A stretch of 64,000 nt of DNA from Chroococcidiopsis sp. TS-821 (GTDB lineage: Bacteria > Cyanobacteriota > Cyanobacteriia > Cyanobacteriales > Chroococcidiopsidaceae). The translations under genes were made by a program, and so were the position numbers. The notes beneath the pieces were generated by a model. It made no database searches. It was not told where the DNA came from and saw only the letters and a list, made by a program, of their open reading frames with translations. Positions 1-64,000 of the stretch are shown piece after piece. Within the stretch, counting starts at the first letter, position 1. Each line of letters opens with the position of its first letter. The stretch covers positions 1 to 64,000 of the forward strand of contig NZ_MVDI01000005.1 of the NCBI RefSeq assembly GCF_002939305.1, in the 5' to 3' direction.

Positions 1-175
1 CTACTGGCGGTGCGGCGATGAAGGCGATGATGAAGCAGGTTGTTGCTGCTAACAGTGTTGGGATCATCAGTACGCCAAACCAGCCTACGTATAGCCGGTT
101 GTCTGTTGATGTTACCCAGTTGCAAAACCGCTCCCACAATGATGCGCTTTCGCGTCTTTGTAGAGTTGTTGTCAT
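1..175 (-). CDS. psbA: Photosystem II D1 protein, N-terminal part (cut by window edge)
   Basis: This is the first 58 codons of the D1 reaction-centre protein of photosystem II, which binds P680, pheophytin, QB and part of the Mn cluster in the thylakoid membrane. The start ATG is at 175 on the minus strand. The translation begins [20 protein letters not shown] and continues through the hallmark segment [19 protein letters not shown] into the first membrane helix, ending in IAAPPV, all characteristic of D1. The rest lies outside the window. The 230 bp upstream are AT-rich and should hold the promoter and leader; I could not place a convincing -35/-10 pair. Identity is very secure; the copy type (D1:1 or D1:2) cannot be judged from this part. 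Confidence 0.96.
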
Positions 176-404
176 CTTTCTATGATTGCTTGGTGTTATT
201 TTTCAAACTCAAGTTAGGTAGGTATACTACCCATATCAATAGCTTAAAGGTTGTGTTGAGATTTGTAAATTGTTTTGTTATAAGCTTTAATTATCACAAT
301 TATTTAATTATTTTATAAATTATGACCCCGCTCTAGAAAGCTAAAAAACGCTCAGTGTTGGTTTAGTCTGTGTTGAGTTAGAGGCTAATTGCTGTTTTGA
401 TAAA

Positions 405-761
<357 letters not shown>

Positions 762-812
762 CTATATGTAGTTCTGCTAGAGATTCTAAAGGGTTATTGT
801 TCTGGAATAAAG

Positions 813-2333
813 ATGTTGGCGCGGGTTTGGAGTGCATCTATCGTTGGCATCGATGCCTTGAAGGTGGGTGTAGAAATCGATGTATCTGGCGGACTACCAG
901 GAATTGTTGTGGTCGGACTACCAGATGCAGCAGTACAAGAATCGCGAGAAAGGGTGAAAACAGCACTCAAAAATGCGGGATATGCTTTTCCCATGCGCAA
1001 AATTGTGATTAATCTAACGCCTGCTGATGTGCGAAAAGAAGGTCCTAGTTTTGATTTACCAATGAGTGTTGGTATATTAGCGGCGTCAGAACAAATCAAC
1101 GCTCAACTTTTGGGAGATTACCTTTTTTTGGGTGAAGTCTCGCTTGATGGTTCGCTGCGTCCAGTCGCTGGCGTGCTACCGATCGCAGCTGCTGCCCGAA
1201 AGCTTGGTATTGTCGGTTTAGTTGTTCCTATTGATAATGCCGAAGAAGCTGCACTTATCCAAGATGTTTCTGTTTATGGTTTTAAGCATTTGGCTGAGGT
1301 AGCTGATTTTCTCAATAACCCGCAGCGCTATCAGCCAGTCAAGAGTGAGGTACAACAATTAGGAAAAACGCGCTCATCCAGTGGAGACTTGAAAGATGTC
1401 AAAGGTCAAGCACACGCTCGCAGGGCGCTAGAAATTGCGGCGGCGGGAGGACATAACTTAATTTTCGTAGGACCACCAGGAAGTGGTAAAACAATGTTAG
1501 CGCGTCGCCTACCAGGAATTTTGCCGCCGTTGAGTTTTGCGGAAGCTTTAGAAGCGACACAAATTTACTCGGTTGCTGGGTTGTTGAAAAATCGCGGTTC
1601 GTTGGTGCGCGATCGCCCATTTCGCAGTCCGCATCACTCGGCTTCTGGTCCTTCGCTGGTTGGTGGAGGTAGTTTTCCGCGTCCTGGAGAAATTTCCCTG
1701 GCGCATCATGGCGTTCTTTTTCTAGATGAGTTTACTGAGTTTAAACGCGATGTTTTAGAATTCTTACGCCAGCCGTTGGAAGATGGTTATGTTACCGTAT
1801 CGCGTACGCGGCAATCTGTTGTTTTTCCAGCACAGTTTACGCTGGTTGCAAGTACGAATCCTTGTCCTTGCGGTTATTATGGCGACTCAATTCAACCGTG
1901 TACTTGTTCGCCACGCCAAAGAGAGCAATACTGGGCAAAACTATCAGGTCCATTGATGGATCGAATTGATCTACAAGTTGCGGTGAATCGCCTGAAGCCA
2001 GAAGAAATTACGCAACAGCCTAACGGAGAACCATCAAGTAGCGTGCGACACCGAGTTGAAGCCGCACGCGATCGCGCGCTCAAGCGCTTCAATTCAAAAA
2101 TTCGCTGTAATGCGGCTATGCAAAGTAGCGACTTAAGAACTTGGTGTCAATTAGATACCACTGCAACGACTTTACTTGAAGGTGCCATTAAAAAATTAGG
2201 TTTATCAGCACGAGCGAGCGATCGCATCCTTAAAGTGGCGCGGACAATTGCTGATTTGGCTGGCGATGAAGATTTGCAAGTTCATCATGTTGCGGAAGCA
2301 ATTCAGTATCGTACTATTGACAGAATGCAGTAA
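813..2333 (+). CDS. comM: YifB/ComM family Mg-chelatase-like AAA+ ATPase
   Basis: A 506-residue AAA+ protein of the ComM/YifB family. ComM in Vibrio is a helicase that promotes branch migration during natural transformation. The N-terminal third (MLARVWSASIVGIDALKVGV) has the Lon-protease-like fold typical of the family. The central Mg-chelatase-type ATPase has Walker A GPPGSGKT and Walker B VLFLDEF, and a conserved Cys cluster (NPCPCGYYG, CTCSP) follows, then a C-terminal helical domain. I chose the ATG at 813 because family members start MLA; an upstream in-frame extension to 633 would overlap the divergent HIT gene. A role in DNA uptake and recombination is plausible but untested in this organism. 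Confidence 0.93.
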   Translation: MLARVWSASIVGIDALKVGVEIDVSGGLPGIVVVGLPDAAVQESRERVKTALKNAGYAFPMRKIVINLTPADVRKEGPSFDLPMSVGILAASEQINAQLLGDYLFLGEVSLDGSLRPVAGVLPIAAAARKLGIVGLVVPIDNAEEAALIQDVSVYGFKHLAEVADFLNNPQRYQPVKSEVQQLGKTRSSSGDLKDVKGQAHARRALEIAAAGGHNLIFVGPPGSGKTMLARRLPGILPPLSFAEALEATQIYSVAGLLKNRGSLVRDRPFRSPHHSASGPSLVGGGSFPRPGEISLAHHGVLFLDEFTEFKRDVLEFLRQPLEDGYVTVSRTRQSVVFPAQFTLVASTNPCPCGYYGDSIQPCTCSPRQREQYWAKLSGPLMDRIDLQVAVNRLKPEEITQQPNGEPSSSVRHRVEAARDRALKRFNSKIRCNAAMQSSDLRTWCQLDTTATTLLEGAIKKLGLSARASDRILKVARTIADLAGDEDLQVHHVAEAIQYRTIDRMQ

Positions 2334-2635
2334 ATCATTGCTAACAGTATTTAATCAGATAATCTTGCAGTCATATTTGAATCTTTATTTTAAAAAATTG
2401 CTGTTTTAATTTAAATATTATTTATATTTGTTGCTAAAAATAAACTCTCTTAAACGTCCTGTTCAAGTATTCGTTACGACAAATACTCAATGCATTTTGG
2501 TTATCCATCTTGCGGGGGTAGTCATTGCACCGCGTTGTTTTGTAGAATTCCCAAGGTTCCCCTCATTGCATAAAGCTTGCACTTGAGATTGCAATCAAAC
2601 ATTGTATTGTGAGGCTCTAAATAGGAAAAATTCAA
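2334..2635. promoter_or_regulatory. gntP upstream region with a dyad and a weak -24/-12-like element
   Basis: This 302-bp gene-free stretch precedes the gluconate permease gene. It holds an interrupted dyad at 2466-2487 (arms AGTATTcGT and ACaAATACT, centre near 2476). Downstream, at 2515-2529, GG and TTGCA are separated as in sigma-54 promoters (GG, ten bases, GC), but the rest of the -24 box (CACG) is not matched. Two further GG/GC pairs (2499-2513, 2555-2569) have an eleven-base gap and fit worse. Given the neighbouring rpoN and activator genes, the dyad is a candidate activator site. This is inference from motif inspection only. Confidence 0.3.
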
Positions 2636-3976
2636 ATGCAACCTTGGCTGATTATACTTTTACTAATTTCGGTCGCTTTTATTGTTTTTTCTACAACAAA
2701 ACTCAAGCTCCATCCATTTTTGGCTTTAATTTTTGCTGCTTTAGGTTTCGGAATTTTAGCAGGAATGCCCTTAGATCAGGTGATTGAATCAGTGTCTGAT
2801 GGATTTGGGAGAACACTCGGTTCAATCGGAATTGTGATTGTTGCAGGTATTATTCTAGGAACTTTTTTAGAAAAATCAGGTGGGGCGTTTACCTTAGCAG
2901 ATAGCGTACTGAAGCTAACGAAAAGAAAAAATGTCCCGTTAGCAATGGCAATTATTGGTTACATTGTGGCGATTCCTGTTTTTTGTGATTCAGGATTTGT
3001 GATTCTATCGCCGTTAAATAAGGCATTGACTAAAAAAGCAGGAATGTCTTTAGCCGTGAGTGCGATCGCCCTCAGTTTAGGACTGTATGCAACGCACACA
3101 ATGGTACCGCCAACCCCAGGACCCATCGCTGCTGCTGGATTACTCGAAGCGGATTTAGGGTTAGTCATTCTTTGCGGATTAGCTGTTTCGATTCCTGCTT
3201 TATTAATTGGTTGGCTATTTGCCTTAAAATTTGGCAGTCGTACGTATATTGACCCAGAACCAGAATTTAGCGAAGCAGAAATTAATCAAATTATGCAGGA
3301 AGGTCCTTCCGCATTCCAAGCTTTCTTACCGATCGCGATTCCAATTATTTTGATCCTTGCTAAATCGATCGCTGATTACCCAACGAACCCGTTAGGAGAA
3401 GGATTCTTACAAACTTTTGTGAGTTTTATTGGCAACCCTTTAATTGCTCTAATCATCGGTGTTCTGATTTCCTGGAGTTTACCGAAAAAATTTAATCGAG
3501 AACTGCTTTCGGATCGCGGTTGGGTAGGAAAAGCATTACTCGATTCCGCAGCCATTATTTTGATTACAGGTGCTGGTGGTGCATTCGGTAGGGTTTTGCA
3601 AAATTCTGGGATTGCTGAGGCGATCGGTAAGAACTTAGCTGGAGGAAATTTAGGCATTTTTTTACCGTTTATCATTTCCTCTGCAATTAAAACCGCGCAA
3701 GGTTCTTCGACGGTTGCGATTGTGACGACAGCAACCTTGCTAGCACCGTTACTCGGCGTTCTGAATCTCGATGCACCGCTCGATCGGGCGCTAACTGTAG
3801 TTGCGATTGGGGCTGGAGCGATGGTAGTGTCGCACGCTAATGACAGCTATTTTTGGGTCGTTTCGCAGTTTTCGCGAATGACGACTGAACAAGCATTCAA
3901 GCTACAAACTTTGGGAACTTTGACCGAAGGCGTTGCCGCCGGAGTTATTGTTTGGATTATTAGTCTTGTGACTTAA
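2636..3976 (+). CDS. GntP family gluconate:H+ symporter
   Basis: A 446-residue integral membrane protein of the GntP family, which imports gluconate or related sugar acids with protons. It is hydrophobic throughout with roughly twelve helices. Family features include the N-terminal LHPFLALIFAALGFGILAGM, the GIVIVAGIILGTFLEKSGG segment, PVFCDSGFVILSP, ATHTMVPPTPGPIAAAGLL, the SAIKTAQGSSTVAI motif and SHANDSYFWVV. An AGGA ribosome-binding sequence lies about ten bases before the ATG. The gene converges on rpoN (132 bp between the stops), so it is not in the sigma-54 operon but could be its target. The true substrate could be gluconate, a related aldonate or glycerate. Confidence 0.92.
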   Translation: MQPWLIILLLISVAFIVFSTTKLKLHPFLALIFAALGFGILAGMPLDQVIESVSDGFGRTLGSIGIVIVAGIILGTFLEKSGGAFTLADSVLKLTKRKNVPLAMAIIGYIVAIPVFCDSGFVILSPLNKALTKKAGMSLAVSAIALSLGLYATHTMVPPTPGPIAAAGLLEADLGLVILCGLAVSIPALLIGWLFALKFGSRTYIDPEPEFSEAEINQIMQEGPSAFQAFLPIAIPIILILAKSIADYPTNPLGEGFLQTFVSFIGNPLIALIIGVLISWSLPKKFNRELLSDRGWVGKALLDSAAIILITGAGGAFGRVLQNSGIAEAIGKNLAGGNLGIFLPFIISSAIKTAQGSSTVAIVTTATLLAPLLGVLNLDAPLDRALTVVAIGAGAMVVSHANDSYFWVVSQFSRMTTEQAFKLQTLGTLTEGVAAGVIVWIISLVT

Positions 3977-4108
3977 TCTTAGAGTTTTATAGCTTGTAAG
4001 AGTGCAGTTACTGAGCTACAGTATAGCTTCCAATTCTGGAGAAGCCAAACACTCAAAAGTTACTCTAGCTGCGGTTTCTCTGCACTCGTCAACTTTGTTC
4101 AGCTAGCC

Positions 4109-5464
4109 CTAATCATAATCGCGGTGACGACGCATAGAAGTGGATGCAATACCTGCGGCTTTACGGTATTTGGCAACTGTTCTACGTGCAATAGAAAGAT
4201 GATAGCGAAGCTTTAAGAGTTGAACGAGTTGTTCGTCGGTGTAGGGCTGATTGGGAGATTCCTCGGCGACAAGTCGTAGGAGGAGTTGTTGAATTTGTTG
4301 GGGTGTACGTCCGCCTACAGACATAGGCACGCACAACGATGCGAGGGGAATTGTGCGTTCGCGCGTTCCACACACGCGCAAATATCTACTACGAACGATT
4401 CTACTAACCGTAGCATTACTCAATCCCACTGATTGCGCGACAATTTGTTGGGGTGTGGGAATTAAAGCTAATGCATCTTGGCTATGTAAAAAAGCTTGTT
4501 GGCGTTCGACTAAAAACTGTCCGACTTTGAGCAAATTTTCTTGCCACTGATCGAGCGCTGTGAGTAAGCTTTGCGCTTTTTGTAGCAGCTTTTCTAAGCG
4601 TTGTTTATCTTGTGCTTTTGCTTGCGGTTGCTGTAACAAATGAATTGCTTCTTGATTAAGACAAAATCGCTGACGCGGTTGCGCGATTAAAGAAACTTGC
4701 CAAGTTTGATTGGCTGTTAGTTCGGCTTGCAAATCTGGCGTGACAATGGGTACATTGCTGTAACCAAAATTTCTGGCTGGGCGCGGTTCTAAAGTTTGAA
4801 TTTGCGCGATCGCCGCTTGCAAATCTTTATAAGTTATTTGAGATGTTAGTTGTAATGAACCGTTAATTTTTTGTAGTAATAGTTCGCAATTCTCAATTGC
4901 CTTCGGAGAATGACCAACACAATCAGCTATTTCTTCCAAGTAGTCGCGCGCTAAAAGTCTCGCCAGTTCCTCTACATCGTCTTGAAGTTGTAGTAGTAAA
5001 CATTCGCGTAACGAACGCGCGCCAATTCCTGGGGGGTCGAGACTTTGCAGGATTGGTACGCATCTTTCTAATTCTTGAGGACTCCAGGAAGTTCCTTGTG
5101 CCCAAGTTTCGGGAGTTTGTTCTAAGTATCCGGCACTCGATAACCATTGAGTGAGATAAATGAGTATTTCGCGTTGCTGATTTGAAATTGACAACGCGGC
5201 AATTTGTCCGTACAAATGCTCTTGGATTGTCGCACTTGCTGCTTGGACATCGTACCACTCTGGTAAAACGTCACCGATGAGCGAGTCACGATTGTCTGTC
5301 GGCGTTTCAATTAAAAACGGGTTTTCCTTCGCTTCGGCTTGCAAGTATTTAACGACTTGGTTGCGATCGCAAGACAGCAAGCGTATGAGTTGCTGTAACG
5401 TTGGATAAAGAACAGTATCCGTTTGCAAGCGCGTCGCTAGTGACTGGGTAGAAGCAATAACCAT
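4109..5464 (-). CDS. rpoN: RNA polymerase sigma-54 factor (RpoN)
   Basis: A complete 451-residue sigma-54. Sigma-54 directs RNA polymerase to -24/-12 promoters and needs an AAA+ activator to open DNA. Region I at residues 9-53 has the activator-interacting pattern (TLQQLIRLLS, then KENPFLIE). The core-binding region has SLDPPGIGARSLRECLLLQL and LEPRPARNFG. A helix-turn-helix region (QIVAQSVGLSNATVSRIVRS) lies near residues 345-365. The RpoN box is at 426-435 as ARRTVAKYRK, against the usual ARRTVAKYRE. It is last in an operon with a sensor kinase and an NtrC-type activator. HIP1 sites inside the gene suggest long residence. Sigma-54 is widely described as absent from cyanobacteria, which makes this gene very unusual. 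Confidence 0.95.
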   Translation of the reverse strand: MVIASTQSLATRLQTDTVLYPTLQQLIRLLSCDRNQVVKYLQAEAKENPFLIETPTDNRDSLIGDVLPEWYDVQAASATIQEHLYGQIAALSISNQQREILIYLTQWLSSAGYLEQTPETWAQGTSWSPQELERCVPILQSLDPPGIGARSLRECLLLQLQDDVEELARLLARDYLEEIADCVGHSPKAIENCELLLQKINGSLQLTSQITYKDLQAAIAQIQTLEPRPARNFGYSNVPIVTPDLQAELTANQTWQVSLIAQPRQRFCLNQEAIHLLQQPQAKAQDKQRLEKLLQKAQSLLTALDQWQENLLKVGQFLVERQQAFLHSQDALALIPTPQQIVAQSVGLSNATVSRIVRSRYLRVCGTRERTIPLASLCVPMSVGGRTPQQIQQLLLRLVAEESPNQPYTDEQLVQLLKLRYHLSIARRTVAKYRKAAGIASTSMRRHRDYD

Positions 5465-5470
5465 ATCGTA

Positions 5471-5495
5471 AGGTCAAAGGTCAGGGTTAAAAGCT
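5471..5495 (-). repeat. Dispersed intergenic repeat, copy a
   Basis: On the minus strand this reads AGCTTTTAACCCTGACCTTT, closely matching copies at 27888, 54061, 55201 and 59298. It fills most of the 33-bp gap between the ntrC-like stop and the rpoN start, so it sits inside an operon. The repeat class is unknown to me. Confidence 0.5.
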
Positions 5496-5497
5496 AG

Positions 5498-6820
5498 CTA
5501 TAAATTCCACTGTTGGCGTTTCTGGGCAAAGGTTTGAAGGTCCAAACCTAGGAGTTTATGCGGTTGTTGCGGATCGAGAAGTAACGCGCGACGAATTAAA
5601 TCTTGTTCGAGTTGCGCTAAGGCTTGCGCTAAGTTGAGTTCGGGTTGCTCGTTTTGCGTAAAAACGAGATGTTCGGGTAAAATGGGTCGTCCGCCAGAAA
5701 GAACAGCGGCGCGTTCGAGAATGTTTTGTAACTCGCGGACGTTTCCAGGAAACGGATAGCTTTTGAGTTTTGTCATCGCGGTTTCGGCGATCGCTAAACT
5801 CGGATACCCTTGCTTGAGTGCTATTCGACTTAAAAAATGCTGCGTAAGAAGTTCGATATCTTCTACGCGATCGCGTAAGGCGGGTAATTTTACGCGCACA
5901 ACGTTCAGGCGATAATACAAATCTTCGCGAAACTGGTTACTATGTACCATTTCTTCCAAATTTCGGTTTGTCGCAGCTAAAATTCGGACATCGACTGTGC
6001 GCGTTTGGTTACTTCCTAAGCGTTCAAACGAGCGGTCTTGCAAAACCCGCAATAATTTACTTTGAATCACTGGTGTGAGTTCGCCGATTTCATCCAAAAA
6101 TACAGTTCCACCATTCGCTTGCTCAAAACGACCAATACGCAGGTGATCTGCACCTGTAAATGCGCCTTTTTCGTGTCCAAATAACTCAGCTTCTAACAAA
6201 TGTTCTGGTAGCGCGGCGCAATTAACTTTAACTAAAGGTTTTTTACTGCGCGCACTTGTCGTATGAATCATCGACGCGACCAATTCTTTACCTGTACCTG
6301 ATTCACCTAAAATCAATACAGTGGAGTCACCTTGGGCGATGCGACCAATCAGTTTAAACACATTTTGCATCAACGGCGATCGCCCTAGCATTTCTTCGGT
6401 GTTTTGACCGAGTGTTTCTGCACTGACGCGGTACACTGGTGTTTGATGATGCGCAAGTGCTTTTTCGGTAAGCTCGACTAAAGTTTCTAAATCAAAAGGT
6501 TTGGTTAAATAGTCATAAGCGCCTAGCTGCATTGCTTCAATCGCAGTCCGGCTGGTGCCGTAAGCCGTCATCACAATTACAGGTAGTTCAAAGAGTATTT
6601 TGCCTAAGTTTTTTAATACGGTCATTCCCTGCGTGCGTGGCATTTTTAAATCGAGAAACACCAAATCAGGGCGATCGCCTTGTGCGATACCGTCTTGAAT
6701 AATTTTGAGTCCTTGACTGCCGTCTTTTGCTTCTATAACGGTATAGCCTTCGTCTTGTAATATTTGTGCCATTGCCTGACGCAATGGTTTTTCATCATCA
6801 ATAATTAAAATTTTTGGCAT
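5498..6820 (-). CDS. NtrC-type sigma-54-dependent response regulator (bacterial enhancer-binding protein)
   Basis: A 440-residue transcriptional activator. An N-terminal receiver domain has acidic residues DD near 8-9, phospho-acceptor Asp57 and KP at 107-108. The central AAA+ domain has Walker A GESGTGKE (172-179), the sigma-54-contacting loop GAFTGA (219-224), Walker B VFLDEI (240-245) and the RED/RLN region with arginine fingers near 298-304. The C-terminal 40 residues resemble a Fis-type helix-turn-helix (EQDLIRRAL, then LLGLDLQTFAQKRQQW) but lack the usual GNxxxAA segment. I chose the ATG at 6820; the longer frame starts with TTG. It overlaps the kinase stop by 23 bp, so the pair is translationally linked. 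An intact GAFTGA loop implies that it works with RpoN. Confidence 0.95.
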   Translation of the reverse strand: MPKILIIDDEKPLRQAMAQILQDEGYTVIEAKDGSQGLKIIQDGIAQGDRPDLVFLDLKMPRTQGMTVLKNLGKILFELPVIVMTAYGTSRTAIEAMQLGAYDYLTKPFDLETLVELTEKALAHHQTPVYRVSAETLGQNTEEMLGRSPLMQNVFKLIGRIAQGDSTVLILGESGTGKELVASMIHTTSARSKKPLVKVNCAALPEHLLEAELFGHEKGAFTGADHLRIGRFEQANGGTVFLDEIGELTPVIQSKLLRVLQDRSFERLGSNQTRTVDVRILAATNRNLEEMVHSNQFREDLYYRLNVVRVKLPALRDRVEDIELLTQHFLSRIALKQGYPSLAIAETAMTKLKSYPFPGNVRELQNILERAAVLSGGRPILPEHLVFTQNEQPELNLAQALAQLEQDLIRRALLLDPQQPHKLLGLDLQTFAQKRQQWNL

Positions 6821-8300
6821 ATTGTGAATTAGTAACAAACGCTACTCGGTCTAGTGGTAAGTACACACTAAACTTTGTACAGCCAGGGTGCGACTGTAAA
6901 TCGATATATCCTCCGTGATGCGTCACGATTTCATGGCTGATTGCGAGTCCTAATCCGGTTCCATCAGCTTTTGTCGAGTAAAACGGGTCAAAAATTCGCT
7001 CTTGTTGTTCTGGCAGAATTCCGACGCCGCGATCTTCTACCCATACGATTAAATATTGGTCTTGTTGTTTTACTCCGACTTTGACTTCGCCAGGCGGGAT
7101 ACTTGCTTGAATTGCGTTGAGAATCAAATTTAAGATAACTTGTTCAATGCCGCGACGTTGCAATGAAATTTCTGGCAATGGTGCCAATGCAAGGAAATAT
7201 GTCAAAGCTACATCCTGTTGTTCGGCTTGGGGGCGCAGCAGTGATACTGCTTCCTCTGCGATCGCTTCTAAGGAAACATTCACAAATTCTTCTTCTTGTT
7301 GGGTTTTATCGAAATAAAGTAACCTTTTGACTAATGTCTCTAAGCGATCTACTTGCTCTAATAGACTCGGAATCGGCAAATTTGTAATTTCTTGCCTGTG
7401 TAGCTGTCGTTTGACATACTGTAAATTGAGCCGCATACTGGCTAAAGGATTGCGCACTTCATGCGCCACACCTGCAACAAGCTGTCCTAACGAAGCGAGA
7501 CGATCTACGCGCCGCAACCGCTGCTCTAACTCTTGCCGACGCTGCTGCATTATATTAATTGATGCTCCGACTTGTCCCATTTCGGCGGGAAGTGGCGGAA
7601 TCATATTGGCTTTACCTTGTTCAATTGCTTTGATACCTTGTTGTAATTGCAATACCCCGCTGCGTAATTGGATTGTGATATAAACAGTCCACCCGACAAC
7701 GCACAAGACCATCACGATCGCGAGTGTTGTAAGGATCTGCGATCGCGCGTCAGTCGTTCGCGGAATTCGCTTCATTGTCCACACAGCACCGCCAAGTGGT
7801 AAAGGATCGGCACGTAGGACGACAATATCCAAGCGCGAGTAGAGTCCCATTTCCTGTGGTAGGTGCTGCCGACTTGCATTCGTGACTAATTCCAAAATTT
7901 TGCCTTTTTCTGCTTGCGGAATATCGCGTTTGGGAACAGGTCCGCCGTGAGTCGGATAGGCATAACCTAAGAGTTGATTTTCACTAAAGATGTAAAAACC
8001 ACCTTCGACGCGGGGAAAGTCACTCAACGCTGCATGCGATAACTTCCACAGATAGTCATCCCACTTCTTGCTCACAACGATAGGGCTGTGACTCGGATTG
8101 TCTTCCCAAAAGTGTTGCATCAAGCGGGCATTGGCACGCGCTAATTCGCCTTGCGTGCGGGCGGCGATCGCACTTTCGCGACTGTGAAATAATTCTGCTA
8201 ATAGCCACAGCGCGGCTCCACCCAAACACAAAAACAGCGCGATGAGAATTGTCAATTGTTGCTGAAGTGTCCAACGTCGCGGGACGATACTCTTGCTCAT
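6798..8300 (-). CDS. NtrB/AtoS-type membrane sensor histidine kinase
   Basis: A 500-residue two-component kinase. Membrane helices lie at about 15-38 and 188-211, enclosing an extracytoplasmic sensor region of about 150 residues (GGFYIFSENQLLGYAYPTHG) that I cannot assign to a ligand. A HAMP-like linker and coiled coil lead to the phospho-acceptor His280 in AGVAHEVRNPLASMR. The ATPase domain has the N box NLILNAIQA, VEDRGVGI and FDPFYSTKADGTGLGLAIS, the form typical of kinases that partner NtrC-type regulators. It is first in the operon, followed by the activator (23-bp overlap) and rpoN. Its signal is unknown; the neighbouring GntP gene suggests a sugar acid, but that is inference. Confidence 0.94.
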   Translation of the reverse strand: MSKSIVPRRWTLQQQLTILIALFLCLGGAALWLLAELFHSRESAIAARTQGELARANARLMQHFWEDNPSHSPIVVSKKWDDYLWKLSHAALSDFPRVEGGFYIFSENQLLGYAYPTHGGPVPKRDIPQAEKGKILELVTNASRQHLPQEMGLYSRLDIVVLRADPLPLGGAVWTMKRIPRTTDARSQILTTLAIVMVLCVVGWTVYITIQLRSGVLQLQQGIKAIEQGKANMIPPLPAEMGQVGASINIMQQRRQELEQRLRRVDRLASLGQLVAGVAHEVRNPLASMRLNLQYVKRQLHRQEITNLPIPSLLEQVDRLETLVKRLLYFDKTQQEEEFVNVSLEAIAEEAVSLLRPQAEQQDVALTYFLALAPLPEISLQRRGIEQVILNLILNAIQASIPPGEVKVGVKQQDQYLIVWVEDRGVGILPEQQERIFDPFYSTKADGTGLGLAISHEIVTHHGGYIDLQSHPGCTKFSVYLPLDRVAFVTNSQYAKNFNY

Positions 8301-8424
8301 TGATATTTACATTTGTGTAAAATTTTCTCAATGACTCATATGCCTTATTATCGCTAAGCAAGCGTTCAAGGTGTGAGTTCAATTGCTGGTATCATCTTTG
8401 CTAGCGACAATTGTCCCTCTTGAT

Positions 8425-10257
8425 TTACCACTGAATGCGGTAGGTTAGGCTCATAGTTCTTCCTCTAGCAGGTAAATTGAGCGTTTCATCCACAAAGCCA
8501 TCAAGTTGAGAATTCACTGTTTGATACTGCTCGTTTAAGAGATTTTGAAGGTCCAAAGTTAACTCTCCCTGCCCAATCTTGAGCGTACTAGAAAAATTCA
8601 CAACGGTGTAGCCATCGATCGGTAATGGGTCAGATCCGGCTTGAAATCCGACGATGCGATTGTTCACCTGCGATAGCTGCAAACGATTGCGCCAATTTGG
8701 CAGCGTTTGGTTTTCGATATACGCACTCAGCGTCACTGGCAAAACCTCATAGCTACTCAACGCTAAATAGTTGCCATCTCGGTTCGTGTCATTTTCACCG
8801 AAGTAGTAGCTTAAGGTTCCTCCTAGTTGCCAATTGCCTGATGGTTGCCAGTCGATAGCGGCTTCAATACCATAGTGACGCTGTGGCGCGCGCACAAGCT
8901 CAATACCACCACTGGGCGAAGCCGTGTAAGCTGCTCCTAAGTCGGATTCGTTGTAGAACGCAGACAGCGAAGCTTGGATTTGTTGCCAGTTCCCTTGCAG
9001 CCCAATTTGGTAGTAATTGACTTTCTGCGGCTGAAATGGTGTCAATTTAGGATCGATGCGAAAATCTCTAGGCGGATAGCTGAGGATGCTAAAGCCATAA
9101 TCAGGAATAAAGAAATCTTGCGAAAACTGCGCATAAGCTTGAAGCGATCGCGTCAGATGATAAACAAGGCTGGCATTGAACAACAGATCGTTGAACTGAA
9201 GCGCACCGCCAGCGATCGCATCACCGCTGTAACGGTTAAAGTCACTATCGTATAGCGGGATGTAGTTATTAATTTGCAGCTGTAGCCAGTTGTGCCGAAT
9301 TCCACCGCTTAGCTGCAAGCGATTATTGACCTGCCACTCTAGCGATGCAAACACGCCAAGACTTTCCAAATTATAGGGCGGTACATAAGTTGCTGCACTC
9401 GTCTTTTGAGCAATCTGTCCGTCACTAAAGTCATAAATTTGTTCGTCAAAAAATTCCAACTCAAGCGCATTTTTGGCTTGATACTCGTAGTCGGCTCCCC
9501 AGCGTAAACGAACGCGATGCAACAATGGCGTTTCTACTTGCAGTTGCCCTCCAATCAACTCGCTACCCGATCGCGTGCGGATAATACCTTCAAAAAAGCC
9601 GTCGCGATCGTCTAACAGCGTGCGTTCAACATAGCGCGATCGGCTGTAGTAGCTAGAAAGCGATACACTACTGCCTGCAAGATTTTCATTCGCGTAGCCG
9701 ATGCTGAGGTTGGTAGATGCTGTTCCTGGCAAATCTGCATCGCGCACTGTCACGCGGCGGCGAATTCCCCGCGCCTGCTGTTGTCCAGGCATTTGCAAAG
9801 AGTCGTCATCGGGGACAACATTAATACGAGCAAACTGTTGAACCGCGCGAACCGCAAACTGCAAGCGCTCGGTTTTGCTGAGATGAATATTGGCGCTACC
9901 AAACGCATCGAGTTGCGTTGTGTCATCGCTACCAAAGCTACTGTTGGGTAGCATATTCCCCTCAGCATCAAAAACGCTGTTGTTGAAGCGAGTAGAGATA
10001 TCAAAGCGGTAGTCCAGATTTTTTGCTGTGCCTGCAAAATATTGTCGCAAAAAGTAGTCAAATTTCTCTGCTGCCAAAATAGCCCGACCGCTTATCGGTG
10101 CCGTGACTCCGATTTCAGCGATCGCGGTAAAATTATCCTCTGGCTTTGTAGAGGTATCAGAAGATTGCGGTGCTTGAGCGATTTGCGTTGCCACAGGAAC
10201 TGCTGCTATTACCTGTGCAGCCGCAGACGTTGCCATAAATAGCACAAACGCTTCCAT
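8425..10257 (-). CDS. TonB-dependent-receptor-like outer-membrane beta-barrel lacking a recognisable plug
   Basis: A 610-residue predicted outer-membrane protein. Alternating strand patterns run from about residue 80 to the end, and the C-terminus (LTLDLQNLLNEQYQT, then SLTYRIQW with a terminal aromatic) is typical of TonB-dependent siderophore or vitamin receptors. The N-terminus is short: an Ala-rich possible signal region (MEAFVLFMATSAAAQVIA), a Gln/Ser/Thr-rich linker, then barrel. I see neither a plug domain nor a TonB box, and cyanobacterial receptors usually exceed 700 residues. It may be a shortened receptor, a plug-less porin-like barrel or a 5'-deleted gene. Its ATG directly follows the TGA of the methyltransferase gene, so the two are probably translated together. 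Confidence 0.8.
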   Translation of the reverse strand: MEAFVLFMATSAAAQVIAAVPVATQIAQAPQSSDTSTKPEDNFTAIAEIGVTAPISGRAILAAEKFDYFLRQYFAGTAKNLDYRFDISTRFNNSVFDAEGNMLPNSSFGSDDTTQLDAFGSANIHLSKTERLQFAVRAVQQFARINVVPDDDSLQMPGQQQARGIRRRVTVRDADLPGTASTNLSIGYANENLAGSSVSLSSYYSRSRYVERTLLDDRDGFFEGIIRTRSGSELIGGQLQVETPLLHRVRLRWGADYEYQAKNALELEFFDEQIYDFSDGQIAQKTSAATYVPPYNLESLGVFASLEWQVNNRLQLSGGIRHNWLQLQINNYIPLYDSDFNRYSGDAIAGGALQFNDLLFNASLVYHLTRSLQAYAQFSQDFFIPDYGFSILSYPPRDFRIDPKLTPFQPQKVNYYQIGLQGNWQQIQASLSAFYNESDLGAAYTASPSGGIELVRAPQRHYGIEAAIDWQPSGNWQLGGTLSYYFGENDTNRDGNYLALSSYEVLPVTLSAYIENQTLPNWRNRLQLSQVNNRIVGFQAGSDPLPIDGYTVVNFSSTLKIGQGELTLDLQNLLNEQYQTVNSQLDGFVDETLNLPARGRTMSLTYRIQW

Positions 10258-11586
10258 TCAAGGTTTTTCAACCATAACATACAAATCTGTCAAGAGCGTT
10301 GCTAATAAGTCTGTGACTTCTCGGAGTGCTTGCTCGTCAGAGACAGGCTCAAGCGTACAAGGGTCTAACGGTCTAATTTGTTGCCAGCGTTTTGCAAGTG
10401 TTGCTACCGATTGCGGTGCTTCCCATAGCGGTAGCAGACAAGCTGCCATGTTACCGTCTACAGTAGTTGTCTTTGCCCCCAAAATTGACAGGTATTGGTC
10501 GATCGCGACTGGACGATTGTGCCGTGCAGATGCTTGAATCGCAGCGCGAACCGTAGCAGTTTGTAATTGAGGATGCAGATAAACGCGATCGCTACTGTGA
10601 ATCGCGGGTAGATTTTTATGCAAAGGCAGTAGTGCGATCGCATCCCCTGTGGCGTGAGTAGACCAAAAATCAAGCAATCGATGAATTGGATGAATCAGTT
10701 CAAAAAGTTCGAGTTGCTGCGGGTAGGAAAGCATCGGTAAACTTAAGCCAATAAACGCAGGCATTTGCTCGATCGAACCAAAAAGTGGCGTGAGATCCCA
10801 TTGCTGCCAATTCACCATTTCAATCAAGCTGAGTCCTGCGGCTGCGAGCATATCAAATAGATTCGCGATGGTATAGCCTTTGTCTCCTTGCAGCAAATAG
10901 TTCATCCGAATCACTTGATTAGTCACGACACCATCAGCGTCAGGAGTCCAGGTTTTTGCTTTAAGATCCACCCAGCTAGGCATTGCATTCATTGTTTCTC
11001 GTACCAATGCTTCTTCGGATTCACCTGCATTTTCATGAAACAATCCCATCAATTCAAACATCTTTTGCGCGCGGTAAAAGTGCTGTCGCTGAATGACGCT
11101 GTGTAAATTGGCACGAATAATACCATCAGGCTTTAATACTGCTTTCATCGTTCGCAGCGCTTCTATTGGATCGGGCAGTAAATATAGCACTTCATCGCAG
11201 TTGATGTAGTCAAACTCTATTCCCAAGCGTGGTAGTTCTTCCGCTGATAGCACTTGAAACTCGATTTGCACGTCGCTCAGGTGTGAGACGCGCTTTTGAG
11301 CCATCGCAATCGACGCCGGTGACACGTCAATGCCAATTATGCGCGCCCCTGGATTGGCGATCGCAAGAATAAGCGAAGTTAACCCACTACCGCAACCGAC
11401 ATCAAGAATCACTTTATCCTGCGGATGCACGACGCGATGATGCTGTAAATAGTAGGGCGTAGCGATCGCCTGCTGGTACAGTTTACTAGGCTCCGGCTGA
11501 ACGGGCTGGTCGATGGGAGTAGCTGGATAAGGAGCCGTTTCGTATTGGTGAAAAATAGCATTGAGGCGCTCAATTGAAACACTCAT
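10258..11586 (-). CDS. Class I SAM-dependent methyltransferase with long C-terminal domain
   Basis: A 442-residue protein. Residues about 50-200 form a class I methyltransferase fold with the SAM motif VILDVGCGSGLTSL, the acidic residue in RIIGIDVSPASI, and FDYINCDEVLYLLPDP. The C-terminal half (about 250-442) is not recognised; it has no membrane segment and ends in LLTDLYVMVEKP. I chose the ATG at 11586 over a GTG two codons upstream; no Shine-Dalgarno sequence is evident. It is the first gene of a two-gene unit with the barrel protein, joined as TGAATG. The substrate is unknown; a link to uptake or modification of a metal chelator is only a thought from the neighbour. Confidence 0.82.
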   Translation of the reverse strand: MSVSIERLNAIFHQYETAPYPATPIDQPVQPEPSKLYQQAIATPYYLQHHRVVHPQDKVILDVGCGSGLTSLILAIANPGARIIGIDVSPASIAMAQKRVSHLSDVQIEFQVLSAEELPRLGIEFDYINCDEVLYLLPDPIEALRTMKAVLKPDGIIRANLHSVIQRQHFYRAQKMFELMGLFHENAGESEEALVRETMNAMPSWVDLKAKTWTPDADGVVTNQVIRMNYLLQGDKGYTIANLFDMLAAAGLSLIEMVNWQQWDLTPLFGSIEQMPAFIGLSLPMLSYPQQLELFELIHPIHRLLDFWSTHATGDAIALLPLHKNLPAIHSSDRVYLHPQLQTATVRAAIQASARHNRPVAIDQYLSILGAKTTTVDGNMAACLLPLWEAPQSVATLAKRWQQIRPLDPCTLEPVSDEQALREVTDLLATLLTDLYVMVEKP

Positions 11587-11779
11587 AATCACAAAAAATA
11601 AATAGTCTTGTTATCAAATGATTAATGCAGCTTCATTATGCAAGAGCTAAGGAGGTATGAAAGCAAAAGCGCTGAGTGCGGAGTTGATCAGTCTCACACA
11701 CTCAGCACCATTCCCCTAGCACTGCTTAGCTGAATTTTAGAAGCTTTCGCAATATCTCATTGAGATTCTATGCCATGCA

Positions 11780-12136
11780 TTACAAGCTTGGAGGTAGTGA
11801 CGGTGGTGGAACGCTACCTTTGGGAGGTGCAGTTCCCTTGGGTGGCGGTGGTTCAGTCCCCTTGGGCGGTGGTGGTTCAGTCCCCTTGGGCGGTGGTGGT
11901 TCAGTTCCCTTGGGAGGTGGTGGTTCAGTTCCCTTGGGTGGTGCAGTAGTTTGTCCTTTAGCGCCTTTAGCTCCTTTCTGAGCATAGAGCGTTTCTGAGC
12001 TTGCTGAATTAAATTCTGGTGTTGACGTAGAACGTACTGTCGCCGCAGCGGTTTCAGCAAGAAGAGGTGCAAGCGCTAAAGCAAAGAGCGCCCCTGCTCC
12101 CAAACGGAGAATCAAAGTATGAGCGAATCGACTCAT
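11780..12136 (-). CDS. Exported proline-rich repeat protein (PPPPKGTE repeats)
   Basis: A 118-residue protein with an N-terminal signal peptide (HTLILRLGAGALFALALAPLLAETA), a short linker, then a low-complexity tail with four or more copies of PPPPKGTE followed by PPKGSVPPPSLPPSL. The composition suggests an extended polyproline-II segment in the periplasm or at the cell surface. I do not recognise a family. The coding strand is chosen because only this frame gives a signal peptide. The repeats would make copy number prone to slippage. It is monocistronic, between the methyltransferase operon and a response regulator gene. Confidence 0.7.
   Translation of the reverse strand: MSRFAHTLILRLGAGALFALALAPLLAETAAATVRSTSTPEFNSASSETLYAQKGAKGAKGQTTAPPKGTEPPPPKGTEPPPPKGTEPPPPKGTEPPPPKGTAPPKGSVPPPSLPPSL
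11829..11946 (-). repeat. 24-bp tandem repeat encoding PPPPKGTE
   Basis: About four to five head-to-tail 24-bp units, nearly identical except for a few silent changes (for example TCCCC/TTCCC), lie inside the proline-rich gene. The period matches eight codons, so length changes would keep the frame. Confidence 0.8.
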
Positions 12137-12436
12137 GATGGAAGTCCTTCATTTGTCGTAAAGTACAGACCCTTCTTAGAAAAGCGAACTATTAGTTATA
12201 GAGTTTGGCTTTCCCAAAATGGGTTGTATGCGCAATGTGATGCGATACATAATTTCTCTTGTGCAAAAACGATGCCAAAAAAGATGACATTTTTGCATAA
12301 CCAAATGCCGTCACAAGTAACTAAGCTATGTCTAGAGCAAATTGTTGAGTACCAATACTAGAAACCACAGTCAATTTTGTAAAAAATTATATACAAAGAT
12401 ACTGGATTTAAAGACAACACTTACGCTCAGTGAGTG

Positions 12437-13009
12437 TTAGCTAGCACGGTGATGCAGCCAACTGATGAGTTGTGCCATTTGTTTCTTCAATTGGTTAATT
12501 TCTGTTTGCATCTTTGTGATTTTTTGATTCAGTAACTCTATTTCGCTGAGGTTCGCATTATCTAAAGAACCTTGAATAACCGTAGGTTCTTGAATAACTG
12601 TGGGATTACTGACAACCACTTTTTTACGTGGTAGCTTCGCTTTCTGCATTGCTGATTTAATTGCAGCAACTAACTCTTTTTGTTCAAATGGTTTTGAAAT
12701 AAACTCAAAGTATTCAAACGGTTCCTGAATTTTTTCTAAAACTTCTTCCTTGCGTCCAGACATTAAGACCAAAGGAATTTTTTGCCAATGATGATTTTGC
12801 TGAATTTGTTGAAAAACTTCCCATCCACTAAGTTTAGGAAGTAGAAAATCCAACATAATTAAGCTTAAGGATTCTTGAGATATTAATTTTAGACCCTCCA
12901 CGCCATCTTTTGCTTCTAAAAGCTCAAAATTACCAGGCGGTAACATCTCCTTAAGCCGCGCTCGAATCACTCGACTATCATCAATAACGAGTATTTTATT
13001 ACTTCCCAC
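12437..13009 (-). CDS. Single-receiver response regulator with C-terminal coiled coil
   Basis: A 190-residue protein whose first 125 residues form a CheY-like receiver (ILVIDDSRVIRARL, phospho-acceptor Asp54 in IMLDFLLPK, conserved Ser/Lys in LMSGRKEE and SKPFE). A linker with two copies of PTVIQ(E/G) leads to a predicted coiled coil (LLNQKITKMQTEINQLKKQM). There is no DNA-binding or enzymatic output domain. The start is GTG, supported by GAGGGAG eight to ten bases upstream. No kinase is adjacent, so its partner is unknown; the coiled coil may mediate dimerisation or docking. Confidence 0.88.
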   Translation of the reverse strand: MGSNKILVIDDSRVIRARLKEMLPPGNFELLEAKDGVEGLKLISQESLSLIMLDFLLPKLSGWEVFQQIQQNHHWQKIPLVLMSGRKEEVLEKIQEPFEYFEFISKPFEQKELVAAIKSAMQKAKLPRKKVVVSNPTVIQEPTVIQGSLDNANLSEIELLNQKITKMQTEINQLKKQMAQLISWLHHRAS

Positions 13010-13499
13010 AGCAATGGCTCCCTCAAAAATAATAAAAAAATAAATAGTAGATTTAATAACAAATAAACAAGTCAGTAGTTTTGGCTAAATAGAAGAGAAA
13101 AGAGGCGTAATTGTATTTTGTATTGTCATTTGATGCTAAGTAAACTTGGTGTTAGCAGCATCTTATAGATTGAAGTTGCCAATTTGGCATTTTTCCGGTA
13201 GCCTGTAACAATAACGCTATAAAATAAACTTAACGCTGCTGCCGATCTCAGTCCAAGAGAAATTCTACTGATACTGGACTCAGGCTATTTTAAGTAGGGC
13301 GATGATTTAAGTAAATCTACGGTAGTTGCATTTAACTTTTGTGAAAGCTATATAACTGTGTCAACTGTAGAATAAGCATTACTGCGCAAGTCGTGCCAAG
13401 CTGATGAAAGCCGCTATTGATGTGGATAACCTATAGTTTATAGAGAAGATTATTTAAGTAATAACAGGTTGCGCTCTGCTGCAGTTCTACTAAGCGTTT
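13010..13499. other. Gene-free stretch before lipA
   Basis: I find no gene in these 490 bp between the divergently transcribed regulator and lipA. The only structure noted is an imperfect inverted repeat at 13247-13283 (arms CTCAGTCCA and TGGACTCAG, 8 of 9 pairs, 19-base loop), too weak to name. Confidence 0.4.
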
Positions 13500-14423
13500 A
13501 TGAATCAATCACCAGCTTCCAAACTCAATTTTGACCCAGTACCAGCATGGTTGCGTCGTCCAATTGGAAAAGCTAGCGAACTCTCTATAGTCCAAAAAAT
13601 TATTAAGCAACGTCAAATTCATACTATCTGTGAAGAAGGTCGCTGTCCTAACCGCGGTGAGTGTTACGCGCAAAAAACGGCATCCTTCTTACTGATGGGA
13701 CCTACGTGTACTAGATCTTGTGCCTTTTGTCAAGTTGATAAAGGTCACGCACCCATGCCGTTAGATCCTGACGAACCGCGCAAGGTAGCCGAAGCAGTAC
13801 AGTTATTAGGGTTACGCTACGTTGTTTTGACCTCGGTAGCGCGGGATGACTTACCCGATCAAGGTGCGAGTTGGTTTGTAAAAACGATGGAAGCGATTCG
13901 CAAAGATAACCCAGCGACACAAATTGAGGTTCTCACCGCAGATTTTTGGGGTGGTACTTCTCAAGAAGCAGGACAGCGCGATCGCATTGCGACGGTCGTT
14001 CGAGCAAAACCAGCGTGTTACAACCACAATATCGAAACTGTACGCCGCTTACAAGGACCTGTACGCCGAGGAGCTAAATACGATCGCTCGCTGCGCGTTC
14101 TTCAAATTGTCAAAGAACTCGATGCGAGTATTCCAACGAAATCTGGGTTAATGCTGGGACACGGCGAAACCGAAGCAGAAGTGATTGAAACAATGGCAGA
14201 CTTGCGGACGGTAGGATGCGATCGCATCACGATTGGTCAGTATATGCGCCCTTCACTCGCACACCTCCCTGTACAGAAATATTGGACACCCGCAGAATTT
14301 GAACATTTAGGAGCGATCGCCCGCGAGATGGGTTTTGCGCACGTGCGTTCGGGTCCGTTGGTGCGGAGCTCGTATCATGCTGGAGAGGACGAGGAAAGCA
14401 GAGAGTTAGAGCTCAGGGGTTGA
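13500..14423 (+). CDS. lipA: Lipoyl synthase
   Basis: A 307-residue radical SAM enzyme that inserts two sulfurs into octanoyl groups on E2 and GcvH proteins to make lipoate. The auxiliary iron-sulfur cluster ligands are Cys44, Cys49 and Cys55 in [12 protein letters not shown], and the radical SAM cluster ligands are Cys70, Cys74 and Cys77 in [10 protein letters not shown]-terminal serine/arginine motif (RSSYHAGE) follows family practice. Length is normal. Cyanobacteria often encode two LipA paralogues; which this is cannot be judged here. It is followed 132 bp later by psaX on the same strand. Confidence 0.96.
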
Positions 14424-14555
14424 AAGTCAGGAGATTATATAACTAACCCTGGTCGCTCACGCGTCACTCCTTTGAAAATATTTCTAGAGAAATGTACTCA
14501 AACAAACCAATGTTTGGTATTTCTTAATAAGTTACAACATTAGGAGTTGATTCTT

Positions 14556-14693
14556 ATGACTTCTCAAGCTACTAAAGATGCCACCATCAAAACAGGTAAT
14601 CCTCCTTACCCTTATCGGACAATTATTGCCCTCATCTTGCTAGCAGGTAACTTTTTAGTTGCTGCAATTTATTTCCGCATTATTAATCCTTAA
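14556..14693 (+). CDS. psaX: Photosystem I subunit PsaX
   Basis: A 45-residue single-helix protein. The C-terminal part (PPYPYRTIIALILLAGNFLV, then AAIYFRIINP) closely follows Thermosynechococcus PsaX (PTYAFRTFWAVLLLAINFLVAAYYF as I recall it), a peripheral photosystem I subunit that contacts PsaB and carotenoid/chlorophyll. AGGAG lies nine bases before the ATG, giving a good start. PsaX occurs in only some cyanobacteria, largely thermophilic or terrestrial lineages. Identification rests on remembered sequence similarity. Confidence 0.85.
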   Translation: MTSQATKDATIKTGNPPYPYRTIIALILLAGNFLVAAIYFRIINP

Positions 14694-14864
14694 GTGAGAT
14701 TGTAGAGCAAGAGTTAGAAAGTAAAAGCCAATAGGCTGGAGATTTTGGGCGTTAGGAGGCTAGATCTGTAGTAAAACAATTAACTGTGCTGCACGCTAGC
14801 ATCGTTGAGTGTTGGAGGTTATGTACCGACCCACTAACACTTAACTCCTAAGCTCAAATCGTCC

Positions 14865-15734
14865 TTAGATGGTTCCTTTGAAAAGTCCTTTGGGACGAAT
14901 CAGTAAGACCAAAATCATAATAAATAGGGCTACGCCTTGTTTGTATTGCGAACCAAGAAATGGCGTACTCACTTCTTGCGATATGCCAATGATGAAAGCA
15001 GCGGCGATCGCTCCGTAAGGATTGCCAATTCCTCCCAGAATCACCGAAGCAAACATTGGTAAAATTAGAAACCAACCCATGTTGGGGCGGACTGCGGTGA
15101 TTAAGCCGTACATACTACCGCCTAAGGCAGTTAAACTTCCCGCGATCGCCCAAGTCCAAACAATGACTTGGTCAACATTGATACCAGAAACGCGGGCAAG
15201 GTCGATATCATCTGCCACCGCACGCATGGCTTTGCCTATTTTTGTATTCTGTAATAAGTAATGTAGGCTTAAAATGGCTAGTACTGCCAGTACGAGAACA
15301 ATGATTTGATTTTGGGGAATTTTCAATCCTAAAAGGTCTCTGGCTGGAGAAACGGGCAAATTGTAGGCTTGATTGCTACCACCCCAAATAAAAACAATGC
15401 CATAACGGACGAAAAGTGCAAGTCCAATCGAAAGAATAATCAATGTTGTAGAAGTTGCTCGGTTAGCACGCATTCGCGACCAAAGTAATTTTTCTGAAAG
15501 TAGCATCGCGATCGCGGTACCGCACGCTCCAATCGCCATTGACAGCCAAATGTTTATATTTCCTACAGTATTGGCAACGAGCGTGAGATACGCACCCAGC
15601 GTCATAAAGTCACCATGGGCAAAGTTGGCTAGACGCAATATTCCATAGGTGAGTGTTAATCCCACCGCAGCTAAAGCAATGATGCTACCTACTGCAATTC
15701 CATTAACGATGAGTTGAGCTTGTTGTACGTCCAT
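14865..15734 (-). CDS. Branched-chain/neutral amino acid ABC transporter permease, LivH/NatD type
   Basis: A 289-residue inner-membrane permease of the LivH family, with about eight helices. Typical segments are VNGIAVGSIIALAAVGLTLTYG, RLANFAHGDFMTLGAY, KIGKAMRAVADDIDLARVSGI and ILGGIGNPYGAIAAAFIIG, and the C-terminus is LIRPKGLFKG. In cyanobacteria such proteins serve the N-I neutral amino acid system (NatD). The other subunits (binding protein, second permease, ATPases) are not in the window, so the transporter is encoded in scattered pieces, as is common in cyanobacteria. Confidence 0.92.
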   Translation of the reverse strand: MDVQQAQLIVNGIAVGSIIALAAVGLTLTYGILRLANFAHGDFMTLGAYLTLVANTVGNINIWLSMAIGACGTAIAMLLSEKLLWSRMRANRATSTTLIILSIGLALFVRYGIVFIWGGSNQAYNLPVSPARDLLGLKIPQNQIIVLVLAVLAILSLHYLLQNTKIGKAMRAVADDIDLARVSGINVDQVIVWTWAIAGSLTALGGSMYGLITAVRPNMGWFLILPMFASVILGGIGNPYGAIAAAFIIGISQEVSTPFLGSQYKQGVALFIMILVLLIRPKGLFKGTI

Positions 15735-16083
15735 CTATGTTAAGCGTGTTAAGAGGTGTGACACTCAAAAAGCAACAATTATCTATGGTTGTACCATGAC
15801 GGTTCAGATCTATGAAGACTATTGCAGCATTCAGCCAGTAGTCGCTTTGTGAAGAGTTAGTGTTTCATATCACAACTGTTGCATGGAAAACAGATTAACA
15901 ATAAAGAGTGCTTTTTTACTCTATTTACTAAAGTGAATGGCAACATTACTTTCTCTTAACGATCGGCGATCGCGCTTGTCTGTGCATCTTTGAAAAATGA
16001 CTGCGTGTCAGTTAAGAAAATATTTAGATGATTAACTGAGACAAATTTGGGGAATACATAATTATGACGGGTTTGCTTTGCCA

Positions 16084-16117
16084 AGCGTTGAGTTTAACCT
16101 GATTGTGTCTCAACGCT
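16084..16117 (+). promoter_or_regulatory. Perfect inverted repeat in the leader of the hybrid kinase gene
   Basis: Arms AGCGTTGAG and CTCAACGCT pair perfectly over nine bases with a 16-base loop, ending 43 bp before the kinase ATG. There is no T-tract. It could be an RNA hairpin or an operator. The rest of the 426-bp gap (15735-16160) holds a small AT-rich hairpin near 15908 and nothing else I recognise. Confidence 0.35.
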
Positions 16118-16160
16118 GATAGCATCCTCAATTACTAAGCATTTAACGGTCTGGATTTTC

Positions 16161-18005
16161 ATGCAGCAGTCTAATATACCAGAAGAAATCCAAATGGGTG
16201 CAACTTATTTTGAACAAAAAGTTGCGAATCCAGAAGTGCTGCAATTCCAGCAAATTATTGCTGATTTGTGGCTAGAACGAGGCTTGAACGAGTTGCAGAA
16301 TCAAATTAATCGCTGCTTAACTCGCGCGTATCACAGTCAGCAAGCTTTACAAGAGTTAGAAGCTGAAGTGTTTCAAATACTGATTCAGCAGTTGAGTATT
16401 TCCCTCAAAACAGACAAAGTTGCGATCGCATTTTTACAAGGTTTATCGTCACTCACGATCGATGGTACAACACCAAAGCGCTTATCGAGCGAACTCAATT
16501 ATCAAGTTTGCTATAGTGCCTTGCCTACAGGTGCTGCGTCAACAAAGAACCTGTTAAAAGCTTGGCAACTACAACAAATCTTATCGCCTCAAGAATTGCA
16601 GGCGCTGCAAAATCAGAAACCCAAAGCAGCATGGGCGTTGCAAGACGATCGCGGAGTTGTTGGCTGGTTAATTGTCACAACGAGTCCATTTCCAAGAAGT
16701 GCAACGTTTGTAGAAAGATTAAAATTTCAACGGCAACCACAGTTCATCGAGCGATCGCTTAACATAACAATGCAAGCTATTGCCCAACTGCGGAAACTAC
16801 AAGCACTCGTGCTTAAATGTCAGCATCTAGAAGTGCAAAATTGCGATTTATTGCGTACAAATAAGTTAAAAAGTGAATTTCTCGCGAATACAAGTCATGA
16901 AATTCGGACTCCTTTAAGTTCTATTTTGGGATTTACGCACTTGTTAAAAGCACAAGGCTACAATCCAGAAAATCACAGACATCAAGAATATCTCAATATC
17001 ATTCTCACCAGTGGGCAACACCTTTTAGCACTGCTCAACGATATTTTAGATTTATCAAAAATCGAGGCAAATCAACTCGAAATCAAGAAAGAAACTGTCA
17101 ATATTCCTGATGTTTGCCGTAGTGCAATCAATTTAGTCAAAGAAAAAGCCAGCGATAAAAACTTGCAACTCCAATTCGATATTGATGCGAGTGCAACTAC
17201 CTTGGTAGCCGATTCGCTGCGCTTGAAGCAAATGCTGTTCAATTTGCTATCGAATGCACTCAAGTTTACAAATAAAGGTGCCGTCGGCTTACAAGTAAAA
17301 CAAAAAGGCGCATTTATCCACTTTACGGTATGGGATACGGGTACAGGAATTGCTAAAGAAAAGCAGCCACAATTATTTCAGCCGTATGTGCAAATTTCTA
17401 ACGTTGTGGCGGGGCGTCAAGAGGGAACAGGCTTGGGATTAGCTTTGACACAGAAACTTGCTCAACTGCACGGAGGTTGGGTAGAAGTGCAATCTGAAGT
17501 CAATCGCGGTTCGCAATTTACGATCGTTCTTCCGCTAACGACAGCAGTTGCGACAAGTGAAACTAATATACAGCCACAACGTAGTGTAACCACAGATATT
17601 CGCCCTAGTCTTAACTCGCAAGCTACACCCAAAACCGTAACAGTGATGTTGGTAGAAGATAATTTTCACAATGCGAAGTTGATGACGACATATTTGCGCA
17701 AATTAGGCTATCAAGTCACCTGGGTAAATAGCGCGGCGCAGATGTGGGAAGAATTACCAAAAGCTAAACCAGCCGTGATTTTGATGGATGTTCACCTCCC
17801 TGATGTGGATGGACTGACCTTAGTACAACAACTACAAGCCAACGCTGAGTATCGTCATATTCCCGTTATTGTACAAACCGCGATGGCGATGAAAGGCGAT
17901 CGCGAAACTTGTCTAGCAGCTGGCGCGATCGACTACATTTCTAAACCCATAGATTTACAAGCGTTGGCAAATATGGTGTCAAAGTACAGTGATTTAGATC
18001 ACTGA
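16161..18005 (+). CDS. Cytosolic hybrid histidine kinase with C-terminal receiver
   Basis: A 614-residue kinase without membrane segments. The first 230 residues are a sensor region, probably GAF-like, of no clear ligand type. The HisKA domain has His246 in SEFLANTSHEIRTPLSSILGF, followed by an HATPase with NLLSNALKFT, WDTGTGIAKEK and GTGLGLALTQKL. A C-terminal receiver (LVEDNFHNAKLM) has phospho-acceptor Asp543 in VILMDVHLPDVDG and KP near residue 592. It opens a same-strand block of signalling genes ending at 25798. The input signal is unknown. Confidence 0.92.
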   Translation: MQQSNIPEEIQMGATYFEQKVANPEVLQFQQIIADLWLERGLNELQNQINRCLTRAYHSQQALQELEAEVFQILIQQLSISLKTDKVAIAFLQGLSSLTIDGTTPKRLSSELNYQVCYSALPTGAASTKNLLKAWQLQQILSPQELQALQNQKPKAAWALQDDRGVVGWLIVTTSPFPRSATFVERLKFQRQPQFIERSLNITMQAIAQLRKLQALVLKCQHLEVQNCDLLRTNKLKSEFLANTSHEIRTPLSSILGFTHLLKAQGYNPENHRHQEYLNIILTSGQHLLALLNDILDLSKIEANQLEIKKETVNIPDVCRSAINLVKEKASDKNLQLQFDIDASATTLVADSLRLKQMLFNLLSNALKFTNKGAVGLQVKQKGAFIHFTVWDTGTGIAKEKQPQLFQPYVQISNVVAGRQEGTGLGLALTQKLAQLHGGWVEVQSEVNRGSQFTIVLPLTTAVATSETNIQPQRSVTTDIRPSLNSQATPKTVTVMLVEDNFHNAKLMTTYLRKLGYQVTWVNSAAQMWEELPKAKPAVILMDVHLPDVDGLTLVQQLQANAEYRHIPVIVQTAMAMKGDRETCLAAGAIDYISKPIDLQALANMVSKYSDLDH

Positions 18006-18066
18006 TATTTCACAAAGAAAGCAGAACGCTGGTGTGGGGGGTGTCCAATCTCGACTCAATTCCACC

Positions 18067-20304
18067 ATGCCACGTTATTTTCATAGTCTCCGTGCGCGCC
18101 TGAATTTTCTTGTCCTCCTGGCTGTTTTACCAGGGTTAGGACTAACGCTGTATGCTTACACGAAAGAATTACAAGCGCGCAAGGCTTACGTACGCGAGCA
18201 AGCGGTGTTGCTGACACAAGTTATCAGCGCGCATCATCAACAATTGATTGCAGAAACGCGGCAATTGCTTGTTGTTTTAGCACAGTTACCGCAAATTCAG
18301 AATAGCGTTCCGGCATCTTGCAACGCAATTTTACAAAATCTACAAAAGCAGTACCTGCGTTTTGCTACGTTGGGAGTCGTTCAACGTAATGGTAGCGTGG
18401 TATGTAGTTCTTCACCTGCTCAAAACGTTAACCTTGCGGATCGTTTGTGGATCGTCAATACGCTGCAAAAGCGCGAACTCACTATTAGTGATTACCTAAT
18501 TGGGCGAATGAGCCGCAAGCCAGTCATTGTATTTGCCTATCCACTATTGAATGCTCAAAATCAGGCAAATACAGTCGTGTTTGCGTCGCTAGATTTAACT
18601 TGGCTCAATCAACTTCTTGCACAAATCAATTTACCAAGCAATACCTCGCTGATCGTCGTTGATGCCAAAGGTGTTGTCCTCGCCCAGCATCCACCGTCGG
18701 AATGGGTAGGGAAAAGAGCGAATCTACCGATTGTGCAGAAAATACTAGCACAAGGCAACGGCGTCGTTGAAGTGAAGGATGTCGATGGCATTTCCCGTTT
18801 ATATGCCTTTACTTTACTCAGTAGCAGCTTACCGCAAGCAAATGCGTACATGGGAATTGGACTTTCAAAAGAAGCGCCCTTTACTGCTGCTGAGCGCAAT
18901 TTGCAACGCAATTTACTTGGTTTGGTGATGGTTGCGAGCGGCGCGATCGCGATTTTGTGGATTGGTAGCAATTTGTTTATTTTGCATTGGGTTAAACGGT
19001 TCACGCAGGCGATCGATCGCTTGGCGGCGGGAGATTTTACCGCACGGATCGGCTTAAAAGATGCGCCGCAAGAAATGCAGCAACTGGTTGATAACTTTGA
19101 TTTCATGGCAGCATCGTTAGCAAGCCAAATTGCACGATGTAATGCTACCGAAGTCGAGCTCAAGAAAGCAAACGAACGCTTTCAACTAGCAACAGCGGCT
19201 GTCAATGCCATCATCTACGACTGGGATATTCGTGCCAAGACAATTACTCGCACGCAAGGGCTATTTGACGTGCTTGGCTATACGACAACCGAAGCCGATC
19301 CCACTGATGATTGGTGGTTTGAACGCATTCACCCAGATGAGCAAAAATACGTGCGCAACTATATTGCCACGATGCTGAAAAGTTCTACTTCAACTGACTT
19401 TGCATTGGAATATCGCATGCGTCATCGCGACGATCGCTACGTCTATATTTGGGACAAAGGGCTAATCATCCGCGATGCTGACGGCAGTGCAGTGCGGGTT
19501 GTTGGTAGTGTTTTAGACATTAGCGAACGCAAGCAAGCCGAAGCCGCAGTGAATCAGATGAATGTGACTTTGGAACAACTTGTGCAGGAACGCACTGCGC
19601 AACTTGCTGCGACAAACCAAGAACTCGAATCCTTTTGCTACTCGGTTTCGCACGACTTGCGCGCGCCTTTGAGACATATTACAGGGTTTGCCGAAGCGCT
19701 AGCCGAGCGACTCGAACGCAATGGCGCAATCGCGGATGCTAAAGTTCGTCGTTACATCGAAGTAATTCAAAGTAGTAGCGATCGCATGGCGACGTTGATT
19801 GATGGACTACTGACGCTTTCCCGTGTTGGCAGAAAACAATTAATTCATCAACCTGTTGCACTTTATCCTTTGGTGGAAAACGCAATTTCGCTAGCAACGA
19901 GTCAAGCTGAAGAAGTTGATAGCCGTAATATTGAGTTTCAAATTGGTCATTTACCTACCGTAATGGGCGATCCAACATTACTGCAACAAGTTTTTACCAA
20001 TCTGATCGATAATGCTGTTAAATTCAGCCGCAATTCACACCCAGCAATTATCCAAATTGATTCTTTACCCGACCGTACTTTGTTCGTTAAAGATAATGGG
20101 ATCGGATTTCAAATGAAATATGCAGACCAATTATTCGGTGCTTTTCAACGCCTTCATTCCCAAAGAGAGTTTAAAGGAACAGGTATTGGTTTAGCCATTG
20201 TTCAACGTATTATTCATCGTCACGGAGGTACAATTTGGGCTGAGAGTAAACCGAATCAAGAAACAACTTTTTATTTCAAACTTGGACAAGTGGTTGAGGA
20301 ATAA
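18067..20304 (+). CDS. Membrane sensor histidine kinase (Cache-HAMP-PAS-HisKA-HATPase)
   Basis: A 745-residue kinase from the ATG at 18067; a GTG at 18034 would add eleven residues. A first membrane helix (FLVLLAVLPGLGLTLYAY) and a second near residue 290 (LVMVASGAIAILWIGSNLFI) flank an extracytoplasmic Cache-type sensor with SSLPQANAYMGIGLSKEA near its end. HAMP follows, then a PAS fold (YDWDIRAKTITRTQGLF), then HisKA with SVSHDLRAPLRHITGF and an HATPase with NLIDNAVKFS and GTGIGLAIVQRI. This kinase core is the type usually paired with Rcp-like regulators, and exactly such a gene follows eight bases later. Confidence 0.92.
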   Translation: MPRYFHSLRARLNFLVLLAVLPGLGLTLYAYTKELQARKAYVREQAVLLTQVISAHHQQLIAETRQLLVVLAQLPQIQNSVPASCNAILQNLQKQYLRFATLGVVQRNGSVVCSSSPAQNVNLADRLWIVNTLQKRELTISDYLIGRMSRKPVIVFAYPLLNAQNQANTVVFASLDLTWLNQLLAQINLPSNTSLIVVDAKGVVLAQHPPSEWVGKRANLPIVQKILAQGNGVVEVKDVDGISRLYAFTLLSSSLPQANAYMGIGLSKEAPFTAAERNLQRNLLGLVMVASGAIAILWIGSNLFILHWVKRFTQAIDRLAAGDFTARIGLKDAPQEMQQLVDNFDFMAASLASQIARCNATEVELKKANERFQLATAAVNAIIYDWDIRAKTITRTQGLFDVLGYTTTEADPTDDWWFERIHPDEQKYVRNYIATMLKSSTSTDFALEYRMRHRDDRYVYIWDKGLIIRDADGSAVRVVGSVLDISERKQAEAAVNQMNVTLEQLVQERTAQLAATNQELESFCYSVSHDLRAPLRHITGFAEALAERLERNGAIADAKVRRYIEVIQSSSDRMATLIDGLLTLSRVGRKQLIHQPVALYPLVENAISLATSQAEEVDSRNIEFQIGHLPTVMGDPTLLQQVFTNLIDNAVKFSRNSHPAIIQIDSLPDRTLFVKDNGIGFQMKYADQLFGAFQRLHSQREFKGTGIGLAIVQRIIHRHGGTIWAESKPNQETTFYFKLGQVVEE

Positions 20305-20311
20305 AATTACT

Positions 20312-20761
20312 GTGGAAGTTGAACCATCACGAATTCTTCTTGTCGAAGACGATCCTTTAAATATTGAACTTCTCAGACTAGCTTTAGATAGTTTTAATTT
20401 TGCCAATCAAATTGATATTTTGGAAGACGGCGAACAAGCACTACACTATTTATTAGGCAAGGAAGGTAATCCGCCGCATTTTCCATTACCAGACCTAGTG
20501 TTATTAGACCTAAGATTACCCAAGATTAACGGAGTTCAAGTTTTACAAGCAATTCGATCGCATCCGCGAACGCGCGATCTTGCTGTAGTTATTTTGGCTT
20601 CTTCTCCGGATGACAAAGACTTAAATGCCTGTTACGCTCTAGGAGTTAGTCAATGTGTCACTAAACCTCTTGATTTTGAGACATTTATTACCATAGTTCG
20701 CCAAGTCGGTTTTTACTGGGTGTTACTCAAAAAGCCGCCGTCGCTACCATCTGAATCTTAG
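20312..20761 (+). CDS. Rcp1-like single-domain response regulator
   Basis: A 149-residue receiver-only protein. It starts at GTG (20312), seven bases after the upstream kinase stop; an open extension to 20198 would overlap that kinase. It has ILLVEDDPLNIELL, phospho-acceptor Asp66 in DLVLLDLRLPK, Ser in LASSPDD and Lys in TKPLDF. The long loop before Asp66 (GKEGNPPHFPLP) is typical of Rcp-type regulators that accept phosphate from phytochrome-like kinases. The upstream kinase is its likely partner. It has no output domain. Confidence 0.9.
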   Translation: MEVEPSRILLVEDDPLNIELLRLALDSFNFANQIDILEDGEQALHYLLGKEGNPPHFPLPDLVLLDLRLPKINGVQVLQAIRSHPRTRDLAVVILASSPDDKDLNACYALGVSQCVTKPLDFETFITIVRQVGFYWVLLKKPPSLPSES

Positions 20762-20765
20762 AGCC

Positions 20766-23000
20766 ATGATAAATCTTCTAAATTGCGCTCAATATCAGCC
20801 TGTGCCACAACAAAACATTGACTCGATTTTAAAGCTGCTGATTGTGGAGGATGTATTAGCCGATGTAGAGTTAATGATACTTGCTCTAGAAACAGCGGAA
20901 ATTAAATTTACTTATGATACAGTTGATAACTTAAAAGATTGCGAACAACTGCTACAATCGAAATCCTACGATGCAGTACTAGCAGATTATCGTTTACCCC
21001 AATTCACTGCCTATCAAGTATTAGAGTTAGTGCAGCAATCAGCCCAAGAAATTCCGTTAATCTTGGTGACTGGTAGTTTAGGAGAAGAAGCCGCAGTAGA
21101 TTGTATCAAGGCAGGCATGACAGATTATGTCTTGAAAGAGCGTTTGTTTCGCTTGCCGATGGTTTTAACGCGATCGCTCGAAGAATTTGCCTTACGTCGT
21201 CAACAAAAAGCCGCTATTGTTCGCATTCAACAACACGCGCAACAGCAAGCAATTATCAACCGTATTGTGCAAGCAATGCGCGAAAGTTTAGTCCTTGACG
21301 ATGTCCTCAAATCTACTGTCGATGCTCTACACGAAGCTTTAAAGCCCAGTCGGTGCTTCATTTCGCAGCCGGATACTCAAAAAGAAATGTGGGTGAATCA
21401 TGTCAGTGCAGCAACTATAAATCGCGAAGATTGTATTGGTATTAAATGTTTCCTTTATCCGCACTACAAAGAAGCATTTCAACAAGGAAAAATTATCGTT
21501 ATTAATCGTCACGATCCTAATGTACCACTGGTACTACATGACTTAATTAAGCGCTGGAGTTTAAATTCTGTCTTAATTGCACCTTTAGTGTATCAACAAA
21601 CGCTTCTAGGTGGAATTGTTTTACAACAGTGCGATCGCGATCGCATTTGGACTGATGATGAAATCTCACTCCTCCAAGCAATCAGCGGACAATGCGCGAT
21701 CGCCATTCATCAAGCCCAAATTTTTCATCAACTACAGCAACAAACGCAATGGGAAAAAACGCTCAATCAAATCGCGCGCTCCTTGAATTCTAGCCTCGAT
21801 CCTGAATATATTTTGCAAGAAATTGTGCGACTGACAGGCGAATGTTTTGACGTTGACCGCGTCATGATTTATGCTCTAGAAAACGAGCAAATTAAAATTA
21901 CGCGTGAATGGCGTTCTTCTGAAGAAATCGCTTCTTTGCTCGGCTATACAACTCCTTTATCTGAATGGATGGCAAGTATTAATTTTTCTCCATATAAAGT
22001 TTTTTATGCGCCGCACTTAGAAACAATATGTCTGCCATCAAAAGAAATAGAAGTCGTCAAGTCAGTTCCGCATCTAACAGTATTAAGCGTGCCTATTTTT
22101 ATTAGAGATAAGTTTTTTGGTGGATTGGCACTACATACGATTACGCGCGTTCAAGAATTTAGTGACGAGGAGATTAATTTACTGCAGAAAATTGCTGATA
22201 AAGCTGCGATCGCCTTGTATAATGCGCAAAGCTATGAATTTTTGGAAGAATTAGTTAAAAAACGAACTCAAGAGCTAGAAGCAGAAAAATTGCTTTCTGA
22301 TGCTGCCAATCGCGCCAAAAGTGAGTTTTTAAGCAATATGAGTCATGAGTTACGCACGCCACTCACAGGAATTTTAGGCTTTTCTAGTATTTTAATTGAA
22401 GAAGTTTTTGGCAAGTTAAATCCTAAACAAAAACAATATATTCAAGGTATCCAAACCTGCGGAAAACATCTCCTTGAATTAATTAACGATCTTCTCGACT
22501 TAACCAAGATTGAAGCAGGCAAAGAAGAATTAATTTTAGAAGAAATCCAAGTCCTAGCGGTTTGCCAAGAATGTTTATCCTTATTTGATAAAAACCAATC
22601 ATCAAAACTACAACTCAAGTTTGCGATCTCACCTGATGTTAGTACTTGCGTAGCCGATCGCCGACGCCTCAAACAGATTTTAGTTAATTTACTATCTAAT
22701 GCTTTTAAATTTACAGAAGTTGGCTCAGTGACGCTTAAAGTTGAACAAACAGAAGCCGCAACTTTATTTTCTGTGATTGATACAGGAATTGGGATTTCTG
22801 CTGCGGATCAAGCAATTCTATTTCAGCCGTTTCAACAGCTAGATAGCGGGCTTGACCGCAAATACGAAGGAACAGGTTTAGGTTTAGCACTTTCACGCAA
22901 ATTAGCACGGCTGCATGGCGGAGATATTACAGTGCAGTCGCAGCCTAAACGCGGTAGTTGCTTTACCTTAATTCTGCCCCACTCCCTACCTCCTAATTAA
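20766..23000 (+). CDS. Histidine kinase with N-terminal receiver and two GAF domains
   Basis: A 744-residue cytosolic kinase. Residues about 20-140 form a receiver (LLIVEDVLADVELM, Asp in DAVLADYRLPQ, LVTGSLGEEAA). Two GAF-like domains follow (about 165-315 and 330-490), the second with LTGECFDVDRVMIYALEN. HisKA has SEFLSNMSHELRTPLTGILGF and the HATPase has LVNLLSNAFKFT, DTGIGISAAD and GTGLGLALSRKL. It lacks the bilin-attachment Cys motif I would expect of a phytochrome. It starts four bases after the regulator gene. Its second GAF and kinase core are very similar to the next gene, indicating duplication. Confidence 0.9.
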   Translation: MINLLNCAQYQPVPQQNIDSILKLLIVEDVLADVELMILALETAEIKFTYDTVDNLKDCEQLLQSKSYDAVLADYRLPQFTAYQVLELVQQSAQEIPLILVTGSLGEEAAVDCIKAGMTDYVLKERLFRLPMVLTRSLEEFALRRQQKAAIVRIQQHAQQQAIINRIVQAMRESLVLDDVLKSTVDALHEALKPSRCFISQPDTQKEMWVNHVSAATINREDCIGIKCFLYPHYKEAFQQGKIIVINRHDPNVPLVLHDLIKRWSLNSVLIAPLVYQQTLLGGIVLQQCDRDRIWTDDEISLLQAISGQCAIAIHQAQIFHQLQQQTQWEKTLNQIARSLNSSLDPEYILQEIVRLTGECFDVDRVMIYALENEQIKITREWRSSEEIASLLGYTTPLSEWMASINFSPYKVFYAPHLETICLPSKEIEVVKSVPHLTVLSVPIFIRDKFFGGLALHTITRVQEFSDEEINLLQKIADKAAIALYNAQSYEFLEELVKKRTQELEAEKLLSDAANRAKSEFLSNMSHELRTPLTGILGFSSILIEEVFGKLNPKQKQYIQGIQTCGKHLLELINDLLDLTKIEAGKEELILEEIQVLAVCQECLSLFDKNQSSKLQLKFAISPDVSTCVADRRRLKQILVNLLSNAFKFTEVGSVTLKVEQTEAATLFSVIDTGIGISAADQAILFQPFQQLDSGLDRKYEGTGLGLALSRKLARLHGGDITVQSQPKRGSCFTLILPHSLPPN

Positions 23001-23026
23001 CTGAGATTGCAACTTAGGTAATAGTC

Positions 23027-25798
23027 ATGAGAGCAGCCAATACCCAGTCGAGGATATCCAGAGCGCTCTTACGATGGCAACAACGCATTCCTCAACCGTT
23101 ACGCTATCTAGGATTGCTCGAAGCATACCTCATTATTTGGCTCGCGCTCGATGAAATTTCATTACTGTTTGCGACAGCGCCGGAAATTTTTGTTTGGTAT
23201 CCGCCTGTTGGGTTAGATGTAACGCTTCTTTTTGTGTTTGGGCTGCGTTATCTACCAGCCTTATTTTTAAATACACTACTGCACGAATATCTCATTACTG
23301 GATACGATTTAGGATTAACTCCGCTGCTCTTTTTTAATTTTGTCACTACTGTGGGTTACGGTGGAGCCGCTGCACTATTACTCCGAAAAATCAAAATTAA
23401 TCCGCGCTTACGCACATTACGCGATGTCATGTGGTTTGTTAGCGTCATGACGCTCATAACGCCTTTGATCGTCGGCGCGTTACAAACTTTTAATATTATT
23501 TTGCGGGGAATTATTCCTTTATCCAGTTGGTTAATCTACACTTTACACTCCTGGGCAGGGGCTGCAACTGGAATTGCAATGATCGCGCCATTTCTGTTAA
23601 TCTTGCTGCGCCAGCTACCTTGGATTTGGGCGTATAAAGAGCAAGAAGCACCCGCGTTTGAACCCTCAATCTTTCCTTTAGAACGCAAGCAGCGTTTTGA
23701 GTTACTTTTAGAAATTGCAGCATTATGCCTTGCTATCTGGGCGGCTTATGGAGCGCAGCGCGGAGAAAGTTTAGATTATACCTATTTTGTATTTTTGCCA
23801 TTAATTTGGATTGCGATTCGCCATGGTTTTGAACGAGCCGCCGCTGCAGTGCTGTTTATCAACATCGGAGTGGCAATTTTTGTGCAAGCGAGGCTAAGTG
23901 GTTCTAATGTTTTTGCGTTGCAATTTGGGATGATGGCAATTTCGCTGACGGGTATCTTGTTAGGTGGCTTTGCGTCACAACGGAGACAAGCAGAGACAAA
24001 ACTCAACTATTCTGCACAACACCTGCAAATTTTACACGAGCTTGACCAAGCAATTTTGGCTACGCGATCGCTAAGTGAAATTGCTGTAGCAGCAGTGACA
24101 CAGGTTGCTCAAATTATACCTTGTACGCGGATTAGTCTTGTCATGTTCGACTTTGAAAAAAGTGAGTTCGTACTATTGGCGATTTATACTGCGCAAGAAA
24201 CTCAAAGTTTAGGCATCCGCTTACCGCTTGCAACTTTTGGAGATATTGAGCCTTTACAGCGCGGTGAGGTAAATGTGGTTCAAGAAACTCGCACGTTCAC
24301 AGAAATGCCTGCTGCTGCAGAACTTTTATTGGGAAATCAGGTGCGCGCGTATATCAATATTCCTTTGATGGCTCAGAGAACTTTAATGGGTGCGCTGAAT
24401 CTTGCCAAAGACACATTAGGCGCTTTTCCTAGTCAATTGCGAACATTAGCCGAACAAGTTGCCAGTACTGTTGCGATCGCAATGCAACAAGCTCGACTTT
24501 TTGAGCAGATTGAACGCCAAGCACTGCACGAGCGATCGCTCAATCAAATCAGTCGTACTCTCAATTCGAGTCTCGATCCGCAAGCTGTTTTGTGTCAAAT
24601 TGTGCAACTAACAGGAGAATGTTTTGCGGTCGACCGCGTCGCAATTTTTGCTTTCAATAATAGACAAATTCGAGTGCTCAACGAGTGGCGATCGCGCGAA
24701 GAAGTTGTTTCTATCCTGAATTATACAGCCCCCGTTGCTGAGTGGCCTGATTTGCTCGATCCTGAGTCTGACTTTTTTCGTTACCACTTTTTCCACGCCC
24801 CAGACTATACTCAACAACCAATGACACAAGCACGGTTACGGCTAATCGAAGACGCTAAAACTTGTTCTGTCTTGACTGTACCTATTTTTGTGCGCGATCA
24901 ATTGTTTGGTGGTTTATCAATCCAGACAACGACAACATATCGCACGTTTACTACAGAAGAAATTAGCTTATTGCAGCGAATTGCCGAACAAGCAGCGATC
25001 GCACTTTACAATGCCCGTAGTTATGAATCTTTAGAAGAAACTGTTCGACAGCGCACCCAAGAATTAGAGCAAGAAAAGCAACTTTCAGAAGCCGCTAACC
25101 GCGCTAAGACTGAGTTTTTAAGTAATATCAGTCATGAACTGCGCACCCCTTTAACAGGAATTCTTGGCTTTTCTAGTGTTTTACTCGAACAAGTTTTTGG
25201 TTCTTTAAATGCTAAACAAATTCAATATTTAGAATTGATTGCAAGTTCAGGAAGGCATTTATTAGAACTTATTAATGACTTGTTAGATATGACTAAAATT
25301 GAAGCAGCAAAAGAAGAATTACACTTCGAACGAGTTAGTGTAGCAGAAATAGCAGATGCTTGTATATCACTATTTCAAGAGCGCGCTCGCGAGCAAGGAT
25401 TAAAACTTGAGCTACACATAGCACCAAATGTCACTGATTGTATTGCAGATAAGCGTCGTTTAAAACAAATTTTAGTCAATCTTTTAGCAAATGCAATTAA
25501 ATTCACCGAATCTGGTTCAGTGACTTTAAACATTACACAAACAGCAACAGAAATTCAATTTTCTGTGATTGATACAGGAATTGGAATTTCGCAAGAAGAT
25601 TTAGCTAAATTATTTCAACCTTTTCAACAGTTAGATAGTGGATTAAATCGCAAGTATGAAGGTACAGGCTTAGGCTTAGCCTTATCGCGTAAACTTGCAC
25701 AACTCCACAACGGCGATCTTACAGTAGAGTCAGAACTAGGGCGCGGTAGTTGTTTTACGCTTCACTTACCCCTCATAGTCTCCGGCGAAACAACCTGA
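23027..25798 (+). CDS. MASE1-GAF-GAF histidine kinase
   Basis: A 923-residue kinase. Residues about 25-320 are a MASE1 membrane sensor with about eight helices (LGLLEAYLIIWLALDEISLL, WYPPVGLDVTLLFVFGLRYL). Two GAF domains follow (about 335-480 and 495-660), then HisKA with SEFTLSN-like start (TEFLSNISHELRTPLTGILGF) and HATPase with LVNLLANAIKFT and GTGLGLALSRKL. The region from the second GAF to the C-terminus parallels the preceding kinase nearly residue for residue (for example LDSGL[ND]RKYEGTGLGLALSRKLA). Only 26 bp separate the two genes. MASE1 ligands are generally unknown. Confidence 0.91.
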   Translation: MRAANTQSRISRALLRWQQRIPQPLRYLGLLEAYLIIWLALDEISLLFATAPEIFVWYPPVGLDVTLLFVFGLRYLPALFLNTLLHEYLITGYDLGLTPLLFFNFVTTVGYGGAAALLLRKIKINPRLRTLRDVMWFVSVMTLITPLIVGALQTFNIILRGIIPLSSWLIYTLHSWAGAATGIAMIAPFLLILLRQLPWIWAYKEQEAPAFEPSIFPLERKQRFELLLEIAALCLAIWAAYGAQRGESLDYTYFVFLPLIWIAIRHGFERAAAAVLFINIGVAIFVQARLSGSNVFALQFGMMAISLTGILLGGFASQRRQAETKLNYSAQHLQILHELDQAILATRSLSEIAVAAVTQVAQIIPCTRISLVMFDFEKSEFVLLAIYTAQETQSLGIRLPLATFGDIEPLQRGEVNVVQETRTFTEMPAAAELLLGNQVRAYINIPLMAQRTLMGALNLAKDTLGAFPSQLRTLAEQVASTVAIAMQQARLFEQIERQALHERSLNQISRTLNSSLDPQAVLCQIVQLTGECFAVDRVAIFAFNNRQIRVLNEWRSREEVVSILNYTAPVAEWPDLLDPESDFFRYHFFHAPDYTQQPMTQARLRLIEDAKTCSVLTVPIFVRDQLFGGLSIQTTTTYRTFTTEEISLLQRIAEQAAIALYNARSYESLEETVRQRTQELEQEKQLSEAANRAKTEFLSNISHELRTPLTGILGFSSVLLEQVFGSLNAKQIQYLELIASSGRHLLELINDLLDMTKIEAAKEELHFERVSVAEIADACISLFQERAREQGLKLELHIAPNVTDCIADKRRLKQILVNLLANAIKFTESGSVTLNITQTATEIQFSVIDTGIGISQEDLAKLFQPFQQLDSGLNRKYEGTGLGLALSRKLAQLHNGDLTVESELGRGSCFTLHLPLIVSGETT

Positions 25799-25914
25799 TT
25801 AGTGTGGGTGATTGGTAATTGTTGTGTTTAGCCACTAACCACTCATCTTTTCTAATCACTAACCACACTCTCTACAATAGATCCAAGGACATATTAAGAG
25901 TTAATGAACAAAAA

Positions 25915-26733
25915 ATGCAGGAGAAACTAGCACAACTACAAGCGTTATTTAGAGATATGGAACAGGCTTTAATTGCCTACTCTGGGGGAGTGGATAGTAC
26001 CTTAGTTGCGAAGATTGCTTTTGATGTTTTAGGCGATCGCGCTTTGGCAATTACAGCAGTATCGCCATCGCTGTTACCTGAAGAGTTAGAAGACGCCAAA
26101 ATCCAAGCCGCCCAAATTGGAATTGCACATCAGGCTATCCAAACGCATGAAATGGATAATCCTAACTATACTGCTAACCCTGTGAATCGCTGCTACTTCT
26201 GCAAAAGCGAATTACACGATACGCTTAAACCAATTGCACAACAAATGGGTTATCCCTATATTGTCGATGGTGTGAATGCAGATGACTTGCGCGATTATCG
26301 CCCAGGAATTCAAGCTGCTAAAGAACGCGGCGTGCGATCGCCTCTAGCGGAAGTTGGCGTGACGAAAGCTGAAGTTCGCCAAATTTCACAACACTTAGGT
26401 TTACCGTGGTGGGATAAACCTGCACAACCTTGTTTAAGTTCGCGTTTTCCTTACGGTGAAGAAATCACTGTAGCTAAGTTGCAACGCGTTGGAAGGGCGG
26501 AGATGTATCTGCGGAAATTAGGCTTACAAAATCTCCGCGTGCGTTCTGAGGGCGATACCGCACGCATCGAGTTACCACCAGAAAAGATTAAGGAATTTGT
26601 CTTAACAACCGATTTGCAGACGCTTGTAGCGGCGTTTCAGGAGTTTGGCTTTGTGTATGTCACGTTAGATTTAGAAGGCTACCGTAGCGGTAAGCTAAAT
26701 CAAGTTTTGCCGCAGGTGACGAATTCAGTATAA
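25915..26733 (+). CDS. larE: ATP-dependent sacrificial sulfur transferase LarE family
   Basis: A 272-residue PP-loop protein. The ATP-pyrophosphatase motif is YSGGVDSTL at 22-30. CYFCKSELH (93-101) and PCLSSRFPYGEEI (from 172) follow; Cys173 corresponds to the sulfur-donor cysteine (Cys176 in Lactobacillus LarE) that becomes dehydroalanine. LarE sulfurates the nicotinate-derived precursor of the nickel-pincer cofactor of lactate racemase. The ATG at 25915 is chosen because the longer frame from 25819 adds residues unlike the family. No larB, larC or larA is in the window, so its partner pathway here is open. Confidence 0.9.
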   Translation: MQEKLAQLQALFRDMEQALIAYSGGVDSTLVAKIAFDVLGDRALAITAVSPSLLPEELEDAKIQAAQIGIAHQAIQTHEMDNPNYTANPVNRCYFCKSELHDTLKPIAQQMGYPYIVDGVNADDLRDYRPGIQAAKERGVRSPLAEVGVTKAEVRQISQHLGLPWWDKPAQPCLSSRFPYGEEITVAKLQRVGRAEMYLRKLGLQNLRVRSEGDTARIELPPEKIKEFVLTTDLQTLVAAFQEFGFVYVTLDLEGYRSGKLNQVLPQVTNSV

Positions 26734-26762
26734 GTTTAAGGGACTCAAAACATAAAGGAATT

Positions 26763-27449
26763 GTGGCTTTTCAATTAGAGAATGTTGTTCCTTGGGGACG
26801 ATCTTTACCAGAATATATCAAGATGTTTGATTTGACTTCTGATGATTTTAAGTTAAGAATTCTTGATTGTGCTGGTGGTCCTGCAAGTTTTAATGCAGAA
26901 ATGACAAAAAGAGGTTACAGCGTCGTTTCTTGCGACCCGCTTTATCAGTTTAGCAGTGCAGAAATTGCTCAACGTATTCAAAAGACTTATCCTGTGATTC
27001 TTCAGGGCGTTCGAGAAACTCGCGATCATTTGGTGTGGCGAGATATCGCATCGCCCGAACAACTAGGAGAAATTAGAATGGCGGCGATGCGTCAGTTTCT
27101 TGATGACTTTCCTGTAGGAGTCGCTGCAGGAAGGTATATTACTGCTAAGTTGCCAAGTTTACCGTTTAATTTAGGGGAATTTGATTTAGCGTTGTGCGCG
27201 CATTTGCTGTTTACTTATTCTGAGCAATTTTCACTAGAGTTTCATCTTCAATCAGTTCTAGAACTGTGTCGAGTCGCGAAAGAAGTTCGTATTTTCCCCT
27301 TACTTGTTAACTTCTCAAATGATGTTTCTCCTTGGGTAGAGCCTGTAATGAATCATCTCCAAAATCAAGGCTATACAACAGAAATTAAGCAAGTTGCTTA
27401 TGAGTTTCAAAAAGGCGGAAATCAGTTGTTACGTGTTTATAAACGATAA
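26763..27449 (+). CDS. SAM-dependent methyltransferase-like protein
   Basis: A 228-residue protein starting at GTG, 29 bp after larE. It has a Rossmann-type SAM motif LRILDCAGGPASFNAEM, an acidic residue in VVSCDPLYQF, and FDLALCAHLLFTYSEQFSLE as motif-IV-like segment. It lacks membrane segments and ends in NQLLRVYKR, consistent with the terminal strands of a class I fold. The central insertion (ETRDHLVWRDI) is found in some cyanobacterial members. The substrate is unknown. Co-transcription with larE is likely. Confidence 0.78.
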   Translation: MAFQLENVVPWGRSLPEYIKMFDLTSDDFKLRILDCAGGPASFNAEMTKRGYSVVSCDPLYQFSSAEIAQRIQKTYPVILQGVRETRDHLVWRDIASPEQLGEIRMAAMRQFLDDFPVGVAAGRYITAKLPSLPFNLGEFDLALCAHLLFTYSEQFSLEFHLQSVLELCRVAKEVRIFPLLVNFSNDVSPWVEPVMNHLQNQGYTTEIKQVAYEFQKGGNQLLRVYKR

Positions 27450-27552
27450 AATTTTCCTCGACTTTTAAACTTCAATCTCTCTTGAGTAACTAAAAAATTG
27501 TAATTATTTAGTTAGTGTATAGTCGTTAGCCACTTCAAAAAAGTAAAAAATA

Positions 27553-27860
27553 TGTCCGTAAAGAGAACTATTTGTGAGCGATGCTGAAACTTTGTTTGGA
27601 GCAATAGAAACTCAATAGTTAGAGGAATACGTAACAGCGACGACTTTAACAGATATTTTTTACGTAGTGAAAAAAACAAAGAAGTGGAGAAATCGCCAAA
27701 TAAGCAATAATGATAATTTTGACAGCGATGCAAGTTTGGAGCGCCGATAGCAGTATCTCAGAAGCTGCAGTATCGTCTCAAATATCAGATAGTTTGTACA
27801 ACATCTGAGAATCTAGATGCGATAGCAATAGCAATTCAAGGGATGTTTAGAGCAAAGTAA
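27553..27860 (+). pseudogene. Relic of a PIN-domain (VapC-type) toxin gene
   Basis: Three reading frames carry consecutive pieces of a PIN-domain RNase. Around 27574-27690 one reads VSDAETLFGAIETQ, stop, LEEYVTATTLTDIFYVVKKTKK. In another frame follows AIMIILTAMQVWSADSSISEAA, and then YQIVCTTSENLDAIAIAIQG, matching the family's ACA..LDAIVTR end. Stops and frameshifts separate them and the N-terminal Asp region is lost, so the gene is dead. No antitoxin gene is visible. The remainder of the 27450-28034 gap holds the dispersed repeat and nothing else. Confidence 0.65.
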
Positions 27861-27887
27861 AAGTCAGTTGTATATTACTACTACAGC

Positions 27888-27921
27888 TTGCTTTTAACCC
27901 AGACCCCTGACTTCTGCTATA
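27888..27921 (+). repeat. Dispersed intergenic repeat, copy b
   Basis: This copy contains TTTTAACCC, then CCCTGACTTCTGCTAT. It is the fullest copy of the element also seen at 5471, 54061, 55201 and 59298. It lies 115 bp before the histidine phosphatase ATG. Confidence 0.5.
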
Positions 27922-28034
27922 TCCGATCCGCAACATTTTGCAGGCAGTATTTTACCAATTTTGTCTGCAGGAACACTCCTAGCGTGCTTGTCTTCGCTAC
28001 AGTAACGAGTGGAGCATATGAGAGATTTTGTTGC

Positions 28035-28682
28035 ATGAGTCAAATCGTCTGGATTGCGCGACATGGAAACCGCATTGATTTTGTTAACCCCGAATGGTTT
28101 AATACTGCCGAAAGACGCTTCGATCCGCCGCTTTCGGATGATGGAGTAGTACAAGCTTATCAATTAGGACAACGTTTGAAAACGGAAAACATCGCGCATA
28201 TCTTTGCTTCTCCATTTTTGCGCACAGTGCAAACAGCAAACCAAATCGCTGAAGCTTTAGATTTACCAATTAAATTAGAGGCGGGTTTGAGTGAATGGTT
28301 AAATCCTGCTTGGTTTCCAGATATGCCAGAGAAACTATCGATTGAAGCATTAACTGAACTTTACCCGCGAATTGATCCGAGTTACACTTCGCGCATTATT
28401 CCACAATATCCTGAAACGCACGCCGAAATGCTAGTCCGCGCAGGTAAAACGGCAACAATCCTTGCCGATGAGTTCTTCTCAGAAGATATTCTATTAGTAG
28501 GACATGGTGCATCTGTCCTGGGTGGTGCTGTCGGGCTTGTTGGTGCAACTGCTAAAGATCGAGTAAAAGCATCTTTATGCTGCTTAGTCAAAGTAGTGCG
28601 TCAGGAACCAGACTGGTTACTAGAGTTAACAGGAGATACGTCTCACTTGAGCGAGGTTGAAGAAGTTATTCGATTTAACTAA
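28035..28682 (+). CDS. Histidine phosphatase superfamily protein
   Basis: A 215-residue phosphoglycerate-mutase-like phosphatase. The catalytic RHG motif is at 9-11 in WIARHGNRIDF, a second arginine is in SPFLRTVQTA, and the second catalytic histidine is in LLVGHGASVLG. The ATG at 28035 is chosen because family members start just before the RHG strand; the open frame reaches further back only by chance. Substrate is unknown; members act on sugar phosphates, phosphoproteins or other small phosphates. It is followed by glucokinase after 72 bp. Confidence 0.88.
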   Translation: MSQIVWIARHGNRIDFVNPEWFNTAERRFDPPLSDDGVVQAYQLGQRLKTENIAHIFASPFLRTVQTANQIAEALDLPIKLEAGLSEWLNPAWFPDMPEKLSIEALTELYPRIDPSYTSRIIPQYPETHAEMLVRAGKTATILADEFFSEDILLVGHGASVLGGAVGLVGATAKDRVKASLCCLVKVVRQEPDWLLELTGDTSHLSEVEEVIRFN

Positions 28683-28703
28683 TTATAGTTACAGTGCACT
28701 AGC

Positions 28704-28741
28704 GCAGGTATCTTGCCTGCCTATATGCTCTAAAAAGAGCA
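28704..28741 (+). terminator. Two small hairpins between the phosphatase and glucokinase genes
   Basis: GCAGG and CCTGC (28704-28720, 7-base loop) and TGCTCT and AGAGCA (28726-28741, AAAA loop) form two adjacent hairpins 13 bp before the glk ATG. Neither has a long T-tract, so they could be attenuator- or processing-type elements rather than true terminators. Confidence 0.35.
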
Positions 28742-28754
28742 GTTTAGAGGCAAC

Positions 28755-29792
28755 ATGACGTTACTACTAGCAGGCGATATTGGTGGAACAAAAACGATTT
28801 TGCGCTTGGTGCAGCAGCCAGAAATCGGCGAGATGCAAACGCTGTATGAAGAACGTTACATTAGCCGCAATTATCCAGATTTAGTACCAATTGTCCGCCA
28901 GTTTCTCGCCACCGCAGTCAAAAAGACGGGTAAAGATACAACGCCAGAAAAAGCGTGTTTTGCGATCGCAGGTCCTGTTGTGAACAATGCGGTAAAACTG
29001 ACAAATCTTGCATGGATTCTCGATTCGCAACGTTTAGAACAAGAACTAAAAATCGCGCCAATTTCGTTAATTAATGATTTTGCCGCAGTTAGCTATGGCG
29101 TTTTGGGGTTGAAGGAAGAAGATTTACATACTCTGCAAGCAGGTAAACCGCAACCTTCCGCGCCAGTTGCAGTGATTGGCGCAGGTACTGGCTTAGGACA
29201 AGGATTTTTGATTAAAAAGGAAAAAGAGTTTGATGTCTTTGCTTCAGAAGGCGGACACGCCGATTTTGCTCCGCGTTCTGAGTTAGAATTTTTGCTACTG
29301 AAGTATTTACTTGATAAGCACGATATTCAAAGAGTTTCAGTTGAAAGAGTTGTTTCAGGTCAAGGGATTATTGCCATTTATCAATTTTTACGCGATCGCG
29401 AGTATGCTACTGAGACTCCTGAAATTGCCGAAATCGTAAGTACCTGGGAAAAACAAGCAGGAACAGAAAAAAGTGTCGATCCAGCAGCGGTGATTTCAAC
29501 AGCTGCACTTGCAGGGAGCGATCGTCTCTGCGAACAAACAATGCAAATGTTTGTCGAAGCTTATGGCGCGGAGGCAGGGAATCTTGCTTTGAAGCTTTTA
29601 CCGTACAATGGACTTTATATTGCAGGTGGCATTGCGCCTAAAATTTTACCACTTCTTCAAGAAGGGAGTTTTCTTCGTGCTTTTACAAGTAAAGGACGAA
29701 TGCGTTCTATTCTAGAGGACGTACCAGTTCATATTGTACTCAATCCGCAAGTTGGATTAATTGGCGCAGCGTTGTACGCGGCTAGACTGTAA
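28755..29792 (+). CDS. glk: Glucokinase
   Basis: A 345-residue ROK/Glk-type sugar kinase that phosphorylates glucose with ATP. It has the phosphate-1 motif LAGDIGGTKT at the start, LINDFAAVSYG with the catalytic aspartate, the GAGTGLGQGF nucleotide segment, EGGHADFAP for sugar binding and a C-terminal YIAGGIAPKI motif. Length and order match bacterial Glk. AGAGG precedes the ATG. It converges on a sugar-binding lipoprotein gene, with 20 bp between stops, consistent with a sugar-use context. Confidence 0.94.
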   Translation: MTLLLAGDIGGTKTILRLVQQPEIGEMQTLYEERYISRNYPDLVPIVRQFLATAVKKTGKDTTPEKACFAIAGPVVNNAVKLTNLAWILDSQRLEQELKIAPISLINDFAAVSYGVLGLKEEDLHTLQAGKPQPSAPVAVIGAGTGLGQGFLIKKEKEFDVFASEGGHADFAPRSELEFLLLKYLLDKHDIQRVSVERVVSGQGIIAIYQFLRDREYATETPEIAEIVSTWEKQAGTEKSVDPAAVISTAALAGSDRLCEQTMQMFVEAYGAEAGNLALKLLPYNGLYIAGGIAPKILPLLQEGSFLRAFTSKGRMRSILEDVPVHIVLNPQVGLIGAALYAARL

Positions 29793-29812
29793 ACAAAACA
29801 CTGCAAACACAA

Positions 29813-31129
29813 TTACTGAAAAATCAAGTTTAATCGCCGTTGTGCAGCTTGTAAGGCTTCAGTGGGTGAACTTTTACCTAGTAACACAGCTTCTAGCGCC
29901 CGCCCAATATTTTCAGAAACGCGGCTGTATCCAGGAAAAATCGGACGCGATCGCCCGTATTGTGCTTGCTCTAAAAAGACTTGCACTGCTGGTAGTTCTT
30001 TAGCAAACGCTTTGTATTGATCGTTTTCTCGCGCTTTGAGGTTGACGGGTAAGTAACCTGTACCAATCGCCCATTGTGTTTGAAATTGTTCGCTCAAAAC
30101 AAACTCGGCAAATTTCAGCGCAGCTTGTTCGCGTTGGGGTGTGGATTTAAATACAAATAAATTTTCACCGCCAATTCCGGTAGCGCGGCGCTTGTTAACG
30201 GGAATCGGAAACACGCCAAAATCGACGCCAGTACTCTTTAATTGTCCCAAAGTCCACGGTCCTGTGAGTTGCATTGCGACTTTACCCGCTAAAAAGTTAT
30301 CAATTTCAAAACCGCGTTCGGGTAACGATAACACAGCAGAACCATCCGCGATCAGGTTTTGCCAGAACTGCAAGGCGGCGATCGCACCAGAATTGTTCGC
30401 TAAATCAACAGCTACGGCTTGTTGCGTATCCCCGACTAACTCGCCACCTGCACTCCACATAAACGGTAGCCACAGAAATACTGCAAATTCGCCTTTACCT
30501 AAAGGTAAAAACATCCCGTGTTGGTCGATACGGTTGTCACCATCAGTATCGCGCGTTAACTGACGGGCGACTTGGCGCAATTCCTCCCAGGTTTCGGGTA
30601 GTTTTGTAATTCCCGCCGCTTGAAATAAACTCGGACGATAAAATACTCCTGAATTATTTGTACCGAATGGCACTGACCAAATGTGTCCTTGATACTCCAT
30701 CGATTCAAATAAAGCAGGATCGAGTTGCTTTTTGACAGGTAACGCTGTTAACCAGTCTTCGAGGGGACGAATTGCGTCAAGTTCTACAAGTTGACCGGTT
30801 AGTGTCGCGTTGAACCATAATAAGTCAGGTGGTGCATTGCCGACGACTGCTGCCAAAATTTTGGGTAGTTGCTGTTCGGCTTGTCCAACATAAAGTGATT
30901 CTACTTGAATGTCTGGATGCTCTTGATTAAACTGGTCAACTAATTTTTGTAGGACGTCTCGATTGGATGGCGGATTGACCCCATGCCAAAATGTTATTTT
31001 AGTAACATTGGGTGTTTGGGTGTTTGCTATTTGACATCCTGATAGTGATAGCTCTAAAACAAATAGTGCAATTAAGATTAGTGCTACTTGAAAAACTCGT
31101 TGAAGCAAATTTTGGATTTGTTGCATCAT
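29813..31129 (-). CDS. Sugar ABC transporter substrate-binding lipoprotein (family 1)
   Basis: A 438-residue extracytoplasmic binding protein of the maltose/UgpB type. The signal sequence ends in a lipobox LSLSGC, giving a lipid-anchored protein. The mature start (VTKITFWHGVNPPSNRDVL), VESLYVGQAEQQLPKILAAV, PPDLLWFNA, a signature at PETWEELRQVA and the DTDGDNRIDQHGMFLP segment are typical of the family. No permease or ATPase gene is nearby. It is divergent from a second, distinct binding-protein gene. Confidence 0.9.
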   Translation of the reverse strand: MMQQIQNLLQRVFQVALILIALFVLELSLSGCQIANTQTPNVTKITFWHGVNPPSNRDVLQKLVDQFNQEHPDIQVESLYVGQAEQQLPKILAAVVGNAPPDLLWFNATLTGQLVELDAIRPLEDWLTALPVKKQLDPALFESMEYQGHIWSVPFGTNNSGVFYRPSLFQAAGITKLPETWEELRQVARQLTRDTDGDNRIDQHGMFLPLGKGEFAVFLWLPFMWSAGGELVGDTQQAVAVDLANNSGAIAALQFWQNLIADGSAVLSLPERGFEIDNFLAGKVAMQLTGPWTLGQLKSTGVDFGVFPIPVNKRRATGIGGENLFVFKSTPQREQAALKFAEFVLSEQFQTQWAIGTGYLPVNLKARENDQYKAFAKELPAVQVFLEQAQYGRSRPIFPGYSRVSENIGRALEAVLLGKSSPTEALQAAQRRLNLIFQ

Positions 31130-31256
31130 CTATTCTGTAAGTAGGAGAATTTAGTATAGTTATTTTATTAAAAATACTAGCTTCTTAAAAAGAACCACTA
31201 AGGAACAAAGTACGCAAAAAGAAGGATAAAAAGGTTGTCAAGGCTAAGTTCGCTTC

Positions 31257-32513
31257 ATGTTTAAAAAGTTTTGGTCGTTTATTGCTCTTTTTATTTTTGG
31301 AATTGTTTTATTTTCTGGGTGTTTTATTAGGCAGGACAATAGTGATGTTGTGACTGTAACGCTGAGTGGCTGGAGTAATTTACAGGAAAAACAATTACTG
31401 CAACAAGTGTTAAATGAGTTTGAAGCATTGCATCCTAATATTAAGGTTAAATATGATGCGATCGCAGATGAATACATGGATGTCTTGAAAACTCGTTTAA
31501 TCGGCGATACCGCAGCAGATGTTTTTTATCTTGATGCTTTAGAAGCACCTGGACTGATTGAACCAGGTGTATTAGAGCCACTCGATGATTACGTTACGCC
31601 GGAATTTGATATTGCGGATTTTCAACCGTCACTGCTTGCTGCTTTTCAACAAAATGGCAAAACTTATGGCTTTCCTAAAGACTTTTCCACGCTGGTGCTG
31701 TTTTATAATAAACAAGCTTTTGCTGAAGCTGGTTTGTCGCAGCCACCTCAAACTTGGGAAGAATTAAGAGAGTATGCTAAAAAACTTACGGTTGACCAAA
31801 ACAATGATGGTAGAATTGACCGCTACGGATTTGGAGTTAATCCAGAACTTGCGCGACTGTACTTTGTCATTAAAGCCTTTGGTGGTGAGTTAATTAATAC
31901 ACTAGAACAAGCTACGTTTGCTTCTCCAGAAAGTTTGCAAGGTTTGCAATTAATCGTCGATCAATATCGTCAAGATCGATCGTCCGCTCAGCCTTCTGAT
32001 GCTGGAACAACGTCAGGTGGTGAAATCTTTGGTCAAGGTAAAGCTGCAATGGTAATTGAAGGACCTTGGTTAATTCCTTATTTGGACGATACTTTTCCAG
32101 CACTTGAATACGCAACAGCTGAAGTGCCAACAATTGCAGGAAAAAAAGGTACGATGGCTTATACCGTTGCTTACGTCATGAATAAGAAATCGCCGCATAA
32201 ACGAGAAGCATGGCAGTTAATTTCTTATCTAACCGGAAAAGAAGGAATGACCTTGTGGACAAGTACGGGAATGGCGTTACCAACGCGTAAATCTGTCACG
32301 CAAAAGCTTGGCTACGATCAAAAGCCTTTATATGCACCATTTATTGCCGGTGCAGAGTATGCTACTGTATGGCAGGCTGGTAAAAATTTACCAACAATTA
32401 TGAATAATTTTAATAATCAATTTATTAGTGCGCTATTAGGCGAACAACCACTAGATATTGCTATGCAAAAAGCTCAAAATACTGCAAATCGAGAAATTGA
32501 ATTAATGCAGTGA
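31257..32513 (+). CDS. Sugar ABC transporter substrate-binding lipoprotein (family 1), second
   Basis: A 418-residue lipoprotein with a signal peptide ending in LFSGC. Family features include VTLSGWSNLQEKQLLQQVLNEF, LKTRLIGDTAADVFYLDA, PPQTWEELREYAKKLT, a DQNNDGRIDRYGFG calcium-like loop and QGKAAMVIEGPWLIPYL. It is clearly related in fold but not a close copy of the divergent gene at 29813-31129; 127 bp separate the starts. Substrate unknown, likely an oligosaccharide. Membrane components must be encoded elsewhere, perhaps shared. Confidence 0.9.
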   Translation: MFKKFWSFIALFIFGIVLFSGCFIRQDNSDVVTVTLSGWSNLQEKQLLQQVLNEFEALHPNIKVKYDAIADEYMDVLKTRLIGDTAADVFYLDALEAPGLIEPGVLEPLDDYVTPEFDIADFQPSLLAAFQQNGKTYGFPKDFSTLVLFYNKQAFAEAGLSQPPQTWEELREYAKKLTVDQNNDGRIDRYGFGVNPELARLYFVIKAFGGELINTLEQATFASPESLQGLQLIVDQYRQDRSSAQPSDAGTTSGGEIFGQGKAAMVIEGPWLIPYLDDTFPALEYATAEVPTIAGKKGTMAYTVAYVMNKKSPHKREAWQLISYLTGKEGMTLWTSTGMALPTRKSVTQKLGYDQKPLYAPFIAGAEYATVWQAGKNLPTIMNNFNNQFISALLGEQPLDIAMQKAQNTANREIELMQ

Positions 32514-32709
32514 TTTAATGAGAATCATACATCAAATTCTCTGAATATCCATAACTTTTAACCATCCCTAAGATAATTTATGACTACTCTACTGCCAATT
32601 ACCCATTACCTATCAGTTTCCCAAAACCTAAAATTTCTGATAGGTATTTTTAGCATCGGCTCAACGATAAGCTAGGATCTATATCTATCCTCATGTGCGT
32701 CGCTCGCTT

Positions 32710-33099
32710 ATGAATCGTTCTCATCAATTAGCAGAAGATAAATTGCCTGTCACTAGGGAGGAACATTCCCATAGCCACGATACTCGCAACGGAGGCGATC
32801 GCATAGGAGAGTCGTCAGCGCATCCTCACGTTCACAGCGAGGAATCACTCAGAAGCATTGTCAATCGCTTATCGCGCATTGAAGGACACATTCGCGGCGT
32901 GAAAACTATGGTACAAGAAAGCCGTCCGTGTCCAGAGGTACTGGTACAAATTGCTGCGGTACGCGGTGCGTTAGATCGAGTTGCGCGGATGATTTTGGAT
33001 GCGCATCTTAGTGAGTGTATTACAAGAGCCGCTCAAGAAGGAAACATCGAAGTAGAAATGGCAGAGTTGAAAGCCGCTTTAGATCGATTTTTACCTTAA
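32710..33099 (+). CDS. InrS-like nickel-sensing repressor (CsoR/RcnR family)
   Basis: A 129-residue all-helical metal-sensing repressor. A His-rich N-terminal extension (HSHSHD, HPHVH) precedes the family core IVNRLSRIEGHIRGVKTMVQ. The likely metal ligands are His42, Cys74, His99 and Cys103, whose spacing (32, 25 and 4) equals that of Synechocystis InrS (His21, Cys53, His78, Cys82). This favours nickel over copper. I chose the ATG at 32710; a GTG five codons upstream is possible. No metal exporter gene is adjacent, so its target lies elsewhere. Confidence 0.9.
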   Translation: MNRSHQLAEDKLPVTREEHSHSHDTRNGGDRIGESSAHPHVHSEESLRSIVNRLSRIEGHIRGVKTMVQESRPCPEVLVQIAAVRGALDRVARMILDAHLSECITRAAQEGNIEVEMAELKAALDRFLP

Positions 33100-33145
33100 A
33101 AATAACTTTAAAAGCAGCTGTCACTTAGCAAGGAGTAATGTTAAA

Positions 33146-33177
33146 GTTTCTGGGAATCAGGCGTGACTTCCAGAAAC
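33146..33177 (+). promoter_or_regulatory. Inverted repeat directly before the slt start codon
   Basis: GTTTCTGG (33146-33153) and CCAGAAAC (33170-33177) pair perfectly, extendable by AA/TT past a bulge. The 3' arm ends four bases before the ATG at 33182, where a ribosome-binding site would be. It could be an operator or a translation-masking hairpin. Confidence 0.4.
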
Positions 33178-33181
33178 CATT

Positions 33182-35368
33182 ATGTTAGAACGATGGAAAA
33201 ATCGAGTTCCCTTGGCTGCGGGTGTAGGATTATGCGCTGTGCTGATTGGGGTAGCAGTGATAGCTGCAAAGTCTAACGAGTGGTTGCAGTCGCCACAAGA
33301 CAACGCACTACACGCAATCGATCGTCCAAAATCTTCAGTTCTGCCTTTAGTACCGCTATCGCCCACAGCACGAATGGTACAACTTAGCGCGATCGCCCAG
33401 TTACCGCCTTCTCAAGACCGCGATCGCGCCCGTTATATACTAGCCAACGATTATCTCCAGACTCAGCAAGCCGAACAAGCGCTACAACTTCTCGATGGTT
33501 TAGACCAAAGTTACCCTGTACTTGCTGCACCAATTCTTTCCAAACGCGCCCAAGCGTATGAGATTTTAGGCGATACCGCGAACGCGCAAGCAACGTATCA
33601 AGAATTGCTACAACGATATCCCACGCATCCAGTTGCAGTTGAAGCATTGTATTTTTTAGGAAGAACGACACCGCAGTATTGGCAAAAGGCGATCGCGCAA
33701 TTTCCTTCGCATCCCCGTACGCTAGAAATCGCCCGTTTGTTACTACAACAAAATCCAAATCAACCACAGTTAATGCTACTCCTAGCAAGACATGGTTATG
33801 AACAACCAGGCGTTGTGGCAGTATTAGATCGACTCGCGAGTAACTATTCAGGACAATTACAACCCCAAGATTGGGAAGCAATTGCGATCGCCTACTGGGA
33901 AAATCAAGTTTACTCAAAAGCGGCAACAGCCTATCGACAAGCACCGCGCACACCTTTAAATGTCTACCGTATTGGTCGAAGCCTGCAACTGAGTAACAAG
34001 CGTACCGAAGCGATCGCAGCGTATCAGCAACTTATCCGCGAGTTCCCCTCTGCACCTGAAAGCGGTACAGCATTGTTAAACTTGGCACAAATTACCCAAA
34101 ATAATAATGACAAATTATCATACCTCGATCGAGTTGTCAACCAATTTCCCCAACGTGCCGGCGAAGCCTTAGCGCAAAAAGCAGCGATTCTTGATAGCTT
34201 GGGAAATAGAACCTCGGCTGCGCAAACGCGACAATTGCTATTAGACAAGTACGGTGATTCGGATGCTGCGGTAGAGTACCGCTGGCGAATGGCACTTCAG
34301 AGAGCTGCAAATCAAGATTACCGAGGAGCATGGCAATGGGCGCAGCCGATTCCTACAAGTAACCCGAAAAATATTTTGGCTCCTCGCGCTGGCTTTTGGG
34401 TTGGTAAATGGGCGCAACAACTAGAAAGACAACAAGAAGCAAAAGCGGCATTTGAATATGTTTTAAGTCAATTTCCGCAATCGTATTATGCTTGGCGATC
34501 GGCAACGATGCTAGGTTTAGATGTTGGCAACTTTAACACTGTCCGCCAACTCAATTTTGAGATTATACCTCCACAACGTGCAGTTTTACCCGCAGGATCG
34601 GAGACTCTCAAAGAACTTTATCAATTAGGGCAAGATAGCGACGCTTGGGCGCTGTGGCGTGCAGAATTCCAAAACGATCGTCAACCGACTGTCGCCGAAC
34701 AGTTTACTGACGGTTTGCTGCGAACGGCAATCGGGCAACATTTAAAAGGTATTAATTTAGTTTCAACGCTAGAAGATCGCGAATCTCCGCAAGATCGAGC
34801 TGAGTATCAATTACTGCGACAAGAGTTAGCGTATTGGCAAGCGCGTTATCCATTTCCCTTCTTTGAGGAAATTACAACTTGGTCGCAAAAGCGTCAGCTT
34901 AATCCTTTTTTGGTAACAGCACTCATTCGCCAAGAGTCGCGCTTTGAGCCAAAAATCCGTTCGGTTGCGGGTGCGGTAGGGCTAATGCAAGTGATGCCGA
35001 GCACAGGAGAATGGATCGCGCAAAAGATTGACTTGAAAGAGTATAACAAAGAGAACCCTCAAGATAATATGCGCTTGGGTACGTGGTACTTAGATCACAC
35101 GCACGAACTGTACGACAATAATTCACTGCTGGCGATCGCCAGTTACAATGCAGGTCCAGGAAATGTTTCCCGATGGTTGAGAACTCTCAACACCAGAGAT
35201 CCTGATGAATTTGTCGAAGCAATTCCTTTTGAAGAAACAAGAGGCTACGTCCGACAGGTTTTTGGTAACTATTGGAACTATTTACGACTATACAATTCAG
35301 AAGTTGCACAGTTGGTAGCGAAGTACACGACACGTCAAACGTCCTCTTTACCACAGCCACCACAGTAA
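33182..35368 (+). CDS. slt: Soluble-lytic-transglycosylase-like murein hydrolase with TPR repeats
   Basis: A 728-residue enzyme that cleaves glycan strands of peptidoglycan to 1,6-anhydromuropeptides. An N-terminal hydrophobic segment (LAAGVGLCAVLIGVAVIAA) exports or anchors it. A long TPR-like superhelix fills residues 60-500 (repeats such as ANAQATYQELLQRYPTHPVA). The C-terminal SLT domain has the catalytic Glu585 in IRQESRFEP, then GAVGLMQVMPSTG and ASYNAGPGNVSRWL. The architecture matches the Slt70 family. It precedes tatC by 124 bp. Confidence 0.94.
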   Translation: MLERWKNRVPLAAGVGLCAVLIGVAVIAAKSNEWLQSPQDNALHAIDRPKSSVLPLVPLSPTARMVQLSAIAQLPPSQDRDRARYILANDYLQTQQAEQALQLLDGLDQSYPVLAAPILSKRAQAYEILGDTANAQATYQELLQRYPTHPVAVEALYFLGRTTPQYWQKAIAQFPSHPRTLEIARLLLQQNPNQPQLMLLLARHGYEQPGVVAVLDRLASNYSGQLQPQDWEAIAIAYWENQVYSKAATAYRQAPRTPLNVYRIGRSLQLSNKRTEAIAAYQQLIREFPSAPESGTALLNLAQITQNNNDKLSYLDRVVNQFPQRAGEALAQKAAILDSLGNRTSAAQTRQLLLDKYGDSDAAVEYRWRMALQRAANQDYRGAWQWAQPIPTSNPKNILAPRAGFWVGKWAQQLERQQEAKAAFEYVLSQFPQSYYAWRSATMLGLDVGNFNTVRQLNFEIIPPQRAVLPAGSETLKELYQLGQDSDAWALWRAEFQNDRQPTVAEQFTDGLLRTAIGQHLKGINLVSTLEDRESPQDRAEYQLLRQELAYWQARYPFPFFEEITTWSQKRQLNPFLVTALIRQESRFEPKIRSVAGAVGLMQVMPSTGEWIAQKIDLKEYNKENPQDNMRLGTWYLDHTHELYDNNSLLAIASYNAGPGNVSRWLRTLNTRDPDEFVEAIPFEETRGYVRQVFGNYWNYLRLYNSEVAQLVAKYTTRQTSSLPQPPQ

Positions 35369-35492
35369 CACCTTAATTTAGGGGCAAGGGTCAGAGGTTA
35401 AACTTATTGAGAGCATAATATTACAGGGTTTTGGCTGTGAACTCTTATCTACCAGATAAAATAGATCGCAGATCTTGCAATAGAGCTGACTC

Positions 35493-36308
35493 ATGACGCC
35501 GCCCTCGGATTTAGATAGTGCAACTATGCCCGATCCAACGACTGACTTGGAACAAGTAACCAAGACTGAAGACAATCAGGATTGGGAAGACTACTTAAAT
35601 GAGTTACCTGGTGAAGTAGAAATGTCGCTGTTCGATCACCTAGAAGAGTTACGACAGCGAATTTTTTATTCCTTAATAGCCGTGGTGTTGGGGGTAATCG
35701 GCTGTTTTATCGCGGTTAAACCAATTGTTCAGTTACTTGAAGTTCCTGCCCAAGGAGTAAAGTTTCTACAGCTAGCGCCAGGAGAATACTTTTTTGTTTC
35801 GCTGAAAGTCGCAGGCTATAGTGGTTTGCTATTGGCTAGCCCGTTTATCCTTTATCAGATTATTCAGTTTGTATTACCAGGGCTAACACGCCGCGAACGT
35901 CGCTTAGTTGCACCAGTTGTTTTAGGTTCAACGGTATTATTTGCGGCTGGATTGGTATTTGCTTATCTCGTGCTGATTCCTGCTGCGTTGAAGTTTTTTA
36001 TTAATTATGGTGCTGATGTCGTCGAACAGCTGTGGTCGATCGACCGCTACTTTGAGTTTGTACTACTACTGTTGTTTAGCACAGGCTTAGCGTTTCAAAT
36101 TCCCGTCATTCAACTACTGCTTGGGGCTTTGGGGATTGTTTCTTCTAAACAAATGCTAGCAGGTTGGCGCTACGTCATTCTGGGTGGAGTTGTCTTAGGT
36201 GCTGTCTTGACACCTTCAACTGATCCTTTAACACAAAGTCTCTTGGCGGGTGCTGTTTTGGGACTTTACTTCGGTGGAATTGCTGCGGTTAAGTTGATTG
36301 GTAAATGA
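35493..36308 (+). CDS. tatC: Sec-independent protein translocase TatC
   Basis: A 271-residue membrane protein with six helices, the twin-arginine signal receptor of the Tat pathway. After a 45-residue acidic N-terminal extension it has the conserved [18 protein letters not shown], the [18 protein letters not shown] segment, [10 protein letters not shown], and a terminal helix pair with [13 protein letters not shown]. Its TGA overlaps the next ATG as ATGA. Rieske protein PetC, a known Tat substrate, is encoded about 0.9 kb downstream. Confidence 0.95.
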
Positions 36309-36637
36309 CAGAAATTACGTACAGCGATTTTGAGAAAGTAGAAATTCGCGTCGGTAAGGTTGTTAAAGTTGAAGATTTTCCCAAAGCAAGAAGACCAGCA
36401 TATAAACTATGGATCGATTTTGGCGCGTTAGGAATTAAAAAATCGAGTGCGCAAATTACGAAGTATCGCCACGAAGAGTTGACAGGTAGACAAGTTCTCG
36501 CCGTTACCAACTTTCCCCCGCGCCAAGTCGCAGATTTTATGTCTGAAGTCTTAGTTTTAGGAGTCGTACTTGACAATGAAGAAGTTGTCCTCATCAAACC
36601 CGATCGCGACGTTCCCCTAGGCAACCGAATTTTGTAA
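36305..36637 (+). CDS. csaA: CsaA-like tRNA-binding-domain protein
   Basis: A 110-residue OB-fold protein of the CsaA family ([53 protein letters not shown] end). CsaA in Bacillus is a chaperone-like factor that binds export-bound precursors. The start overlaps tatC by four bases (ATGA), implying coupled translation and a possible role in handing precursors to the Tat translocase. The functional link is inference; the family can also bind tRNA. Confidence 0.9.
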
Positions 36638-36697
36638 CCTTATTCCCAGAGCTGTAATATAATCGCTCTGACCCTTGACCTCCCACCCCTGACCCTA

Positions 36698-37012
36698 CTA
36701 TATCAACCACTCTGAAGCACGTTCGCCCAAGTCTAAATCGAGGGGAATACTTACGGCTTTACCGAGTCGGGGACGTTCGCGGGTTTGAGCGATGAATTGT
36801 TGGACTTGCTGCGTTCCACCCAAGGCGTGAAGATAGTTAGCGATCGCATCTAAATGCTCTTGATATTCGGCTTCGGTGAGTGGAAAAGACGCTTGTTCTT
36901 GATATTTCCACATTATTTGCAGAAAAACCTTGCCTTGGACGCGGCGTAGCTGAACATCGTACGATCGCCCCCACTTGTTTAACAATATCTGGCGTAACTC
37001 CTTTCCTGTCAT
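36698..37012 (-). CDS. DUF3067 family protein
   Basis: A 104-residue protein of the cyanobacterial/chloroplast family DUF3067 (MTGKELRQILLNKWGRSYDVQLRR, QGKVFLQIMWKYQEQASFPL, YQEHLDAIANYLHALGG, LDLDLGERASEWL). It has no membrane segment. It is divergent from petC, as is common in cyanobacteria; the plant homologue has been linked to cytochrome b6f Rieske maturation, as I recall, and location here would fit. Function remains unproven. Confidence 0.85.
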   Translation of the reverse strand: MTGKELRQILLNKWGRSYDVQLRRVQGKVFLQIMWKYQEQASFPLTEAEYQEHLDAIANYLHALGGTQQVQQFIAQTRERPRLGKAVSIPLDLDLGERASEWLI

Positions 37013-37243
37013 TTTGTTGCTGATTGCCTTTTACATTTCGTTATAAAGTAAAGCTGCGTAACTCAGGTATGATAGCAATATAAAGAAATGTAATGTTCCC
37101 CTCAAAAAGGTTGGAAACACTCTTAGAAGAGGGATTTGAACGTTGTTGCGAGTCGTGGTGGATCGACTCCAATAAAGGATAAGTAAGGTTCTGAGAGTAA
37201 ATCTCAGCGTTGTTAACAAAGATACAAGCAAAGAGCAGAAATT

Positions 37244-37783
37244 ATGGCTCAAATGTCGAAATCAATGGACGTACCCGATATGGGGCGTCGTCAATTCATG
37301 AACTTACTCACCTTTGGTACGATTACCGGAACCGCTCTAGGAGCATTGTATCCGGTAGTAAAATTCTTTATTCCGCCAAGTAGTGGTGGTGCTGGTGGCG
37401 GTGTCAAAGCCAAAGACGCGCTGGGTAACGATATTAGCGTCAGTAACTTTTTAGAAACGCACAATCCAGGCGATCGCGTCCTCGTGCAAGGACTCAAAGG
37501 CGATCCGACTTACGTTGTCGTCGAAAGCAAAGAAGCGATTGGCGATTATGGATTGAACGCGGTATGTACCCACCTCGGCTGTGTTGTTCCGTGGAACGCC
37601 GCTGAGAACAAGTTCAAGTGTCCGTGTCATGGCTCGCAGTACGATGAAACCGGGAAAGTTGTCAGAGGTCCTGCACCTTTATCGTTAGCCCTCGTACACG
37701 TGAGCCCAGAAGACGATAAAATTTCCATCACTCCTTGGACAGAAACTGATTTCCGTACAGGAGAAGCGCCTTGGTGGACTTGA
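37244..37783 (+). CDS. petC: Cytochrome b6f complex Rieske iron-sulfur subunit
   Basis: A 179-residue thylakoid protein that carries the high-potential 2Fe-2S cluster between plastoquinol and cytochrome f. The N-terminus has a GRRQFMNLL Tat-like motif and a single membrane helix. The cluster ligands lie in [10 protein letters not shown] and [12 protein letters not shown]. The Gly-rich hinge [14 protein letters not shown] precedes the soluble domain. Length is standard. petA follows after 120 bp on the same strand. Confidence 0.97.
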
Positions 37784-37903
37784 AACAAAGAGGATCAAAA
37801 AAGATGCGTGACTAACCACTAACTACTAGCCACTAGTCTCGTCGAACCTCTAGTCTTTTGCCCTTACATTTGACCTTCGTCATAAATAAGTGTTTGGTTA
37901 CTG

Positions 37904-38887
37904 ATGAAAAAAGCTTTGTTATCAACAAAAGCGATTGTCAATACGCTGATCATAGCGATCGCTACTATTAGTTTCTTTCTCGCAAGCGACCTGGCGCTAC
38001 CCCAGGCGGCGGCGGCTTATCCTTTTTGGGCACAACAAACCTATCCGGAAACTCCGCGCGAACCTACAGGAAGAATTGTCTGTGCCAACTGTCACCTCGC
38101 TGCCAAACCTACCGAAGTCGAGATTCCGCAATCGGTACTTCCCGACACAGTATTTGAAGCAGTTGTAAAAATTCCTTATGATACTAACGTACAGCAGGTC
38201 CTCAGCGATGGTTCCTTAGGTGGATTAAATGTAGGTGCTGTATTAATGTTGCCGGAAGGCTTTAAGATTGCCCCTCCTGAACGACTTTCAGAGGAGATGA
38301 AAGAAAAAGTCGGCGATCTTTACTTCCAGCCATATAGTGAAGATAAAGAAAACATCGTACTTGTTGGACCTTTACCAGGCGAACAGTATCAAGAAATCGT
38401 TTTCCCTGTCCTTTCTCCCGATCCGAGAACAGACAAAAATATCCACTTTGGTAAATATGCAGTTCATGTAGGTGGTAATCGCGGACGAGGTCAGATTTAC
38501 CCTACAGGTGAGAAAAGCAATAATTCGGTTTATAATGCCTCTGCTGCCGGTACGATCGCCAAAATTGACCAAACTACAGATGAAAATGGTACAACTCAGT
38601 ATCAAGTCACCATCAACACCGATGCAGGTGAAACAGTGGTTGAGACAATTCCCCTAGGACCAAAACTGCTTGTCTCAGAAGGACAAACAGTTGCTGCTGG
38701 TGATGCTTTAACCGATAATCCGAACGTTGGTGGATTTGGTCAAGACGACGGTGAAATTGTACTCCAAAGTGCTACTAGAATTCGATGGTTGATGGCATTT
38801 TTAGCTGCAATCATGTTGTGTCAAGTCCTGCTAGTACTCAAGAAGAAGCAAGTCGAGAAAGTACAAGCAGCGGAAATGAATTTCTAA
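37904..38887 (+). CDS. petA: Cytochrome f
   Basis: A 327-residue c-type cytochrome of the b6f complex that passes electrons to plastocyanin or cytochrome c6. The signal peptide ends before [20 protein letters not shown], whose Tyr amino group ligates heme. The heme-binding motif is CANCH. The large luminal domain and the C-terminal membrane helix ([25 protein letters not shown]) follow the family pattern. It forms the petC-petA operon and ends in a clear intrinsic terminator. Confidence 0.97.
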
Positions 38888-38910
38888 ACGTGGCTTTTTT
38901 GAAATCTTTT

Positions 38911-38937
38911 GGACAGGTTCATCGCCTGTCCTTTTTT
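38911..38937 (+). terminator. Rho-independent terminator of petCA
   Basis: A seven-base GC-rich stem, GGACAGG with CCTGTCC, and a seven-base loop are followed directly by TTTTTT. It begins 24 bp after the petA stop. Confidence 0.85.
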
Positions 38938-39150
38938 ATGAACTTGTCAGAAGTTCTTGCACAATTTGTAAACCTGTCTGTAATTGTCAACTCAAGAATG
39001 CTAAAAGACAAATTTGACCGCACTGCAGGAAAGGAGCCAACCCCGCAGAAGTTATATTGTTTCACTTTAAAGTTTATATAAGAGGAAGTAGAGGAGATCG
39101 GATGATTGTGATTTGTTGCAACTTTTGATTAAATTGCCGCAGACTGCGCT

Positions 39151-39332
39151 TCATCGACTTTTAGCGACGACTTTTACGAGTTCAGTATAAGTAGCAGGAC
39201 GACTCCACATCAGATCGTGAGGAACATTCGATCCTGTAAGTTCTTCGAGGTTGTCTGCTACAAAGAATCGAGCTACTGAGTTCGTGCGAATGCGATCGCT
39301 GCGATACCGCTTAGCATACAGTGCAATGCTTT
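39151..39332 (-). pseudogene. Possible coding relic, family not recognised
   Basis: On the minus strand a frame without a start codon reads ALYAKRYRSDRIRTNSVARF, then FVADNLEELTGSNVPHD and WSRPATYTELVK before a TGA. The composition looks protein-like, but it is preceded by stops. It may be the 3' end of a lost gene. The rest of the gap 38938-39565 shows nothing else. Confidence 0.25.
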
Positions 39333-39565
39333 AGTTCAAGTTCGCAATTTGTGGCAGCTGGCAATTTCCGCTGACAAGCATTATGGTCTGGTTGCAATTT
39401 AAGCACTGCGCATGCAATTGTCAAGCACGTGAATGTTGTACATCCGATCTTGGGATACCACTTCGAACTTTTTTGTGTACCAATGATGATAAAAAGGCTA
39501 AAGGGTGAAGGATAACTCGTAACTAACCACAAAGAAAGATTAATTAACCGGAGATAATATCAAGA

Positions 39566-40117
39566 CTAAGTAGCGCGCGGTAATGATGATAAGATAATCA
39601 TCCAGATACCATTGAATAAAAGGGTAATTCCAACAAAAAGTCCGAGTAACCAATCTGCATTGAAAGGCCATTCAGACCAAATAAGGATACCCAAGATAAT
39701 CCCTAGAATGCCGCTGAATAATACCCAACCCCAATTGCGAGCAGGACGCAAATTAAAGGCAATAAAAACTTGTAATGCACCTTGAATAAAGATGGTAATT
39801 CCGAGTATAAGGGTTAGGGCGATCGCTCCCGGAAGGATGTTAGTTAAAACAACAAGCCCAGCTACAAAATACAAGATACTCAGTAGTAGTTTCCAGACAA
39901 ATTGACCTGCTCCTCGCGACCCAAAAGCGTAGATAAACTGAGCAATTCCAGCAAAAATAAAAATCCAGCCGAAGGCTATTGTCGCAGCAATGGTTGCATA
40001 AACAGGTCGAGCAATAGCAGCTAGCCCGATAATGACTAATAAGATCCCAACTATGATACCGATACCTGAGCCACCAGTGCGTTCTCTATCTCTCACTTCA
40101 GGATCTGTAGTTCTCAT
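39566..40117 (-). CDS. HdeD family membrane protein (DUF308)
   Basis: A 183-residue membrane protein with six predicted helices and the DUF308/HdeD pattern (GILLVIIGLAAIARPVYATIA, GWIFIFAGIAQFIYAF, LGITIFIQGALQVFIAF, ILGIILGILIWSEWP). In Escherichia coli HdeD contributes to acid resistance at high cell density; in cyanobacteria the role is unknown. The short charged N-terminus (TTDPEVRDRERTGG) is cytosolic. It is monocistronic. Confidence 0.88.
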   Translation of the reverse strand: MRTTDPEVRDRERTGGSGIGIIVGILLVIIGLAAIARPVYATIAATIAFGWIFIFAGIAQFIYAFGSRGAGQFVWKLLLSILYFVAGLVVLTNILPGAIALTLILGITIFIQGALQVFIAFNLRPARNWGWVLFSGILGIILGILIWSEWPFNADWLLGLFVGITLLFNGIWMIILSSLPRAT

Positions 40118-40367
40118 TCAAATCTCCTTCTGTTTAATCTAAGTCCCTTCAGCCAGTAGATTTTTACTCATCGTTGCTAGCGTTTGGGTGAAAACATCTT
40201 TAGATTTTCGCGCAGAGCTTAAGTATTAGAGTCTTTTGCCTTACCAATCTCAATTAGACAGTTCACCTTTAACTTACCATGTTGACAGCATCAAGTTCGG
40301 GAACTTCTCGTCCCTACAACAATTCAACTAAAACTCTCACTTAATTTCCTCCTCAAAACTCACTAAC

Positions 40368-40538
40368 TCAACATGTTTTGGGCAAGCCAGCGATCGTCCA
40401 AGTTTGATAAATCCTCGTTTCTTTACCAATTAAGTGTACCTGTTTGCCTTCGTAGTGTTTCTCAACTTGGACTGACACTGCGACTGAACTGACCGTAAGC
40501 CTAATAGCGATCGGCACGCTGAGTCTATCAAGAGCCAT
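40368..40538 (-). CDS. Small hypothetical protein
   Basis: A 56-residue open frame with an ATG at 40538 and a TGA at 40368. It starts MALDRLSVPIAIRLTVSSVA and the C-terminal half reads VEKHYEGKQVHLIGKE then TRIYQTWTIAGLPKT, which looks like real coding sequence rather than noise. I do not recognise a family, and it could be the tail of a truncated gene. The surrounding gap (40118-40630) holds nothing else. Confidence 0.35.
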   Translation of the reverse strand: MALDRLSVPIAIRLTVSSVAVSVQVEKHYEGKQVHLIGKETRIYQTWTIAGLPKTC

Positions 40539-40630
40539 ATCGCTTGTGGCGAGTTTGTTTAAATTAATTACTACTTCAGTAAAAACATATCTTTTCTACA
40601 TCCTTCTAAGGGTGAATTTAAATCGGGCTA

Positions 40631-41087
40631 ATGTTTGATACTTATGTAGGATGTATTGTATTAGCTGTTAGCAAAATTAACTTAAATGCTTACTTACCTG
40701 CACCGACTAAACAACGATTTTCAGCTACTCGCGGAGTTAGGAAGGTTAGCTTCTGGTTACAATTAGCTCTAGGTAGTATTTCTAGTTTGGCTTTATTATT
40801 AGCTATATTCAGCCGTAATACTACTATTCAAGCAACAAAAAACCTAGTTATAGTGCCTGGTGTATTTTTGGGTATTAAAAGAGGAAGTACTTCGAGTATT
40901 AAACACTGGATTGATTGTTAGTTTGGTTGGTCTACTGTTAGCTTTTTTAGCCTCTGAAGTGACGCTCGCTACCGTAGCAGCAAAAGCTTTAGCGCTACCT
41001 CAAGGAGTAGCAGCTTATACTTCGATAAATTCGATTCGTCCGTTGGATATTTTTGTTGTCTTGGCAAACGTCAATGCGACTGTTTAG
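40631..41087 (+). pseudogene. DUF3611 family protein, frameshifted and internally deleted
   Basis: The first frame (from 40631) carries RFSATRGVRKVSFWLQLALG and SISSLALLLAIFS, the start of a DUF3611 membrane protein. A second frame (from about 40860) continues with LRVLNTGLIVSLVGLLLAFL, EVTLATVAAKAL and IRPLDIFVVLANVNATV, its C-terminal half. The middle helix region of roughly 40 residues is missing, and stops follow ANVNATV where intact homologues continue to another helix. The gene is therefore inactive. Confidence 0.7.
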
Positions 41088-41137
41088 CTGGTTGGATGAC
41101 TAGTCAAGATCGCTTATGTGTTGCATTAGAGATCTAA

Positions 41138-44100
41138 TCATAACGTTATCGGAGCAACAGGCTCGATATCAGGATCTACTCCACCAAGCTGATTAGTTCG
41201 CAACACCCATGCTGAACCACCTTGTCTGATAAATGCTTCGGTAACTTCATCGCTGGTTAGGCGAGGTAAGATAGTGCGCCAACTAATTAAACTGCGGATT
41301 AAGTTTTGCATTGGATTATCTTCTAGGGTACTACCTAACACCTCAGCTTGATTTTTCCAGTCGGCGCGTGCGGTTCCCCAAGGTAAAAGTACGCGTTTCA
41401 AATCAAGACCCAACCTTTCTAACTGTTCTAATCTGTACAATTGTTCGGGATTTTGTTGTATCCAAGCTTCTACATCTGGATGCGAACGAAGGGCTTTAGC
41501 GATTTGCCTAAGCGCTGCATACAAAGCTTGATTGGCGTCTTGGGTGCAATTATTAGCAGGTCCGACAAAAGTACCTCCGGTTCCATCACCAATGCGATAG
41601 CGAGCCGCCATAATTTCTAGCTGATAAATTACTCGATCCAAAGGCGATCGCTTCACACCATCTTGAGTTTCATAATCACCCGTAAACCCATCAAGTTCGA
41701 CAATTGTGTCGCAAACAGGACGCAAGCCCATCCAACCAAACGAGCGATCGCCCATATAACGCGACCAATGCAAGCTACCTGCAATCAATCCATCTGTATT
41801 ATGCGTATAGATTTGGTGATAAATAATTTCAAATCGCAATTCATCGGCTAACGGTTCGCGCACTACTGTGGCAATTCCATAAGCAAAATGACCGAAGTAA
41901 ACAGGACCTTTCGCCGCTGGTTCAGTTTTCTTACCACCAATTCCGCCATAAACGTGAACGAGTAGCGCCCGCTTACCTTCGTGCCAAGTTGCATTGTTAG
42001 TCTCGCTACCGAGTAATGCCGTGCTAATTCTACCTTTTTGCGCGGTCAGATTGCCCCAAACCTCCTTTTTGAGATATTTTTTGACTGCTTTGCTTTCAAT
42101 TCTGCGCTCTGGTTTGACCTGAAAGAGAACGCGAGGGGCTAATGCTTGGACGACAAATATCCCTGACTCGTCCGGCGCACCATAGATGTACCATCCAGTT
42201 GCGTTGAGAGGAGATTTTTCAATTTGTCTACTTGTGGAGGGATAAGTATTATTGCGATTGGCAACTACAGAAGGCATTTTCACCGTTTCTGCGGCTCCAT
42301 CAAATTGCCTGGAAGAGGAATTGAAATGAACTACGCGAAACAAATCACTATCAGATTCTACTTGTAGAAATTTCACCAAGCCGTAGTAGCGTCCTGTAAT
42401 TTGAACAGGTTCGTGAGAAATACACAAGGCGTATGCAGCGATATTTGCATGACCTATATTAGGGATAGACTGCACGGCGACGGGTTCTTGCAACATCACG
42501 ATGACATCATCAACAGGATGCGAACCTGCTAGCGATTCTAAAGGATCGACAAGTCGCCAGTGATTAATTCGCGTTGGATGGATGTTACCTTGTTGACTGC
42601 TGTACTCAGCTTGAGCGCTGAAATGCACGTCTTTCGTAACTGTTTTGACATGCGATCGCACCTGTGGCTCGTCGCTCCAGCGTAAAATTATGACTTGTCC
42701 AACAAGCTGCTGAAACTCGGTGGGTGCATGATGCACTTCAAACAAGACTCCTTTGATTGCTTGGCGTTGGTTTTTCGCAGGCAAAATCAATCTTCCCATC
42801 CAAGGTGCAATGGGTCGGTAGTATTCTTGAGACACTGATTGATGCAGTGGATAAAACTGAGGATGATTGAAAGCGGCTTGTCGATATCGTTCGTAATTAC
42901 TAACTTGACGAGGAGTCGATCGGTCTTCTATTGCAGCAGTACCTAGTAAAATTTCTACAACCCAATCAATCGTTTGTTGCAAGTAACTGCGACCGTCGGG
43001 GAGAAACTGTTCGGGGTCCATTAATCCTCCTGGGAGTTGATGTCCGACTGGACCTAGGGAAATTCGATTCACTTTTCCCATACGTTTGGCACGATTCCAG
43101 TAAGACAAGAAGAAGATTGCCCAACGCTTGGGAAACATCAGACTCATCCGCTCAACAAAATCTTTGTCACCTACCAAATGATAGAGATGCTCTAGTTTTA
43201 AGATGTTAATATTGCCGCTAATCACTCCGCCGAGCGAAATGACCTCAATTGGGGCGGTTAACGCCTGTCGTAAAAATGGGGCTGATCCTGCTGCCATTTG
43301 TCCGCCACCACTAAAACCAATCAACGTAATGGGGACACCGCTATCGGGTTGATAGCCATGTCGGATAAGCGCTTGATAAATGACTTTGGCAATTCCCAGA
43401 TTGTAGATGGGTCCGTAGCGTTTGTCAGCAGATACCGCGACGACCAAAACATTGCGAATATTGACTAAATAACCAAACAAGCTGGCAGGGTTTTTGAGTC
43501 TGAAGGATTCAGCTAAGCGCCAAAAGAAGGCGAGGGGACGATTGCCTGTAAGTGGGTTGTTGCGCACTGAGTAGGGCATAATGCCTTTAATCAGCAACAC
43601 GTCCTCTGGTAGAACAGGTGCTAAAGTGTCGAGAAACTCTTGGATATCTGGTAGATAGTCGAATGTAGATTGACCAATTCCATCGAGATAAACGACATAG
43701 CGCGAGATGTCTTGTGGAATAGACGGCGGCTTTTCGGTTGCAGCAGGAATTGTGTTAACGCGATCGCCATACCAACCTGCCCACCAGCCAAGTGCTTCTA
43801 AGGGAGCTAAAATCGCAGCAGCGACAAAGGCAATAATGCCGATCCATGCTAAATCGAAAGCTAGTCTCAAGATACCGCCCAAGTTGCCATACCAGGCAAA
43901 CCACCAATAACGAATCGGTGAGAGAAGAACGACCGCCGCAAAAGTAACGCCAGCCAGCGCGAGAATACTGGGTAGTTGTCGAACAATTTTACTGACCTGA
44001 AAACGGCGATCGCGGTCAATAGCATCAGCTTGAGCAGCAACGGTTGCATGAGTGCGAGAGTTCGATGATGTGGAGTATTGCGATCGCTTCTTTACAGCAC

Positions 44101-44815
44101 TCATTTCCGCATCTACTTGGGGAGAAGTGACAGCGTTTGTGTCGAATTTGTTGATGACTGTTAAATTAGTTGCAAAACTTCGCAATCGCTTTTGCAACAT
44201 AGCTGGAAACCTTTCGCGCTTGGTCACGAGTTCTACACCCGCCACTTGGCAAGCAATCCAATAACCGAACTGCGCGATCGGCTGTCCAATCGTGCGTTGT
44301 ATTACCCATAGCGTCAACCATCCTAATGCAACAGTACCAAATGCTTGCCATACAGTCGTATTAGTCGCAGCGGCAAAGCCTACAACCATTGCCAACAACT
44401 GCCACAGCGACAACACTAATAGAATCGGTTCCCCTAGATAAGGCATCGCCCCAAATACGCTAAAGACAAGCGGTGCATAACTAAAGCCTAAAGTGCGTGC
44501 TACAACCTCAAACGGCGCTTCAACGGTAAATGGAGCAAAACTAATTACCCAAGTACTCAAAACGAGAAACAAGTAGCCAAACGCAAACAAAACTGCTCCG
44601 ATCAGCAGCGTAAATACAAAGCGAATGGGTGTAACCCGATTAACAAAGAGAATAACGCTCTGAGCAACGACTTGAGATAAACTAGCGGCTAGAACAACGA
44701 CGAACGCTACCGTCGAGCCATCAGGCAGGGTGTTGATTTGCTCAAAGGCTTCAAACTTGAGCGCTAGTACCCATCCCAATAATTCCCAAAACCGATTAAG
44801 GGCAGTTTCATTCAT
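41138..44815 (-). CDS. Very large membrane protein with an alpha/beta-hydrolase domain
   Basis: A 1225-residue protein. Residues 30-190 hold about four to five membrane helices, and two more lie at about 280-345. A hydrolase-like domain follows (RYVVYLDGIGQSTFDYLPDI, IKGIMPYSVRNNPLTG, ITLIGFSGGGQMAAG with candidate nucleophile Ser502, GPVGHQLPGG). The C-terminal 560 residues are unlike any family I know, with LLVHVYGGIGGKKTEP, YGIATVVREPL, SLHWSRYMGDRSFGW and NNCTQDANQALYAAL. The conserved Cys/Asn-rich last segment could be a second enzymatic domain. The gene stands alone. Function is unknown; a lipid or polymer hydrolase at the membrane is possible. Confidence 0.75.
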   Translation of the reverse strand: MNETALNRFWELLGWVLALKFEAFEQINTLPDGSTVAFVVVLAASLSQVVAQSVILFVNRVTPIRFVFTLLIGAVLFAFGYLFLVLSTWVISFAPFTVEAPFEVVARTLGFSYAPLVFSVFGAMPYLGEPILLVLSLWQLLAMVVGFAAATNTTVWQAFGTVALGWLTLWVIQRTIGQPIAQFGYWIACQVAGVELVTKRERFPAMLQKRLRSFATNLTVINKFDTNAVTSPQVDAEMSAVKKRSQYSTSSNSRTHATVAAQADAIDRDRRFQVSKIVRQLPSILALAGVTFAAVVLLSPIRYWWFAWYGNLGGILRLAFDLAWIGIIAFVAAAILAPLEALGWWAGWYGDRVNTIPAATEKPPSIPQDISRYVVYLDGIGQSTFDYLPDIQEFLDTLAPVLPEDVLLIKGIMPYSVRNNPLTGNRPLAFFWRLAESFRLKNPASLFGYLVNIRNVLVVAVSADKRYGPIYNLGIAKVIYQALIRHGYQPDSGVPITLIGFSGGGQMAAGSAPFLRQALTAPIEVISLGGVISGNINILKLEHLYHLVGDKDFVERMSLMFPKRWAIFFLSYWNRAKRMGKVNRISLGPVGHQLPGGLMDPEQFLPDGRSYLQQTIDWVVEILLGTAAIEDRSTPRQVSNYERYRQAAFNHPQFYPLHQSVSQEYYRPIAPWMGRLILPAKNQRQAIKGVLFEVHHAPTEFQQLVGQVIILRWSDEPQVRSHVKTVTKDVHFSAQAEYSSQQGNIHPTRINHWRLVDPLESLAGSHPVDDVIVMLQEPVAVQSIPNIGHANIAAYALCISHEPVQITGRYYGLVKFLQVESDSDLFRVVHFNSSSRQFDGAAETVKMPSVVANRNNTYPSTSRQIEKSPLNATGWYIYGAPDESGIFVVQALAPRVLFQVKPERRIESKAVKKYLKKEVWGNLTAQKGRISTALLGSETNNATWHEGKRALLVHVYGGIGGKKTEPAAKGPVYFGHFAYGIATVVREPLADELRFEIIYHQIYTHNTDGLIAGSLHWSRYMGDRSFGWMGLRPVCDTIVELDGFTGDYETQDGVKRSPLDRVIYQLEIMAARYRIGDGTGGTFVGPANNCTQDANQALYAALRQIAKALRSHPDVEAWIQQNPEQLYRLEQLERLGLDLKRVLLPWGTARADWKNQAEVLGSTLEDNPMQNLIRSLISWRTILPRLTSDEVTEAFIRQGGSAWVLRTNQLGGVDPDIEPVAPITL

Positions 44816-45057
44816 GGCAGAAGTGAAAAAGCTTTTGCAATGCGTGAAGTCACTAAGGATTCATGATAAACCGCTTGCAGAAATTGAAAAGATAGAGCAG
44901 AACCAAGTTAACGTCGATTTGTACAGCGCCTACAAATTCAGCCACGCGCGCAGTGCTTCTCAATTTCATTCAATTAAACGACATTTTGACGCCAAGATCC
45001 AAGACCTTGGTACAGTGAAATGAGACATTGAGTGTTCATAAATCTCTATTAGCGGCT

Positions 45058-47049
45058 ATGAGAGAAATACAGATTGAAACATCTCCTGAAGTTTATTCAC
45101 GTTCTCAAAAAGAAAGTAGAGAATATGAAGATGTTTTAGTTGTTGGTCAGCCAACGCAAATTTCTTTAGCACACCTAGCACCGTCAGAAGAGGCAATTAT
45201 TAGCTTCAAAGTGCAAGGAGAACTTGAAATTTATTCGCATACAAATCAACTCATCGAGCCACAAATAGCAGTTCCTCTTAAGCAACTTCCAACAATTATC
45301 TTGCTGGCAAGAACCTTTAGCGATCGCCTCAACGACCGTTCCATAACAATAATCTTTCAAGACGAGACTGGTCATCAATACCAAATTCAACTAAAGCTTA
45401 CTTGTCTGCGAATTTGTCTCGACGCGGATGCAGATCGCGATGGAATTATTGAAGAAAATAACCCTCATAAAGGAGAGTGGAAATGGGGAATTAATGGACA
45501 CGGTGCAATTTTATGCGTTAAGACCGACCGCGATGTTGTAAATTCTAGTAGTAGTCCATATGACGATAAACCTCTTCAAATATCGAATATAAACGGATTG
45601 AGCTTTATCATTGTTCGCCGTGTTGGTTTAAAACCTTTACCTATTGGATACGAAGTTAATTTATCAGTTGACCCAAATATTGCCCAACGAATTTGTATTT
45701 ATGATGAACTCGATGCGGCGGGTTATGAATTAATTGGCGCAAAGAAAACAACAGCAAAAATCAGAGAAACTGACCGAGATATTCTTTTAGCTATCAGGGG
45801 ATTAAGTTATCCCGATGCTGATTTTGATGGTTTAGTTGAGATTACTTTAAACCTGACGAAAGATAGAGAAAATATCTACAGCGATCGCGTAGTTTTTCGC
45901 GTTGCTCCTTGGATGATGACTCCTAATACTTTAGCTCCTATCACTGTATTTGTTTCTCGTTTATCGAAGGGCGATAACGAAGAATTTATCGAGGAACTGA
46001 GAAAAGTTGTTGGCAAAGCTAACGCGCAACTCGATCCGGTTCCTTTTGAGTTTCACAAAGACGATCCTTGGATGCGCGATGAAATTGAAATTGGTTACAC
46101 TCAAGCGCCAGGAAAATATCTTCATGTCGTCCTTGATTCACCACGCGATCGCGGACTCGATCGCTTTGCTAAACGCAAATTACTAGGAAGTGACTTTGGC
46201 TACGTAATTCGTAAAAGTCATCATCCAGCGACAAAATTAGACTCTTTTGGAAATTTAGAAGTTTCGCCGCCAGTTACAGTAAAAGGAATTGATTATCCTT
46301 TTGGGCGTCTGATATTTGGTGGAACGCGCCCAGATATTATCCAAAACCCACGCCGCAAGTTAAAAGTTTTGCGAGACTTCTTTTTTGCTCAAAAAATTCA
46401 AGCCCCCTTTGAAATCTTTTCTGATTGGCTGAGTGTAGGGCATATCGATGAATTTATGACGTTTGTTCCTGCGCCTAATTCTCTAGGGTTTAAAATGCTT
46501 CTTGCTAGCCCTGATAAGTGTTATACCATTCTCCACCGCCTACAAAACGAAGGACATTCTCAAGCGTTACTACGGCAAGGCAAACAGCTTTACAAAAAAC
46601 CTGCTGATATTAGTGTAGCTGAAGTGCTTAATAACGAAGAATTAGCTCGGCAAAACCAAAGCTATCAAGAACATATTAATTGGAATCGAGAGGTTTTAAA
46701 ACAAGAATTAGGTTTAGCTGAAGACGATATTATCGATATACCTGCTTTGTTTCAAGACGATGGTGATGGACGAGCAGAAACCTTTTTCCCTAACATGGTT
46801 AATATGATTGTGCTTCAACAACATCTGGCTATTCCTAAACCCTTTGGACCACACATCAACAATCAATGTCAATTTGAAGCTGACGTTCGAGCGGTTTTAG
46901 AACCTTTGGGTTTAGTTTGTCACTTTATTGATGATTGGGACCCTTATTTTCGAGGAGGAGGAGAAATTCACTGCGGTACTAATACTAGCCGACAACCTTT
47001 CGCCCAAAAATGGTGGGAAATTGAACCAAAATTTTTCAACCCTTCATAA
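45058..47049 (+). CDS. Protein-arginine deiminase (PAD) family protein
   Basis: A 663-residue protein with the architecture of animal PADs: two N-terminal immunoglobulin-like regions with Ca-binding-type loops (DADADRDGIIEENNPHKGEW) and a C-terminal catalytic fold. Catalytic residues are all present: Asp341 in WMRDEIEIGY, His462 and Asp464 in SVGHIDEFMTF, and Cys639 in GGGEIHCGTNTSRQP. Ten residues added by a TTG start at 45028 would bring them almost onto human PAD4 numbering (350, 471, 473, 645). The enzyme would convert peptidyl-arginine to citrulline. There is no signal peptide visible. The ATG at 45058 is the conservative start. Confidence 0.92.
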   Translation: MREIQIETSPEVYSRSQKESREYEDVLVVGQPTQISLAHLAPSEEAIISFKVQGELEIYSHTNQLIEPQIAVPLKQLPTIILLARTFSDRLNDRSITIIFQDETGHQYQIQLKLTCLRICLDADADRDGIIEENNPHKGEWKWGINGHGAILCVKTDRDVVNSSSSPYDDKPLQISNINGLSFIIVRRVGLKPLPIGYEVNLSVDPNIAQRICIYDELDAAGYELIGAKKTTAKIRETDRDILLAIRGLSYPDADFDGLVEITLNLTKDRENIYSDRVVFRVAPWMMTPNTLAPITVFVSRLSKGDNEEFIEELRKVVGKANAQLDPVPFEFHKDDPWMRDEIEIGYTQAPGKYLHVVLDSPRDRGLDRFAKRKLLGSDFGYVIRKSHHPATKLDSFGNLEVSPPVTVKGIDYPFGRLIFGGTRPDIIQNPRRKLKVLRDFFFAQKIQAPFEIFSDWLSVGHIDEFMTFVPAPNSLGFKMLLASPDKCYTILHRLQNEGHSQALLRQGKQLYKKPADISVAEVLNNEELARQNQSYQEHINWNREVLKQELGLAEDDIIDIPALFQDDGDGRAETFFPNMVNMIVLQQHLAIPKPFGPHINNQCQFEADVRAVLEPLGLVCHFIDDWDPYFRGGGEIHCGTNTSRQPFAQKWWEIEPKFFNPS

Positions 47050-47126
47050 CGAAAGATTTAAAAATACATTACCTTAGCTAACTATTGTCTAATTCATTTC
47101 TCAGCACAATCATCTAACAATGGACG

Positions 47127-47468
47127 ATGGAATTTCAAGACATCAGTTTGATCAAGGGTTATCATGCCCACGTGTACTTCGATGAATCAACGGTTGAACA
47201 AGCCCAAGCTTTATGTGAAGCAGCTGGTAAGCTATTTTCAGTAACTGTTGGTCGGATGCACCACAGGCAAGTTGGACCGCACCCAAGTTGGAGTTGTCAG
47301 CTAGCTTTCGATCGCAATCAGTATTCAGATTTACTATCGTGGCTAGCGCTGAATCGAAATGGTTTAACAATCTTGATTCATCCTTTAACTGGAAACGATT
47401 TAAAAGACCATACTGATTATGCATTGTGGATGGGAGAACCACAAACTTTGAAGCTTGATGTATTGTAA
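47127..47468 (+). CDS. DOPA 4,5-dioxygenase family protein
   Basis: A 113-residue protein of the DOPA-dioxygenase-like family (GYHAHVYFDESTVEQAQAL, GRMHHRQVGPHPSWSCQLAF, LSWLALNRNGLTILIHPLTG, DHTDYALWMGEP). Conserved histidines in HAHVYF, VGPHP and LIHP are the likely iron ligands. Fungal relatives cleave the DOPA ring to betalain precursors; bacterial members are mostly uncharacterised. It lies 77 bp after the PAD gene on the same strand. Confidence 0.9.
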   Translation: MEFQDISLIKGYHAHVYFDESTVEQAQALCEAAGKLFSVTVGRMHHRQVGPHPSWSCQLAFDRNQYSDLLSWLALNRNGLTILIHPLTGNDLKDHTDYALWMGEPQTLKLDVL

Positions 47469-47660
47469 TTCATCACAACCTGATAAGCCTACTCATGATT
47501 AATTTTCAGCGACAAGCCATTCCTTACTATCTGCAATCAAAAGATGAACTTAGTTGTTAAATCGTCTTTAGTTAAATAATCTTTCTTTGCGATTATTTAC
47601 TATTCACTAGCCACCATTATTATCATCACTAATCGACCAAATTTAATTTCAAATTATCTT

Positions 47661-48056
47661 ATGACTGATTCATCTGATAAAGAAGCAATTTTAGCGGTTA
47701 ACGAAGCTTTTTATCGTGCTTTCGCTAATCGAGACATCACTAGTATGAGCCGTTTGTGGTGGCAAGGTGCAACCAGTTTGTGTATCCATCCTGGTGGTAA
47801 TATTCTGATTGGATGGGAAACGATTCGATCCTCTTGGGAATCGATCTTTCGCCATACTGATCTCTTAGAAATCGAAACAGAAATTATTAAAGTAGAAGTT
47901 GACTACGCGATCGCCTATGTTGTCGTTCGAGAAATTGTTTTGCAATCGAACCGAGGTAGAAAGGTAAAAGCATCGTCACTCGCAACGAATATCTTTCAGA
48001 AGATGGCTCAAGAATGGTACTTAGTTCAACATCATGGCAGTCCAATTATGCGTTAG
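47661..48056 (+). CDS. SnoaL/NTF2-like domain protein
   Basis: A 131-residue single-domain protein with the cone-shaped NTF2-like fold pattern (AILAVNEAFYRAFANRDITSMSRLW, CIHPGG, LIGWETIRSSWESIF, VVVREIVLQSN, WYLVQHHGSPI). The family includes isomerases, cyclases and non-catalytic binding proteins, and the SnoaL_3 branch with WW..HPGG is common in cyanobacteria. No function can be assigned. It converges on the ABC transporter operon, with 23 bp between stops. Confidence 0.85.
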   Translation: MTDSSDKEAILAVNEAFYRAFANRDITSMSRLWWQGATSLCIHPGGNILIGWETIRSSWESIFRHTDLLEIETEIIKVEVDYAIAYVVVREIVLQSNRGRKVKASSLATNIFQKMAQEWYLVQHHGSPIMR

Positions 48057-48079
48057 TCATCTGCCTGTTGCAAATAACG

Positions 48080-48868
48080 CTAGGAAAATCGCTCTAAGAA
48101 TTGTTTCGTTCGAGCCGTTTTAGGCTGGTTAAAGAAACTGTGTGGTTCAGCCGTCTCAATAATTCTACCTGCGTCCATAAACACGATGCGATCGGCAACT
48201 TCTTTTGCAAACTGCATTTCATGGGTCGCGATAAGCATTGTCATTCCTTCTTGTGCAAGCGTCTTCATGACAGACAGAACTTCACCAACTAACTCCGGAT
48301 CGAGCGCACTTGTTGGTTCATCGAATAAAATCACTTCTGACTTCATAGCTAGCGCCCGCGCGATCGCGACTCGCTGCTTTTGTCCCCCTGATAGTCGCGC
48401 CGGATAAACATTCTTTTTGTCGAGTAGCCCAACTTTGATGAGTAGTTGTTCGGCTTGGGCGATCGCGTCAGCTTTAGAACGCTTCTGAACGTGAATCGGG
48501 GCTTCCGTGATATTTTCTAGAACAGTCATGTGCGGCCAAAGGTTAAAATGTTGAAAAACCATGCTGACACGAGTTCGCATCTTGGCAAGTTCTGCTTCGG
48601 TCATGAGAGTATCTTTCCCGCGACTTGTTTTGCGCCCCATCTGCGTGCCATGAATATAAATCTCTCCAGAGTTAGGAGTTTCTAACCAGTTGATGCAACG
48701 TAGTAAAGTCGATTTTCCCGAACCACTAGGACCCAATAAACAAACGGTTTCTCCTGGTAAAATCCGTAAATTGATATCATGTAATACCTCAAGTTGACCA
48801 AAACTTTTGCGCAAATGCAGTAGTTCCACCGCAGGTATTATTTGTGTTTCGACTCGGCTATCTAGCAT
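48080..48868 (-). CDS. Polar amino acid ABC transporter ATP-binding protein
   Basis: A 262-residue ATPase of the GlnQ/HisP type. Walker A is GPSGSGKST, the signature is [15 protein letters not shown] and Walker B is [14 protein letters not shown], with the H-loop in [15 protein letters not shown] chose the ATG at 48868, preceded by AGGAG; a TTG seven codons upstream is unlikely. It overlaps the upstream permease gene by eleven bases. It is the last gene of the operon that starts with the Rieske oxygenase. Confidence 0.94.
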
Positions 48869-49517
48869 AAATACTCCTAAAGGTTTCAACTTTACTTACA
48901 CATAGTTCAACCGTTAAACATAACAACCAATACAGCACTGCGGCGACAAAAAATGACTCAAATGGAACATAATAAGTCGATTGAATTGACCTTGCTACAA
49001 AAGTTAATTCTTGAATTGTGATAATAGAGAGAAACGCAGAATCTTTAATGATTTGAATAAATTGATTACCTAATACAGGTACAGAGAACAACAAGATTTG
49101 GGGCAAAATAATGCGTCTTATTAGTTGCCAACCTGTAAACCCATAAGCACGTCCTGCTTCAATTTGTCCAAAGGGTAAACTTGCCCAAGCAGAACGTAAA
49201 ATTTCCGCTATGTAAGCTGTGTTATAGACAACAATTGTCACAACAGCAGTCGTCCAATTGTCTAGTGTTATTCCTAATGAAGGCAGACCATAATAGATAA
49301 CATACGCCAGCATCAAAAAAGGAACGGCTCTTGCTGCATCGACAAAGCTTTGTACTGAAGTACGAGCAATTTGAGAGTGCGAAATTAATGGAATTAATAA
49401 GAGAATACCAAGCAGTAATGATAAAGCCATACCAGCAGTGCAGAGCCAAATTGTATTCCATAAGCCTTCAAGAAACCGAGGAAGATTATCAAAAATCACA
49501 TTAAATTGAATGCTCAT
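48858..49517 (-). CDS. Polar amino acid ABC transporter permease, second subunit
   Basis: A 219-residue permease of the HisM/GlnP type with about five helices. It has [23 protein letters not shown] near the start and the cytoplasmic EAA-like loop [27 protein letters not shown] overlap with the preceding permease gene implies coupled translation. With that gene it forms the membrane heterodimer. Substrate preference cannot be read from sequence. Confidence 0.93.
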
Positions 49518-50155
49518 ATTAATTCATACCTCTGATGCATTCGATAATCGATTGTGCGAGTTAAACGAGTAAAGCCAAACAAAAGAAGGATATAAAACAG
49601 CATGGCGATCGCAGTCATCGTTAAAGGCTGAAAATTACTGGCAGCTAACTGACTAGCACGGCGAGTTAAATCATTAATTCCGATTACGCCTACCGCTGGA
49701 CTCGCTTTGACAATGAATGTAATTTCATTAGCGATCGCTGGCAAACTAGCCCGCCACACCTGTGGTAAGATGATGCGAACGAATGCTTGATTTTGGGTCA
49801 TTCCAAAAGCTTTTGCTGCTTCAACTTGTTCCACTGAGAAGTTAAGGATGGCTGAGCGCCAAATCTCACTAATAAAGGCAGAATGATTAATTGCTAGGGC
49901 AATGCTACCGGCGACAAATGCGTCTAAATTGATACCTAAAAAGGGTATGCCAAAATATAGCCAAAGAACTAGAAGAACGAGTGGTAAACTGCGGATGAAG
50001 CTGACGTATAGTGTTAATAGTTGACTTACAATAGGAATCTTTTTAACTCTCCCTAAAGCGACAGCTAAGCCCAAAGGAATTCCGATGATAACGCCCATTA
50101 AAGAAGTGATGCAGGTAATTACCAATCCGTAGAACAAATATTCTAAATCTCCCAT
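49514..50155 (-). CDS. Polar amino acid ABC transporter permease, first subunit
   Basis: A 213-residue permease of the same type (YLFYGLVITCITSLMGVIIGIPLG, FIRSLPLVLLVLWLYFGIPF, QVEAAKAFGMTQNQAFVRIILPQVWR). It follows the binding-protein gene by 40 bp and overlaps the next permease by four bases. The pair, with a GlnQ-type ATPase and a binding lipoprotein, makes a complete importer. Confidence 0.93.
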   Translation of the reverse strand: MGDLEYLFYGLVITCITSLMGVIIGIPLGLAVALGRVKKIPIVSQLLTLYVSFIRSLPLVLLVLWLYFGIPFLGINLDAFVAGSIALAINHSAFISEIWRSAILNFSVEQVEAAKAFGMTQNQAFVRIILPQVWRASLPAIANEITFIVKASPAVGVIGINDLTRRASQLAASNFQPLTMTAIAMLFYILLLFGFTRLTRTIDYRMHQRYELI

Positions 50156-50195
50156 TTTTTCACCTTCTTAAAAACCACAAAGGTACAGAGCAAGA

Positions 50196-51068
50196 TTACG
50201 AGGTAGGGATTGGTCGATCGCCAGGAAGTCTAGGTTCATTGGGTAGATCAAAAGTCACTCCCAGCCACTTTTGTTGTAATTGTTTGAGCGTGCCATCTGC
50301 TTTAGCTTTAGCAAGTCCGTCATTGAAAACTTGCAAGATATCTTGTCTACCTTTTCGCACTGCCCATGCTGCATAAACTTTATCGCCTACGGGTTCTTGG
50401 ACTACCTCAAATACATTGGGCTTGGCTTTCATCACTTGAGTCAGTGCAACTAAATTATTCAGAACTGCATCAACTCGTTTGTTTTCTAAGTCTTGATAAG
50501 CTTCGGCAAAAGCGCCATATTCAGTTGTTCTTGCTGCTGCTTTTCCTTGTGCTTTAAGTTGAGGATTGACTACTTCGGCAATAATTTTGGCAGTAATACT
50601 CCCTTGTTGTACGCCGACTGTCTTACCTGCTAAGTCAGCAATTGAGTTGATCGAGTCTCCACGTCGTTTAATTAGGTAGTTAGTAATATCGGTGATTGGC
50701 ATTGTGAAATCGATAGCTGTTAAGCGTTCTTCTAGTATGGCGATCGCTGCATTTGTCGCATCGTATCTATTAGCAGCAATTCCAGTCAAAATTCCTTGAA
50801 ATGGTAAAATTTCTTGCTTGACTGTAAAAGGTGCATCTCTTGTCACTAACTCTAAAAGTTCTTGGTTGTAACCGACGTGTTTGCCATTTTGGAGAAAATC
50901 GTAGGGAGGATAATCATCTTCAGTTGCAACGGTGATTTCTTGCGTTCCTCCAGAAACTTGACTCGATGAAGGCGAACAAGCAACCGCGATGGTGAAGGTG
51001 AAAAGTGCGATCGCAACTAAAATACCGAATCGCAGCCAGTAGTTTGCGCGTCGAATTCTATAATTCAT
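50196..51068 (-). CDS. Amino acid ABC transporter substrate-binding lipoprotein (family 3)
   Basis: A 290-residue periplasmic binding protein. The signal peptide ends in IAVAC, a lipobox-like site. The mature part has ITVATEDDYPPYDFLQNGKHVGYNQELLELV, DFTMPITDITNYLI, AGKTVGVQQGSI and RVDAVLNNLVALTQVMKA, typical of polar amino acid binding proteins. The tail ends in a proline-rich stretch. Ligand may be an amino acid, opine or guanidino compound, judged from the neighbours, not from pocket residues. Confidence 0.92.
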   Translation of the reverse strand: MNYRIRRANYWLRFGILVAIALFTFTIAVACSPSSSQVSGGTQEITVATEDDYPPYDFLQNGKHVGYNQELLELVTRDAPFTVKQEILPFQGILTGIAANRYDATNAAIAILEERLTAIDFTMPITDITNYLIKRRGDSINSIADLAGKTVGVQQGSITAKIIAEVVNPQLKAQGKAAARTTEYGAFAEAYQDLENKRVDAVLNNLVALTQVMKAKPNVFEVVQEPVGDKVYAAWAVRKGRQDILQVFNDGLAKAKADGTLKQLQQKWLGVTFDLPNEPRLPGDRPIPTS

Positions 51069-51111
51069 AACAACTGCTCAGCAAAACTCAAAAAAGTTTA
51101 AAAAGTGTTGG

Positions 51112-52101
51112 CTAGCAAGTACCAAATTGCAGATTGATTTGCTTTAACCACTTGCGGTAAGCAATCGACATTTTGTCGCAGGGAAAATGGAATTCTTGTT
51201 GTAAATTGAGTGGCAGTTTCTGCGGACGTTGTGACTCTACCATTGGTATATCCTGCGCCATGACATCGTCTTGAAAGCGGCGCAATTCATCGTTGGACAT
51301 TTCTGGTGCGTAGTTTCTAGAAACACCTAGCCAAGCAACACTTCGAGTTTCCTCAACAGGTGTTACTGTCAAGAAAATAGAGAAATATTTTGTATCGTCG
51401 CCTTTGCGAAAACAAGCTACCAAAGGTCGGACAATTTTATAAACGTAAGAAACTGACTTAGCTTCTCCAGTACCTTCTGGATTAGGCTGATAAAAGTGAA
51501 TATCACTAGCGCTAATACTGTCTGCATCAACAGCTAACGTGTAATTTGGGACTTCTGGAAATTCTGGATCGCCGAGAAAACCTCGATGCGTAAAGGGAAA
51601 GTGCGCAATATCAACAAAGTTTTCGACAATACGAGGCGCACTAGCGTTAATAAAGTAAGGTCCACACTGAAATGCGATCGCATCTGTTTGCTCCCACTCT
51701 GCAAATGTAGGAATATCTTGCTCAGGTTCGCCCAAAGCTACCCAAATAAAGCCATATTTTTCTTTAACGTGATAGGTGCGAATGTTAGCAGTTTGCGGAA
51801 AAGAAGTAATTTTTAAATCTGCTGGAATGCGGGTACAATGTCCATCTGCATCAAATGACATCGCGTGATAAGGACACACGATCGCCTTGTTGCACTCGAT
51901 CCAACCCATTGACAGTGATACACCGCGATGCGGACAGCGGTCTTGACAAGCAACGATTTTTTCGTCAGTCCGCCAAAGGGCGATCGCATTTCCAAGTAGA
52001 TGAACTTGCAAGGGTCGATTAGCTTTAAGATCGTCGGCTAGCGCAACTACGTGCCATGCGTTATATAAAATCGGATCGTCAATTAGGGTATCACTCAGCA
52101 T
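51112..52101 (-). CDS. Rieske non-heme iron oxygenase, alpha subunit (N-/O-demethylase-like)
   Basis: A 329-residue oxygenase. The Rieske 2Fe-2S ligands lie in CPHRG and CPYH near the N-terminus, and the mononuclear iron site is in ENFVDIAHFPFTHRG. Length and layout resemble single-component demethylases such as VanA or NdmA, which oxidatively remove methyl groups, more than ring dioxygenases. No reductase gene is adjacent, so electrons must come from elsewhere, possibly from a ferredoxin such as that at 58666. It is the first gene of the operon with the amino-acid importer, suggesting that the importer delivers its substrate. Confidence 0.9.
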   Translation of the reverse strand: MLSDTLIDDPILYNAWHVVALADDLKANRPLQVHLLGNAIALWRTDEKIVACQDRCPHRGVSLSMGWIECNKAIVCPYHAMSFDADGHCTRIPADLKITSFPQTANIRTYHVKEKYGFIWVALGEPEQDIPTFAEWEQTDAIAFQCGPYFINASAPRIVENFVDIAHFPFTHRGFLGDPEFPEVPNYTLAVDADSISASDIHFYQPNPEGTGEAKSVSYVYKIVRPLVACFRKGDDTKYFSIFLTVTPVEETRSVAWLGVSRNYAPEMSNDELRRFQDDVMAQDIPMVESQRPQKLPLNLQQEFHFPCDKMSIAYRKWLKQINLQFGTC

Positions 52102-52136
52102 TGATTATGTCCTCAATGTTTTATGTTGATAGCTAT

Positions 52137-52259
52137 CTAAAAGAGGTCAAAATTGAAAGCTAGTTGAGTCAGTCCGTTGGGGGTTTCAAGACAGCGGAAT
52201 TGACCATCCATCATGTCCTGATTGACCATTGCTGTCGTTTTCAGCGAAACGATTTCGAG
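52137..52259 (-). pseudogene. Short 3' relic of an unidentified gene
   Basis: A frame on the minus strand reads LEIVSLKTTAMVNQDMMDG, then QFRCLETPNGLTQLAFNFDLF before a TAG. It looks like the C-terminal end of a real protein, but a stop lies just upstream. It fills part of the 315-bp gap between the Rieske gene and the regulator gene. I do not recognise the family. Confidence 0.35.
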
Positions 52260-52376
52260 TTATAGCTGTACTTTTGATTGAAAAATGCTAACAACTGAAA
52301 GCTTGTGTTCTACGTTAAAGAAAATAGTAACTTCAAAAAGTGCTTTGTAATACAATAGCAACTAATGCTTACAATT

Positions 52377-52391
52377 TTGCTGAAATAGCAA
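52377..52391. promoter_or_regulatory. Small dyad upstream of the Lrp-type regulator gene
   Basis: TTGCT and AGCAA flank five bases, in an AT-rich context 37 bp before the ATG. It could be an autoregulatory operator for the Lrp-like protein, but a five-base arm is weak evidence. Confidence 0.25.
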
Positions 52392-52428
52392 TTTTTTAGC
52401 GAATAGTTGTGCTTTTTTGAAAAACGCC

Positions 52429-52908
52429 ATGAATCAACCGCACATAGGCACCGGCGCACCCATTATGCTGGACAATCTTGACCGCGAAATCATTGGTCTG
52501 CTAAAAGTTGACGGACGAATGTCTTTTACCGAAGTTGCTAAGAAACTGAATCTTCCAGAAGCTACGGCGCGTTATCGAGTGCAACGCCTTTTGCAATCTA
52601 AAATTATCAAAATTCATGCTTCTCCTAATCCAGAGCATCTCGGTACACCGCACATTGTCATTGTTCAGCTTTTTGTCGAGAACAGCAAAATCGATGCTGT
52701 CGCCGCAGCACTTGTTGAGATTGAAGAAGTTCAGTTTGTCGCTGTAACGGCTGGACATCACAACATCGTGATTGATGTCAGTTTTGGCGCGCATAGCGAA
52801 ATGTTGGCATTCTACGCCAAGTTACACCAGATTCCAGGCATTATCCGTTATGAATCTCAAGTTGTCATGAAACTCCTGAAGGCTGAGTATAAGTATGTGC
52901 TGAGTTAA
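52429..52908 (+). CDS. Lrp/AsnC family transcriptional regulator
   Basis: A 159-residue regulator. The N-terminal winged-helix region has LDNLDREIIGLLKVDGRMSF, EVAKKLNLPEATARYRVQRL and the C-terminal RAM effector-binding domain has VQFVAVTAGHHNIVIDVSF and GIIRYESQVVMKLLK. Such proteins respond to amino acids or related compounds. It is divergent from the Rieske-importer operon and upstream of the creatininase gene, so it probably controls both. I chose the ATG at 52429 over a TTG four codons upstream. Confidence 0.92.
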   Translation: MNQPHIGTGAPIMLDNLDREIIGLLKVDGRMSFTEVAKKLNLPEATARYRVQRLLQSKIIKIHASPNPEHLGTPHIVIVQLFVENSKIDAVAAALVEIEEVQFVAVTAGHHNIVIDVSFGAHSEMLAFYAKLHQIPGIIRYESQVVMKLLKAEYKYVLS

Positions 52909-53252
52909 CGAGCACAGGAGAATTGAGAAATGTCAAGAAATCTGAATATGTATTCAAAGTTTTTCTATTTTAAGAATATCGCAATTATGTATACGCAAGT
53001 TTACTTGATTAGTTAAAACTAGAGAATCAATTACTATTTATCAAGTCTTAATTGCAAATAAATTATGTATTTAGCAAAATAAATTGAATAAAGTATCAAG
53101 GATTACATATTCTAGGTATTGAGTGCGTCTATCCTGAAGGAGACGGCATCAATCTGCAATGCAGACATAATTCGATACTATTTCGATTGGCGCGTGTCGT
53201 TGCTTGTTCAATGCCGTTGAAGATTGAGTCATAATTAAGGATTTTGCGTGAA
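52909..53252. other. Gene-free stretch before the creatininase-family gene
   Basis: This 344-bp stretch is AT-rich and I see no open frame, terminator or known riboswitch. In particular I could not find the conserved ACGR-loop core expected of a guanidine-I riboswitch. It should hold the promoter of the two hydrolase genes downstream. Confidence 0.35.
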
Positions 53253-54053
53253 ATGCATCCATTAATGATGGGTTCATTGAGTTGGATTGAATATCAACAG
53301 CGTCTTCAAGAGGAAAATGCGATCGTTCTGATTCCTTGCGGCGCGTTAGAACAGCATGGTCCACATTTACCATTAGGGACTGATGCATTGCTGAGTACAT
53401 CTGTTGCACAGAGCGTAGCAGAACAAATTAATGGCATCGTTGCACCAACATTTAGTTATGGCTACAAATCTCAACCGAAATCGGGTGGTGGACAGTGCTT
53501 CCCTGGAACGACTAGCTTAGATGGCAATAGCCTGAGCCAATCGATTCGCGACGTGGTGCGCGAACTCGCGCGTCAAGGTGCAAACCAACTTGTTTTAGTA
53601 AATGGACACTATGAGAATCAATGGTTTCTTACTGAAGGAATTGAGCTAGCAATCCGCGATGTGGGTAGTTCTTCCCCGTTGCGGGTGATGCGGCTAGAGT
53701 ATTGGGATTTTCTTACGAGCGATATATTAGACCAAGTATTTCCCGACGGCTTTCCAGGATTTGCACTCGAACACGCGGCTGTGATTGAAACGTCATTAAT
53801 GGCACATTACCATGCAAACTTAGTGCGCCTCGATCGCATTCCAGATGTGCCCCTGCACGAATTTCCGAGTTATGATGTTTTTCCCCAACGTTCAGATTGG
53901 GTTCATCCATCAGGCGTTCTTTCATCAGCCAAATCTGCGAGTGCCGAAAAAGGCAAACTTATGGCAAATCACATTGCGACTGGTATTGCAGTTGCTATTC
54001 AACAAGAATTTGGTGCTAAACATTTCGCGGTAAATAAAACTGCGCCACGCTAA
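53253..54053 (+). CDS. Creatininase family amidohydrolase
   Basis: A 266-residue metal-dependent amidohydrolase. Likely ligands lie in PCGALEQHGPHLPLGTDA (Glu, His, Asp) and LVNGHYENQWF (His, Glu). A conserved GYKSQPKSGGGQCFPGTTSL loop and the late ALEHAAVIETSLMAHYHA motif are family features. Creatininase opens creatinine to creatine; the family also holds formamide hydrolases in cofactor synthesis, so the substrate is open. The ATG at 53253 is taken over a TTG three codons earlier. The agmatinase-like gene follows after 34 bp. Confidence 0.9.
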   Translation: MHPLMMGSLSWIEYQQRLQEENAIVLIPCGALEQHGPHLPLGTDALLSTSVAQSVAEQINGIVAPTFSYGYKSQPKSGGGQCFPGTTSLDGNSLSQSIRDVVRELARQGANQLVLVNGHYENQWFLTEGIELAIRDVGSSSPLRVMRLEYWDFLTSDILDQVFPDGFPGFALEHAAVIETSLMAHYHANLVRLDRIPDVPLHEFPSYDVFPQRSDWVHPSGVLSSAKSASAEKGKLMANHIATGIAVAIQQEFGAKHFAVNKTAPR

Positions 54054-54060
54054 TCTCGTC

Positions 54061-54086
54061 TTTAATCCTGACTTTTGACTTCTGCT
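54061..54086 (+). repeat. Dispersed intergenic repeat, copy c
   Basis: TTTAATCCTGACTTTTGACT then TCTGCT fills the 34-bp gap between the creatininase and agmatinase-like genes. It matches the copies at 5471, 27888, 55201 and 59298. Confidence 0.45.
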
Positions 54087-54087
54087 C

Positions 54088-55068
54088 ATGCAATCTGATT
54101 TTACTCCGATTCAACCGATCAGCGGTACTATCTTGCCTCGCTACGCGGGAGCTTCAACGTTTGCGCGATTACCCGAACTGCGTGATGTACCGCACTGTGA
54201 TGTAGCGATCGTCGGTATTCCTTTTGATGCGGGTACAAGTTTTCGTCCTGGCGCTCGGTTTGGACCGCACGCAATTCGTCAAGCGTCCAGAAATCTGCGC
54301 ACGCAGTATCATCCTGTTTATGATGTTGAGCCGTTTAAAGTTCAACAAGTGGCAGATGCAGGAGATATTGCTTGCAATCCATACAATATTAACGATGCCA
54401 TACAACAAATTGAGACGGCTGCAACTGCACTGTTAGAGCAAGTAGGTGCGATTATTAGCTTGGGTGGAGATCACACGATCGCCTTTCCGTTACTCAAAGC
54501 AATCAATCACCGCTACGGACCTGTGGCACTCGTCCATTTTGACGCGCATCTAGATACCTGGGATACTTACTTTGGTGCGCCTTACACGCATGGTACGCCT
54601 TTTCGCCGCGCGGCTGAAGCAGGGCTATTTTTAGATACCGCATCGATGCACGTTGGCATTCGCGGTCCACTTTATAGCCGCAACGACTTGAGCAAAGATG
54701 CTGAACTAGGTTTTCGCATTGTGCATTGCGATGAGTTTGAAACAATCGGGATTTCAGGCGTTGTTGAGCGAATTCGCGATCGCGTTGGCGATTATCCTCT
54801 CTATTTATCGATTGATATTGATGTCCTCGATCCTGCCCATGCTCCAGGCACAGGAACACCTGAAATAGCTGGCATGACAAGCCGCGAACTATTAGGCGTA
54901 TTACGAGGGCTTGCGGGACTTTCGGTGATTTCAGCAGATATTGTCGAAGTCGCTCCTGCCTACGACCATGCCGAGTTGACTTCACTTGCCGCAGCTACCG
55001 TAACTTACGAGTTGATTAACCTGCTAGCACTTAGCCCAAAACTCAATGCATCTACTCACAAGTATTGA
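54088..55068 (+). CDS. Agmatinase/ureohydrolase (arginase) family protein
   Basis: A 326-residue binuclear-metal hydrolase that splits guanidino compounds to urea and an amine. Metal-binding motifs are SLGGDHTI, HFDAHLDTWD and SIDIDVLDPAHAPGTGTPE. The YTHGTPFRRAAE segment is typical of agmatinase, guanidinobutyrase and guanidinopropionase rather than arginase. It lacks the long N-terminus of the cyanobacterial nickel-dependent guanidine hydrolase GdmH, and no hypAB-like nickel genes are adjacent. It is probably co-transcribed with the creatininase-family gene. Substrate could be agmatine, guanidinobutyrate or another guanidino acid. Confidence 0.93.
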   Translation: MQSDFTPIQPISGTILPRYAGASTFARLPELRDVPHCDVAIVGIPFDAGTSFRPGARFGPHAIRQASRNLRTQYHPVYDVEPFKVQQVADAGDIACNPYNINDAIQQIETAATALLEQVGAIISLGGDHTIAFPLLKAINHRYGPVALVHFDAHLDTWDTYFGAPYTHGTPFRRAAEAGLFLDTASMHVGIRGPLYSRNDLSKDAELGFRIVHCDEFETIGISGVVERIRDRVGDYPLYLSIDIDVLDPAHAPGTGTPEIAGMTSRELLGVLRGLAGLSVISADIVEVAPAYDHAELTSLAAATVTYELINLLALSPKLNASTHKY

Positions 55069-55200
55069 TAGATATCTTGCAACTTTAACTCTGGCAACTT
55101 TGAGCTAGTTTTCTCATCAGCTTGAGAAGAACGGCGATACGGTATGCTTGTTTGAGTCGTTGGATTCTGCTGTTAGTAGCTGCACTTTTTTACCTGTGGT

Positions 55201-55230
55201 AGCTTTTAGCCCTGGCTGACCTCTGCTATT
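55201..55230 (+). repeat. Dispersed intergenic repeat, copy d
   Basis: AGCTTTTAGCCCTGGCTGAC then CTCTGCTATT matches the copies at 5471, 27888, 54061 and 59298, with one small insertion. Confidence 0.45.
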
Positions 55231-55232
55231 AC

Positions 55233-55545
55233 TTTTGTAAGGTAAACACAATAATCTGTAAACAGTATTATCGAGGTTAATAATGCCAGTTGCGAGTCTG
55301 CCCCGCGATCGTGATTACCCAAGACTGCCACAGTAAGCGGAAAATACGGTTCAAACGCTCTTCATTCGTCCATTTATCTACGTGAATATCGCTAATTTGG
55401 ACAATCCGGTATTGCTCAAATTCGGCAGCTAAATGCGGTAAAGTTAATTGCAAGCGATTAATAGCAATCCAGTTTGGCTCAACCAACCACGAGTAGAAAA
55501 ATAAACTAATTAATAAGCTTAAAGGTCAGAATACTCGGATAAATA
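55233..55545 (-). pseudogene. Calcineurin-like metallophosphatase, deleted and frameshifted
   Basis: The N-terminal part reads SLLISLFFYSWLVEPNWIAI and FEQYRIVQISDIHVDKWT, with the first metal motif DIH. Around 55330 the frame breaks. A second frame then gives TVAVLGNHDRGADSQLALLT, carrying the later GNHD motif. The segment between them, including the GD motif, is gone. No start codon precedes the first part. The remaining gap to 56156 (55561-56156) is AT-rich, and I see no credible gene in it. Confidence 0.7.
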
Positions 55546-56156
55546 TAAAGTTTGAACTGCTTTTTTGTCTCTGCTGGCGTTTTCTCAAATTATACTCCTT
55601 CTATAAAAGAAATAACAATTTTTATACACGAAATTGCTTTCTACTAAATATATTTATCTGAGTGTTTGTTGTTCGTTAGCTTTCACGAGTGACAAAGAAT
55701 AATTATATTGCCCTCGCAGTGAGAGTACTCAATCGCAATAGGTGCCAACGCACTTTTCTCAAATTATTGGACTTTTTGTACTGTGTAAAATTGAGTCAAT
55801 ACAAAGTTTGCAATTATCATCTTTTTATGGTGTATCTATATACATTTAAAACCCTAATCTTTTCGCCATCAACTAAAACTCAGCTTTAAAATTAAAGCAT
55901 TTGTTTGCAGAAAACAACCTCGATGAATACTCAACTTTGCAATAAATATTATTTCCTATTTTGCTAATGATACTGTAACCGCAATTCTGCCCCTTGAATG
56001 TCACTTTGACGTTTTAGCTACATAATTTTTCACAGCTTGCTGTAGAAAGGCTGTCGTATTAATGGCTATACAAAATGTTGCTGATTGAGTATGTGCCACC
56101 CTCTAATCTCGCGAACAAAAGTTTCCTCTCGATCTTCTCTTGCAAATGCGAGTCAA

Positions 56157-58418
56157 TCAGCGCCGATATCTTGGTAATCTACCCAAATTAAGTGCTTTAC
56201 CTTGGACAGTTGGTGCAGACCTCACCCTTAAAAGCCGATTAATAGTAGGTGCAATATCAATATTGCGTACTTGACGGATCGTGCCTCGACCAATATTCGG
56301 ACCTGCAGCATATAGAATTGCACTCATCGAAGGCAAAGTTGAATCATAACCATGTGCGCCATAAAAACTTGGAACTGACAATACAGGATTCTCAGTTGTT
56401 ACATCTCCTAAACGTTGCACTACAGGATTTTGAGTGCCATCGAAGTTGTAGCCAACACTCAGAATTGCAAACACATCGCCATAATCCTGACCGATAAACT
56501 CATTAGTGTCTAGACCAAACCTAGGGTCGTTAGGATCGTTAGGAACAGGACGACTGTAAATCTGAGCAAAAACAGGTTGGGTTTGACCGCGCGTGTAGTT
56601 GGGATTAGTGTCTACTAATTCTCCTAAAGCTTGGACAATCTGCCGCTGCAAAGTGACATATTCTTGCGGTGTGACAATACCATCTGGTTCTCTACCTTGT
56701 AAGTTAATATAAATGTTTACCGCAGGACCAGAGGAAACAGCACGTACTTTAGTATTATCAAAGCCTCTGCTACTCAGAAAATTGTTGATACTTACTGCGG
56801 TATGAAAAGTTTCAAACCCGTGGTCGGAAAGTAAAATAATATTACTTCTAGGTCTACCAAAGCGATCTGTACCAACAGCTTGAATAATTCGCTCAACAGC
56901 ATCATCAGCAGCTTGATAAGCTCTTTGCAAGTAGCTTTGATACCGCTTAATCTTTTCTTGGTCTTGATTATTACCGATTGAGTTTGGATCGCTAATATCA
57001 GATGGTTGACGCGGATCTGTCAATAAAAACTGATGCCAAGCACCATCGGGTTGCTGAATATAGGTGAGGACTAAATCTGCATCAGGGTTCTGGCTGATTG
57101 CTCGCAAAGCTATCCGAGTTTGATAATCGACAAAGGTGCGGACTTGGTCTTGATAAATGGCTTCGCGTTCTATTTCAGGAAAATCAGTAAATCCAGGGCT
57201 AATTTGCTGCGGAATGCGAAAGTCTGCTTCAGAAATCCAAAACCCGACATTATTATTGATATCATCTACATCTGCTAAAACTGCTGGGTTACGAGGAATA
57301 TAGTTGACAGAATAGCGAGCAAACCGCACTTGGGATAGATCGGGGGCTAGCTTGGTGACATAGAAACTCGTTCCTGCTTTATTCTCGTTACCTTCTAGGT
57401 AAAATCGACGAGATGTGCGATCGCTGGCACGAATATATGCAGGACCTGTGGATGGTAAATTAAAAGGTCCAGGTTGAATACCCTGGTTTTGGTCAAAGAA
57501 GACCAAAGTATCGTAGTTGACTGTTTTATCATCCGTCGTGTCAAGTGCGGCAACTTGAATTGTATAGTCAACTCCCCCAGTGGTAAAACTCTCTAGGGAA
57601 GTCGTTTTTTGCAAAATTGGGCTATAGGAAACTTTCGCGGCGGCTTTTAGTTGTTCGATTGTGCTACTGGGGGCTAAGCTAAAATCTGCTGCTGTTAAGC
57701 TAAAGCCTCTGGCTCCGACACCACCAAATGTCCCGTAAGGTACTGTATAGTCTACGGTGCGATCGCGAGCAGGTTGCAAAATTGGGCTATTGTCAATGCC
57801 AGGAATGGTAACATCTATGCCATCTGCACCAGGAAACGTTGCTGCAACGACTTTTTTACCTTGATTGCGTAAAGCAACCCACAATGACTCAGCAGTTTGA
57901 GCACGATCGTTAACAGGTCCATCTCTACCTATTGAGTAACCGCCAATGGGAGCAGCAAAGCCACTAATATTTTGTGCAAATGGGCTGACAACTAAGTGAA
58001 AATTATTAGCGTTGATATTGTTGCTCACAGCTGTTGAACCCGTGCCTATGGCAATATGAGCCGGAGCAGTAAGTGATGGGGTGACTGTGATATTCTGTTT
58101 AGCTGAAACTCCTCGTCGCTTGAGTCGTCCTATGCCTCGGTCTGATTTTAGAACGCCAGTAGATAAGTAGCGGTCAACTGTTGATGGCATGGCACCATCG
58201 ATTGAAATGACAATTATCTTGGGTTGCTTTAACCTGTCTGTTGTAGTTCTTGCAGTAGTTGAGTGAGCAAAGACTGCTAGGATAAATACAGTCAATACAA
58301 TGAGAATAAATCGCTGAAATAACTTTGCTCTTCCAAACCGCAATAGTCTTTCTAGCGCTTGCTTTAGCAAACAAAGTTGGTTGGTGGCGATCGCCCTGAG
58401 GCTATTTAACCTGCTCAT
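56157..58418 (-). CDS. Alkaline phosphatase superfamily phosphodiesterase (type I NPP-like), exported
   Basis: A 753-residue enzyme with an N-terminal membrane anchor or signal (FQRFILIVLTVFILAVFAHS). Metal and nucleophile motifs of the nucleotide-pyrophosphatase/phosphodiesterase group are present: VISIDGAMPSTVDRYL, the nucleophile region TVTPSLTAPAHIAIGTGS, DLVLTYIQQPDGAWHQF and LLSDHGFETFHT, ending with GAHGYDSTLPSMSAILYAAGP. An insertion of about 200 residues occupies the middle. It probably cleaves phosphodiesters outside the cytoplasm, perhaps for phosphate supply. It is monocistronic. Confidence 0.9.
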   Translation of the reverse strand: MSRLNSLRAIATNQLCLLKQALERLLRFGRAKLFQRFILIVLTVFILAVFAHSTTARTTTDRLKQPKIIVISIDGAMPSTVDRYLSTGVLKSDRGIGRLKRRGVSAKQNITVTPSLTAPAHIAIGTGSTAVSNNINANNFHLVVSPFAQNISGFAAPIGGYSIGRDGPVNDRAQTAESLWVALRNQGKKVVAATFPGADGIDVTIPGIDNSPILQPARDRTVDYTVPYGTFGGVGARGFSLTAADFSLAPSSTIEQLKAAAKVSYSPILQKTTSLESFTTGGVDYTIQVAALDTTDDKTVNYDTLVFFDQNQGIQPGPFNLPSTGPAYIRASDRTSRRFYLEGNENKAGTSFYVTKLAPDLSQVRFARYSVNYIPRNPAVLADVDDINNNVGFWISEADFRIPQQISPGFTDFPEIEREAIYQDQVRTFVDYQTRIALRAISQNPDADLVLTYIQQPDGAWHQFLLTDPRQPSDISDPNSIGNNQDQEKIKRYQSYLQRAYQAADDAVERIIQAVGTDRFGRPRSNIILLSDHGFETFHTAVSINNFLSSRGFDNTKVRAVSSGPAVNIYINLQGREPDGIVTPQEYVTLQRQIVQALGELVDTNPNYTRGQTQPVFAQIYSRPVPNDPNDPRFGLDTNEFIGQDYGDVFAILSVGYNFDGTQNPVVQRLGDVTTENPVLSVPSFYGAHGYDSTLPSMSAILYAAGPNIGRGTIRQVRNIDIAPTINRLLRVRSAPTVQGKALNLGRLPRYRR

Positions 58419-58665
58419 GCTTTCACATGTAGAATTATGCAGATAAAAATACTAAAGCAGTGTTAAGAACAGGATATGAAACCGATAAGTTAGTTTTAAA
58501 AGGTTTTAAATGTCTGGGTGCGCAAGTTATCTTTCGTAACAAAAGTTCCTGCGATCGCAGCAATTATAGCTTGTTATTTTGTCATGTTACTGTCAAACGA
58601 TATTTCAAAACGTGCGTGTCTGAGAACGATCAAAATTTGTGAGCAAATAAATATTAACGAATTTT

Positions 58666-58983
58666 ATGAAAACTTATCGAATTGAACTTATTAACCGCGA
58701 TCGCTTTGTTGTTGAAGTTGCAGAAAATCAGTACATTTTAGATGCAATTGAAGCCACAGGATTACGCTTACCTGTAGGTTGCCGTTACGGGGCTTGTATT
58801 ACCTGTGCTGCCCGCTTGGTTGCCGGAAAAGTTAATCAGTCAAAAGCTTTAGCATTAAAGCCATCACACAAAGACATAGGGTATGTTTTACTTTGCATTG
58901 CTTATCCACAATCCGATTGTCAGCTGGAAGTTGGTGTCGAATCACAAACTCAACTTTATGTTAACCCTTTTAAAGGTTATTAA
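58666..58983 (+). CDS. Plant-type [2Fe-2S] ferredoxin
   Basis: A 105-residue soluble electron carrier. Cluster ligands are Cys39, Cys44, Cys47 and Cys77, in GCRYGACITCAARLVAG and LLCIAYPQSDC. It differs from the main photosynthetic ferredoxin (a Lys/Arg-richer surface and the loop NQSKALALKP), resembling minor cyanobacterial ferredoxins. It is monocistronic and followed by a strong palindrome. It could feed oxygenases such as the Rieske protein at 51112, but that is only inference. Confidence 0.93.
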   Translation: MKTYRIELINRDRFVVEVAENQYILDAIEATGLRLPVGCRYGACITCAARLVAGKVNQSKALALKPSHKDIGYVLLCIAYPQSDCQLEVGVESQTQLYVNPFKGY

Positions 58984-59034
58984 TGCGCTATTTCCTTACT
59001 TTAAAAATTTATCGTAAAATTATTTGAAAAGCAA

Positions 59035-59058
59035 CACCGAGGACAATTGTCCTCGGTG
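59035..59058 (+). terminator. Perfect 24-bp palindrome after the ferredoxin gene
   Basis: CACCGAGGAC, AATT and GTCCTCGGTG form a perfect self-complementary 24-mer, 51 bp after the ferredoxin stop. No T-tract follows, so it may act as a 3'-end stabiliser or bidirectional terminator. A second hairpin, TCATCTCT/AGAGATGA, lies at 59389-59406. Nothing else is visible in 58984-59516 apart from the repeat at 59298. Confidence 0.55.
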
Positions 59059-59297
59059 CTTCAACTACAACGCTATGTAGTTAAAAAAATACAATTACTA
59101 TATTATCTTAAACCCTAGCAAAATACAAGCAGAATCCTATTTTTTTTGTGAAGTTTTAAGAAATATTTTATAGCAATTCAAAGGAAACTATTAAGACAGT
59201 ACAAAAGCTCAGAAACATTATCTAAAGTTTGCATATATAAAGGAATCCCACGCACGCAGCTGCCTTGAAAACTTCCTCAAGGGAAAAATAGTTTTTT

Positions 59298-59322
59298 AGC
59301 TTTTAACTCTGACATCTGCTAT
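59298..59322 (+). repeat. Dispersed intergenic repeat, copy e
   Basis: AGCTTTTAACTCTGACATCT then GCTAT matches the copies at 5471, 27888, 54061 and 55201. Confidence 0.5.
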
Positions 59323-59519
59323 GTATATGATACAAACTTAGACTAATAACGACTTAACTACTTCTTCAAGTCGAGTGGATTTAAAGTTTCATCTCTAAAG
59401 AGATGATATTTCCGATATAGTCATTTGTTGACTGTCAGGAATGATGGACTTTAGGTAGGTATTGATACAGTTAGATCTTATCTTACGCGACCATCAAAAT
59501 TTACTCTAAAATTATTTTG

Positions 59520-59883
59520 CGAATCCTGCGAAAGTTACTATTTCATACCGCACCGATTATTTCAAGTCAAGCATTGGGTTGGAAACTGCTGATTGTTGAA
59601 GAATTTCAGGAATCACCAGGTGGAATCGACAAACCAGAAGCTTGGAAGAGACACGCGATCGCCATTATGTTGGAGTTTACAGTGAAGGCGATATTTTGAT
59701 TACACCTGCGGGGCTACCGGCGGCGTATCGCGCTGCAGGGGAAGATCGCTATTTGCAGATTTAACCACAGCTACAGTTTTTTCAACAAGTTGCTGCTGAA
59801 GCGATGGAAATTGATACCTCGCGTATAGAAATTGTCACAAAATTTCGCGTACGTGATTTGCAACCCGAATCAGATTTCTGTCA
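59520..59883 (+). pseudogene. AraC-family regulator, N-terminal domain relic
   Basis: A first frame reads IISSQALGWKLLIVEEFQES, then PEAWKRHAIAIML. After a frame change follow HYVGVYSEGDILITPAGLPA and AYRAAGEDRYLQI, a stop, then FFQQVAAEAMEIDTSRIEIV and KFRVRDLQPESDF. This is the ligand-binding half of a cyanobacterial AraC-type regulator with several disruptions. The helix-turn-helix half is missing; the sequence breaks into the opposite-strand stub at about 59885. Confidence 0.7.
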
Positions 59884-59884
59884 T

Positions 59885-59987
59885 TGATATTAATATCGGT
59901 TTGTGCTGAAACAGTTACTGAGATGAGAATGGTGATCAGAGCAGATACCACTATCCAAACCAGTCGATTAAGGAGTTTTTGTTGCAT
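59885..59987 (-). pseudogene. Signal-peptide stub of a truncated exported protein
   Basis: From an ATG at 59987 the minus strand reads MQQKLLNRLVWIVVSALITI, then LISVTVSAQTDININD, a classical signal peptide with an AQT cleavage context. The frame then runs into the decayed AraC relic, so the mature protein is lost. AAAGGACACC precedes the ATG. Confidence 0.5.
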
Positions 59988-60093
59988 TGAGGTGTCCTTT
60001 ATGTTGTTAGAGTTTCTACAATTTTTAAAGTTAATAAGTGTTCGGTATAAACTAATTAAAGGATTGATTTGAGTTAGGCATTATATAATGAAC

Positions 60094-61110
60094 TCAATTG
60101 CTGCACATCAAAACTAGCTGACCACTGACAGCGGAAGTTTCTAGTAATTTGTGAGCATCAGCTGCTTTTTCTAGCGGTAGGCGCTCGGCGATAATCGGTT
60201 GAATTTGCTTACGTGCAAGTAAGTCTAAAAGTGTGGTTAAATCTTCTCGAAACCAGTCTGAATGCCGCTTTTTACTATCAGCAATACTGTAAAAAACTAC
60301 TGGGTGACTATCTGGTAACAACTGCAACAACGATAATAAAAGAAAACTTGCAGCTAGCTTCACTTTTCGATTGTGCTTGGTAGTTAAAGCTGATGAAAAA
60401 CCGTAATTAATCAATCGTCCTTTGTTGCGTAGTGCCTTGTACGAACTAAACAAGTGACTGCCACCAATTGCATCGAAAACAACGTCTACGCCATCACCTG
60501 TCAAATTATAAATTTGTTTAACAAAATCTTCTTGTTTGTAATCAATTGGAACTCCCCCTAAACTTGCAACAAGTTCATGTTTTGGTTTTGAAGCTGTTCC
60601 ATACATCTCCAAATTTGCCAGCTTACCTAATTCTAATAGTGCTGTACCGACTCCTCCTGCTGCACCGTGAATGAGAATGCGTTCTTTGGGCTTAACTTTA
60701 GCAATGCGATGTAATAGTTGATAAGCACTCACATATTGCAGTACCAAGCAAACCGCTTCAACAGCATCAACTGCGTCTGGTATAAGTACTAATTCTGTTG
60801 CGGGCAAACACAAAAACTCACTGTAACCACCGACAATTGTGAGCGCAACAATTCGCTGTCCTAGTTCAAGAGTAGATACTCCCAAGCCTAGCTTGTCTAC
60901 AACACCAGCGATCGCATAACCAGGCGAAAACGGTGTTTGCGGTACACCTGGATACAACCCCTCGCGAATAAGAATATCAGTAAAAGCAACTGTCGTCGCT
61001 AGAATTCGCACCCGAACTTCATCATCTTTAGGTTCTGGTAATTCAGCTTCACTTAGTTGTAAAACTTCTGAACCACCATGACGGGTAATCAAAATTTTTT
61101 TGTAACTCAT
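60094..61110 (-). CDS. MDR-family NAD(P)H:quinone oxidoreductase-like / zinc-type alcohol dehydrogenase-like protein
   Basis: A 338-residue medium-chain dehydrogenase/reductase. The N-terminal GroES-like domain (HGGSEVLQLSEAELPEPKDD, FSPGYAIAGVVDKLG) lacks the usual catalytic zinc Cys/His set, pointing to the quinone oxidoreductase branch. The nucleotide-binding domain has ILIHGAAGGVGTALLELGK and VDVVFDAIGGSHLFSSY. The C-terminus has QIQPIIAERLPLEKAADAHKLLE. Substrate unknown, possibly an enone or quinone with NADPH. Monocistronic. Confidence 0.88.
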   Translation of the reverse strand: MSYKKILITRHGGSEVLQLSEAELPEPKDDEVRVRILATTVAFTDILIREGLYPGVPQTPFSPGYAIAGVVDKLGLGVSTLELGQRIVALTIVGGYSEFLCLPATELVLIPDAVDAVEAVCLVLQYVSAYQLLHRIAKVKPKERILIHGAAGGVGTALLELGKLANLEMYGTASKPKHELVASLGGVPIDYKQEDFVKQIYNLTGDGVDVVFDAIGGSHLFSSYKALRNKGRLINYGFSSALTTKHNRKVKLAASFLLLSLLQLLPDSHPVVFYSIADSKKRHSDWFREDLTTLLDLLARKQIQPIIAERLPLEKAADAHKLLETSAVSGQLVLMCSN

Positions 61111-61372
61111 ATATAGTGGTTTGTAGTTGTCAATCGACGAACTCTTTTACACTTCATGCTCATCCTAAGTAAGAAAATTGAAGATTTTGTGAGGAGAATC
61201 AAAAAGATGAATCACAGAATGCGCTTGCGAATAAATTCGCACTTAAATAAACAAAGTCCACCTCTGTGGTCTTACTGCTAAAAGTTTTGTGTTACAAAGG
61301 TACACTTTGCCTGGATAGTCCTGAAAGAAGTCGTAGGAAGAGTGCGATTCACCCATCATTCATGCAGGAAGT

Positions 61373-62714
61373 CTATTGAGTGCTATTAATTAACGCTAAA
61401 TACTCGTCGCGGAAATAACGTAAAGTACTGAAAACAGGATTTGGTGCAGACTGACCAAGACCGCATAAACTGGTAAACTTCACCATGTCACGCAGTTCTT
61501 CTAAGAGTTCCAAATCAGCTAGTGATGCTTCGCCTTGACGAATTTTAGTTAACAGACGATGTAACTGTACAGTACCAACGCGACAGGGAATGCACTTACC
61601 GCAAGACTCATCCATGCAAAATTCCATGAAAAAGCGGGCAACATCGACCATATTGGTACTTTGATCCATGACAATCATACTGCCGGAACCCATAATTGAA
61701 CCTAATTCAATCAGCGATTCGTAGTCTACAGGAGTGTCAAAAGCTAATGCTGGGATACATCCTCCTGAAGATCCACCTGTTTGCACAGCTTTAGCAGAAC
61801 TGCTATCCGGTACGCCACCGCCCATGTCTTCAACTATTTGTCGCAATGTTCCATCGGGACTTCAATTAAACCAGTATTGCGGATTTTTCCTGCTAAAGCG
61901 AAGACTTTAGTTCCTTTGCTTTTTTCTGTACCAATACTGGCAAACCAGTCAGCACCGTTACGAATAATCCGTGTAATATTAGCGAAGGTTTCTACATTAT
62001 TAAGTAAAGTAGGATATCTCCACAAACCAGACTCAGTCGGATAAGGTGGACGAGGATGAGGAGTACCGCGTTGACCTTCAATTGATGCCATTAATGCAGT
62101 TTCTTCACCGCAGACATAAGCACCTGCACCAATGCGGATATCGATTTTAAAATCAAATGGAGACTCGAAAATTTGACTACCTAGTAAACCTAAGCGTTTA
62201 GCTTGGCGAATTGCAAGTTGCAAACGCGCGATCGCAGTAGGATATTCAGCCCGTATATAAATATACCCTTGATTAGCTCCAATAGCATAAGCTGCGATCG
62301 CCATTCCTTCTAACACTCGATGCGGATCGCTTTCTAAAATGCTGCGATCCATAAATGCACCAGGATCGCCTTTGTCTGCATTACAGATAACATACTTGCG
62401 TTCTCCTTTTGCTTTGACAACCGTTGCCCAAAAAGGTCATTCTCTAGATAACCAAACAATTCCTGCGCTTTGTGCAGAATTTCAATCAAAGCATCTTGCT
62501 GATATTGATAGCGTTTGATTGTAACATTTAGCACCTTAAACCGCGTGTCACCACTGGGGTGTGTTGGTATTAACTGCGTTTTTCTTCGGACTTTTGCAGA
62601 AGAAGCAGAATGCATCATTTTGTCTTTATTTAAACTAGCGATTTTATCTAAATGCAGAGCTAACTTTTGTACATCAAGTAAGCCTTTCTGCTCTTTTCTT
62701 GAACAAATCTTCAA
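61373..62714 (-). pseudogene. hoxF: hoxE/hoxF deletion-fusion relic of the bidirectional hydrogenase diaphorase
   Basis: The 5' part (62714 to about 62440) encodes the HoxE N-terminus ([38 protein letters not shown]). It joins directly to the middle of HoxF in another frame ([35 protein letters not shown]), so about 80 HoxE and about 200 HoxF residues are lost. A second frameshift near 61850 (VPM, then [13 protein letters not shown]) looks like one missing G. The remaining HoxF parts are well preserved, including the FMN/NADH region [14 protein letters not shown] and the cluster motif [15 protein letters not shown]. No hoxU, hoxY or hoxH follows. Confidence 0.92.
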
Positions 62715-63088
62715 AAATTTTATTATTTTTAGTTATTATTTACTCAACTTTGCTACTCATATTAAAATGCTTTACTATAAGCCCATTGTATCACTTTTTG
62801 ACTGCCTACTCGTAATAGTTACCATTTCTGCAAATGACTTTATTCCATTTGAAATAAATTATAACTTTAAAACTTATAGATAGTTTAAAATAATTAATAT
62901 TTGTAGCTATAAAAGGTATTTAATTCGCTTATAATGTCAATTCATCCTACTATTTTTTAATGTTATTTATTACTTTAAATAAATACTTACTAAAGATAGA
63001 AATTTTAGGATTAAAATAAGGATGTAAATATATAGAACTAGTTGCCAATAGCTCAATCTATTTGATTTTCTAAAAGAAGGAGTGTATC
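62715..63088. other. AT-rich gene-free stretch before DUF4327
   Basis: I find no gene in these 374 bp, which are strongly AT-rich. They would contain the former hoxE promoter and the promoter of the DUF4327 gene, whose AGAAGGAG ribosome-binding site lies about ten bases before its ATG. Confidence 0.4.
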
Positions 63089-63310
63089 ATGGCTACCACA
63101 GTTAAATACGATATTGCTGCAATTAAAGATGAAGCTCGTCAACTCGTCGAAAAAGGACTGGTTGACCGTCAACAGCCAATTTATGCTTTGTGCAAATACA
63201 TTCCTGGGCGTGACTGGGTTTGTGTAGAACTTGAGCTAGAAGAAAATGATTTTTTGCTCAGAGATCGCATTATAGATCTACTGAGCAAGGAGAAATGGGA
63301 GGAAGATTAA
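63089..63310 (+). CDS. DUF4327 family protein
   Basis: A 73-residue soluble protein of the cyanobacterial DUF4327 family (YDIAAIKDEARQLVEKGLVD, RQQPIYALCKYIPGRDWVCV, ELELEENDFLLRDRI). It is typically a stand-alone gene with no known role. The start is supported by AAGGAG. Its neighbour on the opposite strand is a small Cys-rich protein. Confidence 0.88.
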   Translation: MATTVKYDIAAIKDEARQLVEKGLVDRQQPIYALCKYIPGRDWVCVELELEENDFLLRDRIIDLLSKEKWEED

Positions 63311-63397
63311 GCTTGCTATCAAACGCTAATTAATAATGTGCGTATATTATTTTCTTTATTTCGTATGTTGCAATAGCTGGCGTTTCTTTAGTTTTGG

Positions 63398-63559
63398 CTA
63401 GTGAAGCAATGTAGATAATCTAACAGCCTTTTTCGGGTATAAACTAAATTCTTCACTCAGTACTGGCATTTTTTGCCAGCAAGTACGGCAAAAAAAATAA
63501 ATTTCATGATTGTGAATATGTCGCAAAAGTTGATCGGAACAGCAAGGACAATTATACAT
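63398..63559 (-). CDS. Small zinc-ribbon-like cyanobacterial protein
   Basis: A 53-residue protein reading MYNCPCCSDQLLRHIHNHEI, then YFFCRTCWQKMPVL. Two CxxC knuckles (CPCC and CRTC) suggest a zinc ribbon. I recall similar short proteins of unknown function in many cyanobacteria. It is transcribed toward the DUF4327 gene. The frame, ATG at 63559 and TAG at 63398 are clear. Confidence 0.7.
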   Translation of the reverse strand: MYNCPCCSDQLLRHIHNHEIYFFCRTCWQKMPVLSEEFSLYPKKAVRLSTLLH

Positions 63560-63599
63560 GGTTTGTTAAAGATTGTAAAAGCAATCCTTGATTTAAGTT

Positions 63600-63840
63600 A
63601 AGTAGGCGTAATTATTGCTCGCACGTTTTATGCTAGTTCATGGTTAATAGTTGATTATTCAGCCATTAACTATTAACAATCAACCATTAATAGCCTTAGA
63701 GTCACATTTCTCTTCACCCACTCATTTAATTAATATGTTGATCTGATGTTATTTATGAGAATAATGTAAAGATGTGAGAAAGTTGCGAGCATGGCAAAAG
63801 AATCAAGTCGAAGTTGATGGTTAATTGAGCTATTGACTAT
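63600..63840. repeat. Short imperfect repeats in intergenic DNA
   Basis: Variants of GGTTAATAGTTGATTATT, ATTAACTATTAACAATCAACCA and ATGGTTAATTG recur in both orientations between about 63640 and 63855, making possible hairpins. The gap lies between two minus-strand genes. They resemble the low-complexity taa/tta repeats common in cyanobacterial spacers. Confidence 0.4.
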
Positions 63841-64000
63841 TAACCAACATAATCTGAACTGTTGTCAGAAAAAGTGAGATAGCGCTGAAACCACTGACTC
63901 GCCAACCGTGCTACTTCTTCGAGTGTTCCTGGTTCTTCAAATAGGTGGCTTGCACCAGGAACAATCTTTAATTGTTTTTCCGTATGAAGTTGGGCAAATG
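63841..64000 (-). CDS. Alpha/beta hydrolase (dienelactone-hydrolase-like), C-terminal end, cut by window edge
   Basis: The last 52 codons of a gene that continues past the window. The translation FAQLHTEKQLKIVPGASHLF, EEPGTLEEVARLASQWFQRYL carries the catalytic His of an alpha/beta hydrolase in PGASHLFEEPG. This tail is typical of cyanobacterial dienelactone-hydrolase-type proteins, some of which are fused to phosphoribosyltransferases. Nothing more can be said without the rest. Confidence 0.75.

Follow-up and report, generated by a model that had tools for sequence, protein, structure and literature searches.

A sigma-54 gene closes a kinase-activator operon with predicted -24/-12 promoters in a cyanobacterium

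The window, the whole stretch of 64,000 nucleotides analysed here, carries on its minus strand, at 4109-5464, an intact open reading frame of 451 codons with an ATG start that encodes the sigma-54 factor RpoN. The protein displays the canonical sigma-54 domain order, with Sigma54_AID (PF00309) at residues 9-51 (2.6e-8), Sigma54_CBD (PF04963) at residues 73-271 (1.1e-37) and Sigma54_DBD (PF04552) at residues 289-446 (9.8e-31), all above the curated Pfam cut-offs. The RpoN box, ARRTVAKYRK, occupies residues 426-435 (4160-4189, minus strand). In known sigma-54 factors this element reads the -24 promoter element, and its residues Arg-427, Arg-428, Thr-429, Val-430, Lys-432, Tyr-433 and Arg-434 are invariant across eight cyanobacterial RpoN orthologues. 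A profile built from the window RpoN and the orthologue of Nostoc linckia matches solved sigma-54 structures at E 6e-40, with the helix-turn-helix arginine and the RpoN box aligned to the solved chains. Against the NCBIfam model TIGR02395 (rpoN_sigma) the protein scores 243.8 bits (3.6e-72) and stays below the equivalog cut-off of 277.35, which is a naming threshold; as the full model is aligned, this marks a divergent member that keeps its place in the family. The gene provides the single Sigma54_DBD match in the whole 5.23 Mb assembly. Its dN/dS of 0.16-0.18 against two congeners, Gloeocapsa sp. PCC 7428 (G430) and G419, indicates purifying selection, and the closer pair G430-G419, separated by few changes, gives 0.32. 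An earlier sequence-only reading had announced a full-length sigma-54 with a helix-turn-helix and an RpoN box at 426-435 and had proposed an HMM search as a check; the three Pfam domains, retained in that search, uphold the claim, and the open reading frame is real, although its minus-strand orientation had been omitted.

The flanks of the gene are those of a cyanobacterial chromosome. The 5' end of psbA (1 to about 180, minus strand), petC (37244-37783) and petA (37904-38887) are recognised by eye, and the rpoN contig measures 283 kb in an assembly that is 100% complete with 0.11% contamination. The order lipA, REC protein, repeat protein, methyltransferase, TonB-dependent receptor, kinase, activator, rpoN, gntP, comM and HIT protein is common to the window, G430 and G419. 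G430 was identified as Gloeocapsa sp. PCC 7428 through a 100% match to its 201,822-bp plasmid NC_020051.1; it belongs to the genus of the window and has a complete chromosome. Two HIP1 octamers lie inside rpoN against 0.014 expected from composition, while the window holds 89, and both HIP1 density and GC content of the rpoN locus are ordinary for the window. The closest RpoN relatives are cyanobacterial (55-90% identity), whereas identity elsewhere is about 30% or less. A contaminating or chimeric contig of proteobacterial origin would be an alternative source of such a gene, and such artefacts do occur: in the same search the match in G973 (L211, C25) proved to be a contaminant, a 20-kb contig at 73% GC, carrying genes of proteobacterial type in a cyanobacterial assembly, which would mislead surveys of cyanobacterial rpoN. 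For the window this explanation is refuted by synteny over three independent assemblies, one of them the complete Gloeocapsa chromosome, and with the window-typical composition and the cyanobacterial affinity of the protein its probability is close to nil. Thus the cyanobacterial host, the HIP1 sites within rpoN and the absence of assembly contamination, all asserted previously from the letters, hold.

RpoN is not encoded by a lone gene and instead closes an operon in the order histidine kinase, NtrC-type activator and rpoN, all on the minus strand and accompanied by -24/-12 promoter sites. The kinase stop overlaps the activator start and the activator ends 33 nt upstream of rpoN. The activator (5498-6820, 440 residues; an upstream TTG at 6838 is a less likely start) combines a REC domain (PF00072, 1.3e-29) with an AAA+ domain (PF00158, 1e-72), and its Walker motifs and the GAFTGA motif of the sigma-54 contact loop (6149-6166, minus strand), which is invariant in nine orthologues, place it among the bEBPs of the NtrC group. 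It is the sole strong match to the sigma-54-activator domain in the genome; the remaining PF00158 matches, at E 6e-13 or weaker, are taken as general AAA+ proteins. In the position of a Fis-type DNA-binding domain it carries a conserved tail of 46 residues (5501-5638, minus strand), in which Pfam detects no helix-turn-helix at E<1. This tail is absent entirely from the N. linckia/G523 type of the module formed by the three genes. The missing Fis-type domain bars the name NtrC but not the function of activator, since exceptions such as FlgR are known, and equivalog scores likewise fall short for NtrC (443 against a cut-off of 558.6), ZraR (387 of 760) and AtoC (438 of 714).

The sensor kinase (6798-8300, minus strand, 500 residues) comprises a transmembrane segment, a predicted periplasmic domain, a second transmembrane segment, HisKA with His-280 and HATPase. 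The periplasmic part is predicted as an alpha/beta domain at about residues 42-180 in an AlphaFold model of low confidence (pLDDT 64). In fold comparison the catalytic part resembles the ZraS structure, the matches being confined to catalytic domains, and a search for the ligand by this route was dropped for that reason and for the weakness of the model. Neither ZraS (175 of 479) nor AtoS (261 of 646) reaches its equivalog cut-off. Against the congeners dN/dS is 0.10-0.11 for the kinase and 0.07-0.09 for the activator. The arrangement of kinase, regulator and full-length rpoN recurs patchily in the order, being present in seven further genomes and at the majority of 20 additional loci. Exactly one strong activator match, always beside rpoN, was found in nine of nine module-bearing genomes (including G657, with a truncated rpoN) and in none of nine others (including G125, with an rpoN fragment).

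Upstream of the kinase lie a TonB-dependent receptor gene (8425-10257) and a SAM-dependent methyltransferase gene (10258-11592), both on the minus strand, co-linear and, with the other neighbours on this side, conserved in G430 and G419. The receptor, a barrel in which no plug domain was detected, directly follows the methyltransferase, and the two form an unusual pair between the possible sigma-54 promoter and the kinase. On the other side, a GntP-family permease gene (2636-3976, plus strand) converges with rpoN; no -24/-12 site precedes it and it was rejected as a regulon target. In G419 gntP (L031:2502-3842) is split into two open reading frames of 287 and 138 residues and may be broken or mis-assembled. 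Further along, genes for an amino-acid-type ABC transporter, a Rieske protein, an Lrp-like regulator and creatininase-like and agmatinase/ureohydrolase-like proteins are recognised by eye at 48080-55068 and may form a cluster for uptake and hydrolysis of guanidino compounds.

The candidate -24/-12 promoter of the window, TGGCATCGTTTTTGCA, lies at 12262-12277 on the minus strand and is conserved in both congeners, where the block TTTTTGGCATCNTTTTTGCAC is retained while the surrounding sequence diverges. It is the one exact match to TGGCAYN5TTGCW in the 64 kb, a count not significant alone, as 22 of 100 shuffles also contain one. The stricter TGGCAYN4TTTGCA has five exact matches in the genome, of which this alone is intergenic. 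A loose genome scan allowing one mismatch returned 284 sites and was set aside, since the reversed pattern, with 81 sites, is a poor control. Directly downstream lies the predicted target, a secreted protein of 118 residues with PPPPKGTE tandem repeats (11780-12136, minus strand), whose ATG is 126 nt from the site; distances in relatives are mostly 27-52 nt, with 119-166 nt also seen. The number of PPPPKG(T/V)E repeats varies between the three species of the genus, the proteins measuring 118, 143 and 119 residues. A terminator-like hairpin of -22.0 kcal/mol followed by a T-rich stretch (11660-11706, minus strand) suggests that the transcript is probably monocistronic, and disfavours a single sigma-54 transcript running from 12277 through to rpoN. 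The MFS target and the full-length OB-fold protein described below are absent from the window's genus, where the OB-fold protein gives N-terminal matches only; with one convincing promoter, the regulon there may be tiny or different.

At the module loci of relatives near-perfect -24/-12 sites (TGGCACGATTTTTGCA) are found upstream of the kinase (in several genomes), of a gene that diverges from the kinase and encodes an OB-fold membrane protein, and of transporter genes, with GG at -24 and GC at -12. The transporter is an MFS protein, often encoded beside a CitMHS-type permease; this type of MFS occurs only in genomes with the module and is likewise fragmentary where the module itself is fragmentary. 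Structural identification of the OB-fold protein was abandoned, the low-confidence model returning generic OB-fold matches only. At a second locus of G523 (L099, C175) OB-fold proteins with proline/glycine-rich tails are encoded together with a YdcZ exporter, a LipP1-type lipase, an OFeT-like permease, an MFS protein and a CitMHS-type permease; predicted sites precede the OB protein/YdcZ/LipP1 cluster and the OFeT-like permease, and G643 has a site ahead of its YdcZ gene. Sigma-54 could be real while these sites arise by chance or belong to another factor, the activator acting on something else, and every cyanobacterial genome does hold a few matches: exact TGGCAYN4TTTGCA occurs 2-7 times per genome with or without rpoN. 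Promoter placement, however, is restricted to module-bearing genomes, where it applies to 18 of 44 exact sites; the other genomes have 26 sites and none so placed (Fisher p 5e-5). That p is optimistic, since the controls are interrelated, and the motif was picked after inspection of these same loci. Seventeen of the 18 follow an automatic rule, and the last, L035 8218, had been called coding because the start of an open reading frame was set too far upstream. Up to three of a genome's 3-7 exact sites cluster at the module locus (p down to 1.7e-8), the spacing between GG and GC is the same across diverged loci, and the -24 element is mutated in G005, a genome without rpoN. Alignment of 57 intergenic sites gives TTTGGCAYGATTTTTGCAC, with sigma-54-typical bases also at positions that the search left free. 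Chance or foreign sites are therefore a very improbable account.

Sigma-54 was absent from 29 of 29 cyanobacteria in 2011 (PMC3162934), and in 2024 the group was still said to possess sigma-70-encoding genes only (PMC11119718). The earlier statement that cyanobacteria are described as lacking the factor is faithful to these papers and overlooks the exceptions named in 2025, when a single sentence listed rpoN in Gloeocapsa PCC 7428 (Glo7428_4143) and Leptolyngbya O-77 (O77CONTIG1_04029) (PMC12316311). An RpoN family was also reported in Thermoleptolyngbya in 2024 (PMC10775510). These papers state presence only. Glo7428_4143 is almost certainly the direct orthologue of the window gene, as it is reported as the rpoN of the strain to which G430 belongs, and the RpoN proteins of the window and G430 are 89.6% identical. 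In the open-access literature searched no description was found of the operon, the activator pairing, the promoters or the spread of cyanobacterial sigma-54.

A two-sequence RpoN profile is positive in 9 of 391 genomes of the order, and an eight-sequence profile in 24 of 218 genomes of family f5 (the family of G645), or 23 after removal of the contaminant G973; 19 of these 23 copies are full-length and four are broken. A phylum-wide sample of 386 contains one other genome with rpoN, and outside the order none was found in the phylum-wide and class-wide samples. Rarity thus applies to the phylum but not to this family, and the initial interpretation is partly supported, being right about gene and host and incomplete about system and distribution. 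Weak PF04552 matches in the 1.7-1.9 Mb genomes of group f31 disappeared with the cyanobacterial RpoN profile. Viral contigs yielded no relative, and plasmids only distant RpoN proteins of other phyla, with no plasmid carrier found.

Several loci display the module in decay. G657 keeps the kinase, the activator and three promoters, with an rpoN reduced to its N-terminal 200 residues by loss of the C-terminal half; module genes are split or truncated in G1017 and G1001; and G125 retains just a C-terminal rpoN piece beside the same permease. In G005, of the window's own family, three traces follow one another in the syntenic gap between the REC protein gene and comM: the promoter region, in which TGGCAT has become TGACAT, a deletion junction and the last rpoN codons (RRTVAKYRKLAGIPPTHIHRH). 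They place the locus formerly in this genome. G1002 (L202) has a full-length rpoN and an MFS promoter site, but the 9 kb upstream contain neither kinase nor activator. The module might by analogy be a relic in the window's genus, inherited or acquired, no longer working and heading for loss as in several relatives. The single clear site left in the genus, the eroded locus of G005, the four broken copies among 23, the split gntP of G419 and the rpoN dN/dS of 0.32 between G430 and G419 all lean that way. Against them stand three open reading frames intact in three species at dN/dS 0.07-0.18 relative to the window's species, invariant catalytic and DNA-contact motifs and a promoter core kept amid diverging surroundings, and a relic is consequently unlikely.

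All eight cyanobacterial RpoN proteins in the tree group as one clade (100/100), whose stem of 2.54 changes per site separates it from a narrow outgroup of Proteobacteria and Firmicutes taken from plasmid records. The tree suggested beforehand delivers a single cyanobacterial clade (8/8) in place of the anticipated nesting in another phylum, and its long stem and narrow outgroup are compatible with various donor phyla. On the concatenated kinase-activator-sigma tree G523 groups with N. linckia (100/100) and monophyly of the window's family (f1) is rejected (p-AU 1.4e-7). On a 24-sequence RpoN tree the members of genus g17 fall into two widely separated module types (p-AU 1e-61), and a single change suffices to explain presence and absence of the activator tail. 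This conflict with taxonomy points to transfer between cyanobacteria. The simplest history is lateral transfer between cyanobacteria combined with loss; ancient duplication followed by many losses is a possible alternative.

Gene content, domains, co-occurrence, promoters, constraint, decay and tree conflict favour a self-contained cyanobacterial sigma-54 switch, in which kinase, activator and RpoN serve few promoters and which derives from a shared ancestor, with lateral passage and repeated loss (probability roughly 0.85). The membrane kinase would sense an envelope or extracellular signal and phosphorylate the adjoining activator, which would touch the sigma-54 holoenzyme through its GAFTGA loop, hydrolyse ATP and open the closed complex at a very small number of -24/-12 promoters. 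Lacking a recognisable DNA-binding domain and being the only one in the cell, the activator probably works from solution or without sequence specificity, in the manner of FlgR-type activators. The promoters of most relatives would drive transporters and the OB-fold membrane protein, and those of some also the kinase operon; for the window's genus a single clear promoter is left, and it would drive the secreted repeat protein. From sequence we infer phosphotransfer, RpoN binding to the core polymerase, transcription, signal and physiology. The cyanobacterial core polymerase has a split beta' subunit (gamma and beta') with a large insertion, with which RpoN may be incompatible; this counts against the switch, as do the score below the TIGR02395 cut-off, the 126 nt between site and ATG and the lone window match. 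More broadly, we lean towards a laterally moving cassette, acquired and discarded whole, of kinase, activator without DNA-binding domain, sigma-54 and promoters of neighbouring transport genes. It would install in photosynthetic bacteria with split beta' a second transcription class orthogonal to sigma-70.

If the switch works in Nostoc-type and Gloeocapsa-type cyanobacteria, the sigma-70-only view is overturned and an activator-gated promoter class is added to a group used in synthetic biology, for which an orthogonal system based on sigma-54 has been desired (PMC6843473). The intact, broken and erased copies form a natural genome series in which to study how an entire sigma factor is gained and lost, and the tiny predicted regulons make function directly testable in the completely sequenced Gloeocapsa PCC 7428. 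Transporters and envelope proteins as predicted targets agree with the link generally drawn between sigma-54 and the cell exterior (PMC3162934).

With canonical sigma-54 (RpoN/SigL) the window protein shares region I, the core-binding and DNA-binding domains, the helix-turn-helix, the RpoN box and the -24/-12 promoter type. It differs in its host, in an identity of at most about 30% with the proteins examined from Proteobacteria and Firmicutes, in its very long stem and in its sub-threshold TIGR02395 score. AtoSC and ZraSR similarly pair a membrane kinase with an AAA+ regulator and are among the best NCBIfam matches (NtrC, AtoC and ZraR for the activator, AtoS and ZraS for the kinase); in contrast, the window system has rpoN in the same operon, no detectable DNA-binding domain and other predicted targets. 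It likewise departs from NtrB/NtrC nitrogen regulation in its predicted targets, transporters and envelope proteins. FlgR-type activators of Helicobacter and Campylobacter, one per genome, have no usable DNA-binding domain, a likeness accompanied by a match of the FlgRCampy model to the window activator, and Chlamydia and Borrelia have one sigma-54 and one activator per genome. By comparison, the window system displays no flagellar link, is predicted to target transporters and envelope proteins, and unites activator and sigma factor in one operon.
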